From contig DATLTS010000051.1 of the NCBI GenBank assembly GCA_035533475.1, positions 1 to 64,000 of the forward strand: 64,000 nt of DNA. The letters are read 5' to 3'. Source of the stretch: Mycobacteriales bacterium (lineage in GTDB: Bacteria > Actinomycetota > Actinomycetes > DATLTS01). Shown piece after piece: positions 1 through 64,000 of this stretch; position 1 is the first letter of the stretch; the number at the start of each line of letters is the position of its first letter. A program made the translations under genes and the position numbers. The notes under the pieces are model-generated. The model did no database searches. It was not told the origin of the DNA and saw only the letters and a list, made by a program, of their open reading frames with translations.

Positions 1-1
1 T

Positions 2-181
2 CGCTGCCCGGACTGCAACCTGTTCAGCCGCCGGCTGGGAGACGGCGGCCATTGCCCCAACTGCGACGAGCCAGTGCTCGTCCAGGAGCTATTCAGCCCC
101 ATCCATCAAGCACCGTCACACACAGAGAACTTGACAGGCCCAACGAGATCCGAGACACCTTCAAGCTCCGTGACATGGTGA
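2..181 (+). pseudogene. C-terminal zinc-ribbon fragment of an unidentified protein
   Basis: The frame starting at base 2 is open from the window edge to a TGA at 179-181. Its first residues read RCPDCNLFSRRLGDGGHCPN and continue CDEPVLVQEL, so two CxxC knuckles sit about 15 residues apart, as in a small zinc ribbon. After about base 110 the reading becomes unlike a folded domain and runs into sequence that, in frame 1, belongs to a transposase. I read this as the end of a zinc-ribbon protein cut by a rearrangement. The parent family is not recognised, and the true N-terminus lies outside the window. Confidence 0.5.
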
Positions 182-1154
182 TGGTCGGGGACCGCGGAAT
201 GATCACCACCGCCCGCATCTCCCAGTTGCGGGAACTCGGTGGGTTCGGCTGGGTCACCGCCCTACGCGCCCCCGCGATCGCCGCACTGGCCGCGGATGAC
301 GGGCCGTTGCAGATGACCCTGTTCGACCAGACCAACCTCGCCGAGATCACCCACCCCGACTACCCGGGGGAGCGGCTGATCGCCTGCCGCAACCCCGCGC
401 TGGCAGACGAACGAGCCCGTAAACGCCTCGCCCTGCTCGACGCCACCGACGGTGAACTCACCACCATCGCCGCCGCCGTCGACGCCGAGCGGCTCGTCGG
501 TGCCGGGAAGATCGGGATCCGGATCGGCCAGGTCATCGGCAAGTACAAGATGGCCAAGCACTACACCCTGACCATCACTGACAACACCTTCACCTTCGCT
601 CGCGACCAAGCCGCAATCGACGCCGAGACCGCCCTCGACGGCATCTACGTGATCCGCACCAGCGTCGGTGCTGAGCAGATGACCGCCGGCCAGGTCGTGG
701 CGACCTACAAGAGCCTCAGTCACGCCGAACGTGACTTCCGGTCGCTGAAGCGCATCGACCTGGACCTGCGCCCCATCCGGCACTACACCGAGACCCGGGT
801 CCGGGCGCACGTGTTCCTCTGCACCCTCGCCGCCTACTTGGTCTGGCACCTACGCCAGACCCGGGCACCGCTGACGTTCACCGACGAGACCCGACCCGAA
901 CCGACCGACCCGGTCGCACCCGCGCGCCGCTCGGCCGCCGCGGACCGCAAGGCCGCGACCAAAACCACCAGCGACGACCTGCCCGTCCACGACTTCCCCA
1001 GCCTGCTCAACCACCTCGCGACCTGACCCGCGACCAGGTCCGGTTTCTCGCCGTCACCGACCAGCCCGTCGTCGAGCAACTCGCACTACCTACCCCCACC
1101 CAGCGACGCGCCTTCGAACTCCTCGACCGACCCATCCCGCTCAACCTCGCGTAG
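141..1154 (+). pseudogene. IS1634-type transposase remnant, 5'-truncated and frameshifted near the 3' end
   Basis: Frame 1 encodes the central and C-terminal part of an IS1634-like (IS4 superfamily) DDE transposase. Visible marks are the MVMVGDRGMIT motif holding a catalytic Asp, the block ALRAPAIAAL...LFDQTNLAEI, and the late block YKSLSHAERDFRSLK, whose Glu is the usual final acid. About the first half of a normal protein of this type is absent: sequence before about 140 is unrelated. Frame 1 stops at 1024-1026 after LLNHLAT, but the expected C-terminal continuation (LTRDQVRFLAV... up to LDRPIPLNLA) resumes at 1023 in frame 3 and stops at 1152-1154, so a one- or two-base indel lies near 1020. 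The element cannot be active. Its right end is probably within 1155-1245, but no inverted repeat can be confirmed because the left end is missing. Confidence 0.85.
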
Positions 1155-1263
1155 TCAGCACCCCCAGACCCGAACCGGCATAAGTCCAGGTCAGCGAGCT
1201 ACAACCCACCCAAGATCACGAAACTTCGGGCTAGGCTGACGCAGGTCCAGCCGAGGAGTCAGG

Positions 1264-3237
1264 GTGCCGAAAGGAAACCGCAGACCGCGGCAGCATCCTG
1301 CCGCCCGTAGGAGCACGCAACCACGTAGCCGTGTTCGCCGAGTTCCGGCAACCGCCCCCAGGCCACGGGGCTGGGAGTCCACCTGGACATCCCTCGACAG
1401 ACGGGATCTGTTCTACGCAGGTGCTGTATCCATTGCCGCTGCCGGCATCTGCCTGCCCGGCTTGAGATCATTTCCCGCACTCGGAGACGCCCCGGAGAGC
1501 GTGGCGGGCGTGGCAAGCCTGGGCATCCTGCACGCGCCAGGCTATCCGGCGTATGTGCTTCTCGGCAGGCTCGCGACACTGGTGATTCCTGCCGGTACTC
1601 TGGCGTTCCGCTTGGCCCTCTTCAGCTTGCTCTGCTCCGCGATCGCGGTTGGCGGGGTGGCGATCCTTGCCCGGTTGTCAGGGGCAGCCCGCTGGGCGAG
1701 CGTCATCGCGGCCGCGATCTTCGCTGTTGGCCCCAGCTTTCGGTTCTACTCGACCTTCGACAAATATGACGCACTCGCTTCGCTACTCCTGGTCGCCGCT
1801 CTCATCTCGCTCATGCTCTACGTTCGGGGGCCAACTGGCGGCCGTGCAGCTGCCGCCGGTGGCCTGCTCGGCCTTGGGCTATCTGCGTCGTGGCAGCTTA
1901 CGGTGCTCCTAGGCCCCGCCATCTGTCTGATCTTGTTTGTCGGACGGCGGCGGATCCGTGTGTCACACGTCTTGGTTGGCGCCTCTGCGGGCCTCCTCCC
2001 GGTTGTCGCGTGCTATGGCTTCGTCCTCGTGCGAGCAGGGGCAAACCCACCGGTAAACTGGGGCTACGCTACGGACTTTGGACGCCTGGTTCACCTCGTG
2101 ACTCTCCGGGACCTCGGTATCGGCGGTACGCCGGGTCAGGGTAAATCGACCGTCTCTCTAGGGGCGACGGCAGCACACGGCAAACTCCCCATCCTCGGTT
2201 CGAGCTTGGTCAGCTACTTCGTGGTCTTTGCTCGCGAGTTGGGGGTCTTTGGGCTTCTCCTCGGAGCGCTTGGCCTCACCCGTGGCCTGAGACGTAGAAG
2301 CTTGCCCGCAGCGGTCCTGTCCGTCGTGTTCCTGACGAATCTCTTCCTCGTGGCGCTTGTCGCCGGACCTGGATCCCACCATAAGTGGGCGATTGACCTC
2401 ATCGAGGAAGGGTTCTTGTTCGGCAACCTCGTGCCATTGGCGGCTGGTGCCGGCTTGGCGCTCACGCAAGTGGACGAGATGCTGCGTCGGTATCGCCCAG
2501 CGTGGTTCCAGGCCCGGGGACATCTCGGGCCGGCCGCCCTAGCAACAGTTGCGCTCCTCGGGATCTTCCAAGGTCTCTTGGAAAGTAGCCATGCGGCGCA
2601 AGGGCCAGACTTGGAAGCCCGTTACGCATCCACGGTCTTCAGCGAGCTCCCTCGCGACGCCGTTCTCATCGTCGTCCCCTATGAACGATCAGCGCCCTTG
2701 CTTTACCGCCAGGTGGTTGCACATCAGCGACAGGACGTGCTTGTGCTCTATTTGGATGCTTTGGGGCAGTCGTGGTATCGTGCGGAACTCAGCGCTCGTC
2801 TTCACCGGCGCCTACCTGGCTACAAGGGCAATATCATCGCCTATGCCGATGCACTGACTAGGAGTCTCCAGTCGAGCCGTCCCGTCTACCTCGACGCGCC
2901 TACGACGGTGCTCCTGGGGTCGTCGTTGAGTACCCAGCCCGTCGGGCTTCTTTCCATTGTCACGTTCGCTCCGCGGCAGAACCGCGCGGAGTTGGCCATC
3001 GTGTCGAAGGTCGTGGACGCCGCTGAGCAAAGCGCCAATATCTACGATGCTGGCTGGGCACAGTGGCCGAACACGACCGTACGTGACAGCTATGCCTACG
3101 CGGAGCTTGCCCTAGCGAAGGCGTACTCGGATATTGGTGATGTTACCGATACCGCCATTCATCTGCGTGCACTTCTGCGAATCCAACCCGACAATGCTGT
3201 GGCGCGGGATGACTTGGCTCAGCTGGGGGCAGAGTGA
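1264..3237 (+). CDS. DUF2723/TMEM260-type membrane glycosyltransferase with C-terminal repeat domain
   Basis: This 657-residue membrane protein has the DUF2723 signature near residues 74-101 (GDAPESVAG...HAPGYPAYVLLG), similar to the luminal-loop acidic motif of protein O-mannosyltransferase-like GT-C enzymes. The conserved Asp is at about residue 75. About ten hydrophobic segments follow to about residue 430. A soluble C-terminal region ends in a TPR-like helix pair (AYAELALAKAYSDIGDVTD...LLRIQPDN, about 605-650). GTG at 1264 is chosen because a GAGGAG stretch lies 6-11 bases upstream. Codon third positions look more A/T-rich than in most of the window, which hints at transfer. The family moves sugars from lipid carriers to proteins or glycans at the membrane; the substrate here is unknown. 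A decayed paralogue lies at 6295-7419. Confidence 0.8.
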   Translation: MPKGNRRPRQHPAARRSTQPRSRVRRVPATAPRPRGWESTWTSLDRRDLFYAGAVSIAAAGICLPGLRSFPALGDAPESVAGVASLGILHAPGYPAYVLLGRLATLVIPAGTLAFRLALFSLLCSAIAVGGVAILARLSGAARWASVIAAAIFAVGPSFRFYSTFDKYDALASLLLVAALISLMLYVRGPTGGRAAAAGGLLGLGLSASWQLTVLLGPAICLILFVGRRRIRVSHVLVGASAGLLPVVACYGFVLVRAGANPPVNWGYATDFGRLVHLVTLRDLGIGGTPGQGKSTVSLGATAAHGKLPILGSSLVSYFVVFARELGVFGLLLGALGLTRGLRRRSLPAAVLSVVFLTNLFLVALVAGPGSHHKWAIDLIEEGFLFGNLVPLAAGAGLALTQVDEMLRRYRPAWFQARGHLGPAALATVALLGIFQGLLESSHAAQGPDLEARYASTVFSELPRDAVLIVVPYERSAPLLYRQVVAHQRQDVLVLYLDALGQSWYRAELSARLHRRLPGYKGNIIAYADALTRSLQSSRPVYLDAPTTVLLGSSLSTQPVGLLSIVTFAPRQNRAELAIVSKVVDAAEQSANIYDAGWAQWPNTTVRDSYAYAELALAKAYSDIGDVTDTAIHLRALLRIQPDNAVARDDLAQLGAE

Positions 3238-3586
3238 AAGGGACCAAGCCGGTGACCCCTCGAGTCGCCCTATTGGGCGCAAGCCGCCTACCGGCTCTCC
3301 GAATACGTCAGAGGTAGCCCACAGACATCTTGAATCTCTCCCGACCGTTACCCGACTGACACCACGTTGTCCGAGTCCGCACTCTGCACTCTGCACTAGC
3401 CCACATACACCTGGTTGAGCTCACGACCAATGACAGGCCTCACCATGCCAGCTTCTCAGTAGCACCGTCCGCCCTCTTCACGCCTCGGCGGCCGCGGATG
3501 TCGTGTGCGGGCGTGCGCTAGCGAATCTGTTGGGCTGCTGTTGGACCAACGCTGCGTCGGCCCGACGGGTGTGGTGATCGAGCCGG
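3238..3586. other. 349-base stretch without a recognisable gene
   Basis: This gap lies between the convergent ends of the DUF2723 gene and the GT2 gene. Small open frames here overlap the end of the upstream gene and look like no known protein. No clear hairpin with a T-tract was found. In the other two minus-strand GT2 genes of this region the equivalent downstream position holds a sulfotransferase gene; here there is none. Confidence 0.5.
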
Positions 3587-4507
3587 TCACCGCTTCCGAC
3601 GGCATCGGGCCCGCAAGGCGCTGAAGTCCAGTCGGGCGCCTTCGGCTAGCAGGCCGGCGCCCCAGCAGCCGAGGACGGCTACGACCCCGGGAAACAGTCT
3701 GACGGCCCGGGCCAATGAAGTCCGATCCCAGAGTGCGACCCGAGCGTAGAGTGAAATGATCCGGCCGAGGACGGCAAGTGGCGCCAGCGGGGTGTAGCGC
3801 ACGAGTGGGCGCCACTTGTACCCCCCGCGCCGCCCCAGCCGCGCGGTGAACCGTCCGAATGAAGCCTGGTGGCGCGCTACCGCCAGCCAACCTGTCCGAT
3901 TCTGATGAGAAACGATAGCTGTCGGGGCGAAGCGGAACCGACCGTGTGTGCGAGCGGCGACAGTGAACCACGTGTCCTCGCCACCACCGAGGTCCTCTGG
4001 GAACGGCCCCAGCTCGTCCCACAGCGTGCGGGGCACCAGCAGGTTGCATGTAGCTCCGTGCCACAGCGTGCGAGGCGGTCGCTGCGGATGCAGGTCGAGG
4101 AACTCAACAAGGTATTCGACCGTTCCAGCGGCACTACTCGGCGTCCCATTGACCACCGACCCGGCGATGCAGTCGGTTCCCTGCGAAGCCTGGGTTAGCT
4201 CTGCCAACCAGTCGCGTGAGACGAAAACGTCTGCGTCGGTGAACGCAAGGAGCCGTCCGCGGCTCACCTCGACGGCCCGGTTGCGCGCTTCGGCGGCGCG
4301 TAGCCGTGGAACGATGCGCAACACGCGCAGCCGCGGGTGACTCGGAAGGGTCGGCAACTCCGACTCGGCGTCGGCGCTGGCGCACACGATCACTTCGAAT
4401 GGCTCGGCACCTCGCTGATCGAGCAGTCGCTCGACGCACGCCGACAGTGTCGCCATCCCGTAGGCAGGGATGATCACGGAGGTAATCGGGAGTTGATCGG
4501 CCGCCAT
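3587..4507 (-). CDS. GT2 family glycosyltransferase
   Basis: A 306-residue GT-A-fold family 2 glycosyltransferase. The N-terminus ITSVIIPAYG is the first strand. The nucleotide/metal site is FTDADV at about residues 92-97 (DAD as DXD). GGGEDTWF near residue 178 supplies the usual ED acceptor-side pair. Two hydrophobic C-terminal segments (about 243-290) suggest membrane association. The start is ATG at 4507, in the first bases after an IS1380 remnant that ends about 15 bases upstream. Any native promoter or upstream operon partner has probably been displaced. It likely adds one sugar to the surface glycan; donor and acceptor are unknown. Confidence 0.85.
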   Translation of the reverse strand: MAADQLPITSVIIPAYGMATLSACVERLLDQRGAEPFEVIVCASADAESELPTLPSHPRLRVLRIVPRLRAAEARNRAVEVSRGRLLAFTDADVFVSRDWLAELTQASQGTDCIAGSVVNGTPSSAAGTVEYLVEFLDLHPQRPPRTLWHGATCNLLVPRTLWDELGPFPEDLGGGEDTWFTVAARTHGRFRFAPTAIVSHQNRTGWLAVARHQASFGRFTARLGRRGGYKWRPLVRYTPLAPLAVLGRIISLYARVALWDRTSLARAVRLFPGVVAVLGCWGAGLLAEGARLDFSALRARCRRKR

Positions 4508-4521
4508 CGAGGAACCCTACG

Positions 4522-6060
4522 TCAGCATGTGCCTGCCGTCCCTCTGCCCGCGAGGGTGCGGCTAGTCATGAGCTTGTCGCGCACCCCGGGTCCCCGCGCT
4601 TCACGCCAAGCTGGCCCGGTGGTCGGTCGACCCCCGTCGTCGCTGAGCCCGGATTCACTGGCTGAATGCGATGGTGGTGTTTGACGCCCGCGAAGACGGT
4701 GTGTCGGCGCTGCCGGTGTGATTGGGCGCGCCGGTTCGGCCGGTCTGCCGGCGTCTCCGGTCCTCGGGTAGTGGGGGCGGGTGGCGATGTTCAGCAGCGG
4801 GCGGCCAGCTCGGCGATCGCCGCAAGCGCTGAGCGTAACGATGCCGCCCATGGCCAGTTCTCGGGTGCTCTCCAGTGCTGGCGACGGGCAGAGTGCACCA
4901 GCCGCGCGGGCATTGGTGAACAGCCGCCGGCGCAGGGTGGGGGCGGTGGCCCGGTCCATCTCGGGGCCGGCGAGTGAGCCGACTGCGTGTCCGAGGTTGT
5001 GCGCCATTACGGCCAGGGCGAGCCAGGCGGCGTTGGCCATGAACGGCCCGACGGCAGGTGCGCGAGCCCGGCGCGCTTCAACTCGGCGATGGTCTGTTCG
5101 ACGACGGCGTGACGGCGATGGTCGGCCGCGACCTCGACGAGTACGCCGACCCGGTCGGTGACGAACGCGCGGTTGTCGTAGGTCGCGAATAGCGCGAGCT
5201 GGCTGCCCGGTGTCGGGTGGCCCCGGCCCACGACCAGCCGCAGCGCGCGGGTGTGCCGGGTGCCGGCGAAGCAGGTGTAGGTGGTCTCGGCGACATCGGC
5301 GCCGGAGACTTTCGGGGTGGACAGCCAGTACGGGATCGGGGTCCACGCCGCATCCGGGATCGCGCCGATCGCCCGGCGGATGGCCGGGTTCTGCCGCACG
5401 GTCACCGGGAACCGCACGTCGAAAACGGGCCGCGGTGGCCAGGGTCGCCTTGGAGTAGGACGCCGAGTCGGCCCGCACCGTGAGCTGGCCGGTCACGCCA
5501 GCGTGGCGGATCCGGCTGATCGTCTCGGTGAGGAAACCCTTCGCGCAGCGAGCCGAGCCGGCCGACCCGCCACGCAGCCGGGCGAAGACCACGTCCCCGG
5601 TCTCGGCACAGGTCGCGAACAGTGGGTGGTAGCCGCGGACCTTCGTATAGCCGAAACCGACGCGATCGTCGAGTCCAGGTCCAGCGTCATCGGCACGGCC
5701 AGATCGGGCGGAGCCGGCTCCGGCGGCTCCGCAGCGGGCCAGCAACTCGCGGGAGACCGCGTCGAGCTGCCGCACGTTGCACCATTGGAACGCCCGCAGC
5801 CACGACCCGACCGTGGACGGGGCCCGGGTGTCGTCGAACAGCTCGCCGGTCGCGCCGGCCCGCAGCATCGACCCGATCACCGTGAGCGCTTTCGCGCCGC
5901 CGTTCCCGCCGTCGCGGGCCAGCCGCAGCCGGTCATCGAGCAGCTCGGCCAGCCCAAGTCGCTGGGCCAACGCGGCCGCTGGGAGCAGCCCCGCCGACGG
6001 CACCAGATTCGACTCGTCGCGGCTCGCCGACACTCGGGTCAGATCGTGAGATGCTCGCAT
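4522..6060 (-). pseudogene. IS1380-type transposase remnant with several frameshifts
   Basis: Translation from about 6060 downward begins like an IS1380 transposase (LVPSAGLLPAAALAQRLGLAELL; LRAGATGELFDDTRAPSTVG; WLRAFQWCNVRQLDAVSREL). The segment with the first catalytic Asp, MPMTLDLDSTIASV, lies in another frame (up to about 5696). The next blocks, GYTKVRGYHPLFATCAETG and LTVRADSASYSK with its Asp, return to the first frame. The block YDNRAF...VVEQTIAELKRAGLAHLPSGR lies in a third frame (5007-5417). MANAAWLALAVMAHNLGHAVG is back in the first frame. At least four indels are therefore needed to rebuild one protein. The last 130 or so residues of the long frame are low-complexity and unlikely to be native. 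Terminal inverted repeats were not resolved. Confidence 0.85.
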
Positions 6061-6294
6061 CTATCAGGTGCCTTCTCGGCTCGCGGACTCTGTGGCGTAG
6101 ACACCCACATCGTCCCAGCTCAGAGGGCATTTGATCTTCTTGCCGCGCCGCGCTTTGCTAACTCCAATCGGTGGATCAGGGTTAAGGAATGCCAATGCCG
6201 ATCTCCCCTCCGCGACCGCGTTGCCGTGCGATGGTGAGCCCCTGGGTCCGGCGGATGACCCACCCCCGGCGCTCGACCTCGAATACTCTGCGGG
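6061..6294. other. Non-coding remnant between the IS1380 remnant and the decayed DUF2723 copy
   Basis: No convincing protein or RNA was seen. The stretch directly upstream of the transposase start should contain one end of the IS element, but I could not pair it with a matching inverted repeat beyond 4522. The sequence is less GC-rich around 6110-6190 than its flanks. Confidence 0.4.
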
Positions 6295-7419
6295 ATGGAG
6301 CCGGCCCCAACGACGACCAGCAGCGCGTCGCCGGTACCCACCTCGGCGACCCCTGGGACCTCTTCGGTGCGCACAGTGTCGCCCCGAGAGGTTCGCCGCC
6401 CTGGTCACCTCGGCAGCGCGCCGCGGGACGGCTTCGGTAGGCTGTCGGCCGACGCGCGGGTCCGGGGCCTCGGGAGGACGGCGATTGGCCATTCGGCCGG
6501 GCCGGCCGGGCCAGCGTGCGACGCCAAGTTCATCTCGCCGGGAGTTGCTATTTGTCCGCACGTGTTTGCCGCCGGTAGGGCTGCGACGGGAGATCCCTTG
6601 TTAGCGATCAATGTCGCGACCGCCCCCCACCCGGCTGGTCTGAGGTCATTACCTGACCTTGGTGCCGCCCCGCAAAGCGTCGCAGGGGTCGCCAGTCTGG
6701 ATGAGCTGCTCGCGCCGGGCTACCCTGCGCGCGTCCCTATGCCCAAGGTGGTGGGCATGGCGCTGTCGGTCGCATCCGCGCCGTTCCGCCTCAAGCCACT
6801 CAGCCTTGTCGGTACCGCTCTGGCGGTTGCCGGAACACTGCTGATCGCCCGATTTGTGGTTGCCCTCGGCTGGGCGGCAGCCGTACTCGCCGTCGGCCTG
6901 TGGCCGCGGTTCTACGCGGAGTTGGCCAAACCCAACATACTGGCCAGGCTGTCGCGGCACCGGGGGGGAATCTCGCACCGGTTGGGATTGGGGCTTCCCT
7001 CCTTTCAGTCCAATGTGGTCATTTGCTCTGGCGCGGTGGCGAGGAGCGTCGGGCGTATCCGCCCAGTCTACCTCGACGGTGCCGCCACGGCGTTGTTGGG
7101 CAGCACGCTGAATACCGAGCCGGTGGGCCTGCTGTCTGTGATGACCTCGGAGGGCCACCCGACCGTGACGGCACTGTCCTCGGTGACCGCCACCCTGACC
7201 GCCGCCGAGCGGTCGGCGCAGTTGACCTCCAGGCTGTGGGACCGCTGGCCGAGCACTGTCGTCCGCGACGAATACGCATTCGCCGAGCTGGCGCTGGCCA
7301 AGGCCTACGACGACGCTGGCGACAAGCCCGACGTTGTCGCTCACTTGCGCGCGGTGTTGCGGATTCAGCCGAGCAACTCCACTGCCTTGCGGATCCTTTC
7401 GCAACTGGGCGCCGGGTGA
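6295..7419 (+). pseudogene. Internally deleted paralogue of the DUF2723 membrane glycosyltransferase
   Basis: The open frame (374 codons) aligns to the gene at 1264-3237 only in two blocks. Block one (about 6640-7020) carries GLRSLPDLGAAPQSVAGVASL and LAPGYPAR, matching residues 67-220 of the full gene. Block two (7066-7419) carries RPVYLDGAATALLGS and AFAELALAKAYDDAGD, matching residues 539-657. Roughly 320 residues of membrane core are missing between them. The conserved GDA of the full gene reads GAA here, so the acidic residue is lost. The first 115 codons have no counterpart and are low-complexity; no start codon can be defended. The frame still overlaps the next gene by four bases (GTGA), which suggests the intact ancestor was the first gene of that operon. 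Confidence 0.75.
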
Positions 7420-9218
7420 CCGAGCGGACCGGCGGTGAGCTCCCCCCCGTGCGCCTCACAGCCGCCGACCGCCGTCACAGCGTCCCCCCGGTCGTTAGCG
7501 TGGTCGTGGTAGCCGGTGGGCGTAACGACCTACTGGCGCGCTGTGTCGCGAGCCTGCGCCAGCAACGCGAGGCGCCAGCCTGGGAACTCATCCTCTGTGC
7601 GGATTCGACTGTGGCGCGGGGTCAGCGCGTGGACGGGATGTTCCGGACCGGGGACGTGACGCTCGTGCCAGGCCGAACCCCGGCGGGGCTGCGCAACCAG
7701 GTCCTGCACCGCGCCCGGGGAGAGCTGCTGCTCTTCCTCGACGACGACGCGACATTGCCCCCGGACTACCTGGCTCGACTCGCTGAGCTGGCCGGGTCGC
7801 ACCCGGAGGCAGGCGTCTTCGGCGGCCCGAACGTGACCCCGTTCGGCAGTTCGAGGTTTGAGGTGACCCAGGGCGCGGTGCTCAGCTCGTTGGTGGGCGC
7901 CGGGCCGGTCCGACGCCGCTATGGGCCGCACCCGGCCACGGAGGCGGACGAGCGTTACTTCACTCTGTGCAACCTGGCGGTCCGTCGCGAGGTCATGACC
8001 CGGTTCGACGACGATCTCGTGTGCGCCGAAGAGAACGAATTGCTTGGGCGGCTGCGGGCGAGCGGGGTTCGGATGCGCTACGACCCGCAGCTCTCCAGCG
8101 GTCACCACCGGCGGCCCGATCGGCGGGGTTTCGCGGCGCAGATGTGGAAGTACGGGCGCGGACGTGGCCAGCTCGCGGTCCGCTCGCCGCGCACCCTGCG
8201 TCCGGCCCACCTGGCACCGAGTCTGGCAGTTGCCTATCTCGCCGCGGCGATAGTCGGGGGAGCCTTCGAGCCGCTGCTGCTGCTTCCGGTCGCCGGATAC
8301 CTGGCTGCCCTGCTGGGCCAAGCTGCGTGGATCTCGCGCACCCTCGCCCGGCCCGGTGCAGCGCCGGAGGCGTTCGGCCTCCTGCTGGTGCTGCACGTCT
8401 GCTACGGGTGCGGTCTCTTCGCGGGCCTGGCAGAGCCGCGGCGGGGGCCTGCGCGGGGTGCGGGGCTCGCCGTCTTTCGGCTGCTGTGGGTTCTCGTGGT
8501 CCGGCAACTCAGGCTGCGGTCCAAGCGGGCGTTCATCGGGATCGTCTGGCCGGTGCTCGCCCCCCTGGTGTTGCTGGCGCTGTATGTGTTCGTCTTCCGA
8601 ACCGTTTTCCACATCCCGATCCGCAACTACCCGGTATTCCTCTTCGCCGGCCTGCTGCCGTGGACTTTCCTCGCCCAGTCTCTGGGCGCGGCGGTGATCT
8701 CGCTGTCCACCGAACCGGAACTGATCCGGCGCGCCCGGTTTCCCTACGTGCTGCTCCCGATGGCGAGCGTCACGGCGACGTTCATGTACTTCGTCGCGAC
8801 CGTCACCGGGTTCGTCGTGTACCTCGCCGCTCGTGGCGAGCTGGTGTGGTCCGTCCTGCCCGGGCTGCTGCTGCCGCTGACCGCGCTTTACGTATTCGTC
8901 GGTGCATTGTCGACGGCACTCGGCCTCATCGACGTCTACAACCGTGATCTCAGGCAGGTCCTCGGCAATCTGCTGACGATCTGGTTCTTTCTCGTTCCGA
9001 TCGTCTACACCCAGCGGGCATTGACCAGTCGTCTGCTGGTGTTCCGTTCGGTCGACCCGGTTAACCTGATCGTGGGCGAGTTCCGCGACGTGCTGTATTA
9101 CGGTCAGCTGTCTCGGCCGGCGCACGACATCGAACTCATCGGCATCTGCTTTGGCTTCGCGCTGATCGTGCTCCGGGTCGGCGCCGGCTTGTCCGACCGG
9201 CTACCCAAGGACGTCTAA
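7416..9218 (+). CDS. GT2 glycosyltransferase fused to ABC-2 (Wzm/TagG-type) polysaccharide export permease
   Basis: A 600-residue fusion. Residues 27-250 are a GT2 domain: first strand VVSVVVVAG, DXD site LFLDDDA (107-112), acceptor-side AEENEL (204-209). Residues about 266-340 form the two or three hydrophobic segments common at GT2 C-termini. A short basic linker (PRRGPARGAG) leads to residues 351-600, a complete ABC-2 permease: amphipathic RLLWVLVVRQLRLRSK, the RAFIGIVWPVLAPL start, LFAGLLPWTFLAQSL, and six predicted helices. GTG at 7416 gives a GTGA overlap with the upstream frame. The partner ATPase starts three bases after the stop. The protein probably exports a lipid-linked glycan while its own cytosolic GT2 domain acts on the same glycan, for example by capping or completing it before transport; that coupling is inference. 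Confidence 0.85.
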   Translation: MTERTGGELPPVRLTAADRRHSVPPVVSVVVVAGGRNDLLARCVASLRQQREAPAWELILCADSTVARGQRVDGMFRTGDVTLVPGRTPAGLRNQVLHRARGELLLFLDDDATLPPDYLARLAELAGSHPEAGVFGGPNVTPFGSSRFEVTQGAVLSSLVGAGPVRRRYGPHPATEADERYFTLCNLAVRREVMTRFDDDLVCAEENELLGRLRASGVRMRYDPQLSSGHHRRPDRRGFAAQMWKYGRGRGQLAVRSPRTLRPAHLAPSLAVAYLAAAIVGGAFEPLLLLPVAGYLAALLGQAAWISRTLARPGAAPEAFGLLLVLHVCYGCGLFAGLAEPRRGPARGAGLAVFRLLWVLVVRQLRLRSKRAFIGIVWPVLAPLVLLALYVFVFRTVFHIPIRNYPVFLFAGLLPWTFLAQSLGAAVISLSTEPELIRRARFPYVLLPMASVTATFMYFVATVTGFVVYLAARGELVWSVLPGLLLPLTALYVFVGALSTALGLIDVYNRDLRQVLGNLLTIWFFLVPIVYTQRALTSRLLVFRSVDPVNLIVGEFRDVLYYGQLSRPAHDIELIGICFGFALIVLRVGAGLSDRLPKDV

Positions 9219-9221
9219 GAC

Positions 9222-9902
9222 ATGTCGGTCCGGCTCGAGGATGTTTGGGTCGATTACCGTCCCCGGCGGGGTCGGCACCGCGACGCGCGCCGGTGGGCAC
9301 TACGGGGCGTCAACCTCGCCCTTTCGCCCGGATGTCGCGTCGGCGTCATCGGGGGCAATGGCGCCGGTAAGACCACGCTGCTGCGGACCGTCACCGGAGT
9401 GTACCGGCCGACCCGGGGGGTGGCCCGGATTTCCGGGCGGGCCGCCGGGATTTGCGATCTCGGACTCGGCGTGCAGCGAGACCTGTCCGGCCTCGAATGT
9501 CTCGCCGTCTGGGCCGCCGTCGACGGCATGTCCGCAGCCCGCTGGCGACGCCAACGGGCGGAAATTGTCGACGCCACGTGTCTGACGACGGACGTCCTCG
9601 AACAGTCGGTGTACACCTACTCGCTGGGGATGACCCTGCGTTTGCAACTCGCCCTCGCCTTGGTGAACCGTCCGGCGGTGCTGGCGGTCGACGAGGTGCT
9701 GTCCGCCGCGGACGCCGGCTATCGCGACCAGGCGCTGGATCAGCTCACCGCGCTGGCGGTCGAGGGCACCGCCGTTGTCTTTGCTTCGCACGATCTTGGC
9801 CTCATCGCCGCGAACACCGACGAGGTGACCGTCCTCCGAGATGGGGCCGTCGACTTCGTCGGCCCCCCCGGCGATGCGCTCGCCCGGTACCCGCCGCCAT
9901 AA
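9222..9902 (+). CDS. ABC transporter ATPase, Wzt/TagH type, polysaccharide export
   Basis: A 226-residue nucleotide-binding subunit for the permease encoded just upstream (three-base gap, same operon). Walker A is GGNGAGKTT (44-52), the signature motif YSLGMTLR (133-140), Walker B AVLAVDE (152-158), and the H-loop ASHD (His190). The signature is unusual: related export ATPases normally read YSSGM followed by R/K-rich residues. The protein ends soon after the H-loop, so it has no C-terminal carbohydrate-recognition domain of the kind found in Wzt proteins that select capped O-antigen. It therefore resembles the short TagH/KpsT class. It energises export of the glycan at the cytoplasmic membrane. 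Confidence 0.87.
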   Translation: MSVRLEDVWVDYRPRRGRHRDARRWALRGVNLALSPGCRVGVIGGNGAGKTTLLRTVTGVYRPTRGVARISGRAAGICDLGLGVQRDLSGLECLAVWAAVDGMSAARWRRQRAEIVDATCLTTDVLEQSVYTYSLGMTLRLQLALALVNRPAVLAVDEVLSAADAGYRDQALDQLTALAVEGTAVVFASHDLGLIAANTDEVTVLRDGAVDFVGPPGDALARYPPP

Positions 9903-9929
9903 CCGGAGGCGGCCGTAACTGACCGACGG

Positions 9930-9946
9930 GCCGACCATCGGTCGGC
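9930..9946 (+). other. Inverted repeat after the ABC ATPase gene
   Basis: GCCGACC, a three-base loop ATC, then GGTCGGC form a perfect 7-bp hairpin 28 bases after the stop. No T-tract follows. It could be a weak terminator or mRNA-end stabiliser separating the export operon from the sulfotransferase gene, which appears to have its own promoter. Confidence 0.35.
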
Positions 9947-10007
9947 GATAGGTGCCAGCCCCGGGTCGCGCCGCGGGCCCGCGCATCGATCGGCGGCGAG
10001 CGGTTCG

Positions 10008-10013
10008 TATCCT
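10008..10013 (+). promoter_or_regulatory. Candidate -10 box for a leaderless sulfotransferase mRNA
   Basis: TATCCT ends six bases before the ATG at 10020. That spacing puts the transcription start on or next to the A of the ATG. No Shine-Dalgarno sequence is present in the intervening bases. Leaderless messages are common in actinomycetes. The -35 region is not obvious. Confidence 0.45.
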
Positions 10014-10019
10014 GGGCCA

Positions 10020-11099
10020 ATGACCGGCCCGAGCGCGCTGAGTCGCGCTGGAGCGAGGCTCCCCCCACGGTGGCGCGCGGCTGCGCGCGGGCGGGTTACC
10101 CGCCTTGTGCAGACCCTGGCCGAGGAATTGGATATCGAGCCGGCGGCCCAGGTGCGGTCCGGCCTGCTCGAGCCGATCTTGGTTCGCATGCCATCGGGCC
10201 GAGTAGGAAGCACCCTGGTCATGCAGCTTCTGGGCAGTTCCCCGGACATATTCTTCGACAAGGTGTATCCCTTCGAGGACCGTTGCTTGGCCAACCTCCT
10301 GTACTACCTTTCCCCGCTTCGCGCGCCGTTGCCACCGCGAACCACGTGGTGGACGGAAGCTCCGGACCGGGTCGTGTGGATCGACCCCGCGGAGTTTGGC
10401 TTCGATCCGCAGGGGCAGCCGCTGAACTACGAGAACCTCGGAGTGGATCGCGCCGATGTGCATCTGGGTGCGGTCCGGGGGGTATGGCAGGCGTTCTCAG
10501 CCGCAGCCGAGCGGGCGTCCGGACGGCCGTTGCGCTACTACGCCGAGAAGTATTCCGGGTACGCCGAGGTGCTGGTCGAGGCCGGCATCCCGTTCCGGGT
10601 GCTCGACATAGTGCGCGACCCACGGGACATATGGGCGTCCATCCAGGCGTTCGACGCCAAGCGCGGCTACTACGGCTTCGGCCGGCGTGAGGGTCAGTCC
10701 GACGAGGACTACCTACGCGCCTACGCCCGCTCCATCCGACTTCGGCTGGACGAGCTGGCCGCGCCCGTACCGGGCCTGCCCGCAGTCCTGCTCCGCTATG
10801 AGGATTTGATTGCGGACCTCGCGGGGGAGACCCATCGGGTCGGCCGCTGGCTCGGGCTGCCACTCGACCCCGGCGTCGTTGACGTCAATCTGGACAGTCT
10901 CCGCCACCACCTGACCACCGAAACCGCTGCCGATTCTGTGGGCCGTTGGCGCCGTGACCTTGCCCCGGCCGTCGTGGACTTCCTCGAGAGTGAACTCGGC
11001 GCTCATCTTGACCGGCTCGGCTACCTCCGAGCCGGCGGTACACCGAAGGAACCAGAACAGCCCGTCGGGGCCGGCCCTGCCGACGGTCATTCGCGTTGA
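10020..11099 (+). CDS. Sulfotransferase family protein (first of three)
   Basis: A 359-residue PAPS-dependent sulfotransferase-like protein. The 5'-phosphosulfate loop is RMPSGRVGSTLV (56-67), a variant of the usual R-S-G-T-T loop. The 3'-phosphate region is LDIVRDPRDIWAS (195-207). RYEDLI near residue 261 is the late conserved strand. It should transfer sulfate from PAPS to a hydroxyl of a sugar or lipid in the cytosol. It differs strongly from the other two sulfotransferases here, carrying a longer insert between the loop and the RDP motif. The last 25 residues are low-complexity. It follows the ABC export genes but seems to be transcribed from its own promoter. The acceptor is unknown. Confidence 0.75.
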   Translation: MTGPSALSRAGARLPPRWRAAARGRVTRLVQTLAEELDIEPAAQVRSGLLEPILVRMPSGRVGSTLVMQLLGSSPDIFFDKVYPFEDRCLANLLYYLSPLRAPLPPRTTWWTEAPDRVVWIDPAEFGFDPQGQPLNYENLGVDRADVHLGAVRGVWQAFSAAAERASGRPLRYYAEKYSGYAEVLVEAGIPFRVLDIVRDPRDIWASIQAFDAKRGYYGFGRREGQSDEDYLRAYARSIRLRLDELAAPVPGLPAVLLRYEDLIADLAGETHRVGRWLGLPLDPGVVDVNLDSLRHHLTTETAADSVGRWRRDLAPAVVDFLESELGAHLDRLGYLRAGGTPKEPEQPVGAGPADGHSR

Positions 11100-11203
11100 C
11101 GGGGGAGCCAGGCGCGTCTCGTCCCTATCCGAGTTGCGCCCGGTGACCCGAAGTCGCGATGCCGCTGAGCGTCGAACGCCTTGATTCGCACGGAGGCCTG
11201 CCC

Positions 11204-12253
11204 TCACGACGGGACAGTGATCCGTTTCCTCGAGGGCCGGGGAACCACGTGGCGCTTCGTCGTGCCTAGCGTCGCCACCCGGCTACCGCCCAACCGCCGG
11301 CCCATCCCCCTGAGGGCGCCACCGAGGATAGGGGCCACGAAGGTCGTCCACAGATCCACGGCGTCGCCGGCGCGCAAGCTGAGCAATTCGTAGGCGGGTC
11401 GCACGGTGAGGATGCCTCCGACTCGCTCGTACCCGGTGGCGTCCATCTCGCGTCCGGCGATGGCCTCTATCAGGGCGATGTCGCCAGCTTCAAGGCCCGA
11501 TCGCCAGGTGCGAAGGTCTTGGCGGGGCGGCCCGGTTGCGGACATGTGGTGGCGGTCGGGGAGTAGGTCGCGCTGCCGCCCGTAGTCGAGCATCGTCGGG
11601 GAGTATTCAAGTCGGGCATGTTCACAGACCCGACGCAGTTCCACTTCCGGGTCGGCCACCAATCGTTCGTAGCGCACCTCGAGCACCCGGGGTCCAAAGC
11701 GATCCAGCGCAGTTAGCCCGGCGCGGATCGCGCGGGCCCAATCGGCAGCCTCCCCGGCGATACCCCGGCGCTTCCAGGGCTGCAGCGCCCCGGACATGCA
11801 CACCGCTCGCGGGTCGCGGATGACGTGCACGAACCTGCTTGACGGAAACTGGCTTGCGAGCCAAGAGAAGTGTTGGACGTGCAACGGGGTCTTGTCCGCG
11901 CTCCGTGACTTGCCCTTCGAGGCGGCGTATGCGGCGAAAAGCAAACGGAGCAAGTCGGCATACCAGATTGGTTTGTTGGCCGCGAGGAGTTCCTCGACGA
12001 AGGAGACGTCGAGGCGCCACTGGGTAAAAAAGCGGTTCCTTTGGATCAGCTGCCAAGCGATCCAAGGGTCGTCAACAGCATCGATCGACCGGAGCTGGTT
12101 GTACACGTTGTAGATGAAGTAACTCTCCCCGGGAACCGCCAATTTGGGGTGCGCCGTCAGTAGGTTGCGAAGCAACGTGGTGCCGGAGCGTCCGGCGCCC
12201 CCGATGAACAGCACTGGATCCAGCGTCGGGCGCAGCTCGATGGCTCCATTCAT
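11204..12253 (-). CDS. Sulfotransferase (second of three), coupled to an upstream GT2 gene
   Basis: A 349-residue sulfotransferase. The 5'-phosphosulfate-binding loop is GGAGRSGTTLLRN (18-30), the general-acid area PGESYF (41-46), DKTP (120-123), the 3'-phosphate motif HVIRDPRAVCMS (143-154), and RYERLVADPE near 195. ATG at 12253 is selected because it overlaps the stop of the upstream GT2-like gene by four bases (ATGA); a longer upstream frame exists but lies inside that gene. The protein is clearly paralogous to the one at 15125-16081 (shared GTTL, PES-F, DKTP, RYERL/RLERL-ADP spacing). It probably sulfates the sugar added by its coupled glycosyltransferase, which is inference from the pairing. 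Confidence 0.87.
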   Translation of the reverse strand: MNGAIELRPTLDPVLFIGGAGRSGTTLLRNLLTAHPKLAVPGESYFIYNVYNQLRSIDAVDDPWIAWQLIQRNRFFTQWRLDVSFVEELLAANKPIWYADLLRLLFAAYAASKGKSRSADKTPLHVQHFSWLASQFPSSRFVHVIRDPRAVCMSGALQPWKRRGIAGEAADWARAIRAGLTALDRFGPRVLEVRYERLVADPEVELRRVCEHARLEYSPTMLDYGRQRDLLPDRHHMSATGPPRQDLRTWRSGLEAGDIALIEAIAGREMDATGYERVGGILTVRPAYELLSLRAGDAVDLWTTFVAPILGGALRGMGRRLGGSRVATLGTTKRHVVPRPSRKRITVPS

Positions 12254-13713
12254 CGAGCGCTGACCGATTCGTCGTCCAGCAGCGCGAAGATGGGTTCCGG
12301 CCATGTTCGGGGGTGCCGGAAGATGTCCTGCACTGTGACCTGGAGAGCGGGCCCGGGGTGGGCCACGCTCTTCGTCCCCACGGTTAGCACCGGCACCGAG
12401 CCGAGCCGGGGCAGGATCGCGTCGAGGCTGTCTTCCCCGAGCGCGATCGCGAACCGCTTTCGGCCGTGAAGCCATGCTTCGATACCCAGCAGGTGAAGAT
12501 ATGCCTCCCCCCACGTGGCGGGCCTCTCTCGCTCAAGGCGAACAGCCGCTAACCGAGGCTCGATACCCCACCCCCTCCGGCGGGCCAGTCGAGTGACGGC
12601 GAGTGACCAGGGGGCCGGCTCGGCCCAGTGTCGCGCGGCATGGGCGTCGACACCGACCGGAGCGGCCGAGACATCGGCCAGTCGTAGAGCGGTGAGCACC
12701 AGGGCGAATAACCAGCGGTTGGCGCCGGTGACGACCAAGCCCGGGCTAGTCGGAGGCGGCGTTGCGATGCTCTGTGCGTCGCCGTCGGGAGGCAACACCA
12801 GCGGGGGCCTGGATCGCAGCCCGAGGAGCAGGTCGATCCAGGCCCGGAACATACCGGCGGCGGCGGCCACCCACACCATGCTGGGAAGGACCGCCGAGGC
12901 CAGCGCTCCAGCCGGTTTGGGCGCGTTCTCACCTTGTCGCGCCAGGAGGGCGGGACGGAGCAGCACCCTCATCGGGAGGGCCGTCAGTTCGCTCCGCAGC
13001 CGGCTGCGGCTGCCACGGACAACGGCATCATGAAAGGCAAATCGCCGATACCGCGCCCGCATTGCCAGCTCGGCCCGACCGGCGGCGCCAACTGCCGCCA
13101 CGATATCGCGCACCCTCGCCTCGGTGGACAGGATCACCGGGGCATCGGGTAGTTGTGTCAGTCGGTGGCCGGCCAGGTGCGCACGAAAACACCAATCCAT
13201 GCCGTTTTGGTCCGGGAGCTGTTCATCGAAGCCCCGCAGCTCCTCGAAGATCGACCGCAAGACGGCCAGATTGACATTCGGGGACCAGGGTAGAAAACCG
13301 TTTCGTCCGGTCGGATCAGGACCGCACCAGGACGCGACCAGCGACGACAATGAGGCGGCAGTTGCGGAAGACCCGACGTCTCCGGCGACGATGACGGCGC
13401 CACGTTCGAAGGCAGCGGTGAGCGCGGCCAACCATCCGGCGGCCGGGCGGGCCGGCTGACCCAGAAACACCAGTCGTTCTCCGCGGGCCTCGCGCGCGCC
13501 AAGGTTGAGGCTGGCCGCTCGGCCACGCCAGCCCGCGGTTTCGACTACCCGCATGTCCTGCCGTCCGGCCTCGCCGGCCGGCGCCGTCGGTATCTCGCCC
13601 ACGACTACGATCAACTCGTCGCGCGGCCCCAGTTGCTTCGCCAATGCCGCCGTGCAACCCTCGAGGTCCCCCCAAGTGGGGGAAGTCACGATCACACTCA
13701 AGGAGACTGGCAC
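12250..13713 (-). CDS. Degenerate GT2-like protein with an unknown C-terminal domain
   Basis: A 487-residue protein. Residues 3-245 have the layout of a GT2 domain (SLSVIVTSPTW first strand; RAASLNLGAREARGERLVFLG; PWSPNVNLAVLRS; NGMDWCFR). The DXD metal site is missing: where FLDDD or FLDAD is expected the protein reads FLGQPARP (84-90). The C-terminal half (about 300-487) includes a hydrophobic stretch and a domain containing LVVTGANRW and FAIALGEDSLDAILPRL that I do not recognise. GTG at 13713 is chosen because upstream in-frame codons run through the divergent GT4 gene starting at 13756. The 42 bases between them must hold divergent promoters. It is coupled by ATGA to the downstream sulfotransferase. 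It may be a metal-independent or inactive transferase. Confidence 0.7.
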   Translation of the reverse strand: MPVSLSVIVTSPTWGDLEGCTAALAKQLGPRDELIVVVGEIPTAPAGEAGRQDMRVVETAGWRGRAASLNLGAREARGERLVFLGQPARPAAGWLAALTAAFERGAVIVAGDVGSSATAASLSSLVASWCGPDPTGRNGFLPWSPNVNLAVLRSIFEELRGFDEQLPDQNGMDWCFRAHLAGHRLTQLPDAPVILSTEARVRDIVAAVGAAGRAELAMRARYRRFAFHDAVVRGSRSRLRSELTALPMRVLLRPALLARQGENAPKPAGALASAVLPSMVWVAAAAGMFRAWIDLLLGLRSRPPLVLPPDGDAQSIATPPPTSPGLVVTGANRWLFALVLTALRLADVSAAPVGVDAHAARHWAEPAPWSLAVTRLARRRGWGIEPRLAAVRLERERPATWGEAYLHLLGIEAWLHGRKRFAIALGEDSLDAILPRLGSVPVLTVGTKSVAHPGPALQVTVQDIFRHPRTWPEPIFALLDDESVSAR

Positions 13714-13755
13714 GGCCGGTATGCTACTTGCGCGCAGCTGACTGCAAGGGGTGCG

Positions 13756-14976
13756 ATGCGGCTTCTCCTCACTGAGGACCGCCCCGCGCCGACTGGGGGC
13801 GGCGCCATATGCGGGCTGGAGTTCGGAGCCGGCTTGGCTGATCGTGGACATGTGCTGGACCTGCTCTACACCGAGCCGGGTGAGTTCTTGACCGACTACG
13901 AACGGTGGTGCCGATCTGTCCGTCGAGTCGGCAGCTATCGAATTCAGCCGCGAGCCCCGTTCTCGACTTCGCTCGGCTTCGCTACAACCGTCGCTGCCGG
14001 ACTCCGCCTTCGCAGCGATGTTGTGTACCTGCATCGGTACCGTCACATCTTGTATGGCTCCGTTCTGGCTCGAGCCAAACGAATCCCTCTGGTGTGTCAT
14101 CTGCATGCCCCGCTACCCCGGCGTTTCGACGGACACTCGATTGCGGGTTTGCCCTCGGCGACCCGTTTCATCGCTGTCTCCGAGCACGTCAAGCGGGTCT
14201 GGGGGGAGGCTGGTCTCGTGGCGGACCGAATCGACGTCGTCTACAACGGTGTCGATCCAGCGCACTACCTGCCGCCCGATGGATCGGACACGCTAGAACG
14301 GCGCCGCGGTCGGCTCGGCCTGGTCGACGTTAGGGCCGACGATCTGGTGGTCGCCTACTGCGGACGGCTCGACCGCGAGAAGGGCCTCGAAGTTCTCATC
14401 GGCGCCGTCAACCTTCTCCCACACATGCGGATACACCTAGTGATCATCGGCGGCCCTACGTGGCATCCGACCCCGGAAGCGGCAGACCGTTATGTCGGCG
14501 AGCTTCGGCGCGGGGCGCCGAGCGCCAGGTTTCTGGGGCGCCATCTCGACGTCGTACCGCTGCTCCAGGCAGTCGACGTCCTCGTGCTCCCAAGTGTCAA
14601 CGAAGAACCATTCGGCCGGGTGCTCATCGAGGCGATGTCATGTGGTGTTCCCGCGCTGGGTTCCCGAACTGGTGGAATCCCAGAGGTGCTCTCGGGTGAG
14701 TTCTCCCGGTGGCTGTTCCGACCGGGAGACATGGGGGAACTCGCACAGAAACTCTCGGTTCTGAACGGTTGGCGAACCCGGTGGCCCCGACTCGCAGGGG
14801 CCTGCCGGACCCATGTGGACAGCCACTTCACGCTAACGCGAACGCTAGATGGGATCGAAGCAACCCTGGGTTCGGCGACATCGACGCCGGGCTCGCTTCG
14901 CCGCGGTGCGTCGCATTCGCGACTCGCCCGTTGGGGAAGGGGTCTCGGCCCGCGTAGTCGCGCCCGTGACCGATGA
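13756..14976 (+). CDS. GT4 family glycosyltransferase
   Basis: A 406-residue GT-B-fold enzyme. The N-terminal half has a glycine-rich loop PTGGGAICGLEFGAGLADRG (about residues 12-31, given here only as its start). CHLHAPLPRR and FIAVSEHVKRVW are typical acceptor-side marks. The donor-binding half has VVAYCGRLDREKGLEVLIGA and the EPFGRVLIEAMSCGVPALG motif, whose two Glu residues bind the nucleotide sugar. ATG at 13756 has a purine-rich AAGGGG stretch about 6 bases upstream. It adds a sugar to the glycan core from an NDP-sugar; the specific sugar cannot be read from sequence. It converges with the sulfotransferase at 15125. Confidence 0.88.
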   Translation: MRLLLTEDRPAPTGGGAICGLEFGAGLADRGHVLDLLYTEPGEFLTDYERWCRSVRRVGSYRIQPRAPFSTSLGFATTVAAGLRLRSDVVYLHRYRHILYGSVLARAKRIPLVCHLHAPLPRRFDGHSIAGLPSATRFIAVSEHVKRVWGEAGLVADRIDVVYNGVDPAHYLPPDGSDTLERRRGRLGLVDVRADDLVVAYCGRLDREKGLEVLIGAVNLLPHMRIHLVIIGGPTWHPTPEAADRYVGELRRGAPSARFLGRHLDVVPLLQAVDVLVLPSVNEEPFGRVLIEAMSCGVPALGSRTGGIPEVLSGEFSRWLFRPGDMGELAQKLSVLNGWRTRWPRLAGACRTHVDSHFTLTRTLDGIEATLGSATSTPGSLRRGASHSRLARWGRGLGPRSRARDR

Positions 14977-15124
14977 CGACGACCGTCTCGATGGCAGGGT
15001 TGAGACGCGCCGGGAGCCGGTCCTGGGGCTCGACTTCCCGGGACCTAGATCGCCCTCGGTCTGGAGCGCCATTTCGCATTTCGGCTCGACGGCGAGGGAC
15101 GCCGAGGTTTGGCCCGCCCAGGTG

Positions 15125-16081
15125 TCAGGTATCTGCTCGCTGGGGGTGCCGCTGGTCGCTCAGGAAGAGTCGCACCCGCGGCGGCAGGTCCGCGAGCCAG
15201 CGGCTCCGGGCCGCCAGCCGGAGCGCTACGGCGGGGCGCCGAGTGTCGTAGCCGAGCTGTTGCAACATCGGCCAGCAGGCGGCCTCGACCTGGGCAGCCA
15301 CCGAGGACGGGAGCCCGTCGCTCCAGGAACGGAGCCGTGCGGTCGGGGGCTCTGCGATGTGCGACAGGTGCGGGGGCAGGGGCTCAGCGCTGCTCAGCCC
15401 CATGCGGCCTCTGGAGCGGGTGGGGTACGCGAGCATCGCCGGGTCGTAGGACTCGCCGAGGAAGGCGCATACGCTGCCAAGCTCGGCCTGCGGGTCGGCG
15501 ATCAGCCGTTCGAGGCGAAGCTCGAGGTATCGGTCGGGTCCGAGCCGGGTCCCGGCCTCCCGGCCGACCCGGACGTAGCGTCGCCACCAGAACGCTGCCG
15601 ACACTGGGCTTCCCGGCCACCAGTCGCGTTCCGAGACCGATACGGCGACCTCGCGCCCGTCGCGAACGACGTGGATGAACTGCGCATCGGGAAAGAGCTG
15701 GGCCAGCTCAGGCAAGAAGTGGACGTAGCCAGGCGTCTTGTCGCCCCATCGCGGCTTCCCGTACGCCGAGGCGTACGCGTCGAATACGGCCCGGACCACG
15801 TCGGGATAGCTGGCGGCTCGGGCTCGAGTCACAAACGCTCGAGCATCGTCGGGATCGAGATCCCAGGCGCGGAACCGGGTATGCGCGAGGATGCGCTCCA
15901 ACGCCAGTTCCGGTCGATGCATCAGCCGGAGCCGTCGGTAGGCGAGCCGGACGATGAAGTGCGATTCCGGGGGGATCGCCAGGCGCGGATGACTGTCGAG
16001 CATCAGCCGGGTCAGCGTGGTCCCGGACCTCGGCGCCCCGACGACGAAGAAGGGAGTCGTCCTCCCTGTTGATCCGCTCAC
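15125..16081 (-). CDS. Sulfotransferase (third of three), coupled to an upstream GT2 gene
   Basis: A 318-residue PAPS-dependent sulfotransferase. The 5'-phosphosulfate loop is VGAPRSGTTLTR (14-25), then PPESHF (37-42), WGDKTPGY (112-119), the 3'-phosphate motif HVVRDGREVAVS (137-148) and RLERLIADPQ. The GTG start at 16081 overlaps the upstream GT2 stop by four bases (GTGA), so translation is coupled. It is a paralogue of the 11204-12253 protein and sits in the same arrangement. A DWW-GSP motif after the RDG region resembles sulfotransferases acting on glycans and lipids, but the acceptor is not known. Confidence 0.88.
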   Translation of the reverse strand: MSGSTGRTTPFFVVGAPRSGTTLTRLMLDSHPRLAIPPESHFIVRLAYRRLRLMHRPELALERILAHTRFRAWDLDPDDARAFVTRARAASYPDVVRAVFDAYASAYGKPRWGDKTPGYVHFLPELAQLFPDAQFIHVVRDGREVAVSVSERDWWPGSPVSAAFWWRRYVRVGREAGTRLGPDRYLELRLERLIADPQAELGSVCAFLGESYDPAMLAYPTRSRGRMGLSSAEPLPPHLSHIAEPPTARLRSWSDGLPSSVAAQVEAACWPMLQQLGYDTRRPAVALRLAARSRWLADLPPRVRLFLSDQRHPQRADT

Positions 16082-17124
16082 GCCCCGGAGGGGCCCAATG
16101 CTGCCCCGGACTCAGCCCGGGCCCGCTGTCGCCTGGTCAGCAGCCGGAAAAGCACGCGGTTGCCCAAGCTCTCCACCGGAAACAGTGTGACGGCGAGGAG
16201 GGCGATCGCGAGGCGCTCGCCCACCAGCCTGATCACCGCGCGGGGGAGCCATTCATACGACAGCGACCGGTGGTACCGGACCCAGATGCGATGGTCGTAC
16301 CGGGAGCGGAACCCCCACTTCGCGGCGAAGTGCCGCCCATCCGCCACGTTCCACGCTTCGCTCCAGCGCCACATGAAGAACGGGAGATCGGTCCGGGTCA
16401 CCGGCGGCGGCTGAAGGTAGCTGACCACGGCCGAGGGCTCCGACCAGATCTCGGCCCCCGCGCGGGCGGCCGAAAGGCACAGGTCGACGTGGTCGAGCGA
16501 GCTCCGGAACCCCTCGTCCAGGCCGCCGATCGAGCGCACCAAGGCACTCGACACGAGCATGCAGTGGAACTCGACGTGCTCGCACCGGTAGCGGTCGCGG
16601 GGCAGGTCCGGATCTTCCAGCGGCCGTCCCTCGTTCTGCAGGCGGTACATGTAGCTTCGGCGCCCGGCTCTTCCGGTGCTGCGGAACAGGCCGCTCGTCG
16701 TGTGCACCCGGTGGCCCTCCCGCCGGGTGTGGATCCCGTAGAGCGGACCAACCACATCGGCGCCGGTCTCCTCGGCGCAGGCGACGAGCCGTTCGAGCCA
16801 GCCGGGAAACGCGATCACATCGTTGTCAAGAAAGCACACATGGCTGCTTCTCACCATGCCGAGCGCCAGATTGCGGGCCTCGTTCTGGGTGAGGAAATGC
16901 TCGCGGCGCAGGTGCCGAAAACCGTAGACGGCCGACCGCTCCGCCAAGAAGTTGCGGATCGGAAGCGGTGATCCGCCGTCGACGTAGATGAACTCGAACG
17001 GCATGACGGTGTTCTCGTAGACGCTGTCCAACGAGGCTTGCGTCGGGCTGAACCGCTCCCGCTGGGTCATCACGATCGTGACCGTCGGCGATGGGGCAGC
17101 GTTGGCGTCGCGCGATGGCGTCAC
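16078..17124 (-). CDS. GT2 family glycosyltransferase
   Basis: A 348-residue GT2 enzyme. First strand TVTIVMTQRERF, sugar-nucleotide loop QNEARNLALGM (80-90), DXD site CFLDNDV (97-103), and GLDEGFRSSLDHVDLC as the acceptor-side acid region. Its C-terminal part has a short hydrophobic segment (about 295-325). GTG at 17124 is chosen because frames further upstream lack the family start and a Shine-Dalgarno sequence; other starts are possible. The gene pairs with the downstream sulfotransferase through a GTGA overlap. The likely job is addition of a residue that is then sulfated. Confidence 0.85.
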   Translation of the reverse strand: MTPSRDANAAPSPTVTIVMTQRERFSPTQASLDSVYENTVMPFEFIYVDGGSPLPIRNFLAERSAVYGFRHLRREHFLTQNEARNLALGMVRSSHVCFLDNDVIAFPGWLERLVACAEETGADVVGPLYGIHTRREGHRVHTTSGLFRSTGRAGRRSYMYRLQNEGRPLEDPDLPRDRYRCEHVEFHCMLVSSALVRSIGGLDEGFRSSLDHVDLCLSAARAGAEIWSEPSAVVSYLQPPPVTRTDLPFFMWRWSEAWNVADGRHFAAKWGFRSRYDHRIWVRYHRSLSYEWLPRAVIRLVGERLAIALLAVTLFPVESLGNRVLFRLLTRRQRARAESGAALGPSGA

Positions 17125-17197
17125 CGGGCAAATGTAGTCAACCCTGGGTCGCCTCAGCATTCGTGAGCGGCCTGGGTGCAAAGGGCGGCCGGGGGGG

Positions 17198-17244
17198 AGA
17201 GTCCGGTGCGGAGCGCTCCCGCCGGAGCCGGGAAAGAAGACTCT
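17198..17244 (+). promoter_or_regulatory. Structured leader region upstream of the IPT/TIG gene
   Basis: AGAGTC at 17198-17203 pairs perfectly with GACTCT at 17239-17244. Between them lies the self-complementary GGAGCGCTCC (17210-17219). The fold could be an RNA element in the 5' leader of the secreted protein gene that starts at 17336. I could not match it to a known riboswitch class. It also lies 74 bases from the divergent GT2 start. Confidence 0.3.
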
Positions 17245-17335
17245 GTCCCGGCGGCGGCAGGAACACGGCTACCGGTGCGGAAGAATGTCCACGGATAGAG
17301 TGAAACCGGTCATCGGCGAGCGGGAGGACGACACC

Positions 17336-20300
17336 ATGGGGCGACACGCACTGGTCTGGCGGCGGCTGGCGGCTCTCGCGGCGACGACCACTATCGTCGC
17401 CGCCCCGCTGGCCGCGCTGTCGACCCCGGCGACCGCGGCGTCCGCGCCCACGGTGACCGCGGTGACGCCGGATTCCGGCCCGATCGCCGGCGGCACCCAG
17501 ATCACCGTGACCGGCACCGGGTTCACCGGCGCCACCGAGGTGGACTTCGACGGGCCGAGCAGCATTCCCGGGGCCAGCTCGTTCGACTGCCAGCAGCAGC
17601 AGATGGCTTCGAGCCTGCAGAAGCCCGACTGCTCCTACCTCGTCCCGGAGATCGTCTCCGACACCACGCTGGTCGTGAACGCGCCAAAGTCCCCGAACGG
17701 GACGCAGCAGATCGTGGACATCGTGGTCTGGGACGGCTCACCCCCCTCAGGTTCCAGCTCCTCCACATCCACCGCCGACCAATTCGCCTACCTCGCCGGG
17801 CAGGTCACCGTCACCGGGGTCAACGACACCACCACGAAAAACGCCTCCACCAGCAGCGCCCCGGCCTCCGGCGCGGCCGGGGACACGGTCACGATCACCG
17901 GCACCGACCTCACCGTAGGCGGTACCCCGAACGTCTACTTCGGCACCTCGCAGGCGAAGACTGTGACCGCCAACCCTGACGGCACGCTGACCGTCAACCC
18001 CGTGCCGGCGGTCGCCAACAGCAACAGCCTGGTCGACGTCCGGGTGCAGGTGCCCCCGGTGGCGACCACCGGAGAGTTCGCCGATCAGGGCGGCGGGATC
18101 AGCCCGGCCACCTCCGACGACACCGACAAGTTCGCCTACCAGCCGACCTGCACGCCGGCCGCCAGCGGCAGCGCGCCGTCGGTCGTCGGGCTGAACCCGA
18201 CCGGGGGCCCACCCAACGCCAGCGAGAACGTGGCCGTCATCGGAACGGGCTTCACCGGGGCCACCGCCGTGAACTTCGGCAGCACCTCGGCGAAGTTCAC
18301 CTTCGTCAGCGACTGCGAGGTCATCGCCGTCGACCCGACGCCGGGTTCCGGAACCCCGGACGTGACGGTCGCCACGTCCAGCGGCACCAGCGGCACCTCC
18401 TCGGCGAGCAAGTTCACCTACGGGGCCACCCCGCTCGCGGTGAGCAGCGTGACGCCGAGCGCGGTTCCGGCCAGCGGTGGCAGCAGCCTGACGGTCGACG
18501 GCACCGGCTTCGATTCCAGCAGCGTCGTGGTCATCGACGGGGTGCCGATGGGCGGAACGCCGAGCAGCAACGGCAATCAGATCCGGGTCTCGACCTTGTC
18601 GGCGCTTCCCCCCGGCAGCTACGACGTGCAGGTGGAGGACGGCACCGGCGCGACCAGCCCGGCGAGCAGCGCCGACAAGGTCGCCTTCGCCGGCCTGCCG
18701 ATCGTGTCCGGGGTGTCCCCGAACAGCGGCCCGCTCGTCGGCGGGACGGTGGTCACGGTCAGCGGCAGCCAGTTCGACGGGGTGTCCGCCGTCAAGTTCT
18801 GCAGCCAGCCCTCGCCCCCGGCCAGCGCGGTCTGCACTGCCGGCACGCACGAGACCACGACCTCGCCGACCTCGCTGACGATCGCCTCCCCGGCGGAGAC
18901 GAGCGTCGGCGTCTACGACATCGAGGTTACCGCCGCCGGCGGCACCAGCACGGCGGTCACCCAGGACCAGTTCGCCTACCTCGCACCCGGGGCGGCGACG
19001 GTGACCAGCGTCACGCCGAACTACGGACCGAACTCCGGTGGCACCCCGGTGGCGATCATCGGGACCGGGTTCACCGGGACCACCGGCGCTGGCGGCGTGA
19101 CGTTCTGCAACCAGCAGGCCTCTCCGCTGTGCCAGAACGCCACGAGCTACAAGGTGAAGAGCGACACCGAGATCGACGCGGTGGCGCCGCAGGACCCGTC
19201 CGGCACGGTCAGCCCGCCGGACACGGTCAACATCATCGTGACCAATCCGGGCGGCGCCAGCACAGCCACCAAGGCCGACCAGTTCACCTACCAGGCCCCG
19301 CAGGGCTACGAGGCGCTCCCGCCGAACCGGATCCTCGACACCCGCAGCACCACGAACAACCAGGGCATCCCGCATCCGGTGCCGGCCGGCACGCCTGAGG
19401 CCGTCACCGTCGCCGGGACCACCGGCGTGCCTTCGAGCGGGGTCACCGCGGTCGCGCTCAACATCACCGCGGTCAACCCCTCCGGGATCGGAAACCTGAG
19501 GGTCTACCCGAACGGGGCCAGCACGCCGAACGCCTCCGCCCTGAACTACGTAGCCCACAAGGCGGTCGCGAACTTCGACACGGTGCAGCTTCCGTCCAAC
19601 GGAAAGATCGACATCTACTCCGACGGCGCCAGCGTCGACGTGCTCATCGACGTGGTGGGCTACTACACCAGCACCTCCGGGTACACGGCGCAGGCGCCGG
19701 CCCGCATCGTGGACACCCGCAACGGCATCGGATCCCCGAAGCCGACCGGGCCGCTGGCCGCCGGCCATGTCGACGCCTTCGCGGTGGCCGGCCAGGGCGG
19801 GGTCCCGGCGACCGGGGCCACGGCGGTGGCGATGACCGTCACCGCGGTGGCGCCCAACGCCGTCGGGAACCTGCGGGTCTTCCCGGACCAGGGCACCGCC
19901 ACCCCGAAGATCCCGACCACCTCCAACATCAACTACATCGTCGGCCAGACCACCGCAGCCTTCGTGATCATGCAGGTCCCGTCCAACGGGAAGATCGACT
20001 TCTACAGCGACAACGCCACGATCGCGCTCGACGTGGACGTGGTCGGGTACTTCAGCGGATCGGCGGCGAAGGTGGTCACCCAGACCCCGGTGCGGATCTT
20101 CGACTCGCGGCCGAGCCCGATCGCCGCGAACACGGTGGTCCCGGTCACGGTCGCCGGCAAGGGCAACGTGCCCGCCAACGCCGAGTCGGTGCTGCTCCAG
20201 GTGACCTCCATCGGGCCGTCCACCGGCGTCGGGAACCTCCGGGTGTTCCCCGGTGACCAGAGCACGGCACCCACCGTGTCGACGATCAACTACAACGGCG

Positions 20301-20425
20301 GTGCGGCGATCGCCAACTTCGTGCTCGTCCGGCTGGCTAGCAACGGGACGGTGAACTTCTACAGCGACGGCTCAAAGGTCAACATCGCGGTCGACGTCGC
20401 CGGGTGGTTCCCCAACGGCAGCTAG
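17336..20425 (+). CDS. Secreted IPT/TIG-repeat protein with three C-terminal DTR/VDVVGY repeats
   Basis: A 1029-residue exported protein. Residues 1-35 form a signal peptide: a basic start (GRHALVWRR), a hydrophobic core and a TPATAAS cleavage region. ATG at 17336 is preceded by GGGAGGA at good spacing. Six or so IPT/TIG immunoglobulin-like domains follow (motifs PDSGPIAGGTQITVTGTGFTG, PTGGPPNASENVAVIGTGF, PNSGPLVGGTVVTVSG, PNYGPNSGGTPVAIIGTGF), often ending in DQFAY or DKFAY. From about residue 655 there are three repeats of roughly 125 residues, each opening with R-I-(L/V/F)-D-(T/S)-R and closing with (I/V)DV(V/A)G(Y/W)(Y/F). No LPXTG motif or membrane anchor is present. It is probably a surface or matrix protein that binds the glycan made by the neighbouring genes; that role is inference. 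Confidence 0.85.
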   Translation: MGRHALVWRRLAALAATTTIVAAPLAALSTPATAASAPTVTAVTPDSGPIAGGTQITVTGTGFTGATEVDFDGPSSIPGASSFDCQQQQMASSLQKPDCSYLVPEIVSDTTLVVNAPKSPNGTQQIVDIVVWDGSPPSGSSSSTSTADQFAYLAGQVTVTGVNDTTTKNASTSSAPASGAAGDTVTITGTDLTVGGTPNVYFGTSQAKTVTANPDGTLTVNPVPAVANSNSLVDVRVQVPPVATTGEFADQGGGISPATSDDTDKFAYQPTCTPAASGSAPSVVGLNPTGGPPNASENVAVIGTGFTGATAVNFGSTSAKFTFVSDCEVIAVDPTPGSGTPDVTVATSSGTSGTSSASKFTYGATPLAVSSVTPSAVPASGGSSLTVDGTGFDSSSVVVIDGVPMGGTPSSNGNQIRVSTLSALPPGSYDVQVEDGTGATSPASSADKVAFAGLPIVSGVSPNSGPLVGGTVVTVSGSQFDGVSAVKFCSQPSPPASAVCTAGTHETTTSPTSLTIASPAETSVGVYDIEVTAAGGTSTAVTQDQFAYLAPGAATVTSVTPNYGPNSGGTPVAIIGTGFTGTTGAGGVTFCNQQASPLCQNATSYKVKSDTEIDAVAPQDPSGTVSPPDTVNIIVTNPGGASTATKADQFTYQAPQGYEALPPNRILDTRSTTNNQGIPHPVPAGTPEAVTVAGTTGVPSSGVTAVALNITAVNPSGIGNLRVYPNGASTPNASALNYVAHKAVANFDTVQLPSNGKIDIYSDGASVDVLIDVVGYYTSTSGYTAQAPARIVDTRNGIGSPKPTGPLAAGHVDAFAVAGQGGVPATGATAVAMTVTAVAPNAVGNLRVFPDQGTATPKIPTTSNINYIVGQTTAAFVIMQVPSNGKIDFYSDNATIALDVDVVGYFSGSAAKVVTQTPVRIFDSRPSPIAANTVVPVTVAGKGNVPANAESVLLQVTSIGPSTGVGNLRVFPGDQSTAPTVSTINYNGGAAIANFVLVRLASNGTVNFYSDGSKVNIAVDVAGWFPNGS

Positions 20426-22657
20426 CGGCAGCCGGCGGTAGCTGGCGGTCCGGGCCACCCGCCGGCGGGCGATGCCCCCGCCGGCCAGGGCCGCCAGGCC
20501 GGCGACGAACGCCCCGAGCGCCCACTGCTGCCCGGGCGGGCCGTAGGTGAACGCCACCCGAGACCGCCCCGCGGGCACGGCCACGTCCTGGAACACGCCG
20601 GCGGCGCGCACCGGCTCGACCCGCCCGTCCACGCTGGCCGACCAGCCCGGCATCCACAGCTCGCGGCGCAGCAGAACCGACGGGCGGGCGCAGTCGACGG
20701 CAGCGGCGGTCCGGGCGGTCGCGGTGACCGTGCATCCGGCGGCGGACAGGTACGGGTCGGTGGGGGTGAGCCGGTAGATGTCCGCCTGCGGATCCCGGTA
20801 GACCAGGTGCAGCGATGCGGTCCCGACCCGCGCCGGCAGCCCGATCCCGGCCCCGACCAGCACGTAGCCGACCGCCGCCGCCTGGTAGCCGGGCAGGTGG
20901 GTGAGGAACTCGGTCACCGGCCCGGGGGCGCCCGCCCGGCGGCCGGCGTCGGCGCCGACGAACACGATCGGATTCGCGCCCGGGTCCAGCCGGTGGGTGA
21001 CGAAGCGGGCGAACGCGGCCGGCACCGGCAGGTCGTTGACGTCGAGCTGGGCGATCCCGAAGTAGCTGCCGTAGTCCGGCTGGAGCACGTTGCCGAGAGT
21101 GAACACCCGCCCCACGCCCAGGTGCCGCGCCAGGTAGGCGACCGGCCCCAGGTCGAGCCGGCCGCCCCGCGGGGCGGACAGCTGCGGGAACAGCACCATC
21201 GCCGCCGCGTCGACCGTGACGATCGCCACCGCGGCGGCGGCCCCCGCCCGGACCGGGAGGGCGAGCAGGACCAGGCCGACCGCGCCCGCCGCCACCAACC
21301 CCCAGATCAGCGCCCCGGCGGTGTACGCGCCGGCGTGATCGGCGGGAGCGACGCCGCTGGTCACGTGGCCGGCTTCGAGGCCGAGCAGTCCGACCAGGAG
21401 CAGCGTCCCGCCCGCCGCGCCGACCAGCCACCGCCGGGAGACCGCGCGGGTCACCAGGTCGTCGAGCGCGAAGGCGGCGAGCACCGCGGCGACGAAGACC
21501 CAGGCCGCGCTGCCGTAGCGGTACACCGCGATGTAGCGCAGGCCGGGCACGGCGTCGACCAGGGGCCAGACCCCGGGCACGCCGAACGTCCGGCCGATCA
21601 ACGCGAGCGACAGCACGGCCAGGGCGACCCGCAGCCCCCGCCGGCGCCGCCCGACCAGCCCGACCAGCGCGAGGACCACGACCGAGGTGGTGAGCCATCC
21701 GCCGCCGGCCCACGCGGTCACCGTCAGCCGGGGACCCTGAAACGCCTGGATCGGCCCGTAGACGAACGGCAGCAGGGTCGGCGGGCCCTGCGCCCCGCCC
21801 AGCGCGATGTCGGAGAACGCGCCGGTGTGCGCGCCGACGTCGGCGCGGCTCAGGTACTCCAGGAACGGCACGAGCACCGGCGCGGACAGCGCCACCCCGG
21901 CGGCGGCCGCCCCGGAGAGCCGACCGGCCAGCCGCAGCCGCCGGCCCGGCTCGGCCACCGCCACGCACCAGCCGGCCCACACCACGACGACGAGCGCGTC
22001 CAGGTAGGCGGTCTCCGGGAACCCGGCGTAAACCGACCCGGCCAGCGCCAGCGCGAGCAGCCCGGCGCCGCCGGGCCGGCGCTCGGCGTGCCGGTCGGCG
22101 AGGCGCTGCACGGCCAGCACCGCGAGCGGCAGGAACGGCACCGGGTTCCCCGGCGCGTGGTCGAAGAAGCCCAGCACGCCGTTGAGCCCGAACGCCATCC
22201 CGCCGAGCAGCGCCGCGGCCCGGCCCAGCCGCAGCCGGCGCAGCAGCGCGTAGGCGGCGAGCCCCGACCCGATCTGGAGCAGCAGGTGGAACGGCAGCTG
22301 CCCCCACGGGGCCGCGAGCAGCGCCGCCGGGGGGAACAGGGCCCCGGACTGCAGCTCGGCGGCGAGCGGCGCCCCTAGCCCCTCGTAGGGGTTCCACCAG
22401 GGCAGCGTGCCGCCGAGCCAGTCCAGGGCCGCCCGGTGCCCGAGCGCCTGCGCGGTGAAACCGTCGTTCGGATCGGCCGAGGGCGACCCCGGCAGCAGCT
22501 GGGTGGTGCCGGACGCGAGCCCGCTGCGGGCCCAGCGCGGGTCGGCGTGCGCGAGCCCGAGCAGGTAGACGGCGCTCGCCAGTACGACGGCCGCGACGAT
22601 GCCCACCATCGGACCGACATCCGACGACCCGAGCCGGTGCCGGCGGGCCTCGGCCAC
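20372..22657 (-). CDS. YfhO-like polytopic membrane protein (GT-C type)
   Basis: A 761-residue protein with about a dozen hydrophobic segments, starting IVAAVVLASAVYLLGLAHA near residue 18. WWNPYEGLGAPLAAELQSGALFPP (about 86-109, motif WNPY-G-P) is characteristic of the YfhO/GT-C membrane glycosyltransferase group. After the last helix block, a C-terminal soluble region contains ELWMPGWSASVDGR and FTYGPPGQQWALGA followed by a final helix, also typical of YfhO-like proteins. The GTG start at 22657 faces the divergent methyltransferase gene. Its last 54 bases overlap the end of the IPT/TIG gene on the other strand. It may glycosylate a cell-wall polymer on the outer face of the membrane from a lipid-linked donor. 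Confidence 0.8.
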   Translation of the reverse strand: MAEARRHRLGSSDVGPMVGIVAAVVLASAVYLLGLAHADPRWARSGLASGTTQLLPGSPSADPNDGFTAQALGHRAALDWLGGTLPWWNPYEGLGAPLAAELQSGALFPPAALLAAPWGQLPFHLLLQIGSGLAAYALLRRLRLGRAAALLGGMAFGLNGVLGFFDHAPGNPVPFLPLAVLAVQRLADRHAERRPGGAGLLALALAGSVYAGFPETAYLDALVVVVWAGWCVAVAEPGRRLRLAGRLSGAAAAGVALSAPVLVPFLEYLSRADVGAHTGAFSDIALGGAQGPPTLLPFVYGPIQAFQGPRLTVTAWAGGGWLTTSVVVLALVGLVGRRRRGLRVALAVLSLALIGRTFGVPGVWPLVDAVPGLRYIAVYRYGSAAWVFVAAVLAAFALDDLVTRAVSRRWLVGAAGGTLLLVGLLGLEAGHVTSGVAPADHAGAYTAGALIWGLVAAGAVGLVLLALPVRAGAAAAVAIVTVDAAAMVLFPQLSAPRGGRLDLGPVAYLARHLGVGRVFTLGNVLQPDYGSYFGIAQLDVNDLPVPAAFARFVTHRLDPGANPIVFVGADAGRRAGAPGPVTEFLTHLPGYQAAAVGYVLVGAGIGLPARVGTASLHLVYRDPQADIYRLTPTDPYLSAAGCTVTATARTAAAVDCARPSVLLRRELWMPGWSASVDGRVEPVRAAGVFQDVAVPAGRSRVAFTYGPPGQQWALGAFVAGLAALAGGGIARRRVARTASYRRLPLAAVGEPPGDVDRDVDL

Positions 22658-22776
22658 AGAGACTCCCCGTCGGACGACCTGGCGCGGCCGCCCCGCCGCG
22701 GGACGGTTGCCGGGTAGACTACCGGGCGCTGCGGCCGGGCCGGTCGACGGCGAACCTACCCGCGAAGAGCAGGTCC

Positions 22777-23832
22777 GTGACCTCGTCCAGCGCCTCCGAC
22801 GGTGACGCCGCGCGTTACCACGTCACCGGGGAGATCGACCCGCGGTCCTCGCACGGCACGATGCTGCGGCTGATCTGGTCCGGCGCCCGGGTGCTCGACG
22901 TCGGCTGCGCGAGCGGGTTCCTCGCCCGGGAGCTGGTCCGCCGCGGCTGCCAGGTGGTCGGCATCGAGTACGACCCCGAGCTGGCGGCGCTGGCCCGGGA
23001 GCACTGCGAGGAGGTCATCGAGGCCGACCTGGAGACGATCGACCTCAAGGAGCGGCTGGGGGACCGCCGCTTCGACGTGGTCGTCTGCGGCGACATCCTG
23101 GAACACCTGCGGGCCCCCGAGCAGCTGCTGGACGCGCTGCGGCACGCGCTCAACCCCGGCGGCCACCTGGTGGTCTCGGTGCCGAACATCGCGCACGGCA
23201 GCGTCCGGTTGGCCCTGCTCACCGGCAAGTTCGACTACACCGACACCGGCCTGCTGGACCGCACCCACGTGCGCTTCTACACCCGCGAGACGTTGCTCGA
23301 GATGCTCGCCGCCGGCGGCTTCACCACGGTGCACGTCGAGCCGGTGCTGCTCGGCGTCCGCGACGCGGAGGTGAAGCCGGCGCCGCAGGTGCACCTGCCG
23401 GACGCCGTTACCGGCTTCGTCGATCACGACCCCACCGCGATCGACTACCAGTACGTGGCGCTCGCCTACCCCACCGAGGCGCTCGACGGGGCGGGGTTGC
23501 CGGCGCTGATCGAGCGGCTGTCGCCGCTCGCCGCGGAGAACGCGACGCTGCGCATCGGCCGGGACGGCGAGCTCGCCGAGCTGCGGGCCACCGCGGAGCA
23601 GGCCTACCTCGAGTTGCTCGCGGCCCGCGACGAGCTGATCCGCAGCGAGAAGGAGCTGGCCCGGCATCGGGCGGCCCTGGAGGCGGCGGAACGCTCGGCC
23701 CGGGAGGAGTCCGCGCGCACCGCCGCGCTCGAGACCACCCTCGCGGAGATCTACGGCTCCCGGTTGTGGCTGACCGCGACCCGCTACCGGCAGGTGGTGG
23801 AGCGGATCCGCCAGCGGAGCGTCGGGCGGTGA
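22777..23832 (+). CDS. SAM-dependent methyltransferase with C-terminal coiled coil
   Basis: A 351-residue class I methyltransferase. The SAM loop is VLDVGCASGFLAREL (about 39-53), the acidic strand-2 end is VVGIEYDPE (65-73), and the motif IV area is DVVVCGDILEHL (99-110). Residues about 245-325 are a Glu/Ala/Arg-rich coiled coil of the type found in glycan methyltransferases and their chain-length partners. It overlaps the next GT2 gene by four bases (GTGA). It probably methylates a sugar of the surface glycan, and the coiled coil may tie it to other enzymes. The GTG start at 22777 is moderately supported by a purine-rich AAGAGCAGG upstream. Confidence 0.85.
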   Translation: MTSSSASDGDAARYHVTGEIDPRSSHGTMLRLIWSGARVLDVGCASGFLARELVRRGCQVVGIEYDPELAALAREHCEEVIEADLETIDLKERLGDRRFDVVVCGDILEHLRAPEQLLDALRHALNPGGHLVVSVPNIAHGSVRLALLTGKFDYTDTGLLDRTHVRFYTRETLLEMLAAGGFTTVHVEPVLLGVRDAEVKPAPQVHLPDAVTGFVDHDPTAIDYQYVALAYPTEALDGAGLPALIERLSPLAAENATLRIGRDGELAELRATAEQAYLELLAARDELIRSEKELARHRAALEAAERSAREESARTAALETTLAEIYGSRLWLTATRYRQVVERIRQRSVGR

Positions 23833-25388
23833 GCCGACCCGAGTTCTCGGTGCTCACCCCGGTCTACGAAACCCCGCCCGACGTGCTCACCGCCACCGTC
23901 GAGTCGGTGCTGGCGCAGACCTTCCCGGACTGGGAGCTGTGCCTCGTCGACGACCACTCCGCCCGGCCGGACACGGTCGCGACCCTTGCCGCGCTGGCGG
24001 CCCGGGACCCGCGGATCCGGCTCGTGTCCCGCGACCGGCGGGGCGGGACCGCCGAGGCCACCAACGACGCCCTCGCCATGGCCGTCGGCGAGTACGTCGC
24101 CCTGCTCGACCACGACGACGCGCTGCACCCGGAGGCCCTCTCCGACATCCACCATGTGACCTACAACTTCGACGCCGACGTCGTCTACACCGACGAGGAC
24201 AAGCTCTACCCGGACGGGACGCACGGCTCCGCGTTCCGCAAGCCGGCCTGGTCGCCGGAATACCTCGACTGCGCCATGTACATCGGGCACCTCGTCGTCT
24301 ACCGCCGCTCGCTGGTCGAGGCGGTCGGCGGGTTCCGCGCCGAGTACGAGGGCTCCCAGGACTGGGATCTCGCGTTGCGGGTCACCGAACGCGCCGCCCG
24401 CATCGAGCACGTGGCGCGGGTGCGCTACCACTGGCGGGTCGGGGCGGGAAGCGTCGCGTCCTCCCCGATCGCCAAGCCCTACGCGAACGAGGCCGGCCGC
24501 CGCGCCCTAGCCGACGCGCTGCGCCGGCGGGGGATCGACGGCTGGATCGAGGACACCCCGAACCCCGGCCACTACCGTCCCCGCCGCCGGCTGCCCGACC
24601 CGCCCCGGGTCTCCGTCGTGCTGCCCACCGCTGGCGCGACCCGGGCCAATGGCGGCGCGCCGGTCGAGCTGGTGTCGCGCTGCGTCGACGGGCTGATCAA
24701 CCGCACCGACTACCCCAACATCGAGATCGTCTGCCTGATCGACGAGAAGGCGCCGCCGCGGCTCGCCGAGCGGCTGCTCGCGATCGCCGGCGAGCGGATC
24801 CGCTTCGTCTATCCGCAGGGTCCGTTCAACTACGCCCGGGTGATCGATATCGGGGCGACGCACGCCCGGTCCGAACTGCTTCTTTTTCTCAACGATGACG
24901 TCGAACCTCTCGACCCGGATTGGCTGAACGTGATGGTGGAGTTGGCCGCCGATCCGGCGGTCGGCGCGGTCGGGGCGAAGTTGCTCTACGACGACGGGAC
25001 CGTGCAGCACGCCGGTGTCATCCACGTGGACGGCCTGCCGCACCACCGCGCGTACGCGCAGCCGGACGGCACCGGCTACTACAGCAACCTGGTGGTGAAC
25101 CTCAACTACCTGGCGGTCACCGGCGCCTGCCAGCTGGTCCGCCGGGACCTGTTCACGCGGGTCGGCGGATACAACCCGGCGTACCCGATGAACTTCAACG
25201 ACATCGACTTCTGCCTGAAGATCGGGCTCTGCGGGTACCGGATCGTGCAGGCCAACGGTGCGCGGCTGGTCCACCACGAGTCGGCCACCCGGGCCGCCAT
25301 CGTCACCACCGCAGAGGTTCGCCGCTTCCTCGACGACTGGCACGCCCACACGGTGCACGACGGCTTCTCCAACGTCTGCGAGCCGTGA
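23829..25388 (+). CDS. Tandem-domain GT2 glycosyltransferase
   Basis: A 519-residue protein with two GT2 modules. Module one (about 4-250) has FSVLTPVYETPPD, the DXD area ALLDHDDAL and SQDWDLALR. Module two (about 258-519) has RVSVVLPTAG, LLLFLNDDVEPLDPDW and MNFNDIDFCLKIG. Such tandem GT2 proteins often alternate two activities or combine one active and one structural module; both sites look intact here. GTG at 23829 overlaps the methyltransferase stop by four bases, so the two are coupled. It ends seven bases before the convergent egtD gene. Confidence 0.88.
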   Translation: MSRPEFSVLTPVYETPPDVLTATVESVLAQTFPDWELCLVDDHSARPDTVATLAALAARDPRIRLVSRDRRGGTAEATNDALAMAVGEYVALLDHDDALHPEALSDIHHVTYNFDADVVYTDEDKLYPDGTHGSAFRKPAWSPEYLDCAMYIGHLVVYRRSLVEAVGGFRAEYEGSQDWDLALRVTERAARIEHVARVRYHWRVGAGSVASSPIAKPYANEAGRRALADALRRRGIDGWIEDTPNPGHYRPRRRLPDPPRVSVVLPTAGATRANGGAPVELVSRCVDGLINRTDYPNIEIVCLIDEKAPPRLAERLLAIAGERIRFVYPQGPFNYARVIDIGATHARSELLLFLNDDVEPLDPDWLNVMVELAADPAVGAVGAKLLYDDGTVQHAGVIHVDGLPHHRAYAQPDGTGYYSNLVVNLNYLAVTGACQLVRRDLFTRVGGYNPAYPMNFNDIDFCLKIGLCGYRIVQANGARLVHHESATRAAIVTTAEVRRFLDDWHAHTVHDGFSNVCEP

Positions 25389-25394
25389 GCCCGG

Positions 25395-26360
25395 TCAGCG
25401 CAGCGGGCGGGCCAGGGTCAGCTGGAAGTCCCCGTCGGGATCGGTCCACGCCTGCTCGACGCCGAAGCCGGCGGTGGCCAGCTCGTGCTCGATCCGCTCC
25501 GGGGTGAACTTCGCCGAGATCTCGGTGAGGAGGTACTCGCCCTCGTCGAAGCCGATGATCAGGTCGAGGTCGGTTACGTGGACGCTCTGCGCGACGCGGG
25601 ACCGCAGCCGCATCTCGATCCACTGCGCGTCGGCGTCCCACACGGCCACGTGGTCGAAGGCGGCCAGGTCGAAGTCGGCGCCGAGCTCGTTGTTCAGCAC
25701 CTGGAGCAGGTTGCGGTTGAACTCGGCGGTCACCCCGAGGCTGTCGTCGTAGGCGCGGACCAGGCGCTGCGGGGACTTGACCAGGTCGGTGCCGAGGAGC
25801 AGCGTGTCGCCGCGGGTCATCCCGGCGGCCAGGTCGGCGAGGAACACCGCCCGCTGCGCCGGGGTGAGGTTGCCGATCGTGCCGCCGAGGAAGGCCACCA
25901 GGCGCCGGCCGTCGGTCGGGATCTCGCCGAGATGGCGGTGGAAGTCGCCGACCACCCCGCGGACCTCGACCGCGAACTCGCGGCTGATCCGCGCGGCGGC
26001 CTCCCGCAGCGCCACCTCGCTGACGTCGAACGGCACGAACCGGTGCAGCGAGCCGGCCGCCGCCATCGCCGTGAGCAGCAGCCGGGTCTTCTCCGACGAT
26101 CCGGAGCCGAGCTCGACGAGGGTGTCGGCGCCGGCCCGCCCGACGATGTCGGAGGCGTGGGTGGCGAGGATCGCCCGCTCGGCCCGGGTCGGGTAGTACT
26201 CCGCCAGCTTGGTGATGTCGTCGAACAGGCGGCTGCCCCGCTCGTCGTAGAACCACAGTGGCGGCATCGACTTGGGGCTGGCGGTGAGCCCGGCGGCGGC
26301 GTCGGCGAGCAGCGCGGCCCGGCGCTCGCCCTGCGCGAGATGCACGTCGACGGTCAGCAT
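25395..26360 (-). CDS. egtD: L-histidine N-alpha-methyltransferase (ergothioneine biosynthesis)
   Basis: A 321-residue EgtD. It trimethylates histidine to hercynine using SAM, the first step of ergothioneine synthesis in the cytosol. Visible marks: WFYDERGSRLFDDITKLAEYYPTR (split across about residues 36-59), the SAM loop ELGSGSSEKTRLLL (about 84-97), FVPFDVSE, FLGGTIGNL, and LLLGTDLVKSP. Length matches the family. ATG at 26360 overlaps the egtB stop by one base (TGATG), so egtB and egtD are coupled. egtA, egtC and egtE are not adjacent. Confidence 0.95.
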   Translation of the reverse strand: MLTVDVHLAQGERRAALLADAAAGLTASPKSMPPLWFYDERGSRLFDDITKLAEYYPTRAERAILATHASDIVGRAGADTLVELGSGSSEKTRLLLTAMAAAGSLHRFVPFDVSEVALREAAARISREFAVEVRGVVGDFHRHLGEIPTDGRRLVAFLGGTIGNLTPAQRAVFLADLAAGMTRGDTLLLGTDLVKSPQRLVRAYDDSLGVTAEFNRNLLQVLNNELGADFDLAAFDHVAVWDADAQWIEMRLRSRVAQSVHVTDLDLIIGFDEGEYLLTEISAKFTPERIEHELATAGFGVEQAWTDPDGDFQLTLARPLR

Positions 26361-27598
26361 CAGCGCAGCGGCCCGCGGGCCAGCCGGGCGCCGCTGAACG
26401 CCCAGCGGGCCGAGGGCGGGAAGAAGTTGCGGTAGGTGAGCCGGGCGTGCCCCGGGGGCGTGACGGCGCTGCCGCCGCGCAGCACGTGCTGGCTGACCAT
26501 GAACTTGCCGTTGTACTCGCCGACCGCCCCGCGGGCCGGCTGGAACCCCGGGTAGGGCAGGTAGGCCGAGCCGGTCCACTCCCACACGTAACCGGCGCCG
26601 GCCGGTGCGGCCGCCTCCCACTCGAACTCGGTGGGCAGCCGGGCCCCCGACCAGCGGGCGTAGGCGTCCGCCTCGTAGTAGCTGATGTGGCAGACCGGCT
26701 CGTCGGTGGCGACCGGGCGGGGGCCGCCGAGGGTGAACAGCTGCCACTCGCCGGCGTCCTCGAACCAGTACAGCGGCGCCGTCCAACCCTGGTCGAGCAC
26801 GGTCGCCCACCCGTCGGAGAGCCACAGTTCCGGGCGGCGGTACCCGCCGTCGGCGACGAAGGCCAGCCAGTCGCCGCAGGACACCGGCCGGTCGGCCAGC
26901 GCGAACGGCTCCAGCAGCACCCGGTGGCGCGGGGTCTCGTTGTCGAAGCAGAAGCCGTCCCCCGCGTGGCCGATCGCGGCGACGCCGCCCGGATGCTCGA
27001 CCCAGCGCGCGGCCCGGTCGAGCGTGCCGGCCCGGTGCGGAACGTCGCGGTAGGCGGGGCGCATCACGTTGAGCGACAGCGCGTGCTTGATGTCCATCAG
27101 CAGCAGCTCCTGGTGCTGCTGCTCGTGGTTGAGGCCCAGCTCGGTCAGCTCCGCTAGCCCCCCGGCCAGCGGAGCGGCGAGCAGGTCGCGCATCGCCCGG
27201 TCGACGTGTTCCCGGTAGGCGGCGACCTCCGCGATCCCGGGGCGGGAGATCACACCGCGCTGCGGGCGCGGCTGGCGGGGCCCGACCGCCTCGTAGTAGG
27301 AGTTGAACAGGTAGCCGAATGCCGGGTCGAACGGCCGGTAGCCCTCCCGCGGCTCGAGCAGGAACGTCTCGAAGAACCAGCTGGTATGGCCGCGATGCCA
27401 TTTCGTGGGGCTGGTGTCCGGCATCGACTGCACGGTCTGGTCCTCGGCCGAGAGCGGGGCGGCGAGCAACTCGGTTTGGGCACGCACGGCCCGGTAGCGC
27501 TCCGCCCAGCTCGCCGTCGGACCGGGGTCGCCGCCGCTGTCGTTCAGGGAGATCGCGAGATCTGGAGCTGCGACCTGTGGCTGCGAGGTCACGGACAC
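26360..27598 (-). CDS. egtB: Hercynine oxygenase (ergothioneine biosynthesis)
   Basis: A 412-residue EgtB, the iron enzyme that joins hercynine to gamma-glutamylcysteine (or cysteine) and oxidises sulfur. The N-terminal DinB-like part has KWHRGHTSWFFETF (66-79) and LNHEQQHQELLLMD (156-169). His71, His158 and His162 are the likely iron ligands by family comparison. The C-terminal FGE-sulfatase-like domain has VCHISYYEADAYARW, RLPTEFEWEAA and VLRGGSAVTPP. The GTG start at 27598 sits seven bases after a TAGCGT -10-like box (27606-27611 on the minus strand), so the message may be leaderless and independent of the upstream acetyltransferase gene. Confidence 0.95.
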   Translation of the reverse strand: MSVTSQPQVAAPDLAISLNDSGGDPGPTASWAERYRAVRAQTELLAAPLSAEDQTVQSMPDTSPTKWHRGHTSWFFETFLLEPREGYRPFDPAFGYLFNSYYEAVGPRQPRPQRGVISRPGIAEVAAYREHVDRAMRDLLAAPLAGGLAELTELGLNHEQQHQELLLMDIKHALSLNVMRPAYRDVPHRAGTLDRAARWVEHPGGVAAIGHAGDGFCFDNETPRHRVLLEPFALADRPVSCGDWLAFVADGGYRRPELWLSDGWATVLDQGWTAPLYWFEDAGEWQLFTLGGPRPVATDEPVCHISYYEADAYARWSGARLPTEFEWEAAAPAGAGYVWEWTGSAYLPYPGFQPARGAVGEYNGKFMVSQHVLRGGSAVTPPGHARLTYRNFFPPSARWAFSGARLARGPLR

Positions 27599-27608
27599 CC
27601 TTCGAACG

Positions 27609-28157
27609 CTACCCGCCCGGGGGGTGTTCGATGCCTACCGGATGCGGTTCAGGCCGGGCTTCCAGCTCGACGAGCATCCGGGTGTTGCCCAGGGTGTTCG
27701 GCTTGACCCGTTCCAGGTCGAGGAATTCGGCGACCCCCTCGTCGTAGGAGCGCAGCAGCTCGGCGTAGACCTCGGACTCCACCGGCGCGCCGTCGGTGAC
27801 CCGAAACCCGTGCCGGCCGAAGAAGTCCACCTCGAAGGTCAGGCAGAAAACCCGCCGGATCCCGAGCTCCCGGGCGGTGTCGAGCAGCCGCTCGAGCAGG
27901 GCGTGCCCGACCCCGCGGCCCCTGGCCTCGGGGGCGACGGCGAGGGTCCGGATCTCGGCGAGGTCCTGCCACATCACGTGCAGCGCCCCGCAGCCCGCGA
28001 TCCCGGGTCCGGACGCCGGTTCGGCCACCCAGAACTCCTGGATGTCCTCGTAGAGGGTGACCGTCGCCTTGTCCAGCAGGATCCGCCGGCCGGCATAGGT
28101 GTCGACCAGCGCCCGGATCGCCGCCACGTCCTCGGTTCGGGCCCGGCGGATTCGCAC
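27609..28157 (-). CDS. GNAT acetyltransferase, ArgA-like amino-acid N-acetyltransferase
   Basis: About 182 residues with a GNAT fold. The acetyl-CoA loop reads LAVAPEARGRGVGHALLERLL (V-x5-R-G-x-G). AIRALVDTYAGRRILLDKATVTLYEDIQEFWVAE at the N-terminus and FFGRHGFRV near residue 120 resemble the short, stand-alone N-acetylglutamate synthase of actinobacteria, which starts arginine synthesis. No arginine gene is adjacent. GTG at 28157 is preferred; a TTG at 28190 would add 11 residues and overlap the DUF4012 gene. A low-complexity Pro/Glu tail ends the protein. Confidence 0.8.
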   Translation of the reverse strand: MRIRRARTEDVAAIRALVDTYAGRRILLDKATVTLYEDIQEFWVAEPASGPGIAGCGALHVMWQDLAEIRTLAVAPEARGRGVGHALLERLLDTARELGIRRVFCLTFEVDFFGRHGFRVTDGAPVESEVYAELLRSYDEGVAEFLDLERVKPNTLGNTRMLVELEARPEPHPVGIEHPPGG

Positions 28158-28182
28158 GAGGGCGGAACCTACCCCGGTCCGG

Positions 28183-29898
28183 TCAGCCAACGGCCACCGT
28201 CAGCGTGGACACGCTCGTCCACGGTCGGTCGATCGAGGGCAGCGGGGCGTGCAGGCGGACCCCGGACTGGGCGGAGAACCGGACCACGAGCTGCGCCGGG
28301 TACACCGTCGGTTGCGGCACGAGCAGCAGCCGGTAGCTCCCGCCGGTGATCGCGACGGTGTAGGACAGGCTCAGCGTGACGCTCGCGCCGCGGGGGAGGA
28401 CCACCTCGGTCAGCAGCTGCTGGCCGCCGTCGAGCGGCTCGACCTCCCCGCGGCCGGGGACCCCGTCGACGGAGAACCCGGTCACCCGGGCGGAGCCACC
28501 GAAAGCCAACCCGACCAGCTCGCTGAGCCGCCCCGGATGCAGCGGTCCGGCTACGTAGCTGCCGAGGGCGGCGGGGGCGTCGTTATGCAGATGAAAGGTT
28601 TCGAAGACCTCCGCCTGTCCTTTACCGAGAACGACCTGCACGTCGAGCGTGCGGCGGGCGTAGTAGTCGAGCTTGTTGCCGTGCATCGGGCTGTCCCCGA
28701 GGTTGTCCACCGTCGCCATCGCGATGTCGCCCCCCGCGGGGTCGACCGCCCCGGCGGCGCCGGCGTCGACCAGCTCCGCCTCGGCGGCGGGGTCGGCGCT
28801 CCACAGCACGATGTGCCGCCCGGCGACCTGCGCGGCGAGGGTCAGGATGAGGCTGAGCGTCGGGGGCCGGCCGAGCAGCGTGCGGACCACCCCGCCAGCG
28901 GCCCGTTCGAGCCCGACCCGCCGGGCCTGCTGCTGCGCGGGGTCGACCGGGACCGGGCCGTAGCTTTGCACCAGCAGGTCGTAGGCCAGCTCCGGGCCGG
29001 TCACCCGGTGCCCGTCGGGGAGCAGCACCGTGGACCCGGTGCTGCCGACGATCGCCGCCATCGCCGGCACGTCGAGCAGCACGACCGCGTCGGGCCGCAC
29101 GCCGAGGCTGCGCTGGGTCAACCCGGCCAGCACCGTGGCGCTGTCCGGGACGCTCGGGGAGAAGTTGGCGTTCGTCCAGATCGTGGTGTTCGCGCCGAAC
29201 CCGCCGTAGGAGCGCAGGTAGTCCGCCGGGGCGGGGACCGACGTGGCGTAGGACGGCGACCTGGACAGGCTGGACGTGACGTCGCGGAACGCGCCGACCG
29301 TCAGCCGGCCGCTGCTGCTGTGCGCCAGCGCGACCGTCGAGACGAGGCCGCCGGTGCCGCGGATCTCGGCGTTGTTCTCCAGTCCCAGCAGCAGGGTGCG
29401 CGGGCCGCCGGCCCCGAGCAGGTCGCCGAGCGCGGCGGTCATCGCGGTGGCCCGGCGCAGGCCGGCGTCGGCGCCGGCGACCCGGCCGCGGGCCGAGCTG
29501 ACCGCGGACCCGACGAACCAGGGGGTGAACGAGGTCTGGACCCGGTCCAGCCGGTCGAGCGCGCCGGCCACCGCGAGCTCGGAGCCCGCCAGGTCGGTGT
29601 GCAGGCGGTCGAGCCGGGTCAGGTCGATCCGGCCGGCGGTGCCGAGGTGCTCGGTGTCCGCGGCCAGCGTTCGGCTCGCGGACAGCAGCGAGACGAATGC
29701 GGTGCCGACCGCGCGTTCGGCTACTACGGAGCGCCCGAGCAGCGGGACGTCACCGACCAGCCGGGGTCCGACAGCCGAGAGCAGGCCGAGCGCCGACTGG
29801 GCGGAGCGCAGGTCGGCGGCGAGCCGGGGCAGCGTCTGCGCGACGCCGACGTGCTCGCCGGCCGCGAGGTTGCGCAGATCGTCCCGCACCGCGGTCAA
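28183..29898 (-). CDS. DUF4012 domain protein, probably membrane-anchored
   Basis: 571 residues from the TTG at 29898. The DUF4012 core includes TLLLGLENNAEIRGTGGLVSTVALA and VVLLDVPAMAAIVGSTG. The C-terminal part is beta-rich and extracellular-looking. Upstream of 29898 the same frame stays open for another 65 codons. It encodes five Pro-Glu-Pro-Gly repeats, a basic stretch (SRSRRRRLLRP) and a hydrophobic helix (AVALLVVAACGLLAWAAV), which is the N-terminal membrane anchor normal for this family. That stretch contains no ATG, GTG or TTG. The only sensible start is a CTG at 30093 overlapping the stop of the LPXTG gene. The true protein is therefore probably 636 residues. Proteins of this family often occur in polysaccharide loci; their function is not established. 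Confidence 0.75.
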   Translation of the reverse strand: MTAVRDDLRNLAAGEHVGVAQTLPRLAADLRSAQSALGLLSAVGPRLVGDVPLLGRSVVAERAVGTAFVSLLSASRTLAADTEHLGTAGRIDLTRLDRLHTDLAGSELAVAGALDRLDRVQTSFTPWFVGSAVSSARGRVAGADAGLRRATAMTAALGDLLGAGGPRTLLLGLENNAEIRGTGGLVSTVALAHSSSGRLTVGAFRDVTSSLSRSPSYATSVPAPADYLRSYGGFGANTTIWTNANFSPSVPDSATVLAGLTQRSLGVRPDAVVLLDVPAMAAIVGSTGSTVLLPDGHRVTGPELAYDLLVQSYGPVPVDPAQQQARRVGLERAAGGVVRTLLGRPPTLSLILTLAAQVAGRHIVLWSADPAAEAELVDAGAAGAVDPAGGDIAMATVDNLGDSPMHGNKLDYYARRTLDVQVVLGKGQAEVFETFHLHNDAPAALGSYVAGPLHPGRLSELVGLAFGGSARVTGFSVDGVPGRGEVEPLDGGQQLLTEVVLPRGASVTLSLSYTVAITGGSYRLLLVPQPTVYPAQLVVRFSAQSGVRLHAPLPSIDRPWTSVSTLTVAVG

Positions 29899-30019
29899 CC
29901 GGTCGCGGACGATGACCGCGTCGACGGCGGCCCAGGCCAGCAGCCCGCACGCGGCGACGACGAGGAGGGCGACCGCGGGTCGGAGCAGGCGTCGACGGCG
30001 CGACCGGGACCCGGGCCGT

Positions 30020-30094
30020 CCCGGCTCGAGCCGTCCCGGCTCGGTCAGGCCCGGCTCGGGCAGTCCCGGCTCCGGCTGTCCCGGCTCGGTCAGG
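30020..30094 (-). repeat. Five 15-bp tandem repeats encoding an EPG-rich linker
   Basis: Five units starting CCCGGCTC on the plus strand, at 30020, 30035, 30050, 30065 and 30080. Read on the minus strand in the DUF4012 frame they encode LTEPG, QPEPG, LPEPG, LTEPG and RLEPG. The array lies between the stop of the LPXTG gene and the predicted anchor helix of the DUF4012 protein, so it is most likely coding. Confidence 0.75.
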
Positions 30095-30386
30095 CGGCGG
30101 CGCGCCGGCGTCGGCCGGCGACGATCATCAGGGTGCCACCACCGAGGGCCACCCCGCCGGCCAGCGACATCAGCGCGACGTCCGCGCCGGTGAACGGCAG
30201 CGCGAAGTGCTCACCGAGCACGACGGTCGGGGGGGTCGCCTTGTGGAACTGCTTGCCCTGGACCTGCGGGCAATTCTGGCTGTACGCCTCGCAGGTTCCG
30301 CCGGCGGCCTGGGCTGCGACGGCGGGCGCGATGCTCAGCCCGATCGCAAGGGCTGCGACCGCAGTCGCTCTCGGCAGCCGGACCAT
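30090..30386 (-). CDS. Small LPXTG-type cell-wall-anchored protein
   Basis: A 98-residue protein. Residues 1-28 are a signal peptide (RLPRATAVAALAIGLSIAPAVAAQA). The mature part is about 30 residues with two cysteines (GTCEAYSQNCPQ) that could form a disulfide. It ends in a sortase signal: LPFTG, a hydrophobic helix (VALMSLAGGVALGGGTLMIVA) and RRRRAAA. ATG at 30386 has GAGGGG upstream. The mature peptide is too small to be an enzyme; it may be a surface tether or signal. A CTG of the next frame overlaps its stop, suggesting coupling to the DUF4012 gene. Confidence 0.85.
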   Translation of the reverse strand: MVRLPRATAVAALAIGLSIAPAVAAQAAGGTCEAYSQNCPQVQGKQFHKATPPTVVLGEHFALPFTGADVALMSLAGGVALGGGTLMIVAGRRRRAAA

Positions 30387-30487
30387 CGGACGTCCCCTCG
30401 TTGTAGTGGAACAGAGTGTGACGGATTTTTCGACCGGCGGCAAGTGCTTCCTAGGTTCTGCCCGTGACTGGCGGAGCGAAACTCGTC

Positions 30488-30511
30488 ACGCTCCGGATAA
30501 TTACGGAGCGT
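30488..30511. promoter_or_regulatory. Palindrome in the divergent LPXTG / phosphoglycosyltransferase intergenic region
   Basis: ACGCTCCG (30488-30495), an eight-base A/T-rich centre GATAATTA, then CGGAGCGT (30504-30511): a perfect 8-bp inverted repeat. It sits in the 300-base gap between the LPXTG gene (start 30386, minus) and the exopolysaccharide-initiating gene (start 30687, plus). The form suits a dimeric repressor site or a hairpin. No other gene was seen in 30387-30686. Confidence 0.45.
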
Positions 30512-30686
30512 AAAGCGGGGTAAAGACGCCTTATCGGGCGATCGACGAGACAACCCGGCTGACTGTGAGTAACCTTCCGCTTACCTGGTCGTTCTCACTG
30601 ACAGTAGGGCGCGTCACGTCCCCACGCTCCGCTGTCGCGGTCAGTGACCGACCTCATCTGGCTGGAAGGTAGGGGGTGCGCTGCTC

Positions 30687-32120
30687 GTGAGTGTTATCAG
30701 TCGCGAGGAGAACGTCGGCTTCGCGCTTGCTCTCGCGCCGGTGGAACGGCGGATCGAGGGGCTGCTCCAGGCCCGCGAACAGCTGCGCGGTCGGGCGCTG
30801 CGCTACGGCGTCAGCCCGTTCCTGGTTGCGGTCGACCTGCTCGCCGTCGTCGTAGCCGGTGCGCTCACCGTCGCGCCGCTCCAGTCGGTCGGTGTCCTCG
30901 CCGTGGCGACGCTCGTCGTGTACGGCCTCGGCGGCCTGTACCGGTCGCGCCTCACCCTGTCGCTGCTCGATGACCTGCCCGTTCTCGTCGCGCGCGGACT
31001 GGCCGCCGGGGCCATCGCGCTCGCCGTCGACGTCGCCCGCAACGGCCGGGCCGTGCATGCGGGGCTGCTCGGCACCACCGCGGTCTTCGTGGTGGCCGCG
31101 GCGCTCGCCCGCACCGTTGCCTACACCGTCGTCCGCCAGGTCCGCAGGAACGGCTTCGTGGCGCACCCGACGCTCGTGCTCGGTGCCGGACAGATCGGCG
31201 GCCAGCTCGCCGAGACCCTGCTCGAGCACCCGGAGTACGGCCTGCTCCCGGTCGGCTTCCTCGACTCCGATCCGCTGCTGGGCGAGTCGCAGCGGCCGGT
31301 GCCGTTGCTCGGCGGCTACGACGAGCTGGCTCGGGTGATCCACGAGTTCTCGGTCCGCGAGGTCATCATCGCCTTCTCCGGCCAGCGCGAGTCGAACATG
31401 ATCGACATGTTGCGTACCTGCGACCGGCTCAAGTGCGAGATCTTCTTCGTCCCCCGGCTCTTCGAGATGCACAGCGCGGGCGGGCAGGGGATGGACACGG
31501 TTTGGGGCCTGCCGCTGGTCCGGATGCGCCGGGCCGCGTACCGCTCGGCTTCGTGGCGGGCGAAGCGGCTCTTCGACGTCGTCGCCGCGGCCGTCGCGCT
31601 CACCGTCGCCGCCCCGCTCATGGGGCTGATCGCCCTCGCGGTCCGCTCCGACAGCGGGCGGGGGGTGCTGTTCCGCCAGGAGCGGGTCGGCGTCGACGGC
31701 CGCCGGTTCCAGGTCTACAAGTTCCGCACGCTGCGCCCGGTCGACGACGAGGAGTCGGCTACCCGGTGGAGTGTCGTCGGGGATCACCGGATGGGGCGGG
31801 TCGGACGGTTCCTCCGGCGCAGCTCGCTCGACGAGCTCCCGCAGCTCTGGAACGTGCTGACCGGGGACATGAGCCTGGTCGGTCCGCGCCCGGAGCGGCC
31901 GTTCTTCGCCGCCGAGTTCGCCCGCTCGCTGCCCCGCTACGTCCACCGCAACCGGGTTCCGGCCGGCCTGACCGGATACGCCCAGGTGCACGGTCTGCGT
32001 GGCGACACGTCGATCGCCGACCGGGCGCGGTTCGACAACTACTACGTCGAGAACTGGTCGCTGTGGCTCGACGTGAAGATCATCCTTCGGACCGCGATGT
32101 CGGCCGCCCGCGGCGGCTGA
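30687..32120 (+). CDS. Polyprenyl-phosphate glycosyl-1-phosphate transferase (exopolysaccharide initiation)
   Basis: A 477-residue membrane enzyme that starts glycan synthesis by moving a sugar-1-phosphate onto undecaprenyl phosphate. The N-terminal part has four hydrophobic segments (about 35-150). The middle is a Rossmann-like CoA-binding-type region (HPTLVLGAGQIGGQLAETLLEHPEYG). The C-terminal catalytic module has KRLFDVVAAAVAL...APLM, FRQERVGVDGRRFQVYKFRTL, SLDELPQLWNVLTGDMSLVG followed by PRPE, and PGLTGYAQV-like PAGLTGYAQV. The GTG start has AGGGGG upstream. It is the first gene of the second glycan locus. Its last 41 bases overlap the convergent GT4 gene. Confidence 0.93.
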   Translation: MSVISREENVGFALALAPVERRIEGLLQAREQLRGRALRYGVSPFLVAVDLLAVVVAGALTVAPLQSVGVLAVATLVVYGLGGLYRSRLTLSLLDDLPVLVARGLAAGAIALAVDVARNGRAVHAGLLGTTAVFVVAAALARTVAYTVVRQVRRNGFVAHPTLVLGAGQIGGQLAETLLEHPEYGLLPVGFLDSDPLLGESQRPVPLLGGYDELARVIHEFSVREVIIAFSGQRESNMIDMLRTCDRLKCEIFFVPRLFEMHSAGGQGMDTVWGLPLVRMRRAAYRSASWRAKRLFDVVAAAVALTVAAPLMGLIALAVRSDSGRGVLFRQERVGVDGRRFQVYKFRTLRPVDDEESATRWSVVGDHRMGRVGRFLRRSSLDELPQLWNVLTGDMSLVGPRPERPFFAAEFARSLPRYVHRNRVPAGLTGYAQVHGLRGDTSIADRARFDNYYVENWSLWLDVKIILRTAMSAARGG

Positions 32121-33225
32121 CCGGGGGCGGGCCGCGCCGCTCGTCGAGGACGGTGGTGACCAGCGCGTTCATCTGCTCGAAGGTGACCTGCTCGTCGAGG
32201 TGGGCCGCGGCGAACGCGGCGGTTCCGGCCCGCTCGGTTTCCACCAGTGCCGGCTCGGCCAGCCGCCGCGCGACCGCGTCGACGAGTGACGCGGTCCCGG
32301 CGGGCACGACCGCGCCGCGCTGGCTCCCCCCGAGGATCTCGCGGACCCCGGCCACATCGGTGGCGACGATGCTCGAGCCGGTCGCGCAGGCCTCGAGCAG
32401 CGCGAGCGAGAGCCCCTCCCACCGGGATGGGAAGACGACCACGTCGGCCGCGGCGTACCAGGACCGCACGTCGTCGGTGGCGCCGACGTGGCGGACACCC
32501 TCGCCCGGTGCGCGGAACTCCCCGCCGCCGACTAGCTCCAGCCGCGCCCCGGGGACCCGCTGGCGGACCCGCGGCCAGGCCGCGGCCAGCAGATCCTGGC
32601 CCTTCTGTGCCGCGATCCGCCCGACGCACACGGCGAGCGGGCCGGCGCTGAGCCCGAGCGCGGCCCGGGCCGCGAGCCGTTCCTCGGCGGTCGCTGGCGG
32701 GAACCGGGCCAGGTCGACCCCGTTGCGCACCACCGCGAACCGGGATCGCACCCCGGCGCGCTCCGCGAGCTCGCGTTCGGCCTCGGACACGCACACCACC
32801 CGGTCGGCCCACCTGCCCGCCCATCGCTCCCAGCCGCGGGTTGCCGGCGCGAGCGCCCCGCCGACCGCGAGCCAGGACCAGCCGTGCGGCTGGAACAGCG
32901 TCGCGGTCCGCCCGCGCAGCGCCAGGCGACCGGCCAGCCCGGCCGTGGACGAATGCAGGTGCACCAGATCCGGGACCCGCTCGCGCAGCACCGCCGACAG
33001 CGCGGCGACCTCCCCGGCCAGCCGGCGCGACGGCCCGCGCCCCGCCGACCAGGCCAGCCGAGGTATTCCGCGCCGGTCCAGCTCGCCGCCCAGCGGCTCA
33101 CCGGACGGGCAGGCGACCGCCACCTCCACGCCGCGCCGGGCCTGGTCCCCGGCCAGGCGCGCGACGTAGGCCGCGACCCCGCCGTCGGTGGGTTGCGCCA
33201 CGTGGACAACCCGGGGTGTCGGCAC
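32080..33225 (-). CDS. GT4 family glycosyltransferase
   Basis: A 381-residue GT-B enzyme: VVHVAQPTDGGVAAYVARLAG at the N-terminus, LVHLHSSTAGLAGRLA, RVVCVSEAERELAE, then VCVGRIAAQKGQDLLAAA and FPSRWEGLSLALLEACATG (the E-x7-E nucleotide-sugar site). GTG at 33225 is chosen; a second in-frame GTG at 33234 would add three residues. Frames extending further upstream enter the divergent GT4 gene. It adds one sugar to the repeat unit. Confidence 0.88.
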   Translation of the reverse strand: MPTPRVVHVAQPTDGGVAAYVARLAGDQARRGVEVAVACPSGEPLGGELDRRGIPRLAWSAGRGPSRRLAGEVAALSAVLRERVPDLVHLHSSTAGLAGRLALRGRTATLFQPHGWSWLAVGGALAPATRGWERWAGRWADRVVCVSEAERELAERAGVRSRFAVVRNGVDLARFPPATAEERLAARAALGLSAGPLAVCVGRIAAQKGQDLLAAAWPRVRQRVPGARLELVGGGEFRAPGEGVRHVGATDDVRSWYAAADVVVFPSRWEGLSLALLEACATGSSIVATDVAGVREILGGSQRGAVVPAGTASLVDAVARRLAEPALVETERAGTAAFAAAHLDEQVTFEQMNALVTTVLDERRGPPPVSRRGRPTSRSEG

Positions 33226-33300
33226 GGAACGCACGTTATCGACCGGCACGGCCCCGTCCCGGAGGTAGCGTCGTTCGGACCCGAGCGAAAGGTCGAACGG

Positions 33301-34437
33301 ATGTCGCAGGACGGCTCGCCGGTCGATGCGCCGGTCCGGGTCCTGCACGTCCTCGCCGGCGCCGGCGTCGGGGGGACCGAGCGGCAGCTGCTGCTCCTGC
33401 TGCCCCGGCTGGCCGGGCTGATCGACACCCGCCTGGTCATCATTCGCGGGGGGCGGCTCGCGGCCGACTTCGCCCGGGCGGTGCCGACCGAGCTGATCCC
33501 CAAACACGGCAAGGTGGACCCGGTGTTCCTGGCCCGCCTGGTCGCGGCGGTGCGCCGCCAGGCCCCGGACGTGCTCCAGACCTGGGGGACCACGGCCAAC
33601 GTCTGGGGGGCCGCGGCGGCCCGGCTGGCCGGTGTGCCCCACCTGGTGGTCACCGAAGGCGCCCTCGACGAGTGGAAGGGGCGCCTGCACCGCCGGGTCG
33701 ACGCCCGGGTCTACCGCTGGGCGGACCGGGTGGTGACCAACTCGGCCGCGGTCCGCAGCTTCCTCGCCGTCGGCAACGGCGGGACCCGATTCGAGGTGAT
33801 CCCGAACGGGGTCGTCGTGCCGGCCGAGGTCGGGCGCGGCGAGCGGGTTGCTGGACAGGTGGTGTACCTCGGCCGGCTGCATCCGGTGAAGGGCGCGGAC
33901 CTCCTCGTCGAGGCGATGCCTAGCGTGCTGCGCGCCGTCCCGAACGCCCGCTGCCGGCTGGCCGGACCGGCCGAGCAGCCGGTGGAGCGGGAGTTCGCGG
34001 GGTCGCTGCGTGCCCGGGTCGCCGAGCTCGGGCTCACCGAGCGGATCGAGTTCGTCGGCCCGGTCAGCGACCCCACCGGGCTGCTCGGCGCGGCCGCGGT
34101 CGTCGTGGTCCCGTCCCGCAGCGAGGGATCCCCGAACGTCGTCTACGAGGCGATGGCGCAGGCCGCGCCGCTGGTGGCGACCGCCGTCGGCGGGACCGCC
34201 GAACTGTTGGCGCACGGCGAGACCGGGCTGCTGGTCCGGCCCGGGGACCCGCAGGAGCTCGCCGCCGCCATCGTGGCGTGCCTCACCGATCCGCGGGCGG
34301 CAACCGCCCGGGCGCAGTCCGCGCGCGCCATGGCGGCAGCGAAGTTCGACATCGACGTCGTGGCCGGGCTTTGGGCCGCGCTGTATCGCGACGTCACCGC
34401 CGTCCCGTCGGCATCGATCCCCGGAGCCGGGCCGTGA
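33301..34437 (+). CDS. GT4 family glycosyltransferase
   Basis: A 378-residue GT-B enzyme: VLHVLAGAGVGGTERQLLLLLPRLAG, QTWGTTANVWG, VVTNSAAVRSFL, VVYLGRLHPVKGADLLVEAM and VVPSRSEGSPNVVYEAMAQAAPLVAT. ATG at 33301 follows a purine-rich GAGCGAAAGG stretch. It overlaps the next gene, the polymerase, by four bases (GTGA) and starts a five-gene-coupled run to 37806. Confidence 0.9.
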   Translation: MSQDGSPVDAPVRVLHVLAGAGVGGTERQLLLLLPRLAGLIDTRLVIIRGGRLAADFARAVPTELIPKHGKVDPVFLARLVAAVRRQAPDVLQTWGTTANVWGAAAARLAGVPHLVVTEGALDEWKGRLHRRVDARVYRWADRVVTNSAAVRSFLAVGNGGTRFEVIPNGVVVPAEVGRGERVAGQVVYLGRLHPVKGADLLVEAMPSVLRAVPNARCRLAGPAEQPVEREFAGSLRARVAELGLTERIEFVGPVSDPTGLLGAAAVVVVPSRSEGSPNVVYEAMAQAAPLVATAVGGTAELLAHGETGLLVRPGDPQELAAAIVACLTDPRAATARAQSARAMAAAKFDIDVVAGLWAALYRDVTAVPSASIPGAGP

Positions 34438-35804
34438 GCCATGCCGGCACGAACCGGCTGCCCCTGGCTCGGCCGGCCCGGCTCCGACGGGGCGCCGGTG
34501 GCGGCCCCGGCGTCGCCGGCCTGCTCCTGCCCGGTCTGGTCGTCGTAGTCGGTGCCGGCCTCGCGGCGGCCGCCAGCTGGGCGACCGTCCCGGTGCTCGG
34601 CGGGCTGGCCGCGCTCGGTTGCCTCGCCTTCTTCGGCGCCCGGCCGCAATGGGCGCTGATCCTGTTCGTGGCCACGATCCCGCTGGAGTACGAGTTCAGG
34701 TTGGGCGCGAGCCCGTCGCTGACCATCACCAAGCTGGCCGGCGGGCTGTGCTTCGCCGCGTTCGCCATCTACGCGGTCCGCCAGCGGCGGCCGCTGTTCC
34801 TCGACAGCAGCCACCTGCTCATCGTCGGCCTGCTGCTGCTCGCCCTCGCCTCCACCGCGCTCTCGCAATCGGTGTCGGAGGGCACGACCACCACGCTGCG
34901 GTACGTGAGCTGGGCGCTGCTCTACTTCGTGCTCACCCAGTTCCCGGGCGACCGGGCGTTGCTCCGCCGGCTGGTCTGGGCCCTGGTCCTGAGCTCCGGC
35001 GCCGCCGGCGCGATCGGCAGCTACAACTTCCTGGCCGGGCTCACCCAGCTGGCCGACCTGCGCTACGGGCAGCAGAACGACTACGCCTTCGTGCTCGCGG
35101 CGGTCTTGCCGATCGGTGCGTGGCTGGTGCTGAACCAGACCGGATGGCGTCGGATTGTGGCGCTCGTATCGGCCGGATTGATCGCCGCCGGCATCGTCCT
35201 CAGCGTTTCCCGAGGCGCGTGGCTCGCGGTCGTCGCGTCCTTCGTCCTGTACGCGGCGGCCAACCGCCAGCATGCCAGCCGGATCGTCGGCCTGGCCCTC
35301 GTCGCCGCCGTGGTCACGTCCCTGTTCGTCTACGCCAACCCGGGACGGGTGAGCCAAGGCGTGCAGGCCAAACAGGTGGTCGCCCAGGAGAACGTCGACA
35401 GCCGCCTCGCGCTCTATCAGGGCGCCCTTGGCCTGACCGTCCGGCACCCGCTGCTCGGCGTCGGCCCCGGGAACTTCGGCAACTACTACTACCAGATCAC
35501 CGGCGCCCCGCCGGGAACACCGCCGCTGCTCGTCGTCCACGACACCTACCTCGAGGTCGCCGCCGAGCTCGGCGTTCCCGGCTTCATCTTCTTCATGACC
35601 TTCCTCGCCATGTGTCTGCTCCGGCTCAACGGGGCGGTGCGTTCCGGGGCCGGCCCGCCCGGGCTCGCGGGTTTCGTCCGCGCGTCGTTCATCGCGGTGC
35701 TCGTCGGGTTTCTCACCTTGTCCGAGGAGTTCTTCGCCCCGGTCTGGCTGCTCGGGGGCCTGGCCACGATCCTGTGGGTGGAGTCGTGCGAGTCCTCCAC
35801 GTGA
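34434..35804 (+). CDS. O-antigen ligase / polysaccharide polymerase family membrane protein
   Basis: A 456-residue protein with about ten hydrophobic helices. The large extracellular loop before the last helices has the family pattern R-x3-Y-x-GAL...HPLLGVGPGNF (residues about 325-350), followed by VHDTYLEVAAELGVPGFI with the conserved His. This is the polymerase (Wzy) or ligase candidate that joins repeat units outside the membrane. GTG at 34434 is coupled to the upstream GT4 gene. No other polymerase was seen in the second glycan locus. Confidence 0.9.
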   Translation: MSHAGTNRLPLARPARLRRGAGGGPGVAGLLLPGLVVVVGAGLAAAASWATVPVLGGLAALGCLAFFGARPQWALILFVATIPLEYEFRLGASPSLTITKLAGGLCFAAFAIYAVRQRRPLFLDSSHLLIVGLLLLALASTALSQSVSEGTTTTLRYVSWALLYFVLTQFPGDRALLRRLVWALVLSSGAAGAIGSYNFLAGLTQLADLRYGQQNDYAFVLAAVLPIGAWLVLNQTGWRRIVALVSAGLIAAGIVLSVSRGAWLAVVASFVLYAAANRQHASRIVGLALVAAVVTSLFVYANPGRVSQGVQAKQVVAQENVDSRLALYQGALGLTVRHPLLGVGPGNFGNYYYQITGAPPGTPPLLVVHDTYLEVAAELGVPGFIFFMTFLAMCLLRLNGAVRSGAGPPGLAGFVRASFIAVLVGFLTLSEEFFAPVWLLGGLATILWVESCESST

Positions 35805-36832
35805 TCCAACAGATGCGGACCGGCGGTGCCGAGTCGGTCGTCGCGCGGCTGGTGCGGGCGAGCGCCTCCCGCGGCGTGGAGTGCGCCATCGTCGCCGAGC
35901 CGGGGGACCTGGCGTCGGAGCTCGACGTCGCCTGCTACCCGATCCGGCTGCTCGAACGTCATCCACTGCGCCTGCCCGGCGCCGTCCGCGACGTCCGGCG
36001 GGCCCTCGCGGCGTTTCGGCCCGACGTCTGCCACGTGCACAATCCCGGGATGGCGGTGGTGACCGCCCTGGCGACCCGCCGCCCGGCGCTGGCCACCGTG
36101 CACGGTCTGCCGGCCGGCGACTACCCGAGGGCGGCCCGGCTGTTGCGCTGGGGGCGGCTGCCGGTGGTTTCCTGCGGCCCGGGGGTCGACGAGGCGTTGC
36201 GCGCGGAAGGGCTCCGGCCGCACCGAATGGTGCCCAACGGGGTCGCGCCGGCCCCCGCCCCGATCGACCGGCGCGACGTTCTGCGCGCGTGGCGGCTGCC
36301 GCCGCAGAGCCGGCTGGTGGTCGGCGTAGGGCGGCTCGCCGCGGTGAAGAACCAGGCCCTGGCGATCCGCGCGCTGCCCGAGATGCCGGCGGCGGTGCGG
36401 CTGATCCTGATCGGCGAAGGGCCGGAGCGCGATGCCCTCGAGGCGCTCGCCGCCCGACTCGACGTGGCCGGTCGGGTGGTCTTCGCCGGAACCCGGGCGG
36501 ACGCCCGGGCCATCCAGGCGGTGGCGGACGTCGCCGTATCCACCTCCACCTCGGAGGGCATGTCGCTTGCGATCTGCGAGGCGATGGCCGACCGCCGCCC
36601 GGTGGTCGCAACCGACGTCCGGGGGTCGCGGGAGATCATCGATGACGGGCGAACCGGCCTGCTGGTCCCGGCAGGCGACGCCACCGGGTTTGCCGTCGCC
36701 GTGACCCGGCTCCTCGACGATCCGGCGCTCGGGGGGCGGCTCGGGGCGGCCGCCGCGGAGGCCGTGTCCGGCTACACCGAGACCGCGATGGTCGACGGCT
36801 ACCTGGAGCTGTACCGGGAGCTGGCCCGGTGA
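35786..36832 (+). CDS. GT4 family glycosyltransferase
   Basis: A 348-residue GT-B enzyme: VLHVIQQMRTGGAESVVARLV, DVCHVHNPGMAVVTALA, ATVHGLPAGDYPR, VVGVGRLAAVKNQALAIRAL, STSTSEGMSLAICEAMADRRPVVAT. GTG at 35786 lies inside the last 19 bases of the polymerase gene with GGTGGAG just upstream. It overlaps the next GT2 gene by four bases. Confidence 0.9.
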   Translation: MRVLHVIQQMRTGGAESVVARLVRASASRGVECAIVAEPGDLASELDVACYPIRLLERHPLRLPGAVRDVRRALAAFRPDVCHVHNPGMAVVTALATRRPALATVHGLPAGDYPRAARLLRWGRLPVVSCGPGVDEALRAEGLRPHRMVPNGVAPAPAPIDRRDVLRAWRLPPQSRLVVGVGRLAAVKNQALAIRALPEMPAAVRLILIGEGPERDALEALAARLDVAGRVVFAGTRADARAIQAVADVAVSTSTSEGMSLAICEAMADRRPVVATDVRGSREIIDDGRTGLLVPAGDATGFAVAVTRLLDDPALGGRLGAAAAEAVSGYTETAMVDGYLELYRELAR

Positions 36833-37806
36833 CGCGCCGGCCCCGGGTGAGCCTGGTCATGCCGGCGTACAACGCGGCGGCGACGATCGGCGCCGCCCTG
36901 TCCTCGGTGCTCGCCCAGACCCTCGCCGACGTGGAGACCGTGATCGTGGACGACGGCTCCACCGACGCGACCGTCGACATCGCGCGGGCGGTGGCACCCG
37001 GGGCGACGATCGTCCGCCAGCCCAACGCCGGAGTCGGCGCCGCCCGGGCGGCGGGGATCGCGGCGGCGCGCGGCGAGCTCATCGCCTTCTGCGATGCCGA
37101 CGACCTGCTCTTCGACCGCCACCTCGAGGCGCTGTACGCGGTGTGGACCGAGCGGGGGAATGGCGGCATCGCGACGGCGAACGCCTACTGGTGGTTGCCC
37201 GGCGGGATCGACGTCCGCAAGCTGCGTCACCGGGGGCGCTTCCCGCCCCCGGCCGAGCAGCGGCGGGCGATCCTGGCGTCGAACTTCCTCTCGACCATGT
37301 CGATGTTCCCACGGACCATGGTCGACCACGTCGGGTCGTTCGACCCGACGCTGCGCCAGGGCGAGGACTGGGAGTTCTGGATCCGCGCGGTGCTCGCCGG
37401 CTACCCGGTCGTGCACCAACCGCGCCCGCTCGCGCTGTACCGGTGGAGTGTCGACGGGCTGTCCGCGCGGGCGGAGTCGTTCCGGGCCGCCGAGCACGAG
37501 ATCCTCACCCGGGTGGCCGCCCGGCCGGATCTGACGGATTCGGAAAGGGCCTGGGTGGGCCGCCGGCTCGCCGCCCCGACCCCCAACGACCTCGCCGGGC
37601 AGGGCGACCGTGCGCTGCGCGTCGGGCAGTACCGGGCGGCCGCCCGGCTCTACGGCGCCGCGGCCGAACTGATCCCCGACGAGACGCCGCTGGTGCGCAA
37701 GGCTCGGATCATGCGGCCGGTACCTTGGCTGGTCGGCCCGGTGCTTCGCCGCCGCCAGCTCGCCCGGGAGGCCCGGCTGGGCATGGACGAGCGGCACGAC
37801 CGCTGA
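36829..37806 (+). CDS. GT2 family glycosyltransferase
   Basis: A 325-residue GT2 enzyme: VSLVMPAYNAAATIGAALSSVLAQT, VIVDDGSTDATVDIA, AFCDADDLLFDRH (DXD as DAD), and RQGEDWEFWIRAVLAGY. GTG at 36829 overlaps the upstream GT4 stop (GTGA). It ends three bases before the convergent Wzz-like gene. It adds one sugar to the repeat unit. Confidence 0.9.
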   Translation: MTRRPRVSLVMPAYNAAATIGAALSSVLAQTLADVETVIVDDGSTDATVDIARAVAPGATIVRQPNAGVGAARAAGIAAARGELIAFCDADDLLFDRHLEALYAVWTERGNGGIATANAYWWLPGGIDVRKLRHRGRFPPPAEQRRAILASNFLSTMSMFPRTMVDHVGSFDPTLRQGEDWEFWIRAVLAGYPVVHQPRPLALYRWSVDGLSARAESFRAAEHEILTRVAARPDLTDSERAWVGRRLAAPTPNDLAGQGDRALRVGQYRAAARLYGAAAELIPDETPLVRKARIMRPVPWLVGPVLRRRQLAREARLGMDERHDR

Positions 37807-37808
37807 GC

Positions 37809-39194
37809 TCAGCTGGAGGCTCCGCGGACCGTCTCCCGGGCCGACCTGGCCCGCAGGTAGGGGCTGCCGTAGCCCACCGAGTCACGCACCCGGGCGCGGT
37901 TGAGCACGGTGGCGGTGGGTGTCACTCCGATGATCTTGAGCCGGTCGAGGGCGCGCTTGATGTCCCGCCGGCTCGCCGAGCCTGAGCTGGCGACCAGCAG
38001 CGTGGTGCTGCAGAACTTGGCCATCACCCGGGAATCGTTGATCGGCATCAGCGGGGTGGCGTCGAGCACCACCGCGTAGCGGCGCTCCATCTCGCGCAGC
38101 ACGGCGGGGAAGGCGGAGTCGAGCAGCACGCTCGGATCCTCCACCAGCTCCCCGCTCGTCAGCACGTGCAGGTTCGCCAGCGTCGTCCCCTGGACGGCGT
38201 CCTCGAACGGCAGGCCGCGCAGCACGTCCATCAGCCCCGGCGACTTGCGCACCCCGGTCGGCTCCTCGGAGAGCAGCTCCTCGAGCCGTCCCCGTCGCAG
38301 ATCGCCGTCCACGAGCAGCGTCTCGACCCCGGACCGGGCCAGCGCGACGGCCAGGCCGAACGCGACCGTGGTCTTGCCGTTGGCCACGCCGGGACTCGTG
38401 ACCAGGACGGAGTCGGCGTCGAACTGGGTGAGCTGGAGGGCCACCCCGAGGTCACGCATCGCCTCGGCTACCGGACGCAGCCGGTCGTCGGTGAGGAGCG
38501 CGTCCACGCTGTGGATCCGCGGGACCCGACGGCTCTCCGGGATCTCACCGAACACCTGGATCCCGGCGGCGTGCCGGAGGGCCTCCGCGTCCTCGATCGT
38601 CCCGCCGGTCTGATCACGGACCCAGGCGGCGATGAACGCGACGATCAGACCGAGCAGCACCCCGGCGCCGATGGTGACCGTCTTGCGGGGGGAGACCGGT
38701 GCGGTGGGCAGGACCGGCGACTCGATCTCGTCCACCTTGATCAGGATGTTGCCGCCCAACTGCCCGGCCTTGACCCGGGTGTTCAGGGCGGTGACGTAGG
38801 CCGCCGCCGACAGTTGGGCGTCCAGCGGGCTCGTCGAGTTGGTGCTCAGCTTGAGAATCGTCGGGGCGTTCGGGAACGTCGAGACCTTCGCGTCGGTGAG
38901 GGCGTAGTTGCCCGGCTGGGTCGCGAGCTGCGCCCGGGCGATCACCCGGGTGTCGGCGGCGGTGATCTCCTCGGCGTAGGCCGGCGTGAGCACGCCGATC
39001 TGCGGCAGGATCTCCAGCGCCAGGGCCGGGTTCGCCGCGGTGGTGACCGGGGTCAGCGAAAGCGTGGCGGACGCCTGGTAGACCGGGGTCTGCAGCTCCA
39101 GGGCGCCGATCGACGCGCCGATCACGGCCAGCAGCGCCAGGACGAAGGTCACCCAGCGCCGGCGCAACACCGCGAGGACGTCGGGCAGGTTCAT
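37809..39194 (-). CDS. Wzz-type chain-length protein fused to a BY-kinase-like P-loop domain
   Basis: A 461-residue protein. Residues 1-50 hold the Wzz start and first helix (MNLPDVLAVLRRRWVTFVLA, AVIGASIGAL). The periplasmic-side loop ends in the Wzz proline motif TAPVSPRKTVTIGAGVLLGLIV (about 176-197). The cytosolic part is a BY-kinase/MinD-like ATPase: Walker A SPGVANGKTTVAFGLA, Walker A' LLVDGDLRRGRL and Walker B VVLDATPL. The C-terminus has only two tyrosines (GYGSPYL), not the usual Tyr cluster, so autophosphorylation may be limited. It should set polymer length with the polymerase at 34434. ATG at 39194 is chosen at the start of the Wzz domain. Confidence 0.88.
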   Translation of the reverse strand: MNLPDVLAVLRRRWVTFVLALLAVIGASIGALELQTPVYQASATLSLTPVTTAANPALALEILPQIGVLTPAYAEEITAADTRVIARAQLATQPGNYALTDAKVSTFPNAPTILKLSTNSTSPLDAQLSAAAYVTALNTRVKAGQLGGNILIKVDEIESPVLPTAPVSPRKTVTIGAGVLLGLIVAFIAAWVRDQTGGTIEDAEALRHAAGIQVFGEIPESRRVPRIHSVDALLTDDRLRPVAEAMRDLGVALQLTQFDADSVLVTSPGVANGKTTVAFGLAVALARSGVETLLVDGDLRRGRLEELLSEEPTGVRKSPGLMDVLRGLPFEDAVQGTTLANLHVLTSGELVEDPSVLLDSAFPAVLREMERRYAVVLDATPLMPINDSRVMAKFCSTTLLVASSGSASRRDIKRALDRLKIIGVTPTATVLNRARVRDSVGYGSPYLRARSARETVRGASS

Positions 39195-39424
39195 CGGGCT
39201 CCCGGCAGCTGAAGGTTTCGAGCGTCTCAGGATAGTGGCGCAGCATCGGAGTTCCCGGGGCGGATCCGCCAGGCCTGGGAATTGCCCCGGCGGCCCTGTT
39301 TCGCCTCGACCTCTGGCCGTCGATGACCATCCGTGACCGAAAATTGCGACAAACCGGCGCATATCACCGAGAAAAAATACTCAGGGTCACCCCAATGGGC
39401 GGGTCAGCGTTCGCCCGAATGCCC

Positions 39425-39473
39425 CGATCCCCAAAGAGAAGCGACGCACCTCGACGTCGTGGGGATCCGGAGG
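39425..39473 (+). promoter_or_regulatory. Leader stem next to the ribosome-binding site of the glycoside-hydrolase-like gene
   Basis: GATCCCC (39425-39431) pairs with GGGGATC (39461-39467); an inner CGACG/CGTCG pair lies between. The stem ends one base before GGAGG (39469-39473), the ribosome-binding site of the GTG at 39479. The rest of the 284-base divergent gap (39195-39478) has no recognised gene. A post-transcriptional switch is possible but no known riboswitch class was recognised. Confidence 0.35.
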
Positions 39474-39478
39474 CGGAA

Positions 39479-41629
39479 GTGTTCAGGCGAGCGTTCACCA
39501 TCGTGGTTGCCGGTGCGGCAGCGGCCACCTCGCTGATCGGTACCGCCGGGCAGGCGTCGGCGGCCACGCTCCCCAACCCCGCGACCGGCCTGATGGCGCT
39601 GCGCTCCGGGGACCTGCCGGCCGCCACCCAGCTCGGCCGGTACGACGTGATGGTGCTCGGCCAGCCCTCGGAGTGGGCGCAGATCCCCGCGCTCAAGGCG
39701 GCCGACCCCTCGCTCAAGGTCTACATCTACAAAGACGTCCAGGCGACCACGACGAACGAGGTCGTCGGAGGCGTGGACCAGACCCCGCTCACGACCGGTG
39801 TCGGGTACGCCGAGGCCGCCGCATCGCACCCCGAATGGTTCCTCCAGGACACCACCGGAGCCCGGGTGCCGTTCGACGACTACGCCGGGGACTGGTGGAT
39901 GGACGTCGCATCCCCGAGCTACCAGGCCGCCTGGGCGGCCAACGTCGCCGCCGACGTTCACCGCTACGGGGCGGACGGGGTGATGATGGACGACGTCAAC
40001 GCCGCCCTCGGATTCCACCTGGCCTCCGGCACGACCCTCGCGAAGTACCCGACCGACGCCTCGTGGGCCGCGGCCACCCAGAGCTTCCTCGAAAGCGTCG
40101 TCCCGGCGCTGCACGCCTCCGGTGTCCAGGCGATTGCCAACATCAGCGAGCCGTGGAGCACCAACTGGGAGCCGCTGTGGCAGCGGTGGGTCGGCGACGT
40201 CGACGGCGTGATGTACGAGTACTGGTCCAAGTACGGTCACGACTCGAGCTACGCCCGCCTCGGCGACGCGGGCTGGGGTTGGCAGATGCAGCAGGCCGAC
40301 GACGTGGAGTCCGCCGGCAAGATCTTCCTCCCGGTGACCTACGGCGACATCAACGACACCACGTCCCAGACCTACGCGCGGGCCAGCTTCCTGCTGACCT
40401 GGAACGGTGGCCAGGCCGGGCAGATCTGGTCACCCACCTCGACGAACACCGATCCCTGGCAGCCGGCCTGGACCGCGTCGGTCGGTACCCCGACCGGGGC
40501 CCGGACCCAGCTCGCATCCGGGGTGTGGCAGCGGCAGTTCACCGCCGGCCAGGTGCTCGTCAACCCCAGCACCACGGCGACGGTGACCGTTCCGCTGGGC
40601 GCGACCTTCACCGAGCCGGACGGCACGGCGGTCAGCGCGGTGACCCTCGGTCCGACCCAGGCGGCGGTGCTCCAGTCCGCCGCGGACCCCTCGACGGCGT
40701 CAACCCTGCTGGCCGCTCGCGGGGGGGCCGCGTCGCCGGTTCCGGCGACAAGCGCCAGCGCCCAGTCGACGGTCGCCTCGATCGCCTACCCGCCGGGCGC
40801 GGCCACCGTGCTCACCGTCGAGGGCACCGACCACGCGGTGTGGATGGCCCGCGGAAGCGGCGGGGGCTGGCATGACCTCGGCGGGGTGACCACCGCCGCA
40901 CCGGCCGTGGTCAGCATCCCCAACGGCTCGGGCTCGTCCGAGCTCGCGTTCTTCGCGATCAGCAGCAACCGTCGCGTCTATGTGCGCACCCTGAACCAGG
41001 GGTGGACGCAGTTCGTCGGGGCCGGCGCCTGCCTCGACGCCCCCGGTGCCGTGGTGACCGACGCCGCCGCCTTCGGCAGCGTTCCCTCCTGGTCCGACGG
41101 GCAGGCCGTCGTCGTCTCCTGCGAGAGCACGAACCACCTGCTCTACTACGCGGTGGCGCCGGTGCCCGCGAACGGCTCCGCTCCGCACGCCGGGGGTTGG
41201 ACCCGCCTCGGCGGCCGCCAGGTGGACAGCGGACCGGCCATCGCCTCCGTCGACGGGCGGGTCAGCTTCTTCGCCGACGGGACCGACGGCCGGGTGGACA
41301 CGCTGACCCTCGGCGCTGGTAGCCACTGGCAGACGCTGCCGTGGACGTGCTTCGGCCGCCCGGCGGTGGCGACCGTCGCCTCGACGACCACGTTCTTCTG
41401 CCGCACCCATGGCGGCAACGCCCTGGTCGCGGAGGGGAGCCCGGCGGGCTGGACCGGACCCCGGTTGCTGGCCGCCCGGCTGACCGGTGCCGTCGGCCTC
41501 GCCGCCGACGCCGCGGGCCGCACGTTCTACGTCCAGGGCCCGAACGGCCTCTACTCGCGCAGCGGCACCACCGGTTGGATCCGACTCGACCGGGCCGTTT
41601 TGAACGGGGCCGGCGCGGTCGGCACCTGA
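39479..41629 (+). CDS. Secreted putative glycoside hydrolase with C-terminal beta-propeller-like region
   Basis: A 716-residue exported protein. Residues 1-28 form a signal peptide (FRRAFTIVVAGAAAATSLIGTAGQASA). Residues about 35-350 look like a TIM-barrel hypothetical glycosyl hydrolase (GHL15-like): KVYIYKDVQAT, HPEWFLQD, DWWMDVASPSYQAAWA, YGADGVMMDDVNA (two Asp near 168-169 as likely catalytic/binding acids), ANISEPW, and VMYEYWSKYG. The C-terminal half (about 420-716) has repeating beta motifs (VWMARGSGGGWHDLGG, LLYYAVAPV...GGWTRLGG, TLGAGSHWQTL) resembling sialidase/PLL-like propeller blades. GTG at 39479 has GGAGG five bases upstream; earlier starts lack one. It may trim or release the exopolysaccharide. 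Confidence 0.8.
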   Translation: MFRRAFTIVVAGAAAATSLIGTAGQASAATLPNPATGLMALRSGDLPAATQLGRYDVMVLGQPSEWAQIPALKAADPSLKVYIYKDVQATTTNEVVGGVDQTPLTTGVGYAEAAASHPEWFLQDTTGARVPFDDYAGDWWMDVASPSYQAAWAANVAADVHRYGADGVMMDDVNAALGFHLASGTTLAKYPTDASWAAATQSFLESVVPALHASGVQAIANISEPWSTNWEPLWQRWVGDVDGVMYEYWSKYGHDSSYARLGDAGWGWQMQQADDVESAGKIFLPVTYGDINDTTSQTYARASFLLTWNGGQAGQIWSPTSTNTDPWQPAWTASVGTPTGARTQLASGVWQRQFTAGQVLVNPSTTATVTVPLGATFTEPDGTAVSAVTLGPTQAAVLQSAADPSTASTLLAARGGAASPVPATSASAQSTVASIAYPPGAATVLTVEGTDHAVWMARGSGGGWHDLGGVTTAAPAVVSIPNGSGSSELAFFAISSNRRVYVRTLNQGWTQFVGAGACLDAPGAVVTDAAAFGSVPSWSDGQAVVVSCESTNHLLYYAVAPVPANGSAPHAGGWTRLGGRQVDSGPAIASVDGRVSFFADGTDGRVDTLTLGAGSHWQTLPWTCFGRPAVATVASTTTFFCRTHGGNALVAEGSPAGWTGPRLLAARLTGAVGLAADAAGRTFYVQGPNGLYSRSGTTGWIRLDRAVLNGAGAVGT

Positions 41630-41648
41630 GCGACCCGGCGCAGGAGGC

Positions 41649-42773
41649 TCACTGGCGCACCATCCGCTCCAGGAGCGCCACCAGCGGCGCCGCGGCCGCC
41701 GCCGGTCCGTGCCGGGCCTCGATGTAGGCGCGGCCGGCCGTGCCCCGCCGGGCGCGCTCGTCGCCGTCGGTCAGCAACCGGGCCACCGCGGACGCCAGCT
41801 CACCGGAGCTGGTAGCCACGACCAGGCCAGGATTGGGCGCCAGGCCCTCCGCCCCGGGCGGCGTGCACACCACCGGAACGGCGCTGGCCAGGGCCTCCAG
41901 CACCTTGACCTTGGTCCCGCTCCCACGCCCCGGCGGGAAGACGAGCACGGACACCGACCGCAGGAACCCGGCCGCCGACTCCACCGGCCCGGTTACGGTG
42001 ACCCCCGGTCCGGCCAGCTCGGCGGCGAGCCGGTCGGTCCCCCGACCGGCGACGTGCAGCCGAGCGTCCGGCAGCAGCGCGCGGACCAGCGGCCAGACCT
42101 CCCGGCAAAGCCGCAGCATCGCCTGCCGGGTCGGCGCCCACGAGGCGGTCCCGATGATCCCGGCGACCGGCGCCACCGGCCCCGCGGCCAGCGGGTAGTC
42201 GGCCGGGTCGATCGCGAGCGGGACGACCGCCGTCCCGCCGCCGGGGCGCCCCGGACGCAAACCGGCCAGCACCTCCGCGGAGTTCGCCACCAGCCAACGG
42301 CTGTCCCCGATCGCCCGGCGCTCGGCCCGGGCGAACTCCAGCCGGTGCCGGAACGCGGGCCGCCAAGGCGCGCCGAGCGGGGCATCGCGGCGCGCCCGGT
42401 AGTGCAGGTGCAGCGCGGTCGGCCGGTCGGCGACCTCCCGGGATAGGCAGGCCGTCTCGATCTGGTCGAGGTAGACGGCGTCGGAGCGCCCGGCGGCCTC
42501 CCGCACCCGGTCGGCGAACGCACCGCGGGCCAGATCCGCGACCGGGTGGCGCAGCCGGTCCCAGCGGCCGGCCGTCGTGCCCGGCACCGCGACGATCTCG
42601 ACGTCGAGGTCGTCGGGCGGGTCGCCGGGGGCCGCGAACTCCTGGCGCGGGGCGAGCGTTTCGACGTCCACCCCGCAGGCGCGCAGCCCGCGCAGCAGCG
42701 CGACCATGCAGCGGCCGGCCGCCCCGCCCTCGACGAGCGGGGGTTGGGCGGTCACCACCAGCAGCCTGGTCAC
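41649..42773 (-). CDS. GT4-like (GT-B) glycosyltransferase
   Basis: A 374-residue GT-B enzyme. LLVVTAQPPLVEGGAAGRCMVALLRGL at the N-terminus, YLDQIETACLS, LHLHYRARR, SRWLVANSAEVLAGL, then VAGIIGTASWAPTRQAMLRL and FPPGRGSGTKVKVLEALASAVPVV. The last motif (GSGTKVK-E) resembles the GT4 group that lacks the first Glu. It is convergent with the glycoside-hydrolase-like gene (19-base gap) and divergent from the GT2 gene at 42858. Confidence 0.87.
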   Translation of the reverse strand: MTRLLVVTAQPPLVEGGAAGRCMVALLRGLRACGVDVETLAPRQEFAAPGDPPDDLDVEIVAVPGTTAGRWDRLRHPVADLARGAFADRVREAAGRSDAVYLDQIETACLSREVADRPTALHLHYRARRDAPLGAPWRPAFRHRLEFARAERRAIGDSRWLVANSAEVLAGLRPGRPGGGTAVVPLAIDPADYPLAAGPVAPVAGIIGTASWAPTRQAMLRLCREVWPLVRALLPDARLHVAGRGTDRLAAELAGPGVTVTGPVESAAGFLRSVSVLVFPPGRGSGTKVKVLEALASAVPVVCTPPGAEGLAPNPGLVVATSSGELASAVARLLTDGDERARRGTAGRAYIEARHGPAAAAAPLVALLERMVRQ

Positions 42774-42857
42774 CGGCCGCTCCCCTCGCTCGGCGCGAAC
42801 TGTAACCGCCCGCGTCGGCTCGGCTCACTACCCTGGGCGGACGGGACGGAGGGCACA

Positions 42858-43907
42858 GTGGCTGAGGCTCCGCAGCTGTCCGCTGTGGTGGCGACCCTCG
42901 GGCTGGCCGATGTCGAGCGGACCGTGGCCGGGCTGCTCGCGGCAGCCGGCGCCGGCGGGATCTCGATCGAGGTCATCGTCGTCTGGCAGGCGGATTCGCC
43001 GCCGCCGTCGCTGGGCCCAGCCCGCGTGCTCGACGTGTACCCGGCGGGACTGTCGTATGCGCGCAACCGGGGACTGGCCCTGGCTTCCGCCCCGCTCGTC
43101 GGGTTCGTCGACGACGACGAGGTGGTCGATCCCGGCTGGGCCGCCGGGCTGGTCGACGGGTTCTCGACCAACCCGGATGCGGCGGCGGTGTTCGGTGCCG
43201 TCGCCGCGCTCGACGAGGAGGGCTTGCCGTACTGCGTCGTCGAAGGAACCGAGCTGCGGGTGTTCCGGCGCCCGACGACACCGCCGTGGGTGGTCGGCAC
43301 CGGTGGCAACATGGCCTTCCGGCGTGACCGGCTACAGGAGATCTCGGGGTTCACTGTGGAGCTCGGGGCGGGGGCGCCCGGCCGGTCGGCGGAGGAGTCC
43401 GACGTGATCGTCCGGCTGCTGCGCGCCGGCCATCCGCTGGTGTGGACGCCGGACGCCGTCGTCTACCACCCGTCGAAGACGCCGGCCGAGCATCTGGCCA
43501 GCCGCGAGCCCTACGCCTACGGCACCGGCGCGCTGGCCCGACGCCATCGCGACCTGGGGCTGGCCGCCCGGTACGGGGTGGCGATCGCCCAGAGCTGGCG
43601 CACGGGGGTGCTCTCCCGGGATCGCCAGCGGCGGCGGGAGGCGGTGCGGACGGCGGCGGGTTTCACCCGGGGCCTGGCCTCCGCCGGACGCCCGCGAAGT
43701 CCCGAGCCACGGCTGGGCCGGATGCCCGCCGGCATGGCGGCGGAGCTGGCCGGGATGTCGCTGCGGCCCGGACCGGCGGTCTGGGCCAGCCAGCCCCGGT
43801 TCCGCTACCGGGCGGCCGACCTGGATCTGGCGGTCCTGCCCGGCGCCCCGGACGGCACCGCCGGCCTGGTCCACCGGGACGCCCGCTGGATCCTCGAGCG
43901 GCGCTGA
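42858..43907 (+). CDS. GT2 family glycosyltransferase
   Basis: A 349-residue GT2 enzyme: LSAVVATLGLADVERTVAGLL, LSYARNRGLALA, LVGFVDDDEVVDPGWA (DXD as DDD), VVGTGGNMAFRR, and RSAEESDVIVRLLRAGH. The C-terminal 100 residues are basic and lack clear membrane helices. GTG at 42858 has GGAGGG 6-8 bases upstream. It ends ten bases before the convergent kinase-like gene. Confidence 0.88.
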   Translation: MAEAPQLSAVVATLGLADVERTVAGLLAAAGAGGISIEVIVVWQADSPPPSLGPARVLDVYPAGLSYARNRGLALASAPLVGFVDDDEVVDPGWAAGLVDGFSTNPDAAAVFGAVAALDEEGLPYCVVEGTELRVFRRPTTPPWVVGTGGNMAFRRDRLQEISGFTVELGAGAPGRSAEESDVIVRLLRAGHPLVWTPDAVVYHPSKTPAEHLASREPYAYGTGALARRHRDLGLAARYGVAIAQSWRTGVLSRDRQRRREAVRTAAGFTRGLASAGRPRSPEPRLGRMPAGMAAELAGMSLRPGPAVWASQPRFRYRAADLDLAVLPGAPDGTAGLVHRDARWILERR

Positions 43908-43917
43908 GCCCGCCCGC

Positions 43918-45357
43918 TCAGGCCCACCGGGTCCAGCCCGACCCGAAGTCCGGATCGCTCCGCCACAGCTCGAGCGCCGTCTCGACCGGGAGCGTTCCGA
44001 GGCGGGACGCGGCCCCCGCCCCGGCCCCCGCCCCGGCCTCGGCCCGCACCTGGCTGGTCACCGCGGCGTGCCGCGCCCAGCACAGCAGCGCGAGACCGCC
44101 GACGTCGGCCTCGCTGAGCGCAAGCGCCTTCGCCATCCGGCGGATCCAGCCGAACAGCAGCCCGGAGGAGGCCGCGGAGCCGTCGAATAGGGCCCGTAGC
44201 GACGGCGCGGTCCAGTCCGCACCGTCGAGCAGCGGGAGCGCGTGCAGGGCGAAGTGCAGGAGATCCCACAGTGGCTGGCCGTGCTCGGTCGCCCACTCCC
44301 AGTCGACCAGCATGAACGCGTCCCCGTCGACGAGGATGTTGCCGCCGGCGAGGTCCCCGTGCTGGAACACCGTCGGCACCCGGTCGAGCACGCCGAACGC
44401 CTCGGCTGGCAGGACCGCAGCGAGCTGCCGGCGGAGCCGGCCCCGCTCGTCACCCGCCCGGTTCGCCGGCCCGGAGGTTTCGCTGGCCACGTCGACGAGC
44501 CACTCGGCCAGCGCCTCGAGCAGCCCTACCTTGCGGGCCCGCGGGGCCGGGCCGCGCAGGATCAGCTCGAGGTTCGCGCCGGGCACCGCCGACTGGACGC
44601 AGACGTGATGGGGCCCGACGTCGGTGCACCCGAGGGCCCGCGGTGCGCGTTCGGCGACTGCCGCACCCGCCGTCGCGGCCGCGGCCAGCCCCCGCTCCTC
44701 GCGGCCGAAACTCGGCAGCCGACCAGGCAGTCGGGCGAACTTCGCCACGGCGGTAGGCCGGCCGGCGCCGGGGGCGAAGAGGAAGAACGAGCTGCGCTTG
44801 CTGGCCGCGCCACCCTCGGCCGTGTAGAACCAGCCCCCGCCGGGCGGCACGCCAGCCGCCGACGCTGCGGCCACCACTACCGCCGGTGGGCCGGCCGCGC
44901 GGCCGGCCAGCCGCAGGGTCGGCAGCCGGGGGGGCGCGAAGCCGGCGCCGACGCTGAGTGCGGCTGTGGCCTGCCGGACCCGACCGGCCCGGTTGCGTGC
45001 CACCGTCCACGTTCCGACCGCATATCGGGCAGCCGCCCGATGACCGGTCGGCGCGAGCACGCGGGGGGAGTGCAGGTCGGGCACCGCGACCACCCGGCGC
45101 CGACCGGCCCCGCTGTCCAGCAGGACGACCTGCGCGGCGCCGAGCGCCAACGCGGCGTCGGCGTCGCGGTTCAGGGCGAAGACCGTGTCCTCCGGTCGAG
45201 CCCGCTCCGGGGCGACCGGCTCGACCCCGGCGGCCAGCAGCGCGTCGCGCCAACCGGCGAGCGCGCCGACCAGCACGGCCGTGCTCGGCAGCCGGGGGAG
45301 CAGGAACCTCGAGTCGAAGCGGCGGATGTGGCTCGCGCCGCCACCCTCGCTGAGCAT
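43918..45357 (-). CDS. Aminoglycoside/choline-kinase-fold phosphotransferase
   Basis: A 479-residue protein. The C-terminal 300 residues are an APH-like kinase fold: TAVAKFARLPG holds the candidate ATP Lys, VFQHGDLAGGNILVD is the catalytic HxD...N loop (about 333-347), and FMLVDWEWATEHG supplies the metal-binding Asp. The N-terminal 150 residues (ALNRDADAALALGAAQVVLLDSG; AVGTWTVARNRAGRVRQATAAL) look like a separate domain that I do not recognise. A Gly-Ala repeat (AGAGAGAGAA) lies near the C-terminus. Its place in the glycan locus suggests phosphorylation of a sugar or polyol; an antibiotic-modifying role is not indicated. It is divergent from the flippase gene. Confidence 0.7.
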   Translation of the reverse strand: MLSEGGGASHIRRFDSRFLLPRLPSTAVLVGALAGWRDALLAAGVEPVAPERARPEDTVFALNRDADAALALGAAQVVLLDSGAGRRRVVAVPDLHSPRVLAPTGHRAAARYAVGTWTVARNRAGRVRQATAALSVGAGFAPPRLPTLRLAGRAAGPPAVVVAAASAAGVPPGGGWFYTAEGGAASKRSSFFLFAPGAGRPTAVAKFARLPGRLPSFGREERGLAAAATAGAAVAERAPRALGCTDVGPHHVCVQSAVPGANLELILRGPAPRARKVGLLEALAEWLVDVASETSGPANRAGDERGRLRRQLAAVLPAEAFGVLDRVPTVFQHGDLAGGNILVDGDAFMLVDWEWATEHGQPLWDLLHFALHALPLLDGADWTAPSLRALFDGSAASSGLLFGWIRRMAKALALSEADVGGLALLCWARHAAVTSQVRAEAGAGAGAGAASRLGTLPVETALELWRSDPDFGSGWTRWA

Positions 45358-45399
45358 TCTGCGAGGATAGGTGCGAGCAGACCGACCTTGAGGGGGTTC

Positions 45400-47007
45400 G
45401 TGAGCCAGGCCCCGCCCGAGGAGTCACCGGGGAGCGAGTTCCTCGCTCGGACGACCGGGAGCAACGCGGTCGGGGGCCTGCTGTGGACTCTGCTGTCGAA
45501 CCTGACCGCCCCGCTGCTGCTGCTCACCACGTCGGTCGTGGCGGCCCGGTTCCTAGGTCCGACCGGCATGGGGCAGCAGAGCTTCATCGCCTTCGCGTCG
45601 CTCTCGCTGGGGTTGGCGTTGTCCTCGGGAATGTCCAGCGCCCTGTACCGCTATGTCGGGACCTCCATCGGGATGGGTCGGGGTGCCGCCCTGCGCGGTG
45701 CGCTGCGCCGGGTGTGGGTTTTGCAGTCGGTCGCGGCCGTCGCCGACTTCGCCGGGCTGGCGGCGATCGGCCTGACCCACACCAACTCGACGATCCGGCT
45801 GGCCTGGATCCTTTCGGCTGCCACCAGCGGGCTCACCGTCCTGCAGACCGTCCCGTCGGCCATCCTCATCGGCGCCCAGCGCTGGCGGCAGGCCGGTGTT
45901 ATCGGCCTGCTCACCGGCGTGGTCGCCACCGCGGCCACGGCGGCGGTCCTGGCCGCCGGGTGGGGGATCCCCGGCATGTTCGGGGTCGAACTGATCGCGG
46001 TCGCGGTCAACGTGGGGTGGGTGCTGGCCCGGTCCCGAGCCACCGTGCGCGAGCTGATCCCCACCGTCGGCGACCCGGAGGAGCTCACCGGCGAGATCCT
46101 CCGCTTCGCCGGGCTGGCCACCGCCCAGACCCTGCTGGCCTACGTGGTCTGGCAGCGTTCGGAGTTCTTCTTCCTCAGCCGCTACACGGTCGCCGCGCAG
46201 ATCGCGGTGTTCTCCATCGCCTACGCCTCGGCCACCGCCGTCCAGCGCGTGCTCGAAGGCATTACCGCGGTGCTGCACCCGGTGCTCGCGGCCATGCTCG
46301 GCGCCGGCCAGCACGAGCGGATCCGGGTGGCCGTCGGCCGGGCCGCCCGGCTGGTTCTGTTGGCCACGCCACCCATCATCGGCGGCCTGCTCGCGGTGGG
46401 TCCGGAGGCCCTGCGCCTGATCTACGGCGACGCTTACCGCCAGACCGGCCCGGTGCTCGTCATCCTGGCCGCGGTCATCCCCCTGGTCATCGTCGCCCGG
46501 GTCGGCGCGTCGATCCTCAACGTGCTGCGCCGGCTCTGGGTGCTGATGGGCTGTCTAGCGGTGGCGACCGTCGTGGACATCGCGCTCTGCCTCGCCCTCA
46601 TTCCCCGCCACGCGGCGCTCGGCGCGGCGGTGGCGAACACCGCCGCCCAGGCGGTGGCGGCGGTCCTCGAGATCATCGCGGCCGTGCGCATCGTCGGGCC
46701 GGTGGAGTGGCGGTTCCCCGCGATCACCCGCGGCCTGCTCGCTACCGGGGTGAGCGCGGCAGCGGCGGTCGTTGCGGTGCGGGTGGTCGGCGGCGTCGCC
46801 GGTGTCGCCGCCGGGGTGGTCGCCGGCACAGCCGCCTACGCGGTGGCTGCGGTTCTCGTGCGGCCATTCCCCTCGACCGACCTCGACTGGCTGGAAGCGG
46901 CCGCCGGCGACCGGCTCGGCGGCCTGGTTCGCCGGGTCTGCCATCTCGCCCGCTGGGCCGCCCGGCCGGCTCCGCCGCCCGTCATCGCCGTGCCGCCGGA
47001 GGCATGA
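45400..47007 (+). CDS. Wzx-type flippase (MATE/polysaccharide transporter family)
   Basis: A 535-residue protein with 12-14 hydrophobic helices, beginning NAVGGLLWTLLSNLTAPLLLLTTSVVAARFLGPTGMG (about 21-57). It is the expected flippase for undecaprenyl-diphosphate-linked repeat units, moving them to the outer face for polymerisation. GTG at 45400 follows GAGGGGG. The last 60 residues form a soluble basic/proline-rich tail. It overlaps or abuts the next gene and starts a five-gene run to 53087 with minimal spacing. Confidence 0.9.
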   Translation: MSQAPPEESPGSEFLARTTGSNAVGGLLWTLLSNLTAPLLLLTTSVVAARFLGPTGMGQQSFIAFASLSLGLALSSGMSSALYRYVGTSIGMGRGAALRGALRRVWVLQSVAAVADFAGLAAIGLTHTNSTIRLAWILSAATSGLTVLQTVPSAILIGAQRWRQAGVIGLLTGVVATAATAAVLAAGWGIPGMFGVELIAVAVNVGWVLARSRATVRELIPTVGDPEELTGEILRFAGLATAQTLLAYVVWQRSEFFFLSRYTVAAQIAVFSIAYASATAVQRVLEGITAVLHPVLAAMLGAGQHERIRVAVGRAARLVLLATPPIIGGLLAVGPEALRLIYGDAYRQTGPVLVILAAVIPLVIVARVGASILNVLRRLWVLMGCLAVATVVDIALCLALIPRHAALGAAVANTAAQAVAAVLEIIAAVRIVGPVEWRFPAITRGLLATGVSAAAAVVAVRVVGGVAGVAAGVVAGTAAYAVAAVLVRPFPSTDLDWLEAAAGDRLGGLVRRVCHLARWAARPAPPPVIAVPPEA

Positions 47008-47009
47008 CC

Positions 47010-48839
47010 ATGCGCATCGTCCTGCTCACCTCAGAACTGCCCGAGTCGCCGTCCCGCGGCGGCATCGGCACCAACACCGCGGCGCTGTCCCGGGCGCTCG
47101 CCGATCGTGGCCACGACACGCTCGTCCTCGTCCTCGACTCGTCCAGCAGTGAGGTCCGCGAGGGCCGGCTGACCACCCGGCGCCTCCGGTATCGCTGGCT
47201 GCCCGACCGCCGGGCCGAACTGCTGGTGAACCGGGCCCGGCTGGCCGCCGCCAGCCGGCGGTTCCACCCGGACGTGGTCCACGCCGCCGAGTGGGGCGCC
47301 CTCGCCTGGGCGGTATCGCGCGGACTGTCGATCCCGGTGGTGACCCGGCTCGCCACGCCGACCTATCTGGTCGAAGAGCTCAACGGCCGCCCCGAAGACC
47401 CGAACAGCGCTTTGCTGCGCCGGTTGGAACGGGACCAGGCCCGGCACAGCCGCCGGGTGTACGCCCCGAGCCGGGCCATCGCCGAGCGAGTGGGCCGGGA
47501 CTGGGGCCTTCCCGAGTCGCGGCTGGGCATCGTGGTGAACTCGCTCGACGTGGCAGCGGTCCGCCGGGCGGCCGGCGGACCGGTCCCGATGGCGCTCCCG
47601 GCGCGGTTCGTCGTCTTCGTCGGTCGGCTCGAACATCGCAAGGGGATCGCCGTCCTCGGCCCGGCGCTGGCCGACGTGCTGGCCCGTAACCCGGAGCTGC
47701 ACGCTGTCGTCATCGGCCGCGAAGTCCCCGGGGATCCCAGTGTCTCGCAGTTCCGGGCGGCGGTGGCCCCGGTCGCCGAGCGGGTGCACCTGCTCGGCGA
47801 ACTGCCGCCCGACACGGCACTGGCCGTTGCGGCCCGCGCGGAGATCGCGGTCGTCCCCTCGCTGTGGGAGAGCTTCGGCTACGTCTGCGTGGAGGCCATG
47901 GCGCTCGGGCTGCCGGTGGTCGTGTCCCGCGCCGGCGGCCTCGTGGAGATCGTCGAGGAGGACGAATCCGGCCTGGTTGTGCCGCCGGGCGACGTCGCCG
48001 CCCTGGCCGGTGCGCTGCACCGGCTGGCCAACGATCCGCCGACCGGGCGCCGCCTCGCCGCGGCCGGCCGGCGGCGGGCCGCGGACTTCGACATCGGCCG
48101 GGTCGTCGAGCAGCTCGAAGCGGAGCTCGCCGCGGCCGCCGGCGCAAGTTCCGCGGCCGCCGGTTCGCGTCGGTTCGGCCCGGAGGTCTTCCATCAGGGC
48201 TACGCCCGCTGGTTCCAGCCCGATGACGCCGCGAACCCGTTCCAACGCAGCTATGCGCGCAAGCGGGTCCGGGTCCTGGCCGAGTTCGCCCAGTCCGCCG
48301 ACCTTCGGATCCTCGACGCGGGCGGCGGCCCCGGCCGGATCGCCGAGCCGCTCGGTCGCCGACACCGGGTAACGATGTGCGACCTGTCCGCGGAGATGCT
48401 CGCGCTGGCCCGCGCCCGGTGCGGCCCCGGGGTAGCCGTGGTCCGGGCCGACGCGCGTTCCCTTCCTTTCGCCGACGGCGCCTTCGACGCCCTCGTCGCC
48501 ATCGACCTGCTCTGCCATGTTGGCCAGCTCGAGCCGGCCCTGCGGGAGCTGGCCCGGGTGCTCCGGCCCGGCGGCCGGCTGATCTTCGACACCACCAACG
48601 GCCGCCCCTGGTGGGTGCTGGCCCACCCGGCCTATGTCAACTGGCGACCGCGCCGTCTGGTCCGAACCATGGCCGCTCGTGGCGTGCTTCCGGAATGGCC
48701 CGAGGTCCGCCACCACCTGCCCGCCGAGGTGCGCACCGCCGCCGCGGCGGCCCGCCTGGACCTGCGGCCGGTCGCCGGCATCGGCCGGCTCGGGCTGGTC
48801 AAATGGCACGTGTGGCAGGCCGTGCGGGCGCCCGGGTGA
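47010..48839 (+). CDS. Fusion of a GT4 glycosyltransferase and a SAM-dependent methyltransferase
   Basis: A 609-residue bifunctional protein. Residues 1-375 are GT-B: MRIVLLTSELPESPSRGGIG, DVVHAAEWGALAWAV, RVYAPSRAIAERVG, FVVFVGRLEHRKGIAVLGPA and VVPSLWESFGYVCVEAMALG. A short Ala/Ser linker (AAAAGASSAAAGS) leads to a class I methyltransferase: LRILDAGGGPGRIAEPL, VTMCDLSAEML, VVRADARSLPFADGAFDALVAIDLL and LARVLRPGGRLIFDT. Two ATGs are possible. The first, 47004, overlaps the flippase stop but lies one base from GGAGG (46998-47002); the second, 47010, has seven-base spacing and is preferred. The pair of activities suggests a sugar is added and then methylated by one protein. Confidence 0.9.
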   Translation: MRIVLLTSELPESPSRGGIGTNTAALSRALADRGHDTLVLVLDSSSSEVREGRLTTRRLRYRWLPDRRAELLVNRARLAAASRRFHPDVVHAAEWGALAWAVSRGLSIPVVTRLATPTYLVEELNGRPEDPNSALLRRLERDQARHSRRVYAPSRAIAERVGRDWGLPESRLGIVVNSLDVAAVRRAAGGPVPMALPARFVVFVGRLEHRKGIAVLGPALADVLARNPELHAVVIGREVPGDPSVSQFRAAVAPVAERVHLLGELPPDTALAVAARAEIAVVPSLWESFGYVCVEAMALGLPVVVSRAGGLVEIVEEDESGLVVPPGDVAALAGALHRLANDPPTGRRLAAAGRRRAADFDIGRVVEQLEAELAAAAGASSAAAGSRRFGPEVFHQGYARWFQPDDAANPFQRSYARKRVRVLAEFAQSADLRILDAGGGPGRIAEPLGRRHRVTMCDLSAEMLALARARCGPGVAVVRADARSLPFADGAFDALVAIDLLCHVGQLEPALRELARVLRPGGRLIFDTTNGRPWWVLAHPAYVNWRPRRLVRTMAARGVLPEWPEVRHHLPAEVRTAAAAARLDLRPVAGIGRLGLVKWHVWQAVRAPG

Positions 48840-50812
48840 GGCCTTCGCTGCTGCTCTACCTGACGGCCAACGATGACGTGCAGCGGGTGGCGGTCGGGCC
48901 GGCGCTCGCCGCGCTCGCAGTCGCGGCCGGTTGGCGTTTCGAGTGTTACTACGACCGGCTCGCGCTGGGCCGGCACTTCGGGGGCGGGGAGACCTCGGGG
49001 CTCCGGCCGGGTTTCGCCGGCGGGACGCCGCTGGCCGGTGGGCGCCACACCGACCAGCTGTGCCGGTTGGCCGGCCAGTACCCGACGGTCGTCGTCGGCG
49101 ACGGCCGCAGCGCCATGTGGGGGCCGCTCGCGGACGCCGGATCGGAGCCTCTGGTCGATTCCGACGACCCGGCCACCATCTACGAGGCGGTCTGTCGCCG
49201 GCTCGATCGTCGACCACCGGACACCGTCTACGTCGTGGACGCCGAGCCGCGGTTGGTGACCGGACTGCAGACGGCTCCCTATCTGGCACCGGAGTTCCTG
49301 TCCGGCCCGCCGGCCCTCGGGATCGAACTGTCGGCCGACGCCGATGCGCTGGGCCGGCTGACCGACATCGGCGTGCACCGTTTCGTCGGCCTGTGGCCCG
49401 AGCCGGCCCGGTCCGCACGCTTCCCCGTGCGGCTGGAGCAGCCGAGCGGTGACGTGGCTCTCGACACCTACGCGTCGTTCACGTCCGACCTCGCGGGGCG
49501 TTACGCGGCTTGGGGATCGGGAGTGCTGCTGGCCGATCCGGACCTCACCGCCGCGCAGCTGTCGCGAATCGCGCACCGTCGGCTGATTCCCCTCTACGGC
49601 CGGCCGCAGCGGGCGATCCTGCAGCGGGCCGCCGCCAGCATCCGGCGGGCCGAGGAGCCGGTGCTCGGCCGCCAGTACGACGACGACGACTTCGTCGAGC
49701 TGGGTCGACTCGGCCACGGCCTGCAGGTCGTCGACCCGGGGCCACCGTTCGAGGCGTCACCCGGGCTGGCGGCGGCGCTGCCCCGTGACATTGCGTCGGC
49801 CGTCGAGCCGGCGGACGCCGAGCTGGCCGGGTGGGCGGACGAGGGTCGGATCCTCGTCACCTTGTGCTTGTGGGCCGGCATGATCCGTGAAGTCGACGCC
49901 ATCCCCCGGTTGCTGGATCTGGTTCTGGACACCGGGCTGCGGGCCGGGCTGATCGTGACAACCGAGACGATCCGGGCCGGCGACGCGCTGCTTCCGCTGG
50001 CCGTCGAGGTGGACCGAGGCGGCCTGCTCGGTCGGCTCGAGCCCGTGCTGGGCAGTACCGGACACGGGGTCGCGGCGGAATGGGACCTGCCCGACGGCGT
50101 GCTCGCTGATCGGCTGGTCAGCGCCTGCCGCAGCTTCGCCGAGTTGCCGGCGCCGCTTCGCCCCCGTGGCTGGTGGCCGCTGCTCGACACCCCGCTGCGC
50201 CGGAGCGTGCCGCCGCCGGTGCGTCTGGACGGTCATCCACGGTTGCTGTTCACCCGGCGGGCCGAAGTTCACGTGGAGGGTGCCGAAGCCGCCGGGGGCG
50301 GTGGCTCCCGAGTGCACGCTCGCCGGTTGGCCGGCGAGATCGTGCGGCGGGCCGGGGCGGAGGCGCTGTTCGGCGAGCGGCGGCCCTTCGACGGCCGCCG
50401 CCCCGGGGCCTTCGAACCGCGGATCGGAGCTGCCGTGGCGGACTGCGGCCTCGAGTACATGTTCACCAAGGCCGGCTTCGGCCGGCAGCGCGTGCTCTGG
50501 CGGCGCGACGGGTTCGTGGCGCTGCCGTTCACCGCCGGCCACTGGGATGGTTGGTCGCCGTTCTACACGGTGCGCCGGGCCGGCGACATCGAGGCCGCGG
50601 AACGGCGGCTGCGGCTGCGCCGCGGGCCCGGCTGGTTGGTCAGCACAGTCGACAGCCCACTGTTCGCGCTGGCCGGAGAGGTGTGGGAACACGGTGCCCA
50701 GCTGCACCGGCTCGCGGCCCGCGTCGCCGGCGGCGACCGTCTGGTCAACGTGACCCCGTCGGTGCTCGCCCGCTACGCGCGGCTGCTCGACGACCGGAGG
50801 CTGGGCTCGTGA
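48836..50812 (+). CDS. Unrecognised 658-residue protein of the exopolysaccharide operon
   Basis: I do not recognise this protein. It starts SLLLYLTANDDVQRVAVGPAL, contains YPTVVVGDGRSAMWGP and TVYVVDAEPRLVTG, a central stretch VLGRQYDDDDFVELGRLG, and late segments VADCGLEYMFTKAGFG and GPGWLVSTVDSPLFALAGEVWEHG. No signal peptide or membrane helix is clear, so it is likely cytosolic. The layout of a late Asp-Ser-Pro strand and a final VTPSVLARYARLL helix faintly recalls polysaccharide-deacetylase C-termini, but the metal triad is not visible. GTG at 48836 overlaps the fusion gene stop by four bases and the next GTG at 50809 overlaps its own stop, so it is made in step with glycan enzymes. Confidence 0.75.
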   Translation: MRPSLLLYLTANDDVQRVAVGPALAALAVAAGWRFECYYDRLALGRHFGGGETSGLRPGFAGGTPLAGGRHTDQLCRLAGQYPTVVVGDGRSAMWGPLADAGSEPLVDSDDPATIYEAVCRRLDRRPPDTVYVVDAEPRLVTGLQTAPYLAPEFLSGPPALGIELSADADALGRLTDIGVHRFVGLWPEPARSARFPVRLEQPSGDVALDTYASFTSDLAGRYAAWGSGVLLADPDLTAAQLSRIAHRRLIPLYGRPQRAILQRAAASIRRAEEPVLGRQYDDDDFVELGRLGHGLQVVDPGPPFEASPGLAAALPRDIASAVEPADAELAGWADEGRILVTLCLWAGMIREVDAIPRLLDLVLDTGLRAGLIVTTETIRAGDALLPLAVEVDRGGLLGRLEPVLGSTGHGVAAEWDLPDGVLADRLVSACRSFAELPAPLRPRGWWPLLDTPLRRSVPPPVRLDGHPRLLFTRRAEVHVEGAEAAGGGGSRVHARRLAGEIVRRAGAEALFGERRPFDGRRPGAFEPRIGAAVADCGLEYMFTKAGFGRQRVLWRRDGFVALPFTAGHWDGWSPFYTVRRAGDIEAAERRLRLRRGPGWLVSTVDSPLFALAGEVWEHGAQLHRLAARVAGGDRLVNVTPSVLARYARLLDDRRLGS

Positions 50813-52140
50813 CGAGCGTGCTGGACGAGCTGGACGCGGCGGCCCCGGGACCGGTGATCGTGTGGGGCTCGCTTCCCCCGGAAGGCCGCGACTACGACCT
50901 GGTCTGCGTCCCGCAAGACGCCGCTCCGTTCGCGGCAGCGCTTCGAACGCTCGGCTTCTCCGTGCACCGGCCGGCGACCCGTTGGATCCGAGTGAGCGAC
51001 TGCGAACTCCAGGTCGTCGACCTCGTCCCGGCCGACCGCCTCGGCATTCCGGGGCCGGAGATCGCGGACCTGTTCGCGGCGGCCCTGCCGCTTCCTGGCC
51101 ACACCCGGATGTTCGTGCCGGGTCCGGTGCACGAGCTGCTCCTGCAGACCCTCAAGGGAACCCCCGGGGTGCCACTGCCACGGCATCGGCGGGCCCGTTT
51201 GGAGATGGCCCTCCGCGCGGACGCCGACGGGTGGGAGCACGCGTGGTTGCGGGCCACCCGCTGGGGCATCGAGGAGGACCTCGAGCGGCTCAAGCTCGCC
51301 TGGCGCACCGGGCTGCCGCTGGCCGCCCCCGTGCCGCGCCTGCGCTCGCGGGTCCGGTCCCGGGTCAGGTCGCGGATCCGGTCACCGATGAAGCGACCGG
51401 ACCGCGCAACCGGGTGGCTCGTGAGCCTGTCCGGGCTGGACGGGTCCGGGAAGTCGCTGCAGGCCAGGCTGTTGCGGGCGGCGATGGACAATCTCGGCCA
51501 GGACACCGTGATCGAGTGGGCCCGGCTAAGCCACAATGCCGGGCTCGACACGATCGCCCGGCCGGTGAAGCGGCTGCTGTCGATCCGCACGCGTCCCGGT
51601 CCGGCGACCGGGCCGGAGCCCGCCGGGGCGGCGTCCGATCCCGCCCCGCAACCAGCCCCGCGACCAGCCCCGCAACCAGCCCCGCAACCAGCCCCGCAAC
51701 CAGCCCCGCGGCGGGTCGATCACCGCCTCGTCACCCAGTCGTGGGCACTCATCGTCGCGCTGGCGAACGCCTTCACCTATCGGCGGGTTGTGCGCCGGCA
51801 CACCCGCCGGGGCCGCAACGTGATCTGTGACCGCTACCTGCTGGACTCCTACGTGCAGCTGCGCTTCCGCTACGGGCGGCAGCGCGAGTTCGCCCTGCAA
51901 CGCCTGCTGCTGCGGATCGTGACCCCCCGACCGCAGCTGTCCTACCTGCTGGTCGTCCCGCCGGAGACCGCCAACTCGCGCAAGGCCGACCAGTTCACGT
52001 TGCCGGAGCTCGGCGAGCAGGCTCAGCTCTACGTCGAGGAGTCAGCCCGGTTGCCGGTGCGCGCCATCGACGGGTCCCGTGCCGCGGAGGAGGTGTTCGC
52101 GCAGATCGTCCGCGAGGTCCTCGACGAGCTGCCCGAGTGA
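50809..52140 (+). CDS. Fusion of a nucleotidyltransferase-like domain and a thymidylate-kinase-like P-loop kinase
   Basis: A 443-residue protein. The N-terminal 190 residues have WGSLPPEGRDYDLVCVP (about 19-35), matching the G-S-x8-D-x-D core of MNT-type nucleotidyltransferases. A basic repeat (RSRVRSRVRSRIRSP) links to a dTMP-kinase-like half: Walker A SGLDGSGKS (208-216), VICDRYLLDSYVQLRFRYG (DR-Y motif) and LSYLLVVPPE. An APQP/APRP repeat interrupts the kinase half between the P-loop and DRY. The GTG start at 50809 overlaps the previous stop. It may phosphorylate or activate a sugar-linked intermediate; dNMP metabolism is unlikely given the context. Substrate unknown. Confidence 0.75.
   Translation: MTSVLDELDAAAPGPVIVWGSLPPEGRDYDLVCVPQDAAPFAAALRTLGFSVHRPATRWIRVSDCELQVVDLVPADRLGIPGPEIADLFAAALPLPGHTRMFVPGPVHELLLQTLKGTPGVPLPRHRRARLEMALRADADGWEHAWLRATRWGIEEDLERLKLAWRTGLPLAAPVPRLRSRVRSRVRSRIRSPMKRPDRATGWLVSLSGLDGSGKSLQARLLRAAMDNLGQDTVIEWARLSHNAGLDTIARPVKRLLSIRTRPGPATGPEPAGAASDPAPQPAPRPAPQPAPQPAPQPAPRRVDHRLVTQSWALIVALANAFTYRRVVRRHTRRGRNVICDRYLLDSYVQLRFRYGRQREFALQRLLLRIVTPRPQLSYLLVVPPETANSRKADQFTLPELGEQAQLYVEESARLPVRAIDGSRAAEEVFAQIVREVLDELPE
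51643..51702 (+). repeat. Five 12-bp tandem repeats encoding APQP/APRP
   Basis: Units starting GCCCCGC at 51643, 51655, 51667, 51679 and 51691, the second with one base change, followed by a partial sixth. They are in frame and encode Ala-Pro-Gln/Arg-Pro. The array sits in a loop of the kinase-like half of the fusion protein. Unit number is likely to vary between strains through slippage. Confidence 0.8.
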
Positions 52141-53087
52141 CCCACCCGGTCGGCGCCGTCCGGCGGCGGTCGATGCCGCACCGCGGCCGGTACGTTGCGT
52201 TCGTGCAAGCGTCCCCCAGCCGGCTGGCCCGCACCAAGGCCGCGCTGCCCTGGCCGGCGAAGGCCGTCGCGAAGATGGTCCTGGCCCGGCTGCCGGTGCC
52301 ATACCGGTGGTGGAAGAAGCTGTCGCTGTTCGAGCACGGCCGGATGGACGATCCCGGCTACGTGCTTGGCGTCGTCCGCGAGCACGTAGCCGCGCTGGGC
52401 CGGCCGCTCGAGGGCGCCACCTGCCTGGAGCTCGGCCCCGGGGACTCCCTGGCGTCAGCCCTGGTGCTGGCCGCACTCGGCGCCGGCCGGATCCTGCTCG
52501 TCGACGTCGGCCCCTTCGCGACCGTGGATCTCGGCGCCTACGCGCGATTGGCCGCCGGCCTGCGCGAGCAGGGGCTGCCGGTCCCGACGGTCGAGACGGC
52601 CGGGTCGGTGCCCGCGATGCTCGACCGCCTGCACGCGACGTACCTCAGCGACGGTCTCGCCTCCCTGCGCGGGATCGCCTCCGCAAGCGTGCATCTCGTC
52701 TGGTCGCATGCGGTGCTCGAGCACGTCCGCCGCGCGCAGGTGGCCGACACCCTCGCCGAACTGCGCCGGGTCAGCGCTGCCGACGGGGTCTCCTCGCACC
52801 GCATCGACCTGCGCGATCACCTGGCCGAAAGCCTCAACAACCTACGGTTCCCCCGCGCCCTCTGGGAGTCCAGGCTCATCGCCGGGTCCGGGTTCTACAC
52901 CAACCGGATGCGGCATCCGGACTGGCTCGCCGCCTTCGCCACCGCCGGCTTCGAGGTCGTTACCGACGAGCCGCAGCGGTGGCCGGTGATTCCGCTGGAT
53001 CGCCGTCGCCTGGCCGGCGAGTTCCGCGGGCTCCCCGACCCCGACCTGCGTGTCCTCGACGTCCGGATCGTGGCTCGCCCCGGCTGA
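52137..53087 (+). CDS. SAM-dependent methyltransferase-like protein
   Basis: A 316-residue protein. The SAM-type loop is CLELGPGDSLASALVLA (about 101-117), the acidic strand end is RILLVDVGPFAT, and SVHLVWSHAVLEHVRRAQ is the motif IV/V area. The last third (SHRIDLRDHLAESLNNLRF and WESRLIAGSGFYTNRMRH) resembles methyltransferases found in glycan clusters. GTG at 52137 overlaps the previous stop (GTGA); a GTG at 52203 is an alternative. It is the last gene of the exopolysaccharide operon before leuS. Confidence 0.78.
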   Translation: MTHPVGAVRRRSMPHRGRYVAFVQASPSRLARTKAALPWPAKAVAKMVLARLPVPYRWWKKLSLFEHGRMDDPGYVLGVVREHVAALGRPLEGATCLELGPGDSLASALVLAALGAGRILLVDVGPFATVDLGAYARLAAGLREQGLPVPTVETAGSVPAMLDRLHATYLSDGLASLRGIASASVHLVWSHAVLEHVRRAQVADTLAELRRVSAADGVSSHRIDLRDHLAESLNNLRFPRALWESRLIAGSGFYTNRMRHPDWLAAFATAGFEVVTDEPQRWPVIPLDRRRLAGEFRGLPDPDLRVLDVRIVARPG

Positions 53088-53113
53088 CCGCTCGCGTCCG
53101 CTTCGCAGTCGAG

Positions 53114-53119
53114 TAGAGT
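53114..53119 (+). promoter_or_regulatory. Candidate -10 box of the leuS leader transcript
   Basis: TAGAGT ends six bases before the ATG of the leader peptide at 53126, which would make the transcript start at or next to that A. No Shine-Dalgarno sequence fits in the gap. A convincing -35 box was not seen. Confidence 0.5.
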
Positions 53120-53125
53120 CGGCGC

Positions 53126-53167
53126 ATGCGAGTGCCGGTCGTCACCCTCCTTCTCGGGCCGCGCTGA
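53126..53167 (+). CDS. Leader peptide with three consecutive leucines upstream of leuS
   Basis: Fourteen codons reading MRVPVVTLLLGPR-stop, with codons CTC CTT CTC for the Leu run. It appears leaderless from a TAGAGT -10 box. A rho-independent terminator follows 24 bases after the stop, and leuS (leucyl-tRNA synthetase) starts 112 bases after it. This is the layout of ribosome-mediated attenuation: slow decoding of Leu codons under low charged tRNA-Leu would change which hairpin forms. Too short for standard gene calls; function is inferred from position and composition. Confidence 0.65.
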   Translation: MRVPVVTLLLGPR

Positions 53168-53191
53168 CCCGGTACGTCCGGCAGGTGCGGC

Positions 53192-53214
53192 AGCCCTCCC
53201 CGGAGGGCTTTTTT
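53192..53214 (+). terminator. Rho-independent terminator in the leuS leader
   Basis: AGCCCTC, loop CCCG, GAGGGCT, then six T residues. Just before it, GCCGC (53158-53162) can pair with GCGGC (53187-53191), and CCCTCC inside the leader-peptide Leu region (53145-53150) can pair with GGAGGG of the terminator's 3' arm. Such mutually exclusive pairings are what an attenuator needs. It could also simply end transcription from the upstream exopolysaccharide operon. Confidence 0.8.
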
Positions 53215-53220
53215 CATGCC

Positions 53221-53250
53221 CCGGCTAGCCCTCGGCTAGCCCCGGCTAGC
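53221..53250 (+). repeat. Three short CGGCTAGC repeats between terminator and leuS
   Basis: CGGCTAGC occurs three times at 11- and 10-base spacing. The last is followed by GTGGCG and then the AGGAAGGA ribosome-binding site of leuS. TAGCGT at the third copy could serve as a -10 box for a second leuS promoter. Function unknown. Confidence 0.4.
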
Positions 53251-53279
53251 GTGGCGCCGATCGACCGAGGAAGGACCCG

Positions 53280-55832
<2,553 letters not shown>

Positions 55833-55887
55833 GCCGCTCCGGCCGGCCGATTCCTCGGCGAAGCGGCTGGTGGCTACCGTGACGGAC

Positions 55888-56751
55888 ATGTCGGGTTCGG
55901 GTCGGGTTGCCGTCGTCACCGACTCCACCGCCTACCTGCCGGACGGGCTCGCCGGGCGCTACGACGTCGCCGTCGTACCGCTCCGGGTCGTGATCGACCA
56001 CCGATCCGGAGCCGAGGGCCGCGACGTGCACCCGGCTGAGGTCGCCGAGCTGCTCGGCGGGCCGGGCCACCGCCGCCACCGGATCACCACGTCCCGGCCG
56101 AGCCCGCAGGACTTCACCGTCGCCTACCAGGCCGCGGCGCGGGCCGGGGCGAGGGCGCTGGTCTCGGTGCACCTGTCCGGTGCGCTGTCCGGGACGGTGG
56201 AGTCCGCCCGTCAGGCCGCCGGCTCGGCGCCGGTCCCGGTCCGGGTCGTCGACTCGCGGACCACCGCGATGGGTCTGGGTTTCGCCGTCCTCGCGGCCGC
56301 TGAACTGGCCGCCGGCGAGCGTTCGCTGGACGAGGTGGCCACCGCGGCCGAGCTCGCCGCCGGTCGGACGACGACGCTGTTCTACGTCGACACCCTCGAA
56401 TACCTGCGCCGGGGCGGGCGGATCGGGCAGGCCTCAGCGCTGCTCGGGTCGGCACTCGCGATGAAGCCGTTGCTCCACATGGCCGGTGGGGGGATCGAGG
56501 CGCTGGAGAAGGTGCGCACCGCAAGCCGGGCGATCGGCCGACTCGCCGAGCTCGCCGTCGACGCGGCCGGCACCGGTCCGGTGGACATCGCGGTGCATCA
56601 TCTCGGGTCCCCGGACCGGGCCGACGCGCTCGCCGCAACGCTGCGTGGCCGGTTGCCCGCACTCCACGCGCTCTACGTCGGCGAGGTGGGTGCCGTGATC
56701 GGGGCGCACGTCGGCCCCGGCGTGCTCGCCGCCGTCGTCTCCCGCCGCTGA
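55888..56751 (+). CDS. DegV family fatty-acid-binding protein
   Basis: About 287 residues. DegV marks: AVVTDSTAYLPDGLA at the start, RITTSRPSPQDF with the ligand-contacting Ser, VSVHLSGALSGTVESAR, VVDSRTTAMGLG and YVDTLEYLRRGGRIG. DegV (FakB-like) proteins hold a fatty acid for a kinase partner; no FakA-type kinase is adjacent. ATG at 55888 follows a TACCGT -10-like box by seven bases, so a leaderless message is possible; GTG codons at 55870 and 55879 are alternatives. Confidence 0.9.
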   Translation: MSGSGRVAVVTDSTAYLPDGLAGRYDVAVVPLRVVIDHRSGAEGRDVHPAEVAELLGGPGHRRHRITTSRPSPQDFTVAYQAAARAGARALVSVHLSGALSGTVESARQAAGSAPVPVRVVDSRTTAMGLGFAVLAAAELAAGERSLDEVATAAELAAGRTTTLFYVDTLEYLRRGGRIGQASALLGSALAMKPLLHMAGGGIEALEKVRTASRAIGRLAELAVDAAGTGPVDIAVHHLGSPDRADALAATLRGRLPALHALYVGEVGAVIGAHVGPGVLAAVVSRR

Positions 56752-56774
56752 CCCGCGGGTGGGATGCTGCCCCC

Positions 56775-57746
56775 ATGCCCCCGCCGACGCGGATCAGCCC
56801 GGCGACCCTCGTTCTCGGTGATGAGGACCTGCTGGTCTCCCGGGCGGTGTCCCGGATCGTCGACCTGGTGCGCGCGGCCGATCCGGCGGCCGATGTCGTC
56901 GACCTGCCGGCCGCCGGGATCGACGCCGATCGTTTCGACGAGATCAGCTCGCCGTCGTTGTTCGGCGAACGCCGCGTCCTCGTCATCCGAGACGCGCATC
57001 AGGCGGCTAAGCCGCTCGCCGAGGCGATCCTTCGGCAGGCATCCGCGCCGGCCGACGACATCGCCCTCGTCGTAACGCACGCCGGGGGGGCCCGCGGGAA
57101 GGCCCTCGCCGACGGCCTGCGAGCGGCCGGCGCCGAACTCGTCGAGTGCCCGAAGCCACGCTGGCCGGAGGACCGCGAACGGTTCCTGATCGATGAGGTT
57201 GCCGCCGCCGGTGGCACGATCACGCGGGAGGCGGCGCAGGCCTTGCTCGTCGCCCTCGGCACCGACCTGCGGGACCTCGCCAACGCGGCGGCCCAGCTGG
57301 CAGCGGACTCCGGAGGTTCGGTCGACGAGGTGGTGGTTGCCCGCTACCACAGCGGGCGCGCCGACGCGAGCAGCTTCGCAGTCGCCGATCGGGCGGTCGA
57401 GGGCAACCTCGCCGGTGCCCTCGAGCTGCTGCGCTGGGCGCTCGGCGTCGGACAGTCCGCCGCCGGCATGACCGCCGCACTTGCGATCAACCTGCGGACC
57501 ATCGCGCAAGTCGCCGGGGCCGGTCGGTCGAGTTCCGCCCAGGCCGTCGCGGCCGAGCTGCGGCTGCCGGTATGGAAGGTACGCAAGGCCCAGGGCTGGG
57601 CCCGCGGATGGCATCCGGAAGCGCTGGGCGTGGCCGCCCGGGCCGTCGCCGCGGCCGACGCCGCGGTCAAGGGCGCCGAGGTCGATGCCGGATTCGCCGT
57701 CGAGCGAGCCGTGCTGGCGGTCACGGCTGCGAGGAACGGCACGTGA
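56775..57746 (+). CDS. holA: DNA polymerase III delta subunit
   Basis: A 323-residue clamp-loader delta subunit that opens the sliding clamp. TLVLGDEDLLVSRAVSRIV at the N-terminus, SSPSLFGERRVLVIRDA (clamp-contacting region), LLVALGTDLRDLANAAAQLA and the C-terminal VWKVRKAQGWARGW collar region fit HolA. It lies 23 bases after degV. In many actinomycetes comEA and comEC sit between these two genes; they are absent here. It overlaps the next small gene by four bases. Confidence 0.93.
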   Translation: MPPPTRISPATLVLGDEDLLVSRAVSRIVDLVRAADPAADVVDLPAAGIDADRFDEISSPSLFGERRVLVIRDAHQAAKPLAEAILRQASAPADDIALVVTHAGGARGKALADGLRAAGAELVECPKPRWPEDRERFLIDEVAAAGGTITREAAQALLVALGTDLRDLANAAAQLAADSGGSVDEVVVARYHSGRADASSFAVADRAVEGNLAGALELLRWALGVGQSAAGMTAALAINLRTIAQVAGAGRSSSAQAVAAELRLPVWKVRKAQGWARGWHPEALGVAARAVAAADAAVKGAEVDAGFAVERAVLAVTAARNGT

Positions 57747-58006
57747 CCGCCCCGGGCCGGATTCCGATGTATTGGCGGCTCCTGCGCCTGCGTCACCTGC
57801 GCCCGAACGGCTGGCAGCGCGCCCTGTTCGCCGACGCCCCGCTCGCGGCCGCCGCGGTGCTCGTCCTGGCCGACGTGGTCAGCGCGTGGACTCTCGTGGC
57901 TCTTCCCGTGACGGTCGCCATCGTCGTCAAGCTCAACGATGCCCTCGCTGGACTGCTCCTGCGCGGTGGCACCGACGGCGCGGGGCCGCCGGAGCTCGGA
58001 GCCTGA
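57743..58006 (+). CDS. Small membrane protein coupled to holA
   Basis: An 87-residue protein with one or two hydrophobic helices (ADAPLAAAAVLVLADVVSAWTLVALPVTVAIVV). GTG at 57743 gives a GTGA overlap with holA; an ATG at 57767 is an alternative. Its stop directly abuts the stop of rpsT on the other strand. Function unknown. Confidence 0.7.
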   Translation: MTAPGRIPMYWRLLRLRHLRPNGWQRALFADAPLAAAAVLVLADVVSAWTLVALPVTVAIVVKLNDALAGLLLRGGTDGAGPPELGA

Positions 58007-58267
58007 TCAGAGCGCGGCGGCTCGCTTCGCCATCGCCGACTTCTTGTTCGCCGCCTGGTTGGCATGGATGACGCCCTTGCTGGCCGCCTTGTCCAAGGTG
58101 CGTGACGCCTCGCGCAGCAACTCCTGGCTGGCCGCCTGGTCACCGGCGTCGGCCGCCTCCCGGAACTTGCGTACCGCGGTTCTCACCGACGACTTGACCG
58201 CCTTGTTGCGCAGCCGGGCCTTCTCATTGGTCTTGATCCGCTTGAGCTGGGACTTGATGTTGGCCAC
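58007..58267 (-). CDS. rpsT: 30S ribosomal protein S20
   Basis: An 86-residue protein: [34 protein letters not shown], and [20 protein letters not shown] at the end, diagnostic of S20, a 16S-rRNA-binding protein. The GTG start at 58267 has GGTTCC upstream on the minus strand and is divergent from lepA. Length is normal. Confidence 0.97.
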
Positions 58268-58393
58268 GCGGGAACCTCGGTTGGTCGTCGGGGGAGCGGC
58301 CGGGTGTGAGGCGAAGCCGCGGATACGCACGATATCAGCGCGCTCCGCTCGCGGTCCACACACTCGACCGGCCCCGCTGTGGGACGATGGGCC

Positions 58394-60219
<1,826 letters not shown>

Positions 60220-60223
<4 letters not shown>

Positions 60224-61437
60224 GCCGCCCGCCCGAAGGCGAACCGGCCCCGCCTGACGGCACGCTGCCCGGCCCGGCCCGGGAGCAGCTCGGCCGGCGG
60301 CCGTTCGGCGTCTACGTGCACGTCCCGTTCTGCACGGCACGCTGCGGCTACTGCGACTTCAACACTTACACGGCGAGCGAACTGGGCGGGGGCGTCTCGC
60401 CGGCCAGCTACCGGCCGCTCGTCGAAGCCGAGCTGGCCCTGGCCCGGCGGGTCCTCGACGGCTTCCCGGGTCCGGTGGGCACGGTCTTCTTCGGCGGCGG
60501 CACCCCGTCGCTGCTCCCCGCCGACGACATCGTCGCGCTGCTCGACGCGCTCGGGGCGTCGTTCGGGCTGGCCGGCGACGTCGAGGTCAGCGTCGAGGCC
60601 AATCCCGAGTCGCTGGACCGGGCCTACCTCGACCGGCTGGTAGCCGGCGGGGTGACCCGACTCTCCCTGGGTATGCAGTCGGCCAGCCCGCGGGTGCTGG
60701 CCGCGCTCGACCGGGTGCACACCCCCGGCCGGGTGGTCGAGGCGGTGGCCGACGCCCGGGCGGCCGGGATCGGGCAGCTCAGCCTCGACCTCATCTACGG
60801 CGCGCCGGGGGAGACCGCGGCAGAGTGGCGCGGCTCGCTCGACGCCGCGCTGAGCGCCGCGCCGGATCACGTCTCCGCGTATGCGCTCACCGTCGAGCCA
60901 GGCACCCGGCTTGCCGCCCGGATCGGCCGTGGCGAGCTGGCCGGGCCGGACGACGACGTTCTCGCCGACCGGTACCTGCTCGCCGAGGAGGTCCTGTCCG
61001 CGGCCGGTCTGCGCTGGTACGAGGTGTCGAACTGGGCCGGCTCCCGGGACGCCCGGTGCCGGCACAACCTCGGCTACTGGTCCGGCGCCGACTGGTGGGG
61101 TTTCGGACCAGGGGCGCACAGCCACGTGGGCGGCGTCCGGTGGTGGAACGTCCGGCACCCGTCGGCGTACGCGGAGCTGGCCCGGGCCGGCCGGAGTCCG
61201 GCCGCCGCCCGGGAGATCCTCGACCCGGGGGCTCGGCAGCTCGAACGGGTGATGCTCGGCCTGCGGATCGTGGAAGGGCTGCCCCTCGGCGAGCTGTCTG
61301 CGACCGGCCGCCGCGGCGCGATCAGGGCCGCCGCCGACGGCCTGCTCGACCCGGTCGCCCTGGCGGACGGCCGCGCGGTGCTCACCGTCCGCGGCCGGTT
61401 GCTGGCCGACGCCGTGGTCCGGGATCTCACCGACTGA
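60220..61437 (+). CDS. hemW: Heme chaperone HemW (radical SAM)
   Basis: A 405-residue radical-SAM-fold protein that inserts or hands over heme. The [4Fe-4S] motif is CTARCGYC (C38, C42, C45), followed by [46 protein letters not shown] and [19 protein letters not shown] are HemW-type, not HemN-type. The TTG start at 60220 overlaps the lepA stop (TTGA); no other start fits the domain. Its stop abuts the stop of the convergent regulator gene. Confidence 0.93.
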
Positions 61438-62232
61438 TCAGGCGGAGTCGGCGGCCTCGACGGATGGGCCGGGAGCCTCCTCGCCGAGGGCGGTCTCGAC
61501 CGCCTCGGCCATCGCCGCCCGGAAGGTGGCGAGCAGCGCCTGCCCGGCCAGCGGCTGGATGATCTCGATTACCGAACCGATCCCCGCCCAGCGTTCCTCC
61601 GGGCGACCGGCGTCGACGAACTCGCGCCAGACCGTGTCGCGGACCAGGTCCACGTAGAGCGTCGCGGCCCGCTCGGCCAGCCGGGTGACCTTGAGCTGGG
61701 TCGCGAGCACCGCCTCCAGCGGCAACCCGAGCCGCACCACCTGCTGCCCCGCGGCGAGCAGCGACGGGTTGAGGACGCGCACCCGCCCCGGGCCGGCGCG
61801 CTCCACCACGCCGAGCTTCACCAGGGTGTCTAGCGCTCGTTCGTCGGGGGCGGTGCCGGCCCGCTCGGCGAGCGCGGCGGTCTCGATCTCCTCCGGCTCG
61901 TCGGGCAGCCACGGGGTGACGACGGCCCGCATGGCCGCGAGCTCCGCGGCGCTCGCGTCGGCCGGTGCGTGCCGGAGCAGCCGGGCGACGGCGGCCAGGG
62001 TGTAGCCCTCGTCGAACAGCTGCCGGACCAGGTTGAGCCGGGCGACGTGCGCCGCCCCGTAGTAGCCGGTCCGGCCGACCAGCCGGGGCGGCGGGAGCAG
62101 CCCGCGGGATGCGTACGCCCGCACATTGCGCACCGTCATGCCGACCCGCGCGGCGAGCCGGTCGATGGTGAGCTCGTCCCCGGATCCGGATCCGGATCCG
62201 TGACGAGCGTCACCCGGTGCCGCGATTGACAT
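61438..62232 (-). CDS. MerR family transcriptional regulator
   Basis: A 264-residue regulator. Residues 20-90 are a MerR winged helix: LTIDRLAARVGMTVRNVRAYASRGLLPPPRLVGRTGYYG and LNLVRQLFDEGYTLAAVARLL. The long C-terminal effector domain (about 100-264) has no cysteine cluster, so it senses a small molecule rather than a metal by disulfide chemistry. ATG at 62232 faces the AurF-type gene; the palindrome in between is its likely operator, so it probably controls itself and the oxygenase. Confidence 0.88.
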   Translation of the reverse strand: MSIAAPGDARHGSGSGSGDELTIDRLAARVGMTVRNVRAYASRGLLPPPRLVGRTGYYGAAHVARLNLVRQLFDEGYTLAAVARLLRHAPADASAAELAAMRAVVTPWLPDEPEEIETAALAERAGTAPDERALDTLVKLGVVERAGPGRVRVLNPSLLAAGQQVVRLGLPLEAVLATQLKVTRLAERAATLYVDLVRDTVWREFVDAGRPEERWAGIGSVIEIIQPLAGQALLATFRAAMAEAVETALGEEAPGPSVEAADSA

Positions 62233-62252
62233 CCCGCCACGATACCGCTCTC

Positions 62253-62275
62253 ATGTGACATAGCTAGTGTCACAT
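62253..62275. promoter_or_regulatory. Candidate MerR operator between the regulator and the diiron oxygenase
   Basis: ATGTGACA, a seven-base centre TAGCTAG, then TGTCACAT: a perfect 8-bp inverted repeat in the 70-base divergent gap. A further TGACAC half-site lies at 62282-62287. MerR proteins bind such spaced palindromes between promoter elements. Confidence 0.7.
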
Positions 62276-62302
62276 GATGTATGACACGTCGGAGGGGTGC
62301 TC

Positions 62303-63205
62303 ATGGCGACCATCGCAACCGAGCCGCGAAGCGCGGAACAGACCGCGGAGCGGCTGCTGCACGCCTCGGCTGAGCACTGGTTCGATCCCCTGACGGCGAT
62401 CGACTGGGACGCTCCGCTGGCCCCCGACCGGGGCTGCATGCCGGCGCACCGGGTCAGCCTGTTCGGCACCGAGCTGTGGGACCGGATGAGTTCCGAGCAG
62501 CGGCTCGACCTGTCCCGGCACGAGATCGCGAGCCTGGCGGGGGTCGGGATCTGGCTCGAGACGATCCTGCTCCAGATGCTGGCCCGCCACATCTACGACC
62601 GGGATCCGCGGACCCGGCACGTGCAGTACGCCCTCACCGAGATCGCCGACGAGTGCCGACACTCCGTCATGTTCGCCAGGATGATCGAGAAATTGGGCTG
62701 CCCGAACTACCGGCCGCAGGGTCTGGCCCACGCGCTCGGCCGGTTGATGAAGACCGTGTCCGCCGGGCCGGAGATCTTCGCGGCGGCCCTCATCGCGGAG
62801 GAGATCCTCGACCGGATGCAGCGGGAGGGGATGGCCGACGCCTCGCTCCAGCCGCTGGTTCGTGAGGTATCCCGGATCCACGTCGTCGAGGAGGCCCGGC
62901 ACGTCCGCTACGCCCGCGAGGCGCTGATCCGGGTCATGCCGAGGCTCGGTCCGCTCCAGCGCGAGCGGGTCCGGTTCGCGACCGCGGCCTCCGCCTGCGT
63001 GATCAGCAGTCAGCTCATCCATCCCGGGGTGTACGCCGCGGTCGGCCTCGACCCGACCGAGGCCCGCCGGGCGGCCGCGACCAACCCCCACCACCGGGCG
63101 ACGTTGGCCTGGGCCGCCGAGCGGCTCGCCGCCTTCTTCACCGAGGTAGGGGTGCTGGGCGGCCCGTCCACCGCGCTGTGGCGGCGGGCGGGCCTCCTGT
63201 CCTGA
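62303..63205 (+). CDS. AurF-type diiron oxygenase
   Basis: A 300-residue all-helical protein of the AurF/p-aminobenzoate N-oxygenase superfamily. Iron ligands are visible as [12 protein letters not shown] (E-x2-H around 113-121) and [13 protein letters not shown] (E-x2-H around 196-200), with LETILLQML supplying an upstream Glu. ATG at 62303 has GGAGGG six bases upstream and is preferred over the GTG at 62297. It is divergent from the MerR regulator. The substrate is unknown; no biosynthetic partners are adjacent. Confidence 0.85.
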
Positions 63206-63219
63206 GCCCATGATCAGCG

Positions 63220-63288
63220 CGAGTGTGCAATTTCCGACACCGGCCCACGCGTGGCCGACGCCGCGAGACGTCGGAAATTGCACACTCG
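63220..63288. repeat. Perfect 19-bp inverted repeat with 31-base spacer
   Basis: CGAGTGTGCAATTTCCGAC (63220-63238) and its exact reverse complement GTCGGAAATTGCACACTCG (63270-63288). The spacer includes a CGGCC...GGCCG inner pair. It lies 15 bases after the AurF-type gene stop and upstream of hrcA. It could be a strong hairpin acting as a bidirectional end signal, or a dispersed palindromic repeat (REP-like). The A/T content of the arms contrasts with the flanks. Confidence 0.85.
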
Positions 63289-63319
63289 CCGGCTCGGCCC
63301 GGGAAGCTCGGCGGCGCCG

Positions 63320-63325
63320 TACACT
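63320..63325 (+). promoter_or_regulatory. Candidate -10 box of hrcA overlapping CIRCE
   Basis: TACACT overlaps the first two bases of the CIRCE repeat, so bound HrcA would block RNA polymerase. No good -35 box was seen at normal spacing. Confidence 0.5.
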
Positions 63326-63350
63326 GGCACTCGGTGGCGGTGAGTGCCAG
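63324..63350. promoter_or_regulatory. CIRCE operator
   Basis: CTGGCACTC, nine-base spacer GGTGGCGGT, GAGTGCCAG: a perfect inverted repeat matching the CIRCE consensus core GCACTC-N9-GAGTGC. It lies 16 bases before the hrcA ATG, so HrcA represses its own operon and releases it on heat shock. Confidence 0.93.
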
Positions 63351-63365
63351 GCGGAGGTGACCGGC

Positions 63366-64000
63366 ATGCTCGACGATCGCAAGCTCGACGTGCTTCGGGC
63401 CATCGTCGAGGACTTCGTCTCGACGAACGAGCCGGTCGGGTCGAAGACCCTCGTGGAGCGCCATCACCTGCACGTTTCTCCGGCGACGATTCGAAATGAC
63501 ATGGCGGCCCTCGAGGAGGAGGGCTACATCACCCAGCCGCACACCAGCGCGGGGCGGATCCCGACCGACCGTGGCTACCGGCTGTTCGTCGACCGGCTTT
63601 CCACGGTCAAGCCGCTCTCCACGCCGGAGCGGCGCGCTATCGAGTCCTTCCTCGAGGGTGCCGTCGACCTCGACGACGTCGTCCGGCGCACCGTCCGGCT
63701 GCTCGCCCAGCTCACCCGGCAGGTGGCCGTCGTCCAGTACCCGTCGCTGTCCCGCTCCTCCGTCCGGCACATGGAGCTCGTGCCGATCGCCCCAGCCCGG
63801 CTGCTTGTCGTGCTCATCGTGGACACCGGCCGGATCGAGCAGCGCGTCGTCGAGCTCCCCGACGTGGTCGGGGAGGACACGGTGCGCGACCTGCGCGACG
63901 CGATCAACGGCCGGATCGCCGGCCGGCCGCTCGAGGAGGCGCCGAGCGCGATCTCCGATCTGCCGGAGGCGGTCGGGCCGGAGCGGCGGACCTTGGCCGA
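63366..64000 (+). CDS. hrcA: Heat-inducible transcription repressor HrcA (cut by window end)
   Basis: The first 211 codons of HrcA. The winged helix is [20 protein letters not shown], then [32 protein letters not shown] and [15 protein letters not shown]. The effector domain begins near residue 85. ATG at 63366 has GGAGGTGA upstream. The CIRCE operator directly precedes it. In actinomycetes dnaJ usually follows, outside this window. Confidence 0.96.

Follow-up and report, generated by a model that had tools for sequence, protein, structure and literature searches.

Synthesis and export in described systems

In the A. aeolicus WzmWzt transporter, an interface (IF) helix lies at the NBD/TMD interface and continues by way of the LG-loop into TM1, and the gate helix, next to that loop, has been put forward as the point of substrate entry (PMC6379404). 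For the K. pneumoniae O2a pathway, where export works without a carbohydrate-binding module (CBM), extension and export were reported to be obligatorily coupled, with chain length reportedly set by the transporter:synthesis-complex stoichiometry (PMC11231755); in mycobacteria, contact of GlfT2 with Wzm-Wzt has been proposed to set the size of the galactan (PMC10951656). The case for coupling of synthesis to export has so far been built on stoichiometry and on proposed contacts of this sort (PMC11231755, PMC10951656). The window considered here -- the whole stretch of 64,000 nucleotides that was analysed -- carries a gene in which a GT2 glycosyltransferase and a Wzm permease form one reading frame. 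The initial annotation knew of no well-described case of this order, and searches of open-access literature likewise turned up no description of a GT2-Wzm fusion.

The fused gene and its split relatives

7416-9218, + strand: GT2-Wzm fusion gene P0001, 600 aa, identified from the ORF, Pfam, NCBIfam and the full-length homologue L041:5932-7740
8433-8453, + strand: linker EPRRGPA, residues 340-346, with pLDDT about 61 in the block 341-350

The gene opens with GTG at 7416 and closes with a stop at 9216-9218; its frame, read over 600 codons, has zero internal stops, and the single continuous frame originally claimed for 7416-9218 is thus open throughout. The start overlaps, as GTGA, the stop of the upstream ORF at 7419, and third-position GC is high in one unchanged frame on both sides of the fusion junction. 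A stop or start missed between 8400 and 8470 had been named as something that would undo the claim -- no stop and no plausible start is found there, and the fusion gene contains no in-frame ATG, GTG or TTG between 8388 and 8496. Absence of the fusion from all relatives had been named as well; L041 (QHCF01000169, an Acidimicrobiales MAG) carries a full-length homologue, a second, independent fusion that is 55% identical over residues 25-600 and is followed directly by Wzt. By the frame, by both domains and by L041, the order of GT2 and then permease within one gene is real; this is a genuine gene fusion.

The GT and Wzm are separate genes in L042, L081 and L082, where stop and start overlap by 4 nt as ATGA or GTGA, and in L080, where the gene order is GT-Wzt-Wzm. 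These four sets have the same three genes as the window, with homologous halves that are 45-51% identical to its own, but their halves are separate proteins, with the 4-nt overlap or the other order, and their GT has an extra C-terminal tail. L066 (G509) has the GT with no cognate permease nearby, though a different permease is found nearby. Positions 1510-4369 of L015, from a same-class genome, hold distant GT2, Wzm and Wzt genes, adjacent and in the same gene order.

The 4-nt overlap of the split relatives puts the two halves close together and in different frames, as would be needed if a frameshift or misassembly had merged two overlapping genes here. Against this, two independent MAGs carry the fusion, a start codon for a separate permease is absent, and the junction is not simply one base off. 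From the enzyme's HxxYGxG motif to the V-x-R-x-L-R motif of the permease the distance is 102 nt in the window and 111 nt in L041, both 0 mod 3, versus 185, 149 and 179 nt, all 2 mod 3, in three split gene pairs; the fused junctions are shorter by 38-83 nt. On the strength of the second MAG and the junction lengths the frameshift artefact was rejected, and merging by error can be given almost no credence.

It is also very improbable that the fused chain is cut by a protease or that a non-standard internal start frees the permease. Between the domains, model confidence is lowest in the linker, and a GTG at 8496 is in frame, within the IF helix of the permease half; a start there, however, would cost more than half of that helix, no other start codon is in frame from 8388 onward to that point, and the fused gene of L041 likewise has no in-frame ATG, GTG or TTG between 6844 and 7012. 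Since both fused genes lack a start codon from the enzyme's last helix to the middle of the IF helix, a separate standard permease product is not expected.

The glycosyltransferase half

7485-8105, + strand: GT-A (GT2) catalytic domain, residues 24-230, from Pfam PF00535/PF13641 and the AlphaFold2 (AF2) model
7740-7748, + strand: DDD metal/nucleotide-sugar motif, residues 109-111, invariant in 7 aligned relatives
8028-8036, + strand: EEN motif, residues 205-207, invariant in the alignment of relatives
8121-8183, + strand: interface-like helix FAAQMWKYGRGRGQ, residues 236-256, from AF2
8202-8432, + strand: three hydrophobic enzyme helices, residues 263-282, 286-309 and 315-339, from AF2

The Pfam GT2 domain (PF00535) is detected at residues 28-149 with 51.3 bits, above the cut-off of 23.3, and DDD at 109-111 supplies the DxD-type metal motif of GT2 (GT-A) enzymes. 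By analogy, EEN at 205-207 would stand where GT2 enzymes usually have their acceptor/base motif. Q242, Y246, G247, G249 and R250 of the interface-like helix are invariant among the aligned relatives. In Foldseek, the GT half of the AF2 model matches PcManGT, AvpGT, hyaluronan synthase and BcsA, while the NCBIfam GlfT models gave no match to this half. The initial annotation described a GT2 domain with its DDD site and, directly after it, a short basic linker; the site and the short linker stand, but three hydrophobic helices before the linker had been missed.

These helices break parity: the GT domain is cytosolic and Wzm has to start in the cytosol, so that an even number must cross, yet three lie in between. 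One of the three should therefore be re-entrant or superficial. The third, 315-339, in which the HxxYGxG motif sits, is perhaps a re-entrant or surface helix, which would restore parity; positive charge is found on both its flanks, in the loop 310-314 and after 339 (there is none in the loop 283-285). The fusion thereby limits how this GT2 class can be arranged in the membrane, since its C-terminus must be cytosolic in order to join Wzm, and a re-entrant or surface third helix becomes a prediction for the whole class.

The permease half and the Wzt ATPase

8454-8522, + strand: Wzm N-terminal IF helix, residues 347-369, from AF2, compared with PMC6379404
8523-9215, + strand: Wzm permease core, including I374-G375, W378, P383 and D511, from PDB matches, AF2 and motifs taken from PMC6379404
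9222-9902, + strand: Wzt ATPase without a CBM, 226 aa, from PF00005 (64 bits), NF050108 and alignment

Pfam ABC2_membrane (PF01061) lies at residues 356-557 with 19.4 bits, below the cut-off of 26.9, which the split homologue of L081 exceeds with 37.6 bits; NCBIfam Wzm/RfbD (NF050109), at residues 357-539 with E 2.6e-9, reaches 37 of 380 bits, far under its equivalog cut-off. Despite the low Pfam score, the Wzm/TagG-type permease originally proposed is borne out by PDB sequence matches of residues 354-592 to TarG and A. aeolicus Wzm (E 6e-9 to 1e-8) and by the fold. The AF2 model of the fusion (42 alignment rows, mean pLDDT 89.4, and a pTM of 0.67, at which the placement of the two halves relative to each other is not fixed by the model) matches WzmWzt in Foldseek with a TM of 0.79-0.87 by target, the whole target being covered. 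The Wzm fold with its N-terminal IF helix (347-369) is accompanied by I374-G375 as a variant of the L-G of the LG-loop, by W378 and P383 at the right spacing, and by the TM5 Asp; the Asp of NRDLR is present in every aligned permease family member.

The ATG of Wzt is at 9222, 3 nt past the end of the fusion gene. NCBIfam NF050108 gives it 133 of 400 bits, below the equivalog cut-off; Walker A (GGNGAGKTT), Walker B (LAVDEVL) and the H-loop (SHD) are all present, and an Arg-rich insert between the first strands appears, from the sequence, to sit at the gate-helix position. The extended signature, YSLGMTLRLQL, differs at three positions from the O-antigen/teichoic acid exporter consensus Y-S-S/T-G-M-x-x-R/K-L-A/G-F and keeps the core YSxGMxxRL; its counterpart in L041 is YSAGMMLRLML. 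Both ATPases (9222-9902 and L041:7741-8493) have moved away from the extended signature and D-loop region that are mostly conserved in the split systems.

The C-terminal CBM of the CBM-type terminated ABC export pathway is absent from Wzt, whose 226 aa end after the nucleotide-binding domain. This lack would suit a GT half that had become a catalytically dead sensor and had taken over the checking of the glycan from the absent module; yet DDD, EEN and many residues around them do not vary, stand-alone enzymes included, and such a sensor seems far-fetched.

Origin and spread of the fusion

Trees of Wzt and of the three proteins concatenated each join the two fused systems with 100/99, and Wzm alone is compatible with that grouping (p-AU 0.54). 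The GT tree alone separates the pair; a tree holding them together is 7.4 log units worse and is not rejected (p-AU 0.12). The best reading of these trees is probably a single fusion event. The wider spread of the split arrangement suggests that it is the ancestral state, and as the fused genes are shorter from enzyme to permease and in frame, the fusion was presumably made by deletion, with a net loss of roughly 40-80 nt if split genes came first; such a deletion would have removed the GT C-terminal tail, the GT stop and the permease start.

The fusion is rare, with two fused sequences known, in two lineages. Neither the genomes sampled from the window's class (395) nor those from its phylum (396, plus an overlapping repeat) showed another, and among 397 genomes from the order to which L041 and L042 belong the family was found in five, 1 fused and 4 split; these counts are lower bounds, the top candidates per genome having been scored and the pattern scan needing near-exact peptides. 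The source genome has no second fusion (long frames exist at C27 and C48, but these are no GT fusions), and nowhere in the plasmid records is 80% of the query covered.

52-1026: transposase gene
4522-6060: transposase gene

G+C is lower over the window's first 20 kb than in the rest of contig C51 (0.679 versus 0.73). In a check of the contig for misbinning, 20-84 kb agreed with the genome in tetranucleotide pattern and the first 20 kb agreed less well. Judging from the low G+C, the weaker tetranucleotide fit and the nearby transposase genes, the locus has likely arrived horizontally, and positions 1-20000 of the window are likely an acquired glycan island.

Neighbouring genes

3587-4507, - strand: second, separate GT2, from Pfam

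Separate minus-strand GT2 genes resembling this one also lie near other family members (L041 8534-9550, L042 4958-5953). The ORF at 6295-7419 is a shortened, diverged relative (about 50% aa) of the TMEM260-like transferase gene at 1264-3237, with the middle missing, and a transposase lies between the two. Beside the exporter are three Sulfotransfer_3 genes, at 10020-11099 (+), 11204-12514 (-) and 15125-16081 (-), the second with a weak resemblance to NoeE; sulfation of a lipid or of the glycan that is exported is possible. Farther along are three long ORFs, each with a large N-terminal part without domain assignment: 25395-27401 (668 aa, Methyltransf_33), 34010-36832 (940 aa, GT4) and 45483-48839 (1118 aa, GT4 and methyltransferase). 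In DNA of such high G+C, their starts may have been over-called.

Proposed role of the fusion

The reading we favour, at a probability of roughly 0.6, is that a membrane-anchored GT2 and the IF helix of Wzm are joined in a single polypeptide within an exporter that holds synthesis and export together at 1:1. Two fused chains, presumably dimerizing, and two Wzt would make a CBM-less exporter bearing two glycosyltransferases. On the cytosolic face, a polyprenyl-linked glycan would receive sugar from the enzyme, which the link of about 7 residues to the IF helix should put beside the gate-helix/LG-loop entrance, where proximity at 1:1 would couple synthesis and export -- in covalent form, the kind of coupling proposed for CBM-less O2a export and for mycobacterial galactan. 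The initial annotation, too, had suggested that the fusion would couple glycan completion to export; the enzyme might prime, extend or terminate the glycan. Being covalent and natural, such a link would settle which enzyme touches the exporter, in what ratio and near which entrance, and the fusion offers a defined construct for structure work and cut-linker tests.

A real fusion could instead be a mere tether, fixing co-expression, insertion and 1:1 numbers of an existing complex with no mechanistic hand-over. The 4-nt overlap of the split relatives is already a common sign of translational coupling, L080 has its Wzt gene between the halves, and the L066 enzyme, with no cognate permease nearby, can evidently dispense with the link. 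The diverged extended signature in the Wzt of the fused pair, on the other hand, hints at altered function, and a tether alone is possible but rather unlikely. More doubtful is the idea of an ATP-driven pathway, part synthase and part ABC exporter, in which the growing chain passes directly from the fused enzyme that extends it into the permease channel; if true, each export cycle would be tied to sugar addition without terminator or CBM.

Comparison with known systems

The fusion is a variant of the ABC-dependent glycan pathway and not a new kind of system. With A. aeolicus WzmWzt and TarGH it has in common the Wzm fold, IF helix, LG-loop variant and W and P positions, and the window's Wzt likewise appears to have the Arg-rich insert at the gate-helix position; unlike the fusion, those permeases have no enzyme attached, and A. 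aeolicus Wzt has a carbohydrate-binding domain that the window's Wzt lacks. The best NCBIfam matches are the galactan exporter models (NF050108 for Wzt, NF050109 for the permease), and a GT-exporter interaction has been proposed for the mycobacterial GlfT1/GlfT2 and Wzm-Wzt system too (PMC10951656), but its proteins are separate and the window scores far under the equivalog cut-offs. The Klebsiella O2a ABC pathway is CBM-less like the window's Wzt, with extension coupled to export (PMC11231755), though by a protein complex and not covalently as would be so in the fusion. Finally, hyaluronan and cellulose synthases align with the GT half and its membrane helices (TM by query 0.60 to 8smm and 9b8v); in these the chain moves through the enzyme's own membrane channel, whereas the fusion has an ATP-driven permease attached.
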